In this document: in pieces, positions 1 through 35,539 of the stretch
How the letters are laid out: every line of letters starts with the position of its first letter
Position numbering within the stretch: position 1 is the first letter of the stretch
Source of the DNA: Verrucomicrobiota bacterium
Lineage (GTDB): Bacteria; Verrucomicrobiota; Verrucomicrobiia; Limisphaerales; SIBE01
NCBI GenBank assembly: GCA_016871535.1
Contig: VHCZ01000036.1
Span: 1-35,539 of the forward strand
DNA length: 35,539 nt
Direction of reading: 5' to 3'
The notes under the pieces: generated by a model
The model's database searches: none
Told to the model about the DNA's origin: nothing
What the model saw: the letters and a program-made list of their open reading frames with translations, nothing else
Made by a program: the position numbers and the translations under genes

Positions 1-1240
1 CTCGGCTCGCTGGGGACAGGCTCGCCCTACCGTGGGAAGCTTCCTTGATTCCAGAACCATGCACTCGTCCCTTGAACCGATCAGCGGTAGGGCGAGTTGT
101 CCTCAACGAGCCGCTCGACGGGCGTGGAATACGTCCGACTCGGCTCGCTGGGGACAGGCTCGCCCTACCATGGGAAGCTTCCTTGATTCCAGAACCATGC
201 ACTCGTCCCTTGAACCGATCAGCGGTAGGGCGAGTTGTCCTCAACGAGCCGCTCGACGTGCGTGGAATACGTCTGGCTCGGCTCGCTGGGGACAGGCTCG
301 CCCTACCGTGGGAAGCTTCCTTGATTCCAGAACCATGCACTCGTCCCTTGAACCGATCAGCGGTAGGGCGAGTTGTCCTCAACGAGCCGCTCGACGGGCG
401 TGGAATACGTCCGACTCGGCTCGCTGGGGACAGGCTCGCCCTACCATGGGAAGCTTCCTTGATTCCAGAACCATGCACTCGTCCCTTGAACCGATCAGCG
501 GTAGGGCGAGTTGTCCTCAACGAGCCGCTCGACGTGCGTGGAATACGTCTGGCTCGGCTCGCTGGGGACAGGCTCGCCCTACCGTGGGAAGCTGCCTTGG
601 TTTCAGAACCATGCACTCGTCCCTTGAACCGATCAGCGGTAGGGCGAGTTGTCCTCAACGAGCCGCTCGACGTGCGTGGAACACGTCTGACTCGGCTCGC
701 TGGGGACAGGCTCGCCCTACCGTGGGAAGCTTCCTTGGTTTCAGAACCATGCACTCGTCCCTTGAACCGATCAGCGGTAGGGCGAGTTGTCCTCAACGAG
801 CCGCTCGACGGGCGTGGAAAACGTCCGACTCGGCTCGCTGGGGACAGGCTCGCCCTACCATGGGAAGCTGCCTTGGTTTCAGAACCATGCACTCGTCCCT
901 TGAACCGATCAGCGGTAGGGCGAGTTGTCCTCAACGAGCCGCTCGACAGGCGTGGAATACGTCCGACTCGGCTCGCTGGGGACAGGCTCGCCCTACCGTG
1001 GGAAGCTTCCTTGATTCCAGAACCATGCACTCGTCCCTTGAACCGATCAGCGGTAGGGCGAGTTGTCCTCAACGAGCCGCTCGACGGGCGTGGAATACGT
1101 CCGACTCGGCTCGCTGGGGACTGAACCGATCAGCGGTAGGGCGAGTTGTCCTCAACGAGCCGCTCGACAGGCGTGGAATACGTCCGACTCGGCTCGCTGG
1201 GGACAGGCTCGCCCTACCGTGGGAAGCTTCCTTGATTCCA
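1..1240. repeat. 138-bp tandem repeat array (palindromic core A)
   Basis: Eight near-identical 138-bp units are visible, with 'atgcactcg' recurring at 59, 197, 335, 473, 611, 749, 887 and 1025. A shortened unit fused by an internal deletion follows near 1122. The array is cut by the window start. Each unit holds an imperfect palindrome that opens with 'ggtagggcgag' and closes with 'ctcgccctacc'. Outside it lies a head running from 'catgggaag' to 'cccttgaaccg'. Units 1-2 and 3-4 share alternating variants, suggesting a 276-bp higher-order duplication. The unit is exactly 46 codons and lacks stops in two plus-strand frames, so long ORFs cross it. I treat these as repeat-derived and not as a gene. 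Confidence 0.95.
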
Positions 1241-1405
1241 GAACCTTGCACACAGCCCATGAACCGAAGACCGTGCGGACCGCAGCCTCTAGGCTGCTTC
1301 CGCGCACTCTCCGCAGTCGGGCGTTACAGCGGCCCAAAGGCCACGGAGGACGGTTCATGGGAAAGAGCCATGGCACGACACCATGCACACGGCCCATGAA
1401 TGGGC
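1241..1405. repeat. Palindromic element, core B, with flanking heads
   Basis: Directly after the tandem array the same head is followed by a different core at 1261-1356. It begins 'gaaccgaagaccgtgcgga' and ends 'ggacggttcatggg'. It holds two hairpin halves, 'gcagcctctaggctgc' and 'ggcccaaaggcc'. Copies occur inverted at 2241-2342 and inside gspK at 16661-16762. Another partial head ('gcacacggcccatgaa') follows at about 1385-1400. Confidence 0.85.
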
Positions 1406-1409
1406 AAGG

Positions 1410-1500
1410 ATGCGTTCCACCGCGTCCCTGAAATTGCACTTTCGATCCGCGAGTGAATTCAGGGACGGAGTGGAATCCGTCCCTATGGTTCATCCCGGCG
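1410..1500. repeat. Palindromic element, core F
   Basis: An inverted repeat pairs 1415-1432 ('ttccaccgcgtccctgaa') with 1458-1475 ('ttcagggacggagtggaa'); 16 of 18 positions are complementary. The 20-mer at 1459-1478 recurs exactly at 13891-13910 inside the PilM-like gene. It lies just downstream of the lipoprotein stop codon, so it could also act as a 3' hairpin for that transcript. Confidence 0.75.
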
Positions 1501-1510
1501 TGCCTCATGC

Positions 1511-2200
1511 CTATGGGCCCGGGATCGCGATGGAGCTTGGCGCCGAGTAGATGGAAGCGCCCTGGCTGGGCCGATACCGGACGATCAACGTGATTTTGTC
1601 GTCGCGCGGTTTGTCGGTGCCCCAATTGAGCGTGAGCCGATAGCTCACGCCGATGGCTGTATCGAACGCAAACCGTTTCAGTTCATCCGCCGCGAAGCTC
1701 CAAACGTGGCGGAACGACTGATTGTCCCGACGCAGGTCTTTCACCAGCCCGTCATACATGAGCACGTCCAGCGTGCCGTCCTGGATGGGTTGCGCTTTGA
1801 GATGACGGCGATTCACGGCATAAACCTGGATCGCGAACCCATCGACCCCCGGCGCGGCGTCGAGATTAAGCGGAACCGGCATGGCCAGCACGTTCAGCTC
1901 GTCAATCTGTGTTGAAGACGAACGCTGGGGCGCCGGCGCGCCCGATCGCGGCGTCGAGCAACCCGATAGCGCCAGGCAGAGGAGCGGGAGCACGGCCAAG
2001 AATGCGAACCGCGAAAGCCACGAAAGGCACGAGGTCCAAGCGCCTGGAACCTGGGAGTGGACGTTCCAGTTCTTGGAAACGGGTCCTCTCCACAAGGCTC
2101 TCCACGAACCAACCCACCTCTTCACCCCTCCCAGGAGGGGAACTGAGCTCCGCGACGTTGGACGGAGCTCCCCTCGTAGGAGAGGAAGGGGTGGGTTCAT
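1511..2200 (-). CDS. Putative lipoprotein of unknown function at the end of the secretion cluster
   Basis: The C-terminal ~150 residues look like a real secreted protein. A hydrophobic stretch 'FLAVLPLLCLALSGC' ends in a clear lipobox (LALSGC, Cys codon at 1958-1960). A Pro/Ser/Gln-rich linker and a domain with 'FAIQVYAVN', 'GTLDVLMYDG' and 'ITLIVRYRP' follow. I do not recognise the family. The start is unclear. No ATG, GTG or TTG lies at a normal distance before the lipobox except a TTG that would leave only 13 residues. The nearest upstream ATG (2200) lies in a palindromic repeat and would place the Cys near residue 81. The reading frame stays open through repeats up to 2602. I infer that repeat insertion displaced or rebuilt the original 5' end. 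It sits downstream of the secretin gene on the same strand and may serve as a pilotin-like or accessory lipoprotein, but nothing in the sequence proves that. Confidence 0.55.
   Translation of the reverse strand: MNPPLPLLRGELRPTSRSSVPLLGGVKRWVGSWRALWRGPVSKNWNVHSQVPGAWTSCLSWLSRFAFLAVLPLLCLALSGCSTPRSGAPAPQRSSSTQIDELNVLAMPVPLNLDAAPGVDGFAIQVYAVNRRHLKAQPIQDGTLDVLMYDGLVKDLRRDNQSFRHVWSFAADELKRFAFDTAIGVSYRLTLNWGTDKPRDDKITLIVRYRPSQGASIYSAPSSIAIPGP
2104..2200. repeat. Palindromic element, core C
   Basis: An imperfect inverted repeat pairs 2112-2152 (from 'acccacctcttcacccctcc' to 'gagctccg') with 2163-2196 (from 'cggagctcccctcg' to 'ggggtgggt'). The 'gggttcatggg' head follows directly at 2193-2203. This core differs in sequence from cores A and B but carries the same head. 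Confidence 0.75.
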
Positions 2201-2390
2201 GGGCCATGCGCATGGCGACGTGGCCATGGGAGCTTCCCATGAACCGTCTCCTCGGACCGCGGCCTTCAGGCCGCTTCGACGCCCGACTGCGGAGAGTGCG
2301 CGGAAACAGCCTAAAGGCTGCGGTCCGCGCAGTTTTCGGTTCAAGGGCCATGGGCATGGCCCTGAGGCCAAGAGAGCTTCCCCTGAACTT
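2201..2390. repeat. Palindromic element, core B in inverted orientation, between two heads
   Basis: The stretch 2241-2342 is core B in the opposite orientation to the copy at 1261-1356, with the shared segment 'cgactgcggagagtgcgcgg'. Heads with 'cttcccatgaaccg' (2234-2246) and 'ggttcaagggccatggg' flank it. The copy lies inside the open frame upstream of the lipoprotein. Confidence 0.8.
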
Positions 2391-2393
2391 GAC

Positions 2394-2453
2394 GGTAGGG
2401 CTGCGTTGCCGCGCAGCCGGTCTTCAGTCGATGCGGCGGTGCGGCAGCACCGC
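2394..2453. repeat. Palindromic element, core D
   Basis: The segment 'ggtagggctgcgttgccgcg' at 2394-2413 continues to a hairpin at 2436-2453 (gcggtgc / gcaccgc arms). The same core returns in reverse orientation at 26562-26586 near the sulfatase gene with one mismatch over 25 bases. Confidence 0.65.
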
Positions 2454-2498
2454 TCCAGCGGTGTCTCGTTTCTATCCCCATTGAGCCAATTTAACGAA

Positions 2499-2540
2499 GC
2501 GGGCAAGATGCCCGCATGACCGGCAGGCATGATGCCTGCC
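2499..2540. repeat. Pair of short perfect hairpins downstream of the secretin gene
   Basis: Two hairpins lie side by side: 2499-2515 (gcgggca / tgcccgc, 3-nt loop) and 2522-2540 (ggcaggca / tgcctgcc, 3-nt loop). They sit 60-100 nt beyond the secretin stop on its strand. No T-run follows, so they look more like the dispersed hairpin family seen at 26305 and 31189 than a classical terminator. Confidence 0.7.
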
Positions 2541-2598
2541 CTACAATTCGATTTAACCATGCAACAACGTGACTGGCCGCGGTTGGGGCACGCTCTCG

Positions 2599-5500
2599 TC
2601 AATTCCTGGGCGATCGTTTGCCGGGTTTCAGCGCGGGGGCATTGGTCGGTTTGTTCGGGTAGAGCGGGTCGAGGATTTGCCTCTGGAGCGGATCGCGATT
2701 GAATTCCTCGTTGATCGTCGAGCGGTCCAATTGCTCGCGCGTGACCGAAGCCGCGTCGCGTGTTTGTGCGATCACTTCGGCTTTGACCAGCACCTGCGGT
2801 GTCAAAATGATCAGCAGCTCCTTGCGGTCTTCGATCTTCTTGTGGCTCCGGAACAGCGCGCCGAGATACGGAATTCTGCTGAGGAACGGCGTCCGGCTGG
2901 CCCGCGTGTCGTCGGTGGTGCTGATCAAGCCGCCGATGAGAATAGACTGGCCGCTTTGCACGCTCACGGTCGTGGTAGCGCTGCGCTCATTGATGATGGG
3001 CGCTTTGGCGCCGCGTCCCAGCTCGACGTCCGAGCTGGTCAACTGACTGATGCGCGGACCGACGTCCATCTTCACGAATCCATCCGGGCTGATGCGTGGA
3101 GTGACCCTCAATTCGACGCCGACATTTTTGTACGCCACGGTATTGATGCTGTCGCCGAATTGCGTGACACGCGCGTCGGTGATCAACGGCACTTGCTGGC
3201 CGATGTTCACGACGGCTTCCTGGTTGTCCGCGGTCAGGATTTGCGGCCGGCTCAGCACCTGAAGCCGCCCTTCGCTTTCCAAGGCGCGCAACAAAAAGCT
3301 GAAGTTGCTTCCGGTCACGCCGGAGGAAAAACCTCCGAAGTTCTTGAGCGCCTCGGCGGCACCCAGATCCTGACCCGTGCTGAACTGCGGCGTGCCCCTG
3401 GACTGATACGACCAATCGACACCCAATTCGCTGGTGGCATCGAGCGTGACTTCCGCGAGCAACACCTGGATCAACACCTGGAGTTGCGGCTGATCGAGTT
3501 GTTCGATCAACGATTTGACCTGCACAAAATAGCGCGGGCTGGCGGAAATGAGCAGGGCGTTGCTGTTGGTTTCGGCCACGATGGACACCTGTTTTTCCAG
3601 AAGCTCCTGCGCCATGGCCTGGCTTCCCACCGCGGCGCTGATCAGTTGTTGATCCTGCCGCAGAAAATTTCGCAACGCGCCTTCGACGTCGGGCGCCCGC
3701 GAGTTTTTCAGCCGGTACACTTCCGCTTGCCGCTCCTGCGCCGGACTGGAGTCAAGTGCTTGGATGATTTCGGAAGCCAGCGCGACATAGTGTTCGGCCC
3801 CGCCGACGATCAAGCTGTTCGTGCGCAAGTCCACGGTCAACGTCAGCGTGCTGTCTTCGTGCGTGCCGAATGTGGCGGAGGCGGTTTCTTCCAGTTGCGG
3901 CTCCTCGGGCGCGTTCGGATTGGGCGCCGGTCTGACGAGCGAATATTCAACCGTCTGGTCGTTCGCAGCCTGGGTCGGCGAGCGCTGCAGCCGGAAGAGC
4001 GTCGTCAGGATTGTGGACATCTGACGCGCGTCCGCGTTCTTGAGATTGAAGACACGGATCTTCGCGGCCTGCGCCAGGCTTGCATCCAGCCGGGCGATCA
4101 ACTGCTCCAGCAGCGTCATGTAATCCAGCGGCGCGGACACAATCAGCGAATTGGTGCGCGGGTCCGGCGTGATCAACACCCCTTCCTTCAAAGCTGACGC
4201 CACGAGGTCTTTGCCCTCGGCGGTCCGGGTAATGAACTGAAGCAGCGATTGGCGGCTGGGGCTTTGCTCCGTCAGCGACGCCGGTTTCGTATTTAGAATC
4301 GACGTGAGAATCGACGCCAATTGCGTGGCCCGCGCCTGGACCAGCGGGAAGATGCGAATCTCCGAGACGTTCGCCACCTGGTCCGTATCGAGCTTCTTCA
4401 CCAGTTCCGCGATGCGCTTCAAATCGCTCTGGCCTGCGGAAACCACCAGCGCGTTCAGGCGTTCGTCCACGTTGACGGTGACGGGCGAGGCCGTGCCGGG
4501 GCCGCCGCTGCGGTAAAGGGTCTGCACGGTCTGGGAGACTCGGCGCGCGTCCGCTTTGACCAGTGGAATCACCTGGACTTCGAGGCCCACATCGGCGGCG
4601 CCACTGTCGAGTTGCGCTACCAGCGCTTCCACCATCTGTAAATCTTCCGGCGCCGCTCCGACGATCAGCGCGTTGGCCCAGCTATCGGCCACGACGGTGA
4701 TCGGATCGGGCGGCTGGCCTTGGACAGCCGAAGGGCGCCGGGCGAAAAGCTGGGTCAAGGTCGCCTGCAGTTTGCCCGCCGTCGCCTGCTTCAGCGGGAT
4801 GACGCGGAAGCTGGTCTTCGCCACGATCTCCTTGGAATCCAACTGCGCGATCATGCGATCGACCATCTCGAAGATTTCTTTGCCGCCTGTGATCAACAGC
4901 GTATTCGTTCGGTCATCCGCCGTGACGGTCACGGGCACGCTGCGTTCCGCCGCGCCGGCGACGGATTCCCCCGCGCGCTTGGAGCGGAAGAATTGTTCGA
5001 GCACGCTGGCTAGTTGGGACGCCTTGGCGTGTTTCAACGCGTAAAGCTGAATGTTCCCCGTGTCCGCGCCGGTGTGCGAATCAATCTGTTTGATCAGTTC
5101 TTTCACGACGATCAGGTTCTCCGGACTGGCCGAGACGATGAGCGTGTTGGAGCGCTGATCAACCGTAACGGCGAGGGCGTCGCGCCCGGAACGGCCTCTC
5201 CCGCCGGCGCTGAGGCCGGGGCGGTAAATGCCCTGATCCATCAAAGCGCGGAGCATGGTCGCGGCGCGCTGCGCGTCCGCTTGCTTCAGCGGGAAAATCT
5301 GGATGAGGCCTTCGGCAGCGGTTGGCTCCACATCAATCTTGGCCAGAAGCCCTCTGATCAGCTCCAGGTTCTCCGGATTGGCGGAAATCACCAGGGAGTT
5401 GGACAACGAATCCGGCTCGACGTGAACCTGGTCTTGCGGTGTGGGCGGCTGGCCCGCGATCGCCAGGCTCTGACGCCGCGCCGTGAAGACGCTTTGAATC

Positions 5501-8500
5501 ATGGAAGCCGCGCGCGCAGAATCGTTGTGCCGCAATCCGATTACCGTCAGCGCCACGGCGGGGTTGTCGGGCGGGCGGTCGAGTTTGGCCAGAAGTTCAT
5601 CCAGCGCGCGATTGTCTTCCGGGTTCGCCGCGATCAAGAGGCTGTTGCTGCGCGGGTCGGGGAGAATGATCGGACGGTTGCGCTGAGCGTCCGGCGTGCG
5701 GGCGCCTTGGTAACGCTGGTTGAAAAGCGTGGTGAGCGTAATGCTGAGCGTTTGAGCCGCAGCGTGGCGGAGCGCCACGAGCCGGATTTCGCCTCCGGGC
5801 AATTCGCGATCCAACCGGTCCAGCAAACTGGCAATGATCGCGAAGGCGTTTTCGTTGCCCGATACGATGAGCGTGTTCGTCCGGTCGTCGATGGTCACGT
5901 TCGGGCGGTCCTCGTTGCGGATCTGGTTGGCGTTGGGGCCGCGGTAAAGATCGTTGATCAACTTCTGAATCACCGCCGCGTCCGCGTGCTGCAACGGATA
6001 AAGTCGGATCGTGGAAAAGCCGGATGCGGCGGGAATATCCAGCGTCCGGATCACGTCCTCAATCAGCGGCGTGATGTCGCTGCGGGCCGCGACGATCAGG
6101 ACGTTGGTGGTGTCGTCGGCTTGCATCAGGACGGCCTGACGGCGCGAAGGCCGCTCGGTCGTCCGCGTGCCGTTTCGCCCCAGCACGGTTTGCAGCCGGC
6201 TCACCTGGATGCGCAACGCCTCGGTGCCCGCTGTGGGCGCGCTTTCGGCGAACACTGATTGGAGCAACGGCACGAGCCGCGTCGCGGAAGCGTACTTTAA
6301 CCGGAACACTTTCACTTCCGTGAGCAAGCCTTCCGGCGATGTGGTGTCCATCATCTCCACCACGGCGGAGAGCGCTTTGAGGTTGTCGGGAGTGGAGGCC
6401 AGGATCAGCCGATTGCTCCCGCCGGGCGCAGCTTGCAGCGGATCGGCCATGACTTTGATCGGCTTGGTCAAATCCAGGATGACCGAAACGCCTTGATCGT
6501 TCTGCACGCGCAGCCGCCGGACTTGTTCTTGAAGTTCGCGCGCGGCGGGAGTCACCTCGCCCGTGGCTCCCGGTTTGAGCATTTCGTGCAGCGTGGCCGC
6601 CAGTTGGGGCGCGCGGGCGTTTTTCAAAGGAATAATCTGAACCTCCGCCTCCGCGAAATCCGTCGGCATATCCAGATCGCGAATCATCTTTTCCACCTGA
6701 TCCAGCAACACCGCGCGAGCCACGACGAACAACGCGCCGCCGCGCGGATCTTTGATGACCGCAAGCGGGTCGGCGGGACGCGCCAGATTCAATTGGGTGA
6801 TCATCTGAATCACCAGCGGCAGCAATTTGTCCGGGTGCGCGTTCTGCAATGGGATCAGCCGAAACTCGATCTGAGAGCTGACGCCCGGAACATCCAGTTG
6901 TTTGATGAGCGTTTCGAGCAAAGAGAAATCCGACGGGCGGGCGCGAACAATCAAACTGCGCGTGCGCGGCTCGGCGACGACCGCGATCCGCGAGGGGACG
7001 AGGAGGACTTGACCGGGCTGGCCCGGGGCGGGCACCGGTTGAGGTTGCGCCTGGGGCGGCGGCGCGCCTTGCAAGGGGCGCCGGCCTTGCCCTCGGGCTT
7101 GCGCTCCCGCCTGGCCGGCCATGAACGGTTCCGGGCGGAACAATTCGCTGAGGGTTCGCGCCGCGGCCACAGGATCGGCTTCCTTCAACGGGAACTGGCG
7201 GAACTCGGCATCGTTGCTCACGAAGGACGAGGTCAACTCGAAGATGATCGAATGAATCTGTTTCAACTCACGCCCCGGCCCGGAGAAGATGAGGACGTTG
7301 GCCGTTTTGTCCACGGCCATAACGACGGGAGGCGATTCCGCGTCCTCCGACCTCGGCGCGCCGCCGGCTGCGTCGGTGGAAGTCGTCTTGGCCGGAGGCG
7401 CATTTGTTGAGTCTGGCGGAGCCGGTTTGTCTTGCGGTGTCTCACCGGGCCGGGTGGGAAGTTTGTCCACGACCTTGATCTGGCGTTGGTACATCTGGGG
7501 ATAGAGATTCAGGAGCATTCGCGCCATTTGTTCGGCGGGAACTTTGTCGAGCGTTTCCATCCGGACCTGAATGCTGGTGTCGAGCGCGGCGGCGTCCAGG
7601 CGTTTGATCATGTTCTCGATTTCCGCCATGTCCTCCCGTTTGGCCATGATTGTGACCGAATTCAAACTCGAGTCCGCCTCGACGAAGACTTGATCCGCCC
7701 GGGGCCGGCCGGAGTACAGCGACTCGATCTTCATGGCCACGTCGAACGCGTCCGCATTCACGAGCGAAACGAAACTCACGTCGCGATCGGGGTGGTCTGG
7801 CTTTTGATCGAGCGTGGGAAGGATTTGCTGGATGAGCTTAAAGTCCGCGGCCGTGGCCGAGATGATGAGGCTGTTGGTGCGTTCGTCTTCGGTCACGGTA
7901 ATGTCGTGCCGCGGGCCGCCAATGCCGCCGCTGCCGCTGCCGCCACCCCCGCCCCTGCCGCCTCGGCCGAAAAAGGAGAGGCGGCGGGGCAGGCCTTGAA
8001 GAATCTGATTCAGCGTCCGAGAGACTTCCCTGGCTTTCCCGTTCTCAAGTTTATAGATGTGAACCTCGATCTCGCTGCCGGAGCTTTCTTCGTCGAGCCC
8101 TTGAATGATCTGCATCACATTTTTCACGTCGGGCGGAGCGCCTTCGACAATCAGGCTGTTGGAGCCGACGACGGGCGTGACGTTGACGCGTTTGGGACCG
8201 GCTTGAGGCCCGCGCGCCGACACGGCTTTGTTGACCGCATCCGCCACCATCTCCGCCTGGGATTTCTTCAGATGAACGGTCTGGATGATCGACGAAGAAA
8301 TCGTCTCGGCGCGGTCCAGCGAATTGATCAGTTGCTCAGCAAGGCTCAGGCGTTGCGGCGAGCCCTGGATCACGACGGCGTTCAGCGCGGGAGCGGCGGC
8401 GATGCGCAGCCGGCTGATTTCTCCGGACGGTCCGCGCTGGATCAGGGTTCCCCTCGAACCGCGATTCAACGCCGGGGCCGTGTCTTCGCGCAGCATCGTC

Positions 8501-11500
8501 TCCAGCAACTGCACCATCTGCGCGGCGTCGCTGTGGTGAAGCACGAAGGTGCGGATCTCGCCGGTGACCTCGGCGCGCGTGCGCAGTTCCTTGATCAATT
8601 GATCGATCTGCTGCAACTGCTCCTTCGTGGCGGCCACCATGAGGACATTGGCGGTCGAATCCGCCTCGAACCGAGGCTGAGGCCGCGTCTCGGATTCGCG
8701 GCGCCTTGGATCCTGCCTCTCGGCAAATAAGCGCGCGAGGGTCGGCGCCAACTCCGTGGCGTTGGCTTCGACCAAATGATACGTGCGAAGCTCCAATGTG
8801 CCTCGCGCCGGTTCGAGGTCCAGCGCGCGGATCATTTCCTCGATCCGGCCGAGCACGGATTCGGGCGCTTCCAGAACGAGCGTTTGATCGTCGTTGGACG
8901 CGGTTACTACGACGCGGCGGGCGGGATCATCGGATTGCCGGCTGAACAACTGCGAGATCATTGCGCTTACCGACGCCGCGGAGGTGTGTTTGAGAACGAA
9001 CGCCTTGACCTGGCGAATGGGACGGTCCGCGTCGGTGTCGAGCTGCTTGACCAGGTCCTCGAGGATTTTCAGTTGCGGCTCCGTGGCGGTGATGATCAAG
9101 CGGCTGTTGAAGTCATCGCCCAGGATCACCGCGTCGGCCGTGCCGGCGCCGGGCTGGTTCCTGACCTGGTCCTGGTAAAGTTGCCGGATGCGCAAGGCGA
9201 ACTCACTCGCCCGGCTCGATTTCAGGGCGATGGTTTTCAGGACGCGCGGGGCGGGCTGATTGGAGTCGAGCTGCGCCGCGATTTCGGTGGCTTGTTGAAT
9301 CTCGCCGGGCGAACCCATCAGAATGAGGTCTTTGGTTTTGGGATCGACCATGACCTTGAACGCCGGAACGGTGCGCGGACGAGCGGAAGGTCTCGCCAGC
9401 GCTTCGCTGAGAATGCGAGCCAACGTGTCCGGATCGGCCCATTGACAGCGGAAGATTTTGGTGACCTGGACATACTGGACGGCGGTGCGGAGTTCCTTGA
9501 TTAACTTGTCGATATTCTCCATTTGCTCCTTCGTGGCCGCCACCAGGAGGACGTTGCCGGTCACATCGACTTCAAACCGGGGCTGCGGCGGTGTATCGGT
9601 GGCGCGGCGGCGCGGGTCCTGGCGTTCGGCGAACAAACGGGCCAGGGTCGGCGCCAGATCCGCCGCGTTGGCTTCGACGAGGTGATACGTGCGGACTTCA
9701 ATCGCGCCGCGCGCCGGTTCGAGATCGAGCGTGCGCGCGAGTTCTTCGATCCGCGTCAAGTTGGCTTCTCGGGCTTCCACGACGAGTGTCGAATCATCGG
9801 CGGAAGCCGTCACAATCACCCGGCGCGAGGGATCATCGGCCTGGCGGCTGAACAATTGGGAAATGATATTCGCGACAGAATTGGCGGACATATGTTTCAA
9901 GACGATCGCTTTGAGCTCGCGGGCCGGCCGTTCCGCTTCGGAATCCAGTCGCGCAGCCAGTTCCTCGATCAGCGTCAACTGAGCTTCTGTTCCCGTAATG
10001 ATCAGCCGGCTGTTGAAGTCGTCGCCTAGGATCGTCGCATCGGGCGCGCCGGTGTTGGGCTGGTTTTTCGCCTGGTCGAGGTAAGCCTGACGCAGAATCT
10101 GGGCGAAGAGCGAAGGCCGGCTGGTCTTCAACGGAACCGTTTTCAGAATCCGCTGCGCGGGTTGATTCGAATCGAGTTGCGTCGCGATTTCGATCGCTTG
10201 CTGCACGTCGCCCGGAATGCCCATCAAAATCAGGTCGCGCGTCTTGGGATCGACGGTGACGCGGAAAGGCGGAACGTTGCGCGGACGAAACGGCGGGCGG
10301 CTCAAGCCGTCGCTGAGCAGCCGGGCCAGCACGTCGGGATCGGCCCATTTGCAGCGGAAGATTTTTGTGACCTGGACATTCTCGGACTGGATCGCGCTGG
10401 TTTTGGGGTCGGCGGTGGCGTCGATCTTGGTCACCAGCTTGTCAATAGCGTCCAACTGCCCGGCCATGGGCGCGGAGACGATCAGTCGATTCGTGGGCAG
10501 ATCAACGATCAGACGGGCTTTGGTGGCCGCGGACGCGGAAGGTTCGCGTTCCTCCGCCACACCCGGGATGGCCTCGCGAACCATGCGCGCCAATTCCTGG
10601 GCCGAGATGGTGCGCGGGAAGAAAATTCGGACCTCGCCGACGCGCGAGCCGCTTTGATCCTCGAAGCGTTTGATCAATGTTTCCGCCAGCGTGATTCGCT
10701 CGCCGGGGCCGTACATAACCAGCGTTCGCGAGGCTTCATCGAACACGGCCGTCACATAATCGCTTGGGTCGTCCGGGAGCGCCTCGTAGCGCTTGGACGC
10801 TTGATTGAATTCGACGCGCTTGGGCGCCGTGGCGCTGCCGAAGGTTTTGTTGATCAGATCGGCGACCACGGCGCCGGAGGAGTGGACCAACGAGTAGGCG
10901 CGCATCTGGCGCTGGGCGGGGGAAGCAGTGTCGATTTCGTTCAGGAGTTCGCGGATGCGTTTGATGTTGCCGAGACGGTCCGTGATGATCAGGCCGCGTC
11001 CGCGCGACAACGGCGCGACCGAACCGGCGTTGGAGAGCATCGACGAAACGGCCTGGGCGACATCGGGCGCTTCCAGGTTTTGCAGCGAGAACACGACGGT
11101 GACGACTTCGCCGGGCCTGGCGTCACCCGTCTTGTCCAGCCCGCGCAAGATGCGGAGCGGCATCTGGGGAAGCTCCTTCAAGGTGACCAGGCGCAGATGA
11201 CGCTCGGTTTCGACCAGCATGACGCCTTTCATGGAAAGGATCAGGTTGAGAGTTTCCATGGCTTCGGCGTACGAGTAGGGCTGCGGATCATTGAAGGTGA
11301 TCGTTCCTTCCACCGTGGTGTCGCTGATGAGCGGTTTGTTCGCCATCTGAGCGAAGCGCGTCAGCACATCGATGTAGGGAATGCCGTCGAACTGAAACCG
11401 AGTCGTGCGGTCCGCCGGCTTCACTTCGGCGGAACTCGTGGAAGCTGCGGGCTTTGAGGCGTCCGCGGCGGGGTTGGCGGCGGCGCCGGTTGGAGCGGGT

Positions 11501-11664
11501 TGCGCGGCGGCGACCGCACCCGCGGGCGGCGCGGCTGGAGGATTCGGCTGTTGGGCAACGGTCGGAATGACCGTTGGAGTGGCCTCTGGTTTGTCTTGCG
11601 CGATCAGAGGGTCACACAAGAAGATCAGGAGCAACGCAGCGAGGTATAGATTCACAGTTTTCAT
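2599..11664 (-). CDS. gspD: Giant type II secretion secretin (GspD-like) with about 30 N-domain repeats
   Basis: This would be the outer-membrane channel of the secretion system. I chose the ATG at 11664 because it opens a signal peptide ('MKTVNLYLAALLLIFLC..LIAQ'); the open frame upstream to 11868 is only repeat DNA. After an Ala/Pro linker comes an N0/STN-like domain (residues ~90-170, 'FQFDGIPYIDVLTRFAQMA'). About 30 consecutive Secretin_N-type repeats follow, to about residue 2725. Each has a strand-helix pattern ending in 'VDxRTNSLIVSA...LIxxLD'. Some repeats carry low-complexity insertions: Gly-rich near 1230-1245, Pro-rich near 1405-1440 and 1518-1552. The C-terminal secretin domain spans ~2730-2960, with 'VLIQVLLAEVTLD', 'GVELRVTPRIS', 'SGQSILIGGLIS' and 'KELLIILTPQVLV'. 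Ordinary GspD proteins are about 650-750 residues with N0 plus three N domains, so this 3021-residue protein is roughly four times larger. The frame is intact over 9 kb. No S-domain for a known pilotin is recognisable. Confidence 0.93.
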   Translation of the reverse strand: MKTVNLYLAALLLIFLCDPLIAQDKPEATPTVIPTVAQQPNPPAAPPAGAVAAAQPAPTGAAANPAADASKPAASTSSAEVKPADRTTRFQFDGIPYIDVLTRFAQMANKPLISDTTVEGTITFNDPQPYSYAEAMETLNLILSMKGVMLVETERHLRLVTLKELPQMPLRILRGLDKTGDARPGEVVTVVFSLQNLEAPDVAQAVSSMLSNAGSVAPLSRGRGLIITDRLGNIKRIRELLNEIDTASPAQRQMRAYSLVHSSGAVVADLINKTFGSATAPKRVEFNQASKRYEALPDDPSDYVTAVFDEASRTLVMYGPGERITLAETLIKRFEDQSGSRVGEVRIFFPRTISAQELARMVREAIPGVAEEREPSASAATKARLIVDLPTNRLIVSAPMAGQLDAIDKLVTKIDATADPKTSAIQSENVQVTKIFRCKWADPDVLARLLSDGLSRPPFRPRNVPPFRVTVDPKTRDLILMGIPGDVQQAIEIATQLDSNQPAQRILKTVPLKTSRPSLFAQILRQAYLDQAKNQPNTGAPDATILGDDFNSRLIITGTEAQLTLIEELAARLDSEAERPARELKAIVLKHMSANSVANIISQLFSRQADDPSRRVIVTASADDSTLVVEAREANLTRIEELARTLDLEPARGAIEVRTYHLVEANAADLAPTLARLFAERQDPRRRATDTPPQPRFEVDVTGNVLLVAATKEQMENIDKLIKELRTAVQYVQVTKIFRCQWADPDTLARILSEALARPSARPRTVPAFKVMVDPKTKDLILMGSPGEIQQATEIAAQLDSNQPAPRVLKTIALKSSRASEFALRIRQLYQDQVRNQPGAGTADAVILGDDFNSRLIITATEPQLKILEDLVKQLDTDADRPIRQVKAFVLKHTSAASVSAMISQLFSRQSDDPARRVVVTASNDDQTLVLEAPESVLGRIEEMIRALDLEPARGTLELRTYHLVEANATELAPTLARLFAERQDPRRRESETRPQPRFEADSTANVLMVAATKEQLQQIDQLIKELRTRAEVTGEIRTFVLHHSDAAQMVQLLETMLREDTAPALNRGSRGTLIQRGPSGEISRLRIAAAPALNAVVIQGSPQRLSLAEQLINSLDRAETISSSIIQTVHLKKSQAEMVADAVNKAVSARGPQAGPKRVNVTPVVGSNSLIVEGAPPDVKNVMQIIQGLDEESSGSEIEVHIYKLENGKAREVSRTLNQILQGLPRRLSFFGRGGRGGGGGSGSGGIGGPRHDITVTEDERTNSLIISATAADFKLIQQILPTLDQKPDHPDRDVSFVSLVNADAFDVAMKIESLYSGRPRADQVFVEADSSLNSVTIMAKREDMAEIENMIKRLDAAALDTSIQVRMETLDKVPAEQMARMLLNLYPQMYQRQIKVVDKLPTRPGETPQDKPAPPDSTNAPPAKTTSTDAAGGAPRSEDAESPPVVMAVDKTANVLIFSGPGRELKQIHSIIFELTSSFVSNDAEFRQFPLKEADPVAAARTLSELFRPEPFMAGQAGAQARGQGRRPLQGAPPPQAQPQPVPAPGQPGQVLLVPSRIAVVAEPRTRSLIVRARPSDFSLLETLIKQLDVPGVSSQIEFRLIPLQNAHPDKLLPLVIQMITQLNLARPADPLAVIKDPRGGALFVVARAVLLDQVEKMIRDLDMPTDFAEAEVQIIPLKNARAPQLAATLHEMLKPGATGEVTPAARELQEQVRRLRVQNDQGVSVILDLTKPIKVMADPLQAAPGGSNRLILASTPDNLKALSAVVEMMDTTSPEGLLTEVKVFRLKYASATRLVPLLQSVFAESAPTAGTEALRIQVSRLQTVLGRNGTRTTERPSRRQAVLMQADDTTNVLIVAARSDITPLIEDVIRTLDIPAASGFSTIRLYPLQHADAAVIQKLINDLYRGPNANQIRNEDRPNVTIDDRTNTLIVSGNENAFAIIASLLDRLDRELPGGEIRLVALRHAAAQTLSITLTTLFNQRYQGARTPDAQRNRPIILPDPRSNSLLIAANPEDNRALDELLAKLDRPPDNPAVALTVIGLRHNDSARAASMIQSVFTARRQSLAIAGQPPTPQDQVHVEPDSLSNSLVISANPENLELIRGLLAKIDVEPTAAEGLIQIFPLKQADAQRAATMLRALMDQGIYRPGLSAGGRGRSGRDALAVTVDQRSNTLIVSASPENLIVVKELIKQIDSHTGADTGNIQLYALKHAKASQLASVLEQFFRSKRAGESVAGAAERSVPVTVTADDRTNTLLITGGKEIFEMVDRMIAQLDSKEIVAKTSFRVIPLKQATAGKLQATLTQLFARRPSAVQGQPPDPITVVADSWANALIVGAAPEDLQMVEALVAQLDSGAADVGLEVQVIPLVKADARRVSQTVQTLYRSGGPGTASPVTVNVDERLNALVVSAGQSDLKRIAELVKKLDTDQVANVSEIRIFPLVQARATQLASILTSILNTKPASLTEQSPSRQSLLQFITRTAEGKDLVASALKEGVLITPDPRTNSLIVSAPLDYMTLLEQLIARLDASLAQAAKIRVFNLKNADARQMSTILTTLFRLQRSPTQAANDQTVEYSLVRPAPNPNAPEEPQLEETASATFGTHEDSTLTLTVDLRTNSLIVGGAEHYVALASEIIQALDSSPAQERQAEVYRLKNSRAPDVEGALRNFLRQDQQLISAAVGSQAMAQELLEKQVSIVAETNSNALLISASPRYFVQVKSLIEQLDQPQLQVLIQVLLAEVTLDATSELGVDWSYQSRGTPQFSTGQDLGAAEALKNFGGFSSGVTGSNFSFLLRALESEGRLQVLSRPQILTADNQEAVVNIGQQVPLITDARVTQFGDSINTVAYKNVGVELRVTPRISPDGFVKMDVGPRISQLTSSDVELGRGAKAPIINERSATTTVSVQSGQSILIGGLISTTDDTRASRTPFLSRIPYLGALFRSHKKIEDRKELLIILTPQVLVKAEVIAQTRDAASVTREQLDRSTINEEFNRDPLQRQILDPLYPNKPTNAPALKPGKRSPRN
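8568..10379 (-). repeat. Tandem duplication of a four-domain block inside the secretin
   Basis: Residues ~429-730 and ~731-1032 are two copies of the same four-repeat block. Each copy starts 'VQVTKIFRC(K/Q)WADPD' and runs through 'ILGDDFNSRLIIT' and 'YHLVEANA(A/T)(D/E)LAPTLARLF' to 'LIKELRT'. The DNA offset is 906 bp (302 codons), measured from 'gacctggacat' at 10369-10379 and 9463-9473. Copies have diverged but retain long identical peptides, so this is a more recent expansion than the other N repeats. Confidence 0.9.
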
Positions 11665-11686
11665 AAAGTCGATTCCGGTTAGCGAT

Positions 11687-11838
11687 GGGGAGCACACGCG
11701 CCCTCGCGTGTTTCGACCGGCGCCGCGCCGGTTGAAAGGGACGCGTCGAGCCGTTACCTGGAGGAAAGCTGTCCGACCGCACGAATGTGGTCGGCGAGGG
11801 CGCCGACCACCGCACGCGAGGGCGCGTGCGCTCCTCAT
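11687..11838. repeat. Palindromic element between the PilO/P-like gene and the secretin
   Basis: Outer arms 'ggagcacacgcgccctcgcg' (from 11689) and its near-complement ending 'ggcgcgtgcgctcc' (to 11834) bracket further hairpins ('accggcgccgcgccggt', 'ccgaccgcacgaatgtggtcgg'). It fills most of the 200-bp gap before the secretin start, so any promoter or leader for that gene lies within or beside it. The same outer arms occur at 14863-15193. Confidence 0.8.
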
Positions 11839-11864
11839 CTCAATCGAACAGCTACCGGTAGCTC

Positions 11865-12878
11865 TCATTCCTTGGGGTTCGCCTGAGCAGCCACCTTCGC
11901 CAGATCCGACGGCAACGCGTCTGCGTTGAGTTGATATTTATCGGCCAGAGTCTGGCCGTGTTCGACGGCCCAGAAATCCGGTCCGATCTTGAGAATCACG
12001 CGCGCGAAGGAAAGCAGCCCCGGCTTTCCTGGCATGGGCCGCGCCCGATAGTCCACGGCGGCAATGTGGCCGTCCGCCCACGCGTCCCCCGGCTTCAAGA
12101 TGTCGAGCCTGTGCGAAGCGAGGTTCATGACGTGGACCTCGGGCGTGCTTCGCCATTCGGAGAGCGACACCACTTTGAGCATTTCCGGCCGGGCCGCCCC
12201 GGGCAGATCGCCACCCGCTGAAGCCGCGGCGTTTTCAGGCGCGCTTCTTCGAATGTAGGGCCGAAAGAGATCGCGCTGGACGATGGTGTCGTAAAGCCGG
12301 CGCTCCGAACTGGCGAGCGTGAGTTTCGGCTTGAGATCCAGGGGAACCACGTCCGGCGCGGCATCGACCACCAGCGTGAGAAACCGCAGCCGGATTTTCG
12401 CCCGGCCCGGTTTGTCGCCCGCGGACACGACGATGTTTTCCAGCCGATGGATTTGCGGACATTGCTCCAATTCAAAGAGCAAGTCCACGATGTGGGGCAG
12501 GGGACCTTCGCCTTGCACGTTCCAGCCGACTTCTTGGGCGCCGCGCAGTTTCCGCGGTCCAACCGGCGTGCGCGCAAATTCGGACTCCGAGAGGCCCAGG
12601 CGAAGGATCAAATCCGTCAGCATTTTTCCGGCGTGAGCCGTGGCGACGTCCGCATTGGTTCCAAATGAAGCCTGGGCCAGGCGTTTCATCTGGTCTTCCG
12701 CAGAAAAGAACGCGCGCCGTTCGTCCTTGATTTGGCGGAGCTTTTCCCGCAGCAGCGCGGTCTGGCGATCGATGTTCTGGAGCGGTTTGACGAACACGTA
12801 TCGGATGCCGAGCGCTGAGGCAAACACAAGAATCAGGCCGCCCACGGCCAGAGCCAGGATTTTCTCGCGTTGGTTCAT
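11865..12878 (-). CDS. PilO/GspM-like inner-membrane protein with a PilP/GspC-like C-terminal part
   Basis: A 337-residue bitopic protein. A single membrane helix spans residues ~6-29 ('ILALAVGGLILVFASALGI'). A coiled-coil stretch follows to about 65, then an alpha/beta region in the style of PilO/GspM. Near residue 200 comes 'RDLFRPYI', the motif that opens the homology region of PilP and GspC, then a compact beta domain ('EVHVMNLASHRLDILKPGDAW'). I infer one chain combining the PilO/GspM role with the PilP/GspC role, linking the inner-membrane ring to secretin N domains. It starts 3 nt after the stop of the PilM/N-like gene, so the two are co-transcribed and probably translationally linked. 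The next gene downstream is the secretin. The family assignment rests on architecture and the short motif, since primary sequence in these families is weakly conserved. Confidence 0.7.
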   Translation of the reverse strand: MNQREKILALAVGGLILVFASALGIRYVFVKPLQNIDRQTALLREKLRQIKDERRAFFSAEDQMKRLAQASFGTNADVATAHAGKMLTDLILRLGLSESEFARTPVGPRKLRGAQEVGWNVQGEGPLPHIVDLLFELEQCPQIHRLENIVVSAGDKPGRAKIRLRFLTLVVDAAPDVVPLDLKPKLTLASSERRLYDTIVQRDLFRPYIRRSAPENAAASAGGDLPGAARPEMLKVVSLSEWRSTPEVHVMNLASHRLDILKPGDAWADGHIAAVDYRARPMPGKPGLLSFARVILKIGPDFWAVEHGQTLADKYQLNADALPSDLAKVAAQANPKE

Positions 12879-12881
12879 GAT

Positions 12882-14849
12882 CTATTGCGTTCCTTGCCTG
12901 CGACCAGCTCCCCTGACCCCGGAGGGGGAGAGGGTGTCCGCAGGACGGGAGAGGGGGAGGTGCGGCTTTGCCTCAGGGGACGCCTCGGCTGGCTTTGCGG
13001 GAGGCGCAATGTCCGGCGCCGGCGGTTCAACTGAATCCTCATCCGCGGGTCGCGACGCCGTTCCTGCTGGTTTCAAATCATATTTCATCTTGCTCGTCAG
13101 GGTCAGCTCGACGCTGGAGCGGAACGGATAACCGAACTTGTCCGTGGCCGGTGTCACGGCGAGCGGCTTGACCTCATAGCCCGCTTCACGCAGGCGTTTG
13201 TCCATCTGCGCGAGAATCTCGCCGTTGCGCGCCTGAACCGAGAGATGAATCATGCCGCGCGCACCGGTCGAAAGCGAAGTCAGATAAACGTCCTGGCTCG
13301 GAGGCAAGAGCGCGCTCAACAGGGCGTAGTGGTCGAGCCAATGGCGTTTCTCCGCCGTCCAGTCCCGGACGACCTTGGCCTTCGCGCGCATGTCGCGAAA
13401 GAGCGGGCGGTTCTTTTCCGCTTGTGTGACCTGAGCTTGAACCTGCTCCTTGATTTGGAGGCGACGGCCCATTTGATACGACCGCAAGCCAGCCAGGCCG
13501 AACAGCAGCAGCGCCCCCACGCCGACCGCGGCGAGCACCTTGATACGCCCCCAATTCCGCGGCACGAGCGGCCGCTTGGGATGCAGGAAATCGAAGGGCA
13601 ACCCTTCCGCATCTTGCGCGCCCAGGGCCAGGCCGAGCGCCGCCAGCGCTCCTGCGCCACTTTCTTTGTCCACGCCTTCGACATTGAACGCTGAGGACGG
13701 CACAAAGCGTTCGCAAGGCATCGGGAAGCGCTGTTGCAGCGCCGACACGAGGGCGGGCTCGGCGCTCGTCCCGCCCACGACGAGGAACTTCGCGACCGGG
13801 CAATGGCGGACGGTGCTCTCGTAGCTGTGCAAGCTGCGCACGATCTCGGTTAAAATGGATGGAATGAAGTCTTTCGACGGCCGAGTAAGGTCAGGGACGG
13901 AGTGGAATCCACTCGTGTCCCTACCGGGTTCATGGGACGGAAGCGTGACTGAAGCCACGCGGCTGAAGACCACGGATTGATCGACGACAAATTCAATCGT
14001 GACTTCGTCGGATCGGAAGGAAATCAGCCCCACGGCGTGAGGTTGATCCGCGGCCGAACGAACTCCGATGCACCGGGCATTGGCGCAAGGGCGCAAACCA
14101 AGAGCGGTCAGCTTCAACCCTGCGGCTTCGGCGATGCGGAGATGGCGTTCGACGATTTCCTTCTTCACGCCTGCGACGAGCACTTCCACTTGATCCGGTG
14201 CAGCGGCAGTCTGGGCCGTGAGCGGAGGGGGCTGCGCGGACGCGGGGGAGAGGTCCACGGGGCTTGCGGCGTTTGCCGGGGCACTGGCCGGCGAATTCTC
14301 GGGAGGGGCAGGGAGGTCACTCGCGATGGTTTCGATCTGGCGGCAGGCTACCGCCGGAACCGGCAGGCTGGAAGCCTGCCCAACGTTTGGCGCCGTCGGC
14401 GTGAGGAAGCGCAGGATGGTAAAATCAACTACCGCCTCTTCGAGTCGGAACGGGAGGTCCTTGCTGATTTGGAATTGGATTATCGAAGCCAATTCTGCAA
14501 TCGAGCCGGCGGCCGGCAGGGTGAGCGTGCGAAGAAAGACCAGTCCGCGCGGCAATGCCATGACGATAGACGCCGGCTTGATGTTCAGGTCTCGCAGCGC
14601 GGCGGAAATCGCTTTGCCCAACTCTTGCGGCTCCGCGCCCGTCGCGCTGAGGGCGGGGTCGAATTTTGTGGAAGCAAATTGGAGAATCGCGGGCTTTCCG
14701 CCGCGACGCCAGGACTGGGCCACGCGTATTGTGCCGCCATCGAGATCAATGACTGTGACGGGACCCTGGCCGGCCCACTTGAACCTGATGCGCTTGCGCC
14801 GGGCCGCGCCAAATCGCGTGGTGTTTTTTGGGATCCGATCAGATGGCAT
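12882..14849 (-). CDS. PilM-PilN-like fusion (GspL-like) assembly protein
   Basis: A 655-residue protein. Residues ~26-410 resemble the actin-like PilM/GspL cytoplasmic domain: 'VTVIDLDGGTIRVAQS' near the N-terminus and 'FLVVGGTSAEPALVSALQ' late in the domain. One membrane helix follows at about 436-458 ('VLAAVGVGALLLFGLAGL'). Then come a coiled coil and a PilN-type ferredoxin-like region with 'LLSALLPPSQDVYLTSLS'. It would dock the ATPase platform to the PilO/P-like protein encoded just downstream. Three stretches look foreign: 'GRDTSGFHSVPDLTRPSK' (13884-13936), 'NVGQASSLPVPA' (about 14349-14389), and the C-terminal tail from 'LPLSRPADTLSPSG' (12882-12958). All three match dispersed repeat DNA and are read in frame. 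Fusion of PilM and PilN is consistent with GspL, which combines both domains. Confidence 0.78.
   Translation of the reverse strand: MPSDRIPKNTTRFGAARRKRIRFKWAGQGPVTVIDLDGGTIRVAQSWRRGGKPAILQFASTKFDPALSATGAEPQELGKAISAALRDLNIKPASIVMALPRGLVFLRTLTLPAAGSIAELASIIQFQISKDLPFRLEEAVVDFTILRFLTPTAPNVGQASSLPVPAVACRQIETIASDLPAPPENSPASAPANAASPVDLSPASAQPPPLTAQTAAAPDQVEVLVAGVKKEIVERHLRIAEAAGLKLTALGLRPCANARCIGVRSAADQPHAVGLISFRSDEVTIEFVVDQSVVFSRVASVTLPSHEPGRDTSGFHSVPDLTRPSKDFIPSILTEIVRSLHSYESTVRHCPVAKFLVVGGTSAEPALVSALQQRFPMPCERFVPSSAFNVEGVDKESGAGALAALGLALGAQDAEGLPFDFLHPKRPLVPRNWGRIKVLAAVGVGALLLFGLAGLRSYQMGRRLQIKEQVQAQVTQAEKNRPLFRDMRAKAKVVRDWTAEKRHWLDHYALLSALLPPSQDVYLTSLSTGARGMIHLSVQARNGEILAQMDKRLREAGYEVKPLAVTPATDKFGYPFRSSVELTLTSKMKYDLKPAGTASRPADEDSVEPPAPDIAPPAKPAEASPEAKPHLPLSRPADTLSPSGVRGAGRRQGTQ
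12907..12958. repeat. Repeat-derived 3' end of the PilM/N-like gene
   Basis: The stretch from 'ctcccctgaccccggagggg' to 'gggagagggggagg' is an imperfect palindrome of C-runs and G-runs, similar in style to core C at 2104-2200. It encodes the last residues of the PilM/N-like protein. The stop codon lies just past it, which suggests insertion altered the C-terminus. Confidence 0.5.
13884..13936. repeat. Core F element inserted in frame in the PilM-like domain
   Basis: The 20-mer at 13891-13910 is identical to 1459-1478. A 'gggttcatggga' head follows at 13926-13937, and 'gggac..gagt' pairs with 'actc..gtccc' as a hairpin. The insert is read as part of the protein without a frameshift. Confidence 0.75.
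14349..14389. repeat. Short hairpin repeat inside the PilM-like gene
   Basis: A 'ggcaggctggaagcctgcc' hairpin (perfect 8-bp arms, 3-nt loop) lies in frame in the coding sequence. The same kind of hairpin stands free at 31189-31204 and 31275-31292. Its protein product 'VGQASSLPVPA' sits in a linker-like Ala/Pro-rich stretch. Confidence 0.55.
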
Positions 14850-14862
14850 AGTTCACTTTTCA

Positions 14863-15193
14863 GGGGGAGCACACGCGCCCTTGCGTGTCCCGACCGGCGC
14901 CCTCGCCGGTCGGAAGGAGACGTTCAACAACCACTGAATCAGGGAACATCAGCACGCGCTTCTGTGTTCCGCGAGCGCGCGGGTATCTGTTTAGTGGAGC
15001 GCAGATTTGTAATCTGCCGTATCGCGGAATTGCATTCCGCTGGGGTTCGACAGGTTCCAGCGCTCCGGAACTCGCCGAAGCGCCGCCGATTGCAAATCGG
15101 CGATACGGCAGCGTGCAACTCTGCGCTACGGCGGAAGGCCCGCGAAACGCATACGGGCGCGGAACACGGCACGCGAGGCGCGTGCGCTCCCCC
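14863..15193. repeat. Composite palindromic element with a second element nested in it
   Basis: Outer arms 'gggggagcacacgcgccc' (left, from 14863) and 'ggcgcgtgcgctccccc' (right, to 15193) match the element at 11687-11838. Inside, 14994-15129 forms a separate inverted-repeat unit. Its arms are 'ggagcgcagatttgtaatct' with 'gccgtatcgc' on the left and 'gcgatacggc' with 'aactctgcgctac' on the right. The composite fills the whole gap between gspK and the PilM/N-like gene; no coding sequence is supported here. Confidence 0.85.
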
Positions 15194-15205
15194 GAGTTAG
15201 ACCGA

Positions 15206-16819
15206 CTATTCATTTGAGGCCTCCGTTTGGCGAGCGGGTTCCTTGATCGTGTCCATGCCGATGGGCAAGCCGAGCCGCGTCAGGTCGCGCAGGAGCAAAA
15301 TGGCCGGCGGTTGAGCGGCCGTATCGATCACTGCCTCGATCACGCGATACGTGCCGGCGGGGACGCCATACGCCAGCACGTGAAAATGAAATTGGTAACT
15401 GCGTGTCGTCAGAAGCGGCGCGAGTTTCTTGAACGAGTCGGCGGTGACGAGGCCTTCCTGATAAAGCCACGCCGGCGTTCGCCTCGCGTCCTCACTCAAA
15501 CTGACTCGCGCGGAAACAATCGCCTCGGCGAGCGTCGCATCGATTCCCGGCAAAGCGGCGAGGACTTTGGCCGGGGCGGTGTTGAGATTGACGCGTCCGA
15601 TCAACCGGGTTTCGTTGGTCGCGGAACAGCGATCCAACAAGAGAGGCAACTCCGCTTTGCCCACACCGGAGGAGAAATCCTTCACGGCGCCCGTTTCGTC
15701 TTTGAACTTGCCGGAAGCTTCGAGCAGATCTGCCGGATGCGCGAGTTTTTGTCCCTGGCGCCGCATGGCTTCGAGGTAAGTCAGGACGCCCTCCGGCAAT
15801 TCCAGGTTTGAGAGGTCGGCTTTGGAGTCGTTGAGATTCAGCCGGGGCTGGCCATCGTCGCGCACGTTCAAATCGTAACTGAACACGGTGAGCAATGAGC
15901 GGAGACCCGGTTCAAGCTGGGCATCCTGATTGTCCGGTGGAGGCGAGGCGTCGCCATCGTCCTCACCGGGATCGAGGTTGCCGTTCAAGTTGGCGTCTTC
16001 GCCGTAAAGCAGCGCGCCGGTGAATCCGGGCACCCCGAGCAATTCGTCCAGACAAGCCAACTTCCGGTCCGGCGCCGAAACGCTGTTGGTCAGGGTCGTG
16101 AAGAGAGGCTCATTCGTGCTTCCGGGCACGGAGCTCCGGACGGTTGGCGCGTAATCCACCAGCGCTTGGGCGAGCGCCGGAGTCAGGTTAGGAACGCGCT
16201 CCAGGACTGTGGCCTCGGTGTGTGTCACGTTGATGCGGCTTGCTTCGTCATTCAGCCCGAAGCGAATGGGCGCTGCCCCGGGATCGTTGCACGAATACAC
16301 GGAGAAATACCATTGGTTCGCTCCATCATCGACGACGAGTTGATTCTTGAACGCGGCGGCATTGTCTTGCCAGGGCGTGGGATCCGATGGAGATCGGGAG
16401 GCGATGCGCATGGCCTGGTACACGCCGCTCATCGCGGCTGCCCAGGCTTGCTCGCCGCTGACGCCCGTGGCGCTGGCGGTTTTCTCGGAGCGTAGCAAAT
16501 ACAGGACGCTGGCTGCAACCATCGAGGCCAGCATGACGATGACGAGAACGAGAAGCAGAACGAAGGCGTGGGGGCCTTCTGGTGTTGAGGGAAATCGGCG
16601 CCCGGCCAAACTTCCCGAGAACGCCCCATGACAATTTAAGGATTCGCGAGTGCTTTCCATGAACCATTCCTCCGGACTTCGGCCTTTAGGCCGCTTCAAC
16701 GCTCGACGGTGGAGTGCGCGCTGAAGCAGCCTGAAGGCTGCGGTCCGCACGGTTTTCAGTTCATGGGCCGTGAGCAGGTCCGTGAGAAACAGGAGACTTC
16801 CCATGAACAAACAAATCAT
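15206..16819 (-). CDS. gspK: Minor pseudopilin GspK with a repeat-lengthened leader
   Basis: A 537-residue protein with one N-terminal helix at residues ~87-108 ('FVLLLVLVIVMLASMVAAS'), lacking Glu+5 as is usual for GspK. A large globular domain follows, including 'NLTPALAQALVDY', 'RVNLNTAPAKVLAALPGID' (the helix-hairpin-helix region typical of GspK) and 'IDATLAEAIVSARV'. GspK caps the pseudopilus tip with GspI and GspJ. Its ATG at 16819 overlaps the gspJ stop (ATGA). The predicted leader is about 86 residues, whereas GspK leaders are normally very short. Residues ~5-52 are encoded by a core B palindromic element (16653-16808), so the long leader is explained by an in-frame insertion. The next Met, in 'MESTRESL' (near 16660), could be an alternative start. 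The residue before the presumed cleavage site is Ala, not Gly. Confidence 0.87.
   Translation of the reverse strand: MICLFMGSLLFLTDLLTAHELKTVRTAAFRLLQRALHRRALKRPKGRSPEEWFMESTRESLNCHGAFSGSLAGRRFPSTPEGPHAFVLLLVLVIVMLASMVAASVLYLLRSEKTASATGVSGEQAWAAAMSGVYQAMRIASRSPSDPTPWQDNAAAFKNQLVVDDGANQWYFSVYSCNDPGAAPIRFGLNDEASRINVTHTEATVLERVPNLTPALAQALVDYAPTVRSSVPGSTNEPLFTTLTNSVSAPDRKLACLDELLGVPGFTGALLYGEDANLNGNLDPGEDDGDASPPPDNQDAQLEPGLRSLLTVFSYDLNVRDDGQPRLNLNDSKADLSNLELPEGVLTYLEAMRRQGQKLAHPADLLEASGKFKDETGAVKDFSSGVGKAELPLLLDRCSATNETRLIGRVNLNTAPAKVLAALPGIDATLAEAIVSARVSLSEDARRTPAWLYQEGLVTADSFKKLAPLLTTRSYQFHFHVLAYGVPAGTYRVIEAVIDTAAQPPAILLLRDLTRLGLPIGMDTIKEPARQTEASNE
16653..16808. repeat. Core B element inserted in frame in the gspK leader
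   Basis: Direct repeats 'ctttccatgaac' (16653-16664) and 'cttcccatgaac' (16797-16808) are 144 bp apart, exactly 48 codons. Core B between them (16661-16762) matches 1261-1356 and 2241-2342. It is read as 'TAHELKTVRTAAFRLLQRAL', which parallels the peptide frame of the 1241-1405 copy. Confidence 0.85.
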
Positions 16820-17742
16820 GGCAATTCCTCCTCGAACAGCGCGTCCGGCTGGTTGGATAACGCAGACGAAGAATGCCCTGGCAAATAGATGACGCGGCGA
16901 AAAACTTCAGGCGGATACGGATCCGGCTGATCCGGCGTTGGTTCTTCCGGCAACGGTTCGGCGCCCAGGCTCACTTCGACGCCCGCGGGGAGTTCCGGCG
17001 CGCTCCACGAATCCAGCCAGGCCGCGCCGTTCCAGTATCGGAAGCGGAGATAGCGGAATTGATCGATCGTCATGGGGGCACGCCGCGCCGCGGCCGCGTT
17101 GGTGGACGACAAGTCAGTTTCCTCCACCAGTTCAACGGGTCGGTGCAGCAACGGTTCTTCAGAACGCGTCAAACCGGAGACGTTCGTTTCACCAGGCGCG
17201 CGAAGCGCCGCGTAGCGAATCAACCGGAAAGGAGGGCCGGCCGCGGGCGCGACCTCCGGGGCATTTGTCCAACCTGCAAAGTTTGGCAGTTCAAGCCGCA
17301 CGAATTCCAGTGTCTCAGATGTGCCGGTGAGTCCGACCTGCATGGACTCGCAGCGTTGCGCGTTGCTCAGGTCAGCCGTCAGCCGATCCAGCAGCAGGCG
17401 CACGGCGGATATCTTCGATGTCTCATAGAAAAGCTGGACGCGCAGATTCGCGGCCTGCGTGTAGAAGAACAACACGACCGCGAGCATGCCCGCGGCGATG
17501 GCGACCGCCAGCAGCACCTCCAGCAAAGTGAACGCGCGAGTGCCTTCCCATGGACCTGCCGGTAGGGCGAGGCTGTCCCCAGCGAGCCGGTCGGGACGTG
17601 TTCCAAGCACGTGGAGCGGCTCGCCGGGACGGACTCGCCCTACCGGCGACCGGTTCGTGGGCCGAGTGCTTGGTTCCGAGACCCAGGGACCTTCCCATGA
17701 ACGGTCCGGGCATGTTCCAAACTCTTTTAGTTCAATGTCCAT
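16816..17742 (-). CDS. gspJ: Minor pseudopilin GspJ with an in-frame palindromic insertion
   Basis: A 308-residue type IV pilin-like protein. The prepilin signal is 'TRA-FTLLEVLLAVAIAAGM', with cleavage expected before Phe71, Glu at +5, and Ala where Gly is usual. The C-terminal domain carries 'FRYLRFRYWNGAAWLDSWS', a pattern common in GspJ. It would sit at the tip of the pseudopilus. The 70-residue leader is unusually long. Residues ~16-64 ('SEPSTRPTNRSPVGRV' to 'ALPAGPWEG') are encoded by a palindromic element that matches the 138-bp tandem unit at 1-1240, read in one of its two open frames. A 5' spacing of 14 nt to gspI and a 4-nt overlap with gspK place it in the operon. Whether the prepilin peptidase can process such a leader is unknown. 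Confidence 0.87.
   Translation of the reverse strand: MDIELKEFGTCPDRSWEGPWVSEPSTRPTNRSPVGRVRPGEPLHVLGTRPDRLAGDSLALPAGPWEGTRAFTLLEVLLAVAIAAGMLAVVLFFYTQAANLRVQLFYETSKISAVRLLLDRLTADLSNAQRCESMQVGLTGTSETLEFVRLELPNFAGWTNAPEVAPAAGPPFRLIRYAALRAPGETNVSGLTRSEEPLLHRPVELVEETDLSSTNAAAARRAPMTIDQFRYLRFRYWNGAAWLDSWSAPELPAGVEVSLGAEPLPEEPTPDQPDPYPPEVFRRVIYLPGHSSSALSNQPDALFEEELP
17544..17699. repeat. Core A element inserted in frame in the gspJ leader
   Basis: Direct repeats 'cttcccatg' lie at 17544-17552 and 17691-17699, 147 bp apart (49 codons). The palindromic core runs from 'ggtagggcgag' (17561-17571) to 'ctcgccctacc' (17634-17644), the same core as in the tandem array. Confidence 0.88.
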
Positions 17743-17756
17743 TCCATGATTCGATT

Positions 17757-18266
17757 TCAGAATGGCAAAGCGGGAATCGACCGATCGTCCAGCGTCGCAG
17801 GCGGACTGTTGGTCGAGGGTGTCAACGCGCCGGCGGGGTGCGGGACGATGAACTGAGTCAACCGCCGCACGATGGGCCGGGTATCATGGCGCACGATGAC
17901 CTCCACGTTGCGCAGCGGCAGGCCGCTCTCGGAGGCATCGTCGATCGGCGAAACTTGAATTTGCCAGGTCCACATTTGAAAGGACGCCTCAAACGGTTCC
18001 GGTCCGGCCGACTCGACCGGCTTGATCCCCATCTGTAATTCGGACAAAAGCGAAATCGCAAGGTTGCTGGCGTGAACATTCAAACGCAACCGCTCGGTTT
18101 CCTGGACCGAAGCGTTGAGTCCGCCCGTGATGACGGTGGCGGCGAGGACAAAGAAAGACAGAGCCAGGACAACCTCCAGCAGCACGGACGCGTTATTCGT
18201 GGACCTCGCTGCGGGAATGGGTCGTGGCCATCGTGATCTGGAGGTTTTGGCGGAGACGCAACGCAC
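17757..18266 (-). CDS. gspI: Minor pseudopilin GspI
   Basis: A 169-residue pseudopilin. After a 26-residue basic leader comes 'SVLLEVVLALSFFVLAATVI', with Glu at +5 of the mature protein and Ala26 before the cleavage site in place of Gly. 'NLAISLLSELQMGI' and a beta-rich C-terminus ('LRNVEVIVRHDTRPIVRRL') fit GspI. It would start the tip complex with GspJ and GspK, which are encoded directly downstream. Gaps of 20 nt to gspH and 14 nt to gspJ indicate one transcript. The assignment to GspI over another minor pseudopilin rests on gene order and size. Confidence 0.8.
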   Translation of the reverse strand: MRCVSAKTSRSRWPRPIPAARSTNNASVLLEVVLALSFFVLAATVITGGLNASVQETERLRLNVHASNLAISLLSELQMGIKPVESAGPEPFEASFQMWTWQIQVSPIDDASESGLPLRNVEVIVRHDTRPIVRRLTQFIVPHPAGALTPSTNSPPATLDDRSIPALPF

Positions 18267-18286
18267 TGAACCACCACGACGGGCCG

Positions 18287-18973
18287 TTACTCAGCCACGG
18301 TCAAGCTGGAGTCTTGAATTCGCTTGTGACCATCCGCCTCGCTCTCTCCTTTGCTGTCGGAGGTCACTTCACGACAAATGAGTCCGGTCAATCCCAGCAC
18401 CCGCACGGTGACGCGCCGGTCGTCGTCGCCATCGCGCGCCGCCAGAACAATCTCCGCGGAGTCGCTCGACCCGTCCGGATTGAAGGTGATGGGCGTGGAT
18501 TCCGCTGCCAAGGCCCATTCATCGCCTTCTTCGATCGTGCTGGGGGCGGACGCGTCGGGCGCAGAGGAAGTGTCGCTGGAGTCGAGCAGCCGAATTTGCT
18601 CCACGCTCACGTGTTCGCCGAATCCGTCGAGCTCCCACTTCGCGCTGGAAAGGTCCTGAAAAACTTCCGGTTCGTCGAGCGGTTCCGGCTCCCATAAGAC
18701 GCGGACGGGCTTGTGCGGTTCGGTGGTCTGCGCCTCTTGTGTAAAAGCCACGCGGACGCGCCGGCCCGTGTTCGCCGCTTCCGCGCGCGCAAACCTCAGA
18801 ATGCTCTCCAGGCGCACGGCTCCCTGGTCGAGATTACATCCGCGGCTGGTGGGGCCCAAACTCACAATCGCCGCCCCCAAAAAGAGCATGAAAAGCGAAG
18901 CCGCCAGCAGCGTTTCGAGCAGCGTGAATCCGCGGCGAGAGCATCCCGGGTTTTTGCTGGTGCGAGTTATCAT
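18287..18973 (-). CDS. gspH: Minor pseudopilin GspH
   Basis: A 228-residue pseudopilin with the prepilin motif 'SRRG-FTLLETLLAASLFML' (Gly15, Phe16, Glu at +5). A GspH/FimT-like domain with 'LESILRFARAEAANTGRRVR' and 'ITFNPDGSSDSAEIVLAAR' follows, the latter resembling the 'F.p.G....i.l' segment common in GspH. The protein would join the pseudopilus shaft to its tip. It lies between gspG (22-nt gap) and gspI (20-nt gap), the canonical order. Confidence 0.85.
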   Translation of the reverse strand: MITRTSKNPGCSRRGFTLLETLLAASLFMLFLGAAIVSLGPTSRGCNLDQGAVRLESILRFARAEAANTGRRVRVAFTQEAQTTEPHKPVRVLWEPEPLDEPEVFQDLSSAKWELDGFGEHVSVEQIRLLDSSDTSSAPDASAPSTIEEGDEWALAAESTPITFNPDGSSDSAEIVLAARDGDDDRRVTVRVLGLTGLICREVTSDSKGESEADGHKRIQDSSLTVAE

Positions 18974-18995
18974 TTATTCGCGGGGAGCAGGCCGC

Positions 18996-19514
18996 TTACT
19001 GTTCCAACACCGTCTTGGAGTCCTTGGTCGTGTCGGACTCCTCGGCGAGTTTGACGTCATCCTCGGTGTCCGGTTGGCCATCGGGACCGACGGAATAGAG
19101 TTTGTAATCTGGCGCAGAAGCCTCGGTTTTTTGGCTGCTATCGATCAGTTCGTAACGAATCTTGAATCCCCACGCGTCGTCCATTTTCGTGCCGGGCTTC
19201 AGGTAAGGGCCCTGCCATTTTTCAGCGAGCCGCTCATTTTCAAAGGTGGGCTTCACCAGCAACGCGCCGAGGCCGCCCTGGTCTTCGGTCGGGTAGGAAC
19301 CGATGTTCAAGCGGTAAGTGTCGAGCGCGGTCTGAATCTGCGTGAGCAGCAACCGGGTGGTGTTTTTCTCCGCGCCCTTTTGCTGCGGCAAAACAAAAAC
19401 CACGAGCGCTCCCGCGAGCATCAGAATGATGACAATCACCAGGAGCACTTCAATGAGCGTAAAGCCGGCGCCTGACGCGCGGCCGTAGCCTCTGTTCTTT
19501 GAACGCAAAATCAT
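18996..19514 (-). CDS. gspG: Major pseudopilin GspG
   Basis: A 172-residue protein with the prepilin signal 'GAG-FTLIEVLLVIVIILML' (cleavage after Gly17, Glu at +5). The characteristic GspG body includes 'YRLNIGSYPTEDQGGLGALL' and 'YLKPGTKMDDAWGFKIRYEL'. It ends in an acidic loop 'GPDGQPDTEDDV', which in GspG binds calcium. It polymerises to form the pseudopilus that drives substrate through the secretin. The tail beyond the calcium loop ('KLAEESDTTKDSKTVLEQ') is longer than usual. A gap of about 760 bp separates it from gspF, so it may have its own promoter. Confidence 0.94.
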   Translation of the reverse strand: MILRSKNRGYGRASGAGFTLIEVLLVIVIILMLAGALVVFVLPQQKGAEKNTTRLLLTQIQTALDTYRLNIGSYPTEDQGGLGALLVKPTFENERLAEKWQGPYLKPGTKMDDAWGFKIRYELIDSSQKTEASAPDYKLYSVGPDGQPDTEDDVKLAEESDTTKDSKTVLEQ

Positions 19515-19555
19515 ATTGCTTCAGTTCTTACGTCATGGTTCGGACGAACTTGGGA

Positions 19556-19577
19556 ACGACAAAATTCAATTTGTCGT
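19556..19577. promoter_or_regulatory. Perfect dyad upstream of gspG
   Basis: Arms 'acgacaaa' and 'tttgtcgt' with a 6-nt spacer lie about 42 nt before the gspG start. It could be an operator or an mRNA hairpin in the gspG leader; no T-run follows on either strand. Confidence 0.4.
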
Positions 19578-19738
19578 CCTTCCAGATCGTGGCAAGCGTC
19601 GCGGGAAAGCGCGAATGCGCCGACGTTGTCCGATCTTGCTTCCTGCGCGCCAACTTTTGTCGTCCGTCACTTTCCTTCCTGCGTGAATGAGTCCGACCAC
19701 ACTGGCCCTCCGCAGTCCACGCTCCAGCGCGCTCGCCT

Positions 19739-19767
19739 ACTGTAGCAGCACTTTGAGCCAACACCAA
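19739..19767 (-). promoter_or_regulatory. Possible sigma70-type promoter for gspG-K
   Basis: On the minus strand TTGGTG (19762-19767) and TACAGT (19739-19744) are 17 nt apart. The leader to gspG would be about 220 nt. The match is moderate and could be chance. Confidence 0.3.
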
Positions 19768-19810
19768 ACGCGATTTTTGGGTTTTTTTCGCGCGGGTCAA
19801 AACTGCGGCC

Positions 19811-20167
19811 CTACACAATGCGCGATCCAAATCCGACTTGTTGAAGGGACCTCGTATTCAGGCCTTGGGTGGGATCGTGGGCGGCTTGCGGCGCGCGCGT
19901 CGGAAGCCTGGGTAACGGCACTTGAGCGTTCTTATGAATGCATCGCGACTCAGAGCTGGATGTTTTGCTCAAAACATCTGCCACCAGATCTTGAAAAGTG
20001 CGGGCGTAATGTGTTCGTTCGGCCGGCGGCGCGTTTTCCAGATTGTAGAGCGCCTCCAGCAGTCGCGCCAGTTCAGGACTCACCGAAGACCTCATGAAGA
20101 GGATGGCCTCGGCTCGTCCTGTCGGCATCGGCGGGCTATGCCAGAGGAGTAGTTTGTCCCGAAGCAC
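19811..20167 (-). CDS. Hypothetical protein or decayed gene between gspF and gspG
   Basis: An open frame of 118 codons from a GTG. The middle part ('SPELARLLEALYNLENAPPAERTHYARTFQDLVADVLSK') looks protein-like and has G/C-rich third positions. A second coding-like fragment lies just upstream in another frame (about 20150-20220, 'VKEALTIEVTPGFVDRLNR'), so a frameshifted older gene is possible. I recognise no family. The remaining gap (19515-19810) holds the dyad and promoter candidates listed separately and no convincing gene. Confidence 0.3.
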   Translation of the reverse strand: MLRDKLLLWHSPPMPTGRAEAILFMRSSVSPELARLLEALYNLENAPPAERTHYARTFQDLVADVLSKTSSSESRCIHKNAQVPLPRLPTRAPQAAHDPTQGLNTRSLQQVGFGSRIV

Positions 20168-20277
20168 CTGTTGAGCCGGTCCACAAAACCCGGAGTCACT
20201 TCGATGGTCAAAGCCTCTTTCACACTGTCACTATGGCTTGAGCGATTGAGCGGGTCAACCACCGAGCGAATCGTCGG

Positions 20278-21486
20278 CTACTTCACCGTGAGCGTGCTCG
20301 CCATCGTGAAAATCGGGAGCAACAAACCCAGCGCCAAAAAACCGATCGCCCCCGCGACACCGCAAAGAATGAGCGGTTCGACCAATCGCACGGCCTGGTC
20401 CACCTGGCGATTCGTCCGGCGCTCGACCGTGTCCGCGATGTGCAGCAGGACTTTTTCCAATTGGTTGGATTCTTCCGCCACGGTGATCATGGCGATGATT
20501 TGTTCCGGGAACAATCCACCCGCGCGGAGCGGTTCCGTCAACGGTTTGCCCGCGCGAACATTCTCCGCCGCGGCCGCGATCCGGTCCGCCAGCAGCGGCG
20601 ACCCGGTCGAGTCTTTGCTGATGCTCAACGCCTGGAGCATCGGAACGCCATTGGCCAGCATCGTGCCGAGAATCCGGCAGAAGCGCGTGATGGCCACCAT
20701 GCGCAACGCCACGCCCACCACCGGAAGCTTCAGGCGCCGTTCCTCGATCCAGCGTTTGCCGGTCTCACTTTTCAGGCCGGACCAAAGCAGGGCGCACGCG
20801 CCGGCCAGCGCCGTCAGGATCAGATACCAGAATCCACGCACCCCATGGCTTAACGCGAACAACAGGCGCGTAGGAAGACTTTGATGAACGCCGCTCAACA
20901 GCGGCTCAAAGCGCGGAACGAAAAAGATCAGCGCACCGATCAAGACCGCGAGTCCGACGGCGGTCAGGAGAGCCGGGTAAATCATCGCGCCCAGAACTTT
21001 GCTCCGGAGTTCGTCCAGCCGCTCGAGGAATTGCGACAAACTGCGCAGGACGTCCTCCAGAAAGCTGGCTCTTTCTCCGGCTTGCACCATTGCCGTGTGC
21101 AGCGCCGGGAAAACCTGTTCGTGTTCCCGCATCGCCGCCGTGAGCGATTTGCCGTCCGCAACCGAAGCGCGAATTTCCTTCAACACTCCCCGCAGCCGCA
21201 CATTGACCGTGGATTTGGCGAGCGAATCCAGCGCGCGGAGCAACGGCACGCCGGAGCCGATCAAATCCGCCAGTTGTCCGTACATCACCCCGACGTCCCG
21301 CGTGGAGATGCGCCGGCGTTTGGTTTGTTGTTTTCGTGCCGCCGTGCCAGAAACGTCCGAGACAGAGACGGGAAACAAGTTCTTTTCATCGAGAAACCGC
21401 AGCACGGCCGCTTCGCTTTCCGCGTCGATCAGGCCGGTGATCTTCTCACCTTGATCGGTCCGAGCCGTGTAGCGGAATTCACTCAT
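20278..21486 (-). CDS. gspF: Inner-membrane platform protein GspF
   Basis: A 402-residue protein starting 'MSEFRYTARTDQGEKITGLI', with the usual N-terminal beta-region. Two T2SSF domains follow: first half 'GVMYGQLADLIGSGVPLLRAL', second half 'RFCRILGTMLANGVPMLQAL'. Membrane segments appear at about residues 170-200 ('IYPALLTAVGLAVLIGALIF'), 220-245 and at the C-terminus ('LCGVAGAIGFLALGLLLPIF'). The length is normal for GspF/PilC. It is the polytopic platform on which GspE drives pseudopilin assembly. The start lies 7 nt past the gspE stop, so the pair is co-transcribed. Confidence 0.95.
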   Translation of the reverse strand: MSEFRYTARTDQGEKITGLIDAESEAAVLRFLDEKNLFPVSVSDVSGTAARKQQTKRRRISTRDVGVMYGQLADLIGSGVPLLRALDSLAKSTVNVRLRGVLKEIRASVADGKSLTAAMREHEQVFPALHTAMVQAGERASFLEDVLRSLSQFLERLDELRSKVLGAMIYPALLTAVGLAVLIGALIFFVPRFEPLLSGVHQSLPTRLLFALSHGVRGFWYLILTALAGACALLWSGLKSETGKRWIEERRLKLPVVGVALRMVAITRFCRILGTMLANGVPMLQALSISKDSTGSPLLADRIAAAAENVRAGKPLTEPLRAGGLFPEQIIAMITVAEESNQLEKVLLHIADTVERRTNRQVDQAVRLVEPLILCGVAGAIGFLALGLLLPIFTMASTLTVK

Positions 21487-21493
21487 CGTACCT

Positions 21494-23161
21494 TCATACC
21501 GCCGTGCAGGTGACCACTTCTTCCGGCGTCGTAAGGCCGCGGCGCACTTTAAGCCAGCCGTCCTCGCGCAGGAGCCGCAGGCCGTTTGTCCGCGCGACGC
21601 GGATCAACTCCGAAACCGGCGCGCGGTCCATGATTTTTTCCGAAATGGCCTCTTTCACGACCATCAATTCGTAAAGACCGGTTCGTCCGCGATAGCCTGT
21701 TTGGCGGCAAGCCGCGCAGCCGGTTCCATGATGGATCAATTCTCCGGGCGTCGCTCCGAAATCCGCCGGGCAGGATGCGCTCGGCGGGCCGGCGGTTTTG
21801 CAGTGGGGGCAAATCTTGCGAACCAATCGTTGCGCCATCGCGCCGATCAACGTGCTGCTCACCAGGTAAGGTTCGATCCCCATGTCGATCAACCGCATCG
21901 GGGCCGACGCCGCATCGTTCGTGTGCAACGTGGACAGGACCAGGTGGCCGGTCAACGACGCCTGAATGGCTGCCCGTGCCGTCTCCAAATCCCGGATTTC
22001 GCCAATCATGACTACATCCGGATCATGCCGCAGAATCGCCCGCAACCCGCGCTCGAAGGTCATGCCCACGCGTTGATCCACCGGGATTTGATTCACGCCT
22101 TGCAGGTGATATTCGACTGGATCTTCCACGGTCAGCACTTTGAGTTCGGGACCGATGATCGCGTTTAGAGCTGCGTAAAGGGTCGTGGTTTTTCCGCTGC
22201 CGGTCGGACCGGTGACGAGAATAATGCCGTGGGGCCGTTCGATGAGCGATTTGAATGCGCCGAATGTTTCTGGGTCCATCCCCAGGTCGGTCAAACTGAA
22301 CAGCACGCTCGCTTTGTCCAGAATGCGCATGACGATGCCTTCGCCAAAAAGCATCGGGATCACGCTCACGCGCACGTCGATCTGGCGGCCGCCGATCTGG
22401 AACTTGATCCGGCCATCCTGAGGCACGCGCTTTTCGGCGATGTTCAGGCTGGCGAGGATTTTGATGCGGCTGATGATCGCGGATTGGAATTGATGAATCT
22501 GCGGCGGCACGGACGCCGGCTGCAAAACGCCGTCGATCCGGTAACGAATGGAGAGTTCGTGTTCGTAAGGTTCGACGTGAATGTCGCTGGCCCGCTCATT
22601 GACGGCCTCGACGATGATTTCGTTCACCAGCTTGATCACGCTGGCTTCCTGCGCCAGCTCCAGGAGATCCTCGCTGCTTTCCGTGGTCTCGCGGACCACT
22701 TCCATCTCCCCGGTCCCCACCATCTCATCAATCGTGTCGCCGCCGACCCCGTAATGCGATTTGATGATTTTCTCGATCTCGTCCGTCGGCGCCAGCAAAG
22801 GCTGCACGTTCAGGCCCGTGAGCAGGCGGATGTCGTCGAACACGTTCATGTCAAACGCATCGCTGGTTGCAACACTGAGTGTGCCGTTCTGTTTGGAGAT
22901 CGGGACGAGGCGTTTGCGAAAGACGAATTTGGACGGAAGCGAGCGGAGCGTTTCAGAATCGATGGAGAGATCGGCGAGATTGGCCAGCGGGATGTCCAGA
23001 ATCTTTCCCGCCTCTTCCAACAAGCGGCTTTCGGTGATGAACCCCAACTGGACGAGGGCACGGTCCAGGCGCACGCCTTGCGTTCGATGCATGGCCTTGG
23101 CCTGGTCCAATTGCGCCGGCGTCAATAAGCCGTTTCCGAGCAATGTTTCCGCAATACTCAT
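21494..23161 (-). CDS. gspE: Assembly ATPase GspE (PilB type)
   Basis: A 555-residue cytoplasmic hexameric ATPase that powers pseudopilus assembly. The N-terminal MshEN-like domain (residues ~1-150, 'LLTPAQLDQAKAMHRTQGVR') binds the inner-membrane partner. Walker A 'GPTGSGKTTTL' is near residue 317. An Asp box with 'EDPVEY', a Walker B with 'DPDVVMIGEIRD', and a His box 'TGHLVLSTLHTNDAA' follow. Near the C-terminus a CxxC ... CxxC pair ('CPHC', 'CAAC') forms the zinc-binding element of GspE/PilB proteins. It is first in the cluster, with gspF 7 nt downstream. No clear Shine-Dalgarno sequence precedes the ATG. Confidence 0.96.
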   Translation of the reverse strand: MSIAETLLGNGLLTPAQLDQAKAMHRTQGVRLDRALVQLGFITESRLLEEAGKILDIPLANLADLSIDSETLRSLPSKFVFRKRLVPISKQNGTLSVATSDAFDMNVFDDIRLLTGLNVQPLLAPTDEIEKIIKSHYGVGGDTIDEMVGTGEMEVVRETTESSEDLLELAQEASVIKLVNEIIVEAVNERASDIHVEPYEHELSIRYRIDGVLQPASVPPQIHQFQSAIISRIKILASLNIAEKRVPQDGRIKFQIGGRQIDVRVSVIPMLFGEGIVMRILDKASVLFSLTDLGMDPETFGAFKSLIERPHGIILVTGPTGSGKTTTLYAALNAIIGPELKVLTVEDPVEYHLQGVNQIPVDQRVGMTFERGLRAILRHDPDVVMIGEIRDLETARAAIQASLTGHLVLSTLHTNDAASAPMRLIDMGIEPYLVSSTLIGAMAQRLVRKICPHCKTAGPPSASCPADFGATPGELIHHGTGCAACRQTGYRGRTGLYELMVVKEAISEKIMDRAPVSELIRVARTNGLRLLREDGWLKVRRGLTTPEEVVTCTAV

Positions 23162-23208
23162 CCGATGGGCCGCGTTGTTGAAGAAGACGCGAATCAGCAG
23201 TTCAACAG

Positions 23209-23238
23209 ATAATAGGGACTCCGCGGGTGCGGCGGCAA
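23209..23238 (-). promoter_or_regulatory. Possible promoter for gspEF
   Basis: On the minus strand TTGCCG (23233-23238) and TATTAT (23209-23214) are 18 nt apart, about 50 nt before the gspE start. The -10 match is good and the -35 match moderate. Confidence 0.4.
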
Positions 23239-23413
23239 TTCAAGTTTTCCGGGTAAAGTTCCGGCGGGGACAGCCGATATTCTCTGTGGCGATAGTCCGG
23301 CTGCACCCGACAGCAGCGGATGGCGAAGACCAGCACGAAGGTCACGGGGTAGCTTCGGGATGAAGTTTTGGGAAGTTTTGTGGTAAGCTACTATCGCTGC
23401 TGATTGCCACAAC

Positions 23414-23441
23414 GCCCGCTCGCAGGGAGAGCGGGCTTTTT
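23414..23441 (+). terminator. Rho-independent terminator
   Basis: A perfect 8-bp stem (gcccgctc / gagcgggc) with a 7-nt loop is followed by five T residues on the plus strand. No plus-strand gene is seen upstream of it; gspE, the nearest gene, runs the other way. Confidence 0.75.
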
Positions 23442-23576
23442 CGTTGAGCACACACCGGCCAACGGAGACGCCGCGGTGCAGAGAATTGGATTGGTGAGGT
23501 GAGTGGATTGGTGGGTTACTTCAATACTCTCAGAATCCAGCAATCCAATGATCCGTGTCCGCTTGAAGAAAGAGGT

Positions 23577-23599
23577 GGGAGGGCGAACCTCGCCCTCCC
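23577..23599. repeat. Perfect hairpin downstream of the tiny ORF pair
   Basis: Stem gggagggcga / tcgccctccc with a 3-nt loop. It lies about 60 nt beyond the stop of the minus-strand ORF at 23660 and is followed on that strand by a pyrimidine-rich tract. It may act as a weak terminator or be another copy of the 'agggcga' palindrome family. Confidence 0.5.
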
Positions 23600-23659
23600 G
23601 GTTCCCGATGAAGGCGGCGCAGACCAGGCGCCGCTATTGCTCCGAACCTTACCCGAAAG

Positions 23660-23785
23660 TCACTTCCTGCCAGCCAGACGCTCCAGGGTTGCCTTGACCG
23701 ATTGCAGGAGATGCAAACCCCGTTCGCGGTCACGCCGGACGACATCCTCGACCTGCTGCAGCGTCGTCACAATCGTCTCGATCAC
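23660..23785 (-). CDS. Tiny hypothetical protein, overlapping the preceding ORF
   Basis: Starting from the GTG whose last two bases form the upstream TGA stop (GTGA overlap), a 41-residue peptide results. It contains 'VIETIVTTLQQVEDVVRRDR' and a basic C-terminus, and looks like one amphipathic helix. Codons are G/C-rich at the third position. Alternatively, a single frameshift split one gene: the frame is open upstream of this GTG too, so 'ELKRKVIETIV' may have continued from the previous ORF. I do not recognise a family. Confidence 0.4.
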   Translation of the reverse strand: MIETIVTTLQQVEDVVRRDRERGLHLLQSVKATLERLAGRK

Positions 23786-24030
23786 TTTTCGTTTGAGTTC
23801 CTTTTCATGAAGGCAGTCTGCATCAACATCGAGGCGCCGGTGATGAAAAGGCTCTTCCCTTTCATTTCCATGACCTCCAGCGTCGGTTTGACGACGAAAT
23901 TTCTGGACTGCCAGGCAAATTCTATGACGTTCGCCTGATCGTTGGCTTTGAAGTGCGAAATGGCGTTCGCCTGAGGCAGGGTCTTCCGGACGTAGTCGGT
24001 CAGTTCGGTGAGGTTCTGAAAGTTTTGCAT
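23782..24030 (-). CDS. Small hypothetical protein
   Basis: An 82-residue ORF starting 'MQNFQNLTELTDYVRKTLPQ', with 'VIEFAWQSRNFVVKPTLEVM' and 'GKSLFITGASMLMQTAFMK'. Composition is balanced, third positions are G/C-rich, and no membrane segment or signal is obvious. It resembles a compact alpha/beta domain, but I cannot name a family. Its TGA overlaps the GTG of the next ORF, which points either to translational coupling or to a frameshift in one longer gene of about 125 residues. Confidence 0.55.
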   Translation of the reverse strand: MQNFQNLTELTDYVRKTLPQANAISHFKANDQANVIEFAWQSRNFVVKPTLEVMEMKGKSLFITGASMLMQTAFMKRNSNEK

Positions 24031-24451
24031 GGTCTCGGTCTATTAGTTCCACGGTGCTGTGGTGTTCAGGACGCCCTGATAAACAGCCCCGTGCAATCTC
24101 TGTGCCGAACGGTGTTCCTTGATTTCAGAAGTTTGGCTGGCTGGTCAAACTGAAGCTCTTTCTCCCAAGCTGTGTGGAATGCCCCTGTTTTTCGCCGAAA
24201 ACTGAAGGAAGTTTCCTGGAGATTTCCGACATGCAAACGAACCTCCTTCTTGAACCCATTCGAGCGCCGGCCTTTCCATGCCAAAAACCAAGACAGCCTT
24301 TGCCTCAAAAGCGGACATCTCAATGAAACCTCCGGGGGCGGCAAAGACCGTCAGCGACCCAACTCGGTGAGCGCCGGTGGAGCGAGGCTGCCGCCGAACT
24401 GCGCGTCGATGGCGATTGGCTCGGCAGGAGCCTCTGCCCAACCGTGGTTCG
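24031..24451. other. Gap without a supported gene
   Basis: Several frames stay open across this stretch but none shows a start signal or a recognisable domain. From about 24385 the sequence ('gagcgaggctgccgccgaac' onward, then 'ggctcggcaggagcctctgc') is partly self-complementary and looks like another dispersed repeat leading into the inverted-repeat element. Confidence 0.4.
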
Positions 24452-24732
24452 CTGAGAGCGTGTCCGAAAATTCCGCGGGGTCCTGTTTTCGCGCCAAAGG
24501 CCGGATGGCGAGGCGCAACGAAGGAGAATATCCTCCCTGGATCTTCGACTGAGGAGCAACGAAGCCAGGCGGCCTTTGGCGCGAAAACCCTCCGGGCGGC
24601 GGGTCTTTTGTCCGTGGCCTGCGTTGGCTCGGTCCTTACAGCCCGCGTTGGGGATGCTCGGACCTCGCCGCCTTGGCCACAGCCAAAATCCCTCGCCGCA
24701 GGACCCCGCGCAATTTTCGGACACGCTCTGAG
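24452..24732. mobile_element. MITE-like element with 34-bp terminal inverted repeats
   Basis: The left end 24452-24485 starts 'ctgagagcgtgtccgaaaat'. The right end 24699-24732, reverse-complemented, starts 'ctcagagcgtgtccgaaaat'. The ends agree at 32 of 34 positions. Internally 'ttttcgcgccaaaggccg' near the left pairs with 'cggcctttggcgcgaaaa' further right, giving a second nested inverted pair. The 281-bp element encodes nothing convincing, so any transposition would need an enzyme from elsewhere. It ends 7 nt from the adenylate kinase stop codon and may form the 3' hairpin of that transcript. No target-site duplication is obvious to me. Confidence 0.75.
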
Positions 24733-24739
24733 GGAATAC

Positions 24740-26173
24740 TTAATGGCGATGGATCCGTTTGAACGGCGAAGGCGCGGAGAGCTTCTTGACGGCCTCAATC
24801 GTCTTGGCCGTCACGTCCGCCAAAGGCGCCGCTCCGTCGATCTCAATCAGCAATCCGGCTTGCCGGTAGTACTCGATCAACGGTTCAGTCTGCGCATGGA
24901 AAGTCCTCAACCGAGTCTCGACCGTTTCTGGATTGTCGTCCTCGCGCTGATAAAGCGGGCCCTGGCACAAATCGCACAATCCGGGTTTGGCCGGCGGCTT
25001 GAACCGAAGATGGAACGGCGTCTGGCATTGGCGGCAAATCAACCGGCCGGAGAGCCGGCTCACGATTTCGGCGTCTGGAACCTTGATGTAGATGACGCCT
25101 GCGAGTTTGCGTTTCAAACCGCCCAACGTCTCCTGAAGCGCCTCCGCTTGCTGCAGCGTGCGCGGGTAACCGTCGAGGATGAAACCCTCCGTCGTGTCCG
25201 GGTGCGAAAGCCGCTCCGCGACCATCGCGTCCGTGATATCGTCCGGCACCAGGTCGCCCTGATCCATATACGCCTTGGCCAGCTTGCCGAGGTCCGTTTG
25301 GTTCTTGAGGTGCTCGCGAAAGAGGTCGCCGGTGGCGACGTGGCGGAGGGGGAATTGTTTGCTCAATTCCTCCGCCTGCGTGCCTTTGCCGCATCCGGGC
25401 GCGCCCAGCAAAACAAGGTCGAGTGCGCGCCGCATCGCCGCCTTCGGCAAGGGATGAGGGGTGAACACATCGCGGGGCTGAATGCGGCTGAGGTCCGCAG
25501 CCGTCGCGTAGCGGGCTTTCCCGGATCGAATCGACTCGACCGTCTGGATCAGGCTCGTCCCGACGGCCTCCGGTTCGCCTTCGGCGTCCAGAATGATCAG
25601 CCGTCCGGCTCGCTGATAGTAATCGACCAGCGGCCCGCAGACGCGGTGGAAAACCCGCAAGCGAATTCGGATCGTGTCGGGAATGTCGTCCGATCTCTGG
25701 TAGAGATGTTCGCCCGAACATTTTTGGTGCGGACAACTCTCGAACGGCCGGAGGGTTCGGTGAAAGGGGCCAAGGCACTCGCGGCAAATCAGCCGGCCGG
25801 ACAGCCGCTTGATAATCTCTTCATCCGCAACTTTCAGATAGATCACTGCCTTGAGCGCGCGATGGATTTCTTTGAGGAGCGTGTCCAGGAATCTGGCCTG
25901 GTGGATCGTTCGGGGGAAACCGTCAAACAGCAGCCCGTTGTCCTTGGGAGTTTTACGGAGTTTCTCGTCGATCATGGCGCCGACGACCTCATCCGGCACC
26001 AACTCGCCCTGGGTCATGTATTTCTTGGCGAGCAACCCCAGCGCGGTGACCTGATCCAGGTTCTCCCGCAGCAAATCGCCGGTCGCGATATGAATCAGGT
26101 CGTAATTCTCTTTCAGCCAGGCGACGTGAGTGCCTTTGCCTGCGCCGGAGGGGCCGATCAATGCCAGGTCCAT
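24740..26173 (-). CDS. adk: Double-domain adenylate kinase (two fused Adk units)
   Basis: Adenylate kinase converts ATP + AMP to 2 ADP in the cytoplasm. This 477-residue chain holds two complete units where ordinary Adk is about 210-220 residues. Unit 1: P-loop 'GPSGAGKGT' (7-15), 'ATGDLLREN', 'FDGFPRT', then the LID with 'CREC' and 'CPHQKC'. Unit 2 (from ~250): P-loop 'GAPGCGKGT' (near 257-265), 'ATGDLFREH', 'LDGYPRT', and a LID with 'CRQC' and 'CDLC'. Unit 2 has the canonical CxxC...CxxC zinc LID; unit 1 has a CxxC...Cx4C version. Both keep 'RLSGRLIC' and the later Arg-rich helix, so both may be active. A linker of about 40 residues ('ARYATAADLSRIQPRDVF') joins them. A frame error is unlikely, since the frame is continuous. 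The ATG follows 'aagaaagagatt', a weak purine-rich leader. Confidence 0.93.
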   Translation of the reverse strand: MDLALIGPSGAGKGTHVAWLKENYDLIHIATGDLLRENLDQVTALGLLAKKYMTQGELVPDEVVGAMIDEKLRKTPKDNGLLFDGFPRTIHQARFLDTLLKEIHRALKAVIYLKVADEEIIKRLSGRLICRECLGPFHRTLRPFESCPHQKCSGEHLYQRSDDIPDTIRIRLRVFHRVCGPLVDYYQRAGRLIILDAEGEPEAVGTSLIQTVESIRSGKARYATAADLSRIQPRDVFTPHPLPKAAMRRALDLVLLGAPGCGKGTQAEELSKQFPLRHVATGDLFREHLKNQTDLGKLAKAYMDQGDLVPDDITDAMVAERLSHPDTTEGFILDGYPRTLQQAEALQETLGGLKRKLAGVIYIKVPDAEIVSRLSGRLICRQCQTPFHLRFKPPAKPGLCDLCQGPLYQREDDNPETVETRLRTFHAQTEPLIEYYRQAGLLIEIDGAAPLADVTAKTIEAVKKLSAPSPFKRIHRH

Positions 26174-26198
26174 AATCTCTTTCTTGCTGTTGTCCGAG

Positions 26199-26221
26199 CA
26201 AACGACGATACTTATCGTTTG
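26199..26221. promoter_or_regulatory. Dyad upstream of adk
   Basis: A perfect 'acgata-ct-tatcgt' palindrome (26205-26218) is overlapped by an outer pair caaacg / cgtttg (26199-26204 and 26216-26221). It lies about 30-45 nt before the adk start and could be an operator or a leader hairpin. Confidence 0.35.
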
Positions 26222-26304
26222 TCTAGGAGAAAGGAGTCCCGGCGGCTTGCCGATTCTTGGCGAAGGCGAACATTTTCTTGGCCTGCGGGACCCAGGTTGT
26301 CGGT

Positions 26305-26440
26305 GGCACAGGCAACTTGCCTGTGCCGTCCGGCTACCAGCCGGACGGAACGGTCGCGGATCAGTCTCGGACGGATCGCAAGGAATTACCCGCGACCTTT
26401 CACGCGGCAGGTTGCCGCGCGAGGCGGGCTGGTAGCCCGC
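26305..26440. repeat. Four-hairpin intergenic element
   Basis: Four short perfect hairpins are spaced along the gap between adk and the sulfatase gene: 26305-26327 ('ggcacaggcaacttgcctg' onward), 26329-26345 (tccggct / agccgga), 26404-26418 (gcggca / tgccgc) and 26424-26440 (gcgggct / agcccgc). The design matches the element at 31189-31292. Confidence 0.75.
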
Positions 26441-26561
26441 TCCACCCAGCCAGGGCCTTCATGGAACTGACCGCGCGCCCTAATGGGCGACAACTTGTGG
26501 ATGCACTGGACCAAGAGGTGCGGCAGGTACTGCCACGCGGCATGACGCTAGTGCGCCGGTT

Positions 26562-26586
26562 GGCTGCGCGGCAGCGCAGCCCTACC
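26562..26586. repeat. Palindromic core D copy near the sulfatase stop
   Basis: The sequence 'ggctgcgcggcagcgcagcc' plus 'ctacc' is the reverse complement of 2394-2418 with one mismatch. It sits 17 nt beyond the sulfatase stop codon, downstream of that gene. Confidence 0.6.
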
Positions 26587-26602
26587 ACCGACTGAATCGC
26601 TG

Positions 26603-27958
26603 CTACGGCTTGGCCCGGCGGCGTTGGGCGGCAGGGTTCGGGCGCCAGCGCGGTGCTTCCTGTTCGGCGTTCCAGGCGTCCCAGGCCGTTTTCAGTTCCT
26701 TCGCTTTCTCTGGATGCGCCGCGGTCAAATCGCGGGCTTCGCCGATGTCCTCCGCCAGATTGAAGAGTCGCGGCTCTTTTCCGTCGATGCGTGAGGCGAC
26801 CAGTTTCCAATCGCCTTTGCGAATGGCCCATTGCTCACCGAAGCGCCAATAGAGGACCTCGTGCGGTTTGTTCGAGTTTTTACCCGTGAGATAGGGCAGC
26901 AGGTCCATTCCATCGAGTTTCCAGGACGGATCGGTTTTCGCGCCCGCCGCCGTCAGGCTGGTGGGCAGAATGTCGAGCTGGATGGTCGGATGTTCGTAGG
27001 TCTTGCCGGCAGGCAGCTTGCCTTTCCATTGCACGCAGAAGGGGACGCGCACGCCGCCTTCCAGGGTTGTTGCCTTCACGCCACGCAATGGGCCATTCTT
27101 CGCCGTGGTCGCTTGCGTGGGTCCGCCATTGTCGGAGAAAAACCAGATCAGCGTGTTTTCCTCCTGCTTGATCTCCCGCAGCTTCGCCAGCACGCGGCCC
27201 ACGGCGTCATCCATCGCTGACATCATCGCGGCAAAGGTGCGGCGCTTTTCGTCGGCGATGTTTGGGAAGCGGTCGAGATACTTTTTCGTCGCCTGCAGCG
27301 GGTTGTGCTGGGCGTTGAATGGAAGGTAGAGAAGGAAAGGCCGATCCTTGTGGCGTTCGATCCAATCCACTGCGCGCTCGGCATAGGCGTCGGTCGTGTA
27401 AAAATTCTCATCCTCGACCGGATGCACCGCGTCCGACTGGCGGGAATCGACGAAAGCGCGCGGCTTGAAAAAGGCCGTGTTGGCGACCGTGCCGTAGAAT
27501 TCGTCGAAGCCGCGTTTCATCGGAAGGAAATTGGGCGGGCCGCCGAGATGCCATTTGCCAATCGCGACCGTGGCGTAACCGAGCGCCTTGAAGCGGTCGG
27601 CCATGGTTTTCTCGGTCAGCGGCAACCCGAAGTTATTTCCGCCAGCAGGGCCGCCGCCGTTGAACTCGTGGCCGAACCGCGTCTGGTACCGGCCTGTCAA
27701 CAGTCCCGCGCGCGTCGGGCTGCAATAAGGGCCAGACACATACCCCTGAGTAAACCGTATGCCGTTTTGCGCGATCGAGTCGATATTCGGCGTGGGAATC
27801 TCTTTGTTGCCTTGGAAACCGAATTCGCCGTAGCCAACGTCGTCGCAGAGAAAGATGACGATGTTCGGTTTGCGAGTGTCGGCGGCGTAAGTTGACCAGA
27901 ACGCAGCCATGAACAGGCTGAACAGAGACCAGGCGAGGATTGGGCGGAGTGTTTTCAT
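26603..27958 (-). CDS. Secreted sulfatase (arylsulfatase A type)
   Basis: A 451-residue hydrolase of sulfate esters. A signal peptide (residues ~1-26, ending 'WSTYAAD') sends it to the periplasm or outside. The core starts 'KPNIVIFLCDDVGYGEFG', with the metal-binding Asp pair. The formylglycine motif is 'CSPTRAGLLTGRY' with Cys79, a CxPxR variant with Thr where Ser or Ala is more common. 'GKWHLGG' and 'DNGGPT' supply further active-site residues. Such enzymes need a formylglycine-generating enzyme, which is not in this window. Large sulfatase sets are typical of Verrucomicrobiota and Planctomycetota that degrade sulfated polysaccharides, but the substrate cannot be read from this sequence. 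The gene stands alone on the minus strand between adk and lpxD. Confidence 0.93.
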   Translation of the reverse strand: MKTLRPILAWSLFSLFMAAFWSTYAADTRKPNIVIFLCDDVGYGEFGFQGNKEIPTPNIDSIAQNGIRFTQGYVSGPYCSPTRAGLLTGRYQTRFGHEFNGGGPAGGNNFGLPLTEKTMADRFKALGYATVAIGKWHLGGPPNFLPMKRGFDEFYGTVANTAFFKPRAFVDSRQSDAVHPVEDENFYTTDAYAERAVDWIERHKDRPFLLYLPFNAQHNPLQATKKYLDRFPNIADEKRRTFAAMMSAMDDAVGRVLAKLREIKQEENTLIWFFSDNGGPTQATTAKNGPLRGVKATTLEGGVRVPFCVQWKGKLPAGKTYEHPTIQLDILPTSLTAAGAKTDPSWKLDGMDLLPYLTGKNSNKPHEVLYWRFGEQWAIRKGDWKLVASRIDGKEPRLFNLAEDIGEARDLTAAHPEKAKELKTAWDAWNAEQEAPRWRPNPAAQRRRAKP

Positions 27959-28024
27959 AGGAAGTTAAGCTAACTCTAGTCTGGCAACTCAAAACTGCGA
28001 AGAACCAGTTTGTCAAGGGAAGTC

Positions 28025-29080
28025 TCAAGCGACCGGTGTTTCCGATGGGTTGCTGTCCGCCGGATCGGAGAGCGCGTCCAACCGCTTTTCCAGCTCAGAG
28101 ACCCGCCGCAGGAGTTCCGGCAGTTGTTGGAGCGCCAGAAGTTGCCGTTTCATCTGCCGGTCCGGTTGGGCCGGCGAACCAAACCATTTCTCGCCTTCGC
28201 CAATGTCCCTCATCACGCCCGACTGGGCCGCCACGGTCGAGCGACTGCCAATCTTCAAATGCCCCGCCACCCCCACCTGACCAGCCAGCGTGACGTAATG
28301 ACCGAGCTTAGTGCTGCCCGCGATTCCAGTTTGGGCGACGACCAGGGTGTGCTCTCCGATCACGACGTTGTGGGCGATTTGGACCAAATTGTCGATCTTG
28401 GTGCCCCGGCCGATGATCGTGGGACCCAGCGCGCCTCGGTCGATGGTGACATTCGCGCCGATTTCCACATCGTCTTGAATGATGACGAAACCGATCTGGG
28501 GCACTTTGCGGTGAATGCCCGCATCCAGGACATATCCGAATCCATCCGAGCCAACGACCGTGCCGGCATGGATTCGGCAGCGCTGGCCAATTTGGGTCCG
28601 TGGATACAAAGTCACGTTCGGGAACAGGTGGCTCTCGTCGCCAACCTGGCAGTTCGCATCGACATAATCGAATCCGTAAAGCACGGTTCGCGCGCCGATG
28701 CGGGCGTTTTCTCCAACCACGCACAACGGCCCGATATGGGCCGTGGGATCGATCTGGGCCGAAGCGGCCACCACCGCCGACGGATGAATCCCGCAAGGCA
28801 ATTCGGCTTCCGGGAAGAACAGCGGCAGGACCTTGGCGAATGCCACCCGCGCATTGGCGACGCGAATGAGAACTTTCTTGGAGGAGTCGAATGTTCCATC
28901 CACCAGGATTGCCGCCGCCGCGCTTTGCTCTGCCCGGGCAAAGTAGATTTCGTTCTCAGCGAAAGTGAGGTCTCCTGGCTTGGCATTGCCGGCCGGCGCG
29001 AAACCCGTGAGGCAAGTTGCGGGATCGCCAACGACCTTCCCCTGGAGGCGTTCGGCAATTTCTCGGGCGGTGTAGGCCAT
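28025..29080 (-). CDS. lpxD: UDP-3-O-acylglucosamine N-acyltransferase LpxD
   Basis: Third step of lipid A synthesis: transfers a 3-hydroxyacyl chain from acyl carrier protein to the 2-amino group of UDP-3-O-acylglucosamine. The N-terminal uridine-binding domain (residues ~1-100) includes 'GDLTFAENEIYF'. A left-handed beta-helix of hexapeptide repeats follows ('AQIDPTAHIGPLCVVGENA', 'GTVVGSDGFGYV', 'IDNLVQIAHNVVIGEHT'). The 'AHNVVIG' His is the conserved catalytic one. The C-terminal helix ('LLRRVSELEKRLDAL') is the usual trimer-forming tail, here slightly long. I start at the ATG at 29080; a TTG four codons upstream is less likely. Its presence shows an LPS-bearing outer membrane. No other lpx gene is adjacent. 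Confidence 0.95.
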   Translation of the reverse strand: MAYTAREIAERLQGKVVGDPATCLTGFAPAGNAKPGDLTFAENEIYFARAEQSAAAAILVDGTFDSSKKVLIRVANARVAFAKVLPLFFPEAELPCGIHPSAVVAASAQIDPTAHIGPLCVVGENARIGARTVLYGFDYVDANCQVGDESHLFPNVTLYPRTQIGQRCRIHAGTVVGSDGFGYVLDAGIHRKVPQIGFVIIQDDVEIGANVTIDRGALGPTIIGRGTKIDNLVQIAHNVVIGEHTLVVAQTGIAGSTKLGHYVTLAGQVGVAGHLKIGSRSTVAAQSGVMRDIGEGEKWFGSPAQPDRQMKRQLLALQQLPELLRRVSELEKRLDALSDPADSNPSETPVA

Positions 29081-29124
29081 GATCAATCGCAAATCCGCAG
29101 TGTGAGCGTAGCGTGTTTCGAGTT

Positions 29125-29153
29125 TTGACTTGAACAGCGCCCGTCACTATAAG
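29125..29153 (+). promoter_or_regulatory. Strong sigma70-type promoter for the small ORF at 29195
   Basis: TTGACT (29125-29130) and TATAAG (29148-29153) are separated by 17 nt. A small hairpin (aggttc / gaacct, 29152-29166) overlaps the expected transcription start, and the ATG of the next ORF is 42 nt past the -10 box. Confidence 0.7.
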
Positions 29154-29194
29154 GTTCATCGAACCTAATTCAATACCGGCGTGGAAATCCCTTC

Positions 29195-29404
29195 ATGAAA
29201 TCTTGGCGAACAGATCGCAAGTCCACGGAAGGGCCCTCGCGAGGCCTGGGCGACACGATCGCCAAAATCACGCGAGCCACCTACCTGGATGCCCTGGTGG
29301 AGGTCTATACCGAGGTTCTTGGCCGCCCGTGCCACTGCGAAGAACGCCGCGAACTTCTGAATCGTCTGGTCCCCTACCGCCGCAAAAAGCCCCCTGCCCG
29401 CTGA
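29195..29404 (+). CDS. Small Cys-containing protein, phage-protein-like
   Basis: A 69-residue basic protein. Its core is 'GLGDTIAKITRATYLDALVE', then 'GRPCHCEERRELLNRLVPYR'. The arrangement (GLGDTIAK, a helix, then C-x-C with Arg and 'LN..VPY') reminds me of short uncharacterised proteins in phage genomes whose C-terminus reads like 'CGCxxRxxxLNxxFPY'. That resemblance is recalled and not verified. The two close Cys residues may bind metal. It has its own strong promoter and no close partner on the same strand. The start ATG is the first in frame after the promoter. Confidence 0.65.
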   Translation: MKSWRTDRKSTEGPSRGLGDTIAKITRATYLDALVEVYTEVLGRPCHCEERRELLNRLVPYRRKKPPAR

Positions 29405-29879
29405 CCGCGCTCTGGGTCCTCGCCGCCTGGCAGGATTCCAATCTGCGACTTTGAACCTTGAATCTGAAACTTTGAACTCCCTCAATTGGGTCAAGGAGCG
29501 GTGAGTAATTCCCAAAATCGGTCAGGCGCTTTGGAGTGGCGCGTCTAGCTTCGAACTGCTGAGAACAAAACTCCATGACTTGGCGCGGCGCGTTGGGTCG
29601 CGCAAACGAGGCGGAAAAACTTCACGCTCGCTCTGCGTGAAACGTTCGCGCAGACGCACTCCGCGCAAGGACGCTGCGATGAGGAAACAATGCAAGCGCA
29701 AGGCGGTGGGATCAATTCCTGGAACACAGCCGGCGCAAACACTTCCCGGTGCTGCTGCCGGCCTCCCGCTGGCGAACCCATATCTGGACGACCGCTGAAT
29801 GGCGTTCTTCCCGGTCAGGTCGTCCGAGCGAAAACCGAAGTGTTCGTGATTTTACTTCTGGGGGAGGGAATACAACTAT
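29405..29879. other. Gap without a supported gene
   Basis: The stretch holds short A/T-rich near-repeats ('ctttgaaccttgaatctgaa', then 'actttgaact') and a G/C-rich part with local inverted repeats. A 72-codon plus-strand frame at 29580-29798 is Arg-rich and looks non-coding. I see no RNA gene. Confidence 0.4.
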
Positions 29880-29908
29880 TTGACTTGAAAAACCATCGTC
29901 CCTATAAC
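29880..29908 (+). promoter_or_regulatory. Strong sigma70-type promoter for the Gfo/Idh gene
   Basis: TTGACT (29880-29885) and TATAAC (29903-29908) are separated by 17 nt, about 54 nt before the ATG at 29962. The -35 context 'TTTGACTTGAA' is almost the same as at 29125. Confidence 0.75.
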
Positions 29909-29961
29909 CTCCCCGTTGCCGAGATAAGTTCGGTCCTAATCTTTAACTTACTACCCTGAAC

Positions 29962-31137
29962 ATGAGCGAAACCAAACGAACCCTTCGAGTTGCCCTGATC
30001 GGCTGTGGATTTATGGGGAAAGCCCACTCCAATGCCTGGCGGCAAGCCACACATTTTTTCCCGCTCAAGGCTGACGTCCAATTGCACACGATTTGCGGCT
30101 GCAAAGGCGAAGAGAAAACCGTGCTGCCGACCGCCGTGGCCAAATGGGGTTTCGGCAGCGGATCGATCAACTGGCGGGAAGTCGTTGCGTCGCCTCAAAT
30201 CGACGTCGTCGATATCGTGGCGCCCAATCATGTCCATGCGGAGATCGCCATCGCCGCGGCGAAGGAAGGCAAACACATCCTCTGCGAAAAGCCTCTGGCC
30301 CTGACGAGCAAGCAGTGCGGCGAGATGCTTGCCGCCGCCCGGAAAGCCCGCGTCGTTCACATGGTCTGCCACAACTACCGGCGCATTCCGGCGGTGGCCA
30401 TGGCGAAACGATTGATCGAGGATGGTTCGCTCGGGAAGATTTATCATTACCGCGCCCGGTATGCGCAGGATTGGATTACGGACCCGGAGTTCCCGCTCGT
30501 CTGGCGCTTGCGTAAAAACGTCAGCGGCAGCGGCGCTCATGGCGACATCAACGCGCATATCATCGATCTGGCCCGCTACCTGGTGGGCGAGTTCAAGGAA
30601 GTTTGCGGCTTGATGCACACCTTCATCAAGAAACGCCCCCTCCTGGGCGAGCGCAAAGAAGGGCTGGGCGCAAAGGCGGCGAAGAAAATGGGCACTGTCA
30701 CCGTGGACGACACGGCCTTGTTCTTCGGACGCTTTCAGAATGGCGCGATCGCGAGCCTGGAAGCCACACGTTTTGCCTTGGGCCGCAAGAATCAAATCAC
30801 GCTGGAGATCAACGGCTCGAAAGGCAGCCTGGCTTTCGACCTGGAAGACATGAATCGCCTCCAATTCTTCGACAATACACAGGCTCCGGACCGGCAGGGC
30901 TTCCGCGACATTCTCGTGACCCAGCCGGGGAACATCCATCCTTTCGTTGGGCGCTGGTGGCCGCCCGGCCACATCATCGGCTACGAACACACGTTCGTTC
31001 ACACCGTGGCCGATTTTGTGAATGCTTGCGTCGATGGGAAGGCCGTGCAACCTACGTTTGAGGACGGAATGCGCAACCAACGCGTGCTCGAAGCGGTCGA
31101 AGAATCGGCCAACAAACGGCAGTGGGTGAAGGTTTAG
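29962..31137 (+). CDS. Gfo/Idh/MocA family NAD(P)-dependent oxidoreductase
   Basis: A 391-residue soluble dehydrogenase of the sugar/inositol type. The N-terminal Rossmann fold starts 'RVALIGCGFMGKAHSNAW' (Gly14, Gly16, Gly19). 'DVVDIVAPNHVHAEIAIAA' and the family hallmark 'CEKPLAL' (near 107-113) follow. The C-terminal alpha/beta domain includes 'GSGAHGDINAHIIDLARYL', with the Asp and His that usually serve in catalysis, and 'GAIASLEATRFALGRKNQI'. Substrate cannot be named; relatives oxidise or epimerise sugars and cyclitols. There is no signal peptide, so it is cytoplasmic. It has a good promoter, no strong Shine-Dalgarno sequence, and the hairpin element at 31189 follows. Confidence 0.93.
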   Translation: MSETKRTLRVALIGCGFMGKAHSNAWRQATHFFPLKADVQLHTICGCKGEEKTVLPTAVAKWGFGSGSINWREVVASPQIDVVDIVAPNHVHAEIAIAAAKEGKHILCEKPLALTSKQCGEMLAAARKARVVHMVCHNYRRIPAVAMAKRLIEDGSLGKIYHYRARYAQDWITDPEFPLVWRLRKNVSGSGAHGDINAHIIDLARYLVGEFKEVCGLMHTFIKKRPLLGERKEGLGAKAAKKMGTVTVDDTALFFGRFQNGAIASLEATRFALGRKNQITLEINGSKGSLAFDLEDMNRLQFFDNTQAPDRQGFRDILVTQPGNIHPFVGRWWPPGHIIGYEHTFVHTVADFVNACVDGKAVQPTFEDGMRNQRVLEAVEESANKRQWVKV

Positions 31138-31188
31138 GCCTCGGCGCCTCCCACTCGCTTGCACGTAGGATCAGTTGGCGTTGTAGGG

Positions 31189-31292
31189 CAGGCTTTCCAG
31201 CCTGTTGGTCAGGGGGACTTTCTAGTCCCCAGCGGCGCAGATCGCGAAACGGAGCTGGAGAGCTCCGTGAACCCGCAGGCTCGAAAGCCTGC
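31189..31292. repeat. Four-hairpin intergenic element
   Basis: Four hairpins lie in a row: 31189-31204 (caggct / agcctg), 31213-31230 (ggggact / agtcccc), 31250-31267 (cggagct / agctccg) and 31275-31292 (gcaggct / agcctgc). The first and last are near inverted copies of each other, so the whole unit is also symmetric. It lies between the oxidoreductase and the pseudopilin gene and may end transcription, though no T-run is present. Confidence 0.8.
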
Positions 31293-31384
31293 GCTACTCC
31301 GTCCTCGCCTTTCCTTCCCTTGCCTTTCATTGGGCTGGCCAGTAACTTCTCCGCCGAGAACCACAATTCAGGCCCCGAGGATTT

Positions 31385-32116
31385 ATGCGCCAGACGAACG
31401 TTCAGTTTCAGACGGCTTCAAGATTTCGCCGCCGCTCCAGACCGGCTTTCACGCTCATCGAATTGCTGGTTGTCGTGGCTATTATCGCCATCCTCGCCAG
31501 CATGCTTCTGCCTGCGCTCAGCCGGGCTAAAATCAAGGCCGGCACGGCGCGCTGTTTGTCGAATCTGAGGCAGTTCGGCGTGACGATGGCGCTGTACACT
31601 TCGGACAACGCGGAACGTTTTCCTTTTTCCGGCCGGCCCTGGCCGCAGATGCCCTTCGTGGACTTGTTCAAGCTGTTCGATCCTTATCTCCCCACCAACG
31701 GCGCGGGCTTTTATCTCTGTCCGAGTGACAAGGGCGTGGCGTGGAACATTGCCTGGACGCGAGTGAATGGCTCTTCGATGGGCATTCGCACGAACGAACT
31801 GCCGTTCCCGAATTCCTATTACTACTACCACCAGTTCTACAACGACGACACGCTTTCGCCCAAGCTGACTCAACGGCGCACCACCGAGGTCAAATCGCCA
31901 ACCAAAAAGGCGATCATGTCCTGCTTCGCGGAGCCGGAGCACGGCAATCTCGGTGACCGAAACATCGCGCACGGAAAGGACGGCTTTCCCTTGCTCTTTG
32001 TGGACAGTCACACGGCTTACACGAAATACCCGCAGTTGAACAAAGCGAAGCCGTATGGGGATTACAACCTGGATTGGACCGTGGGAGGTCTGAGCGCCGG
32101 CGAAGATCTGAAGTGA
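31385..32116 (+). CDS. Orphan type IV pilin-like protein of PVC type
   Basis: A 243-residue protein with a prepilin signal 'RSRPA-FTLIELLVVVAII' (Ala21 before the cut, Phe22, Glu at +5). A conserved 'ILASMLLPALSRAKIKA' helix and 'CLSNLRQFGVTMALYTSDN' follow. The C-terminal part has 'FLYLCPSD'-like spacing ('GAGFYLCPSDKGVAWN') and 'HGKDGFPLLFVDSHTAYTK', which resembles the H..G...lF.DGH segment of the very abundant PVC pseudopilin paralogues. These paralogues occur in large numbers far from secretion operons and their role is poorly known. It would be processed by the same prepilin peptidase as GspG-K. Its TGA overlaps the GTG of the beta-propeller gene, so the two are translationally coupled. 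Confidence 0.9.
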   Translation: MRQTNVQFQTASRFRRRSRPAFTLIELLVVVAIIAILASMLLPALSRAKIKAGTARCLSNLRQFGVTMALYTSDNAERFPFSGRPWPQMPFVDLFKLFDPYLPTNGAGFYLCPSDKGVAWNIAWTRVNGSSMGIRTNELPFPNSYYYYHQFYNDDTLSPKLTQRRTTEVKSPTKKAIMSCFAEPEHGNLGDRNIAHGKDGFPLLFVDSHTAYTKYPQLNKAKPYGDYNLDWTVGGLSAGEDLK

Positions 32117-33636
32117 AATCCATTCGCTGGTGGCCTGCAATCCTGATCTCGATCGCCGCCGCGGGCGGCCTGATTTGGGTTTGGGGATGGTACGGCGCTT
32201 CGCGGCAGGATCGAATCGTCGCCACCGCGCCGGTGCTCTTCGGCACGATCGTGCTGCTGCTTTTTTGGCTCGTCCTTTTTTCGCGCGCTCATTCCAAGAT
32301 TCGGTGGACCGTGCTGGGCGGCGTGGCAGGCGCGCTGGCCATCGCGGTTGGGCTTTTCCGGATTCGCGGTGTCACTGGCGATTTGCTGCCCATCCTGGAG
32401 TTTCGCTGGAAACGGTCAGTGGCGCAGCCAATCGAACTCAGCCCGGCTCCGGCGGCGAAGCCGGAAATCAAGTCCACGCCTTTCGATTATCCGCAATTCC
32501 TCGGCCCCAATCGCAACGCGACGGTCGCCGGCCCGAAATTGCGCCGGGATTGGGCAGCGAATCCTCCGAGCTTGCTCTGGCGGCAACCGATTGGCGCGGC
32601 CTGGTCGGGTTTCGCCGTGGTCGGTGATCGCGCGGTGACCCAGGAACAGCGCGGAGAAGACGAAATGGTGGTCTGCTACGATTTGAACTCCGGGAGAGTT
32701 CTTTGGTCCCACGCGGACCGAACCCGCTATTTCACGACGATTGCCGGCGAAGGCCCCAGAGCCACGCCGACCATCGTGAGCAATCGCATCTATGCGCTGG
32801 GAGCAACCGGGCGTTTGAATTGCCTCGACCTCGCCAGCGGAAAACCGATTTGGTCGAAAGATATCGTGGAGGACAATCGTAGCCACGTCCCGGAATGGGG
32901 GCTGAGCGGATCGCCGCTCGTCGTGGATGACCTCGTGATCGTGAGCGCCGGTGGGCGTGACGGGCGCTCGCTGGTGGCGTACGAACGCGAGACAGGCCAG
33001 TTCAAATGGGGAGGAGGAACGGATGGCGCGGGCTATAGTTCTCCTTATCTGGCGACCCTCGGTGGCGCCCGGCAGATCCTAATTTTTAACGCGCACGGCA
33101 TTGCGGCACACACCCTGGGTTCCGGGAATGTTCTCTGGGAGTATCCGTGGCCCGGCGGCCATCCGCACGTCGCGCTTCCCGTGATCTTGCCTGGCGATCA
33201 AGTGCTCGTGTCGAGCGGCTACGGCACAGGCAGCGAGTTGTTGAAAATTCAATCAGGAACCAACTGGATTCCTCGGCGCGTCTGGAAATCTACCCGCCTC
33301 AAAGCCAAGTTCACTAATGTCGTTTATCGCGACGGCTTCATTTACGGCCTCGACGACGGAATTCTGGTTTGCCTCGATGCCTCGGATGGCGCGTTGAAAT
33401 GGAAAGAAGGCCGTTATGGACACGGCCAGGTCATTCTCGTGGACGATCTGATGCTGGTGATGGCGGAGTCCGGCGAAGTGGTCTTGATCGAACCGGTGCC
33501 GGAGGAACATCGAAAGCTCGCCGGCTTCCGAGCGTTGCACAGCAAGACATGGAATCCGCCGAGCTTGGCCGGCGAGTTCTTGCTGGTGCGCAACGACAAG
33601 GAAGCCGCGCGCTATCGGATGCCGGTCGCGGAGTGA
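32113..33636 (+). CDS. Membrane-anchored PQQ-like beta-propeller protein
   Basis: I start at the GTG at 32113, which overlaps the upstream TGA (GTGA). This gives 507 residues and puts a membrane helix right at the N-terminus ('WWPAILISIAAAGGLIWVWG'). Two more helices follow ('VLFGTIVLLLFWLVLFS' and 'GGVAGALAIAVGLF'). The C-terminal ~380 residues form PQQ-like propeller repeats: 'YDLNSGRVLWSH', 'LDLASGKPIWSK', 'YERETGQFKWGG' and 'LDASDGALKWKEG', with 'GPRATPTIVSNRIYALGATG'. The region opens with 'YPQFLGPNRNATV', common in PVC outer-membrane-biogenesis-type quinoprotein families. It probably hangs in the periplasm as a binding or scaffold domain. No quinone-binding residues can be assigned with confidence. 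Coupling to the pseudopilin gene suggests related function. Confidence 0.9.
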   Translation: MKSIRWWPAILISIAAAGGLIWVWGWYGASRQDRIVATAPVLFGTIVLLLFWLVLFSRAHSKIRWTVLGGVAGALAIAVGLFRIRGVTGDLLPILEFRWKRSVAQPIELSPAPAAKPEIKSTPFDYPQFLGPNRNATVAGPKLRRDWAANPPSLLWRQPIGAAWSGFAVVGDRAVTQEQRGEDEMVVCYDLNSGRVLWSHADRTRYFTTIAGEGPRATPTIVSNRIYALGATGRLNCLDLASGKPIWSKDIVEDNRSHVPEWGLSGSPLVVDDLVIVSAGGRDGRSLVAYERETGQFKWGGGTDGAGYSSPYLATLGGARQILIFNAHGIAAHTLGSGNVLWEYPWPGGHPHVALPVILPGDQVLVSSGYGTGSELLKIQSGTNWIPRRVWKSTRLKAKFTNVVYRDGFIYGLDDGILVCLDASDGALKWKEGRYGHGQVILVDDLMLVMAESGEVVLIEPVPEEHRKLAGFRALHSKTWNPPSLAGEFLLVRNDKEAARYRMPVAE

Positions 33637-33645
33637 CGAGACTCG

Positions 33646-34770
33646 TCAAGCTGTGGCCGGCGTTGCCTCGCGTTTCTCGATGATCGCTGCAACGATGCGA
33701 TCGGCAACCTGCGGGTTGTCCACCAGCGCCTGGCGGGCGGCGTCTTTGCCCTGGCCAATCAGTTCGCCCTGGAATTGGAGCCACGCGCCTTTCTTTTCCA
33801 CTACGCCGGCGTCCACTCCCACGTCGATGATGCTGCCTTCTTTGTTGATCCCGTGATTGAAGTAAATGTCGAATTCGGCCTCGGCAAACGGCGGCGCGAG
33901 CTTGTTCTTAACGATTTTGACTTTGACGCGATTGCCGATGGCGTTGCCGGTGGTGTTCTTGAGCGTGTCCTTGCGCCGGATATCGATGCGGACGCTGGCG
34001 TAAAACTTCAGCGCTTTGCCCCCGGGCGTCGTTTCGGGATTGCCAAACATGACGCCGACCTTCTCCCGCATCTGGTTCGTGAACACGCAAGCCGTCTTGG
34101 CCTTGCTCAGAATGGCTGTGAGTTTTCGCAAGGCCTGGCTCATGAGCCGCGCTTGCATGCCCATCGTGGCCATGCCCATTTCGCCGTCCAGCTCGGCCTT
34201 GGGCACCAGCGCGGCAACGGAATCGATGACGATGACGTCGAGCGCATTCGAGCGCGCGAGCGTCTCGCAAATGGTCAGCGCTTCTTCACCGCTGTCGGGC
34301 TGCGAAACGAGAAGGTCATCCAGATTTACACCGAGCCGGCGCGCGTAGTTCGGATCCAGCGCATGTTCCGCGTCGATGAACGCGGCCAGGCCGCCGGCCT
34401 TTTGGGCGTTGGCGATCACATGAAGCATCAGCGTGGTCTTGCCCGACGATTCCGGACCGAAAATCTCGATGACGCGGCCGCGCGGCAAACCGCCGATCCC
34501 TAGCGCCAGATCCACGGCGAGAGCGCCGGTCGGGATGACATCGATCTGCACTCGGTGCGCGTCCCCCAACCGCATGATGCTGCCTTCGCCATACGCTTTG
34601 GTGATCGTGGAAATCGCCGCCTCGAGATCGCGCTGGCGCGCGGCGGAAATCTTCGGCGCTTCGGCGGATCGCGTTTCTCCGGAGGCTCGTTCAGGCGCGG
34701 ATTTTTCGCCGTTGGATTTTTCCACGGCAGCTTTTTCGACAACAGTTTTCTCAGCAGATTTAGCGGGCAT
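33646..34770 (-). CDS. recA: Recombinase RecA
   Basis: A 374-residue DNA-dependent ATPase for strand exchange and SOS induction. Walker A 'GPESSGKT' is at residues 105-112. '[20 protein letters not shown]' holds Walker B and loop 1. Loop 2 is in '[20 protein letters not shown]', and the body continues '[14 protein letters not shown]'. The first ~40 residues are an Ala/Glu/Lys-rich extension absent from E. coli RecA. 'AAAGGAGAGAT' just before the ATG is one of the few clear Shine-Dalgarno sequences in the window. A weak -35/-10 pair (TGGACA, 17 nt, TACACG) lies upstream; I see no convincing LexA box. The stop codon is 9 nt from that of the convergent propeller gene, with no terminator between them. 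Confidence 0.98.
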
Positions 34771-35065
34771 ATCTCTCCTTTCGTCTTTCGACTACGTGTA
34801 ATGAAAATCTTCGGGCTTGTCCAGCAACATCGTCAGTTCTGTCGATTTAGTGCATTGAAATCGTGATGCGTCTGCCAGTGGTGGCAACCGGCGGTGCGGC
34901 GAGGCGACCGCCGGGCCCAAAACTGCTCTTCAGCCAAGCTCCGCAGGAGCGTCGCTCCACCCAGGGCGGTTTTCGGTCGAACGTGTGTTCACAACTGGCA
35001 AATGCATCCGTGCAATCGTTGGCGTTGCGATGCGTTTTAGCCAAGAAAATAAACCGGGAATGACC

Positions 35066-35093
35066 TTGACTTGCGGGCCAGGGAGCCTAAGAT
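35066..35093 (+). promoter_or_regulatory. Promoter for the repeat protein at 35166
   Basis: TTGACT (35066-35071) and TAAGAT (35088-35093) are separated by 16 nt. The ATG lies 73 nt past the -10 box. The rest of the 34771-35165 gap shows a G/C-rich stretch at 34870-34960 and no gene. Confidence 0.6.
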
Positions 35094-35165
35094 GCGCCCC
35101 GTAGCGTGGGATTGATCGCTCGTATAGCGTTAATTCGTTCAGCATTCATCAAACTCAGCACCTCT

Positions 35166-35539
35166 ATGAAATACCTCAAGTACGGCGTCGTGGCCGCGGT
35201 CTTGATGGCGTTGCAACTTTCCATTGCAGCCCAAGACAAACCCGAACAAAAACCTGAAAAACCAAGAAAATCTGGCACCGGCAAACCTGAGAAACCTCGC
35301 GGGGACAAACCCCCGGATAACAAGCCCCCCACCGGAACGCAGTCTCCACCAACCGGAAAACCGGGGAAACCGCCTGGTGACCAGCCTCCACCGACCGGAA
35401 CGCAACCTCCACCAACCGGAACACAGCCTCCACCGACCGGAACGCAGCCTCCACCGACCGGAACGCAACCTCCACCGACCGGAACGCAACCTCCACCGAC
35501 CGGAACGCAACCTCCACCGACCGGAAAACCGGGGAAACC
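35166..35539 (+). CDS. Secreted Pro/Thr/Gly/Gln repeat protein (3' end outside the window)
   Basis: The ATG at 35166 opens a signal peptide ('MKYLKYGVVAAVLMALQLS' then 'IAAQ'). A Lys/Pro/Glu-rich stretch follows ('DKPEQKPEKPRKSGTGKPEK'), then a low-complexity tail of 'PPPTGTQ' repeats broken by 'PPTGKPGKP'. No stop occurs before the window ends, so the gene is partial. The tail is disordered and cationic to neutral, the type of linker found in wall- or outer-membrane-associated proteins, but no domain is visible to fix a function. The other strand is also open through the repeat, which I read as an artefact of the 21-bp period. Confidence 0.7.
   Translation, partial: MKYLKYGVVAAVLMALQLSIAAQDKPEQKPEKPRKSGTGKPEKPRGDKPPDNKPPTGTQSPPTGKPGKPPGDQPPPTGTQPPPTGTQPPPTGTQPPPTGTQPPPTGTQPPPTGTQPPPTGKPGK
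35385..35510 (+). repeat. 21-bp coding tandem repeat (PPPTGTQ)
   Basis: Six units of the 21-bp pattern 'cctccaccgaccggaacgca' plus one base run from 35385, followed by a unit that switches to 'ccgaccggaaaaccgggg'. The same switch occurs earlier at about 35349-35370, so there is a larger-scale repeat too. Differences between units are third-position or single-base changes. Confidence 0.9.

Follow-up and report, generated by a model that had tools for sequence, protein, structure and literature searches.

The window analysed here, a stretch of 35,539 nucleotides from a Verrucomicrobiota bacterium, encodes a GspD secretin of the type II secretion system (T2SS) that carries a selected, ordered array of 30 N domains, and relatives with 25-56 N domains are found in one Verrucomicrobiota order and in some Planctomycetota. 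We consider it fairly probable that this T2SS GspD, enlarged by tandem duplication of N domains, forms a continuous tube of stacked rings across a widened periplasm. The gene and its parts are as follows.

2599..11664, minus strand: giant GspD-like secretin gene, an intact open reading frame of 3021 aa (Pfam and trained profile)
11599..11664, minus strand: signal-peptide-like start MKTVNLYLAALLLIFLCDPLIA, judged by eye from the sequence
11200..11367, minus strand: N0 domain, residues 100-155 (PF21305)
3484..11133, minus strand: 30 contiguous N (Secretin_N) domains, residues 178-2727 (Pfam and trained profile)
8578..10386, minus strand: two tandem copies of a four-domain block, one formed by domains 4-7 at 9481-10386 and the other by domains 8-11 at 8578-9480
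2788..3285, minus strand: C-terminal secretin (barrel) domain (PF00263)

The uninterrupted frame of 3021 codons starts with MKTVNLYLAALLLIFLC..., and an alternative upstream ATG at 11868, which would give 3089 aa, is less likely than the start at 11664, from which the protein begins signal-peptide-like. The N0 domain is of the GspD type (PF21305, E 2.8e-6, 27.5 bits against a cut-off of 27), and the same family scored 30.0 bits in the relative L043 and 25.4 bits, slightly under the cut-off, in L046. Pfam recognised 28 Secretin_N stretches (E 4.5e-286), and a profile trained on the repeats of the window and later broadened with relatives recognised 30 full N domains separated by gaps of at most 15 aa. 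On two Planctomycetota giants, the Pfam and trained-profile counts were 38 and 39, and 52 and 53, respectively. The barrel domain (residues 2794-2959) was matched by PF00263 with E 3.9e-50 in the Pfam scan and 1.4e-51 in the genome search, and the Pfam scan of the protein gave no AMIN domain. By its defining testable features, the window secretin is a member of the GspD family. A sequence-only reading had described an intact GspD-like protein of 3021 residues at these coordinates, with an N0 domain, about 30 Secretin_N repeats and a normal C-terminal barrel, and had proposed a profile search and a survey of related genomes as checks. The frame, the identity and both end domains were confirmed, the two repeat counts agree with its estimate, and the repeats proved to be mostly Secretin_N and not another family.

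The gene is real and is no artefact of assembly or annotation, since the same 30 domains are present in L036, a second species of the genus (full-length match, with 89% identity in the best tblastn segment), the uninterrupted frames of relatives reach 5155 aa, and a Planctomycetota giant of 4634 aa lies within a single contig of 3,617,591 bases. Within the array, each of domains 4-7 is 61-77% identical to its counterpart among domains 8-11, and this recent duplication is common to the window and the sister species L036. When 293 genomes of the window's order were searched with the last 400 residues of the giant, the family was found in 86 of them at E 1e-79 or better, and the split was clean, as the next matches were mostly frames of about 400 residues. 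Intact giants have 25-56 N domains, with 43 being the commonest number, and no intact family member with fewer than 25 was found. Two candidates for short members (G526 and G568) were rejected because their N domains continue in other frames beside the barrel frame, which makes them broken giants. In a sample of 388 genomes of the phylum, mostly outside the order, no other giant was present among the approximately 150 best matches listed, and the largest other frame had 1347 residues. In Planctomycetota, the phylum of L055, seven of 294 genomes carried frames of 4178-5073 residues. The survey proposed earlier thus showed that frames with 25-56 N domains recur in many assemblies. Those giant-bearing relatives that have names are metagenome-assembled genomes (MAGs) of Verrucomicrobiota (Limisphaerales, Pedosphaera) and Planctomycetota (Phycisphaerae). 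Eight giant-bearing contigs (L044, L047, L053, L038, L039, L045, L048 and L056) are labelled Klebsiella pneumoniae, Proteobacteria bacterium or Akkermansia muciniphila; they look like mislabelled MAGs, their giants being closely similar in sequence to the Limisphaerales/Pedosphaera type.

The genome of the window has five other secretin loci, and their open frames are far shorter. In this genome, another secretin (L110, G000:C15:33000-38000) is split over adjacent open reading frames at about 619-2545 and 2588-3839, of which the first encodes 642 aa with approximately three N domains and no barrel, and the second 417 aa comprising a single N domain and the barrel. L108 is split in the same manner, into 705 and 503 aa, and the many secretin frames of about 400 aa in the order are probably of this split type.

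The giant secretin is the last core gene of an operon with the order GspE-F-G-H-I-J-K-L-M-D on one strand, and it is followed by a lipoprotein gene.

21494..23161, minus strand: GspE ATPase (TIGR02533, 634.6 bits, above cut-off)
20278..21486, minus strand: GspF (PF00482, E 2.1e-54)
18996..19514, minus strand: GspG major pseudopilin (PF08334, E 1.5e-19)
18287..18973, minus strand: GspH (PF12019, E 5.6e-10)
17757..18266, minus strand: GspI (TIGR01707, E 4.8e-7, under cut-off; operon position)
16816..17742, minus strand: GspJ (PF11612, E 8e-4, under cut-off; operon position)
15206..16819, minus strand: GspK (PF03934, E 8.1e-7)
12882..14849, minus strand: GspL/PilM-like protein (PF11104, E 5e-15)
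11865..12878, minus strand: GspM with an additional conserved C-terminal domain from about residue 200 (NF040576)
1511..1960, minus strand: lipoprotein directly downstream of the giant, mature part from the Cys codon at 1960; signal peptide to about 2030

The operon is of the T2SS type, as GspG and GspK score above the Pfam cut-offs and GspE above that of TIGR02533. GspI, GspJ and GspM (NF040576, E 3.7e-6 across residues 7-153) are under the curated cut-offs, yet they stand in canonical order and are conserved, and the gene order of the operon is kept in relatives including Planctomycetota. A type IV pilus secretin (PilQ) was considered and rejected because the giant has no AMIN domain and lies in a T2SS-type operon. 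No GspC, the inner-membrane partner with an HR domain, was recognised in the window. The extra C-terminal domain of GspM, which begins near R-D-[ILV]-[LF]-R-P-Y, is present in the giant-bearing operons checked and is conserved as far as Planctomycetota, and it gave no match to Pfam families or PDB sequences. These comparisons gave no support for a GspC hidden in it; the domain could be a stand-in for GspC. Elsewhere in the window, a 477-aa open reading frame (24740-26173, minus strand) contains two complete adenylate kinase domains in tandem, with the ADK lid family in the second copy only, and a protein with an N-terminal methylation (pilin-like) motif is encoded at 31385-32116 on the plus strand, off the T2SS operon and opposite to it.

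The lipoprotein directly downstream is the end of a 363-aa open reading frame (1511-2602), which is itself an over-call. It has the lipobox LALSGC, the cysteine of which was seen in nearly all orthologues by pattern reading, and an orthologue adjoins the giant in nearly all loci. No sequence match was found in Pfam or the PDB. The AlphaFold model is a beta sandwich (pLDDT 86.9), and its structural matches are mostly generic Ig-like folds (Z of 8.7 or less). Like the secretin pilotins (PulS/OutS, AspS, TadD and BfpG), it is a small lipoprotein encoded with a secretin or serving it; unlike them, it is modelled as an Ig-like beta sandwich, and no known pilotin fold was among the structural matches listed. 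The lipoprotein may aid outer-membrane targeting of the secretin or brace the tube.

For the origin of the array, an unrooted tree was built from the barrel region alone with 37 giants and 27 ordinary secretins, without seven long-branched, duplicate or outlying rows that were removed after the first run; L112 and two ordinary Planctomycetota secretins are not in this tree. A branch with 99/99 support parts the giants from the ordinary secretins, and the giants would form one clade if the tree is rooted within the ordinary secretins. The Verrucomicrobiota giants are a single clade (99/93) nested among the Planctomycetota giants. In L063 and L055, which belong to different phyla, the last 15 N domains are collinear and are reciprocal best matches one to one, with 41-62% identity. 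In the group L077-L081 divergence is so great that clear matches are limited to the last two domains. An independent origin in Planctomycetota is supported neither by the tree nor by domain order. By these comparisons, the enlargement by tandem N-domain duplication apparently happened once, and vertical descent and transfer are not distinguishable from these data as the route of passage between the phyla.

Domain order and number are conserved between families of the order, and the 43-domain families align at about 62-66% identity with zero domains gained or lost. Changes in domain number are mostly located in the middle of the array. Very recent duplications of two domains (79-99% identical) are present in L067 (domains 17-20) and in L038 and L045 (domains 15-18), which indicates that array length is still changing by whole-domain steps. 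The recent duplications are almost only at even offsets (2, 4, 6, 8, 10). When copies of more than 50% identity were removed, most proteins showed no even-odd pattern; it was clear in L059 alone and weaker in L043. Single-domain gains or losses also occur, and we do not claim a parity rule by which rings come in pairs.

The array is strongly constrained along its whole length. Between the window and L036, dN is 0.059 and dS is 0.81 (dN/dS of about 0.07), and per-domain pN/pS over the 30 domains has a median of 0.096 and a maximum of 0.25, with a similar value for the barrel; judged from these coding sequences, every N domain is under purifying selection. The junctions, measured between a domain's end and the first strand of the domain that follows, are 12-14 residues long in 1742 of 1872 cases (93%), and in ordinary relatives they are 12-13 residues long in 54 of 56. 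Nearly all loop inserts lie at a single site, which is located between helix 1 and strand 2. Each ring has its own insert length, and these lengths persist from Verrucomicrobiota (L063: ...27, 16, 27, 2, 7, 4, 7, 10, 7, 2, 3, 26, 38, 14) to Planctomycetota (L055: 28, 19, 27, 1, 7, 4, 7, 13, 8, 0, 4, 27, 40, 14). Taken together, the uniform junctions, the ring-specific inserts at a single site, the conserved domain order and the purifying selection argue for an ordered ring stack rather than floppy arms.

Structure prediction was carried out with AlphaFold2 for the last eight N domains and the barrel (residues 2029-3021, 18 sequences), and each modelled repeat has the strand-helix-strand-strand-helix order of a beta-alpha-beta-beta-alpha N domain. 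A mean pLDDT of 62.6 and a pTM of 0.30 make the individual domains credible but not the way in which they are arranged. The best PDB matches of the model are T2SS secretins, namely GspD (5zdh, Z 13.4, 356 residues aligned, rmsd 8.8) and the N0-N1-N2 tandem of XcpQ (5mp2, Z 11.0, 170 residues, rmsd 4.5).

From these features we infer a ring stack. Each N domain would join the corresponding domains of the other 12-15 subunits in a ring, in the manner of ordinary GspD and Thermus PilQ, and the rings would stack beneath the barrel as one tube hanging from the outer membrane. Such a tube would carry folded substrates, driven by the GspG pseudopilus, across a widened, invaginated periplasm, and the ring-specific loop inserts may form internal constrictions like the glycine-rich loops in the N1 ring of PilQ. 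PulD, which has the four N rings N0-N3, extends about 20 nm into the periplasm (PMC6882859), and Thermus PilQ, which has six rings, measures 35 nm in total, with glycine-rich loops of ring N1 as a second gate (PMC5745081). Using a rise of 2.5-3.5 nm per ring, estimated from the published PulD and PilQ stacks, the tube would be approximately 75-105 nm deep with the 30 rings here and approximately 110-150 nm deep with 43 domains. In bacteria of the PVC group, the periplasm is described as extended through inner-membrane invaginations (PMC3660258), and strain Ellin514, a member of Verrucomicrobia subdivision 3, has an outer compartment that is wide and poor in ribosomes (PMC2647929), which was later interpreted as enlarged periplasm (PMC3422733). 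A tube of such length could fit in an extended periplasm of the kind described in those bacteria. The sequence-only reading had correctly pointed out that a channel of this kind would be deeper than a usual periplasm, and it had offered a deep periplasm, folded-back repeats, flexible arms or substrate holding as ways out. The first, as an ordered stack, is favoured by the junctions, the domain order, the selection and the PVC periplasm, and the others are less favoured.

Some observations count against the tunnel or limit it. The pseudopilin GspG is of ordinary length (172 aa), and the low pTM gives no model of packing. Domain number varies two-fold among relatives (25-56), which speaks against a strict membrane-to-membrane ruler and disallows it unless periplasm depth varies too. 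In addition, given the five other secretin loci with far shorter frames in the same genome, the whole periplasm cannot be beyond the reach of shorter secretins.

The same variation in domain number would suit a protein in which ring formation is confined to the N domains closest to the barrel and the rest are flexible or folded-back arms, reaching the inner-membrane platform or the peptidoglycan like tethers. The lack of confident AlphaFold packing between domains and the flexibility of N0-N2 in earlier structures of several secretins (PMC6882859) point the same way. However, junctions as short and uniform as those of ordinary relatives, the strict conservation of domain order and ring-specific inserts, and purifying selection on all domains would not be expected of such arms, and we regard this arrangement as rather unlikely. 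The array might also be a wide basket or reservoir that holds many substrates before release, with the domains as substrate-binding sites and not as a tunnel wall. T2SS models place substrate uptake in the secretin vestibule, and the conserved sequence and insert length that each position has of its own could mean position-specific binding. Nothing was found that ties the domains to substrates, though, and a basket is hard to separate from a tunnel that binds its substrates; this possibility seems to us unlikely.

Length without function, in which tandem duplicates that assemble harmlessly accumulate by a neutral ratchet, would account for the recent duplications of two- or four-domain blocks and for size variation that is mostly confined to the middle of the array, but it is very improbable in view of the strong purifying selection on all domains, the 15 domains conserved one to one across two phyla and the minimum of 25 N domains among the intact members found. 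An assembly or annotation artefact, with collapsed repeats or a chimeric frame, might be suspected in a 460-contig assembly such as the window's genome; its probability is practically nil, as the family occurs in many independent assemblies, including the single-contig genome, and dN/dS is low.

The ring-stack tube favoured here would extend a known design. Giants share with GspD, PulD and XcpQ the N0 domain, the tandem beta-alpha-beta-beta-alpha N domains, the barrel and a gene in the GspE-M operon. They differ in having 25-56 N domains where ordinary proteins have three, in being about five times longer, and in an operon with an Ig-like-model lipoprotein gene, an extra C-terminal domain on GspM and no recognised GspC. 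PilQ of Thermus thermophilus, the longest structurally resolved ring stack that we found, also has extra N rings, ring pairs and glycine-rich insert loops as a second gate (PMC5745081), but it is a secretin of type IV pili and DNA uptake with 757 residues and six N rings, whereas the giant combines N0 with 30 N domains and is encoded in a T2SS operon. The nearest proteins by barrel sequence are ordinary Planctomycetota and Verrucomicrobiota secretins of up to 1364 aa, which have the same N-domain junction length; they have mostly 3-4 and at most about eight N domains, and a 99/99 branch sets them apart from the giants. The openly licensed literature searched gave no description of giant secretins, and the giant is apparently newly distinguished by its ring number, its apparent single origin and its partners.

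Secretins are usually treated as N0 plus a few N rings, with a depth of about 20 nm in an ordinary periplasm. Arrays of as many as 56 N domains, with positions conserved between two phyla, would mean that this ring unit can be lengthened to suit a very different envelope, and the giant secretin links a gene with the enlarged periplasm of planctomycetes and verrucomicrobia, which has long been debated. A stacked arrangement predicts long rods beneath the outer membrane, longer in proportion to the number of domains. If it is true, no secretin conduit known so far would be longer than the giant, which might also serve as a molecular marker for the depth of the periplasm.
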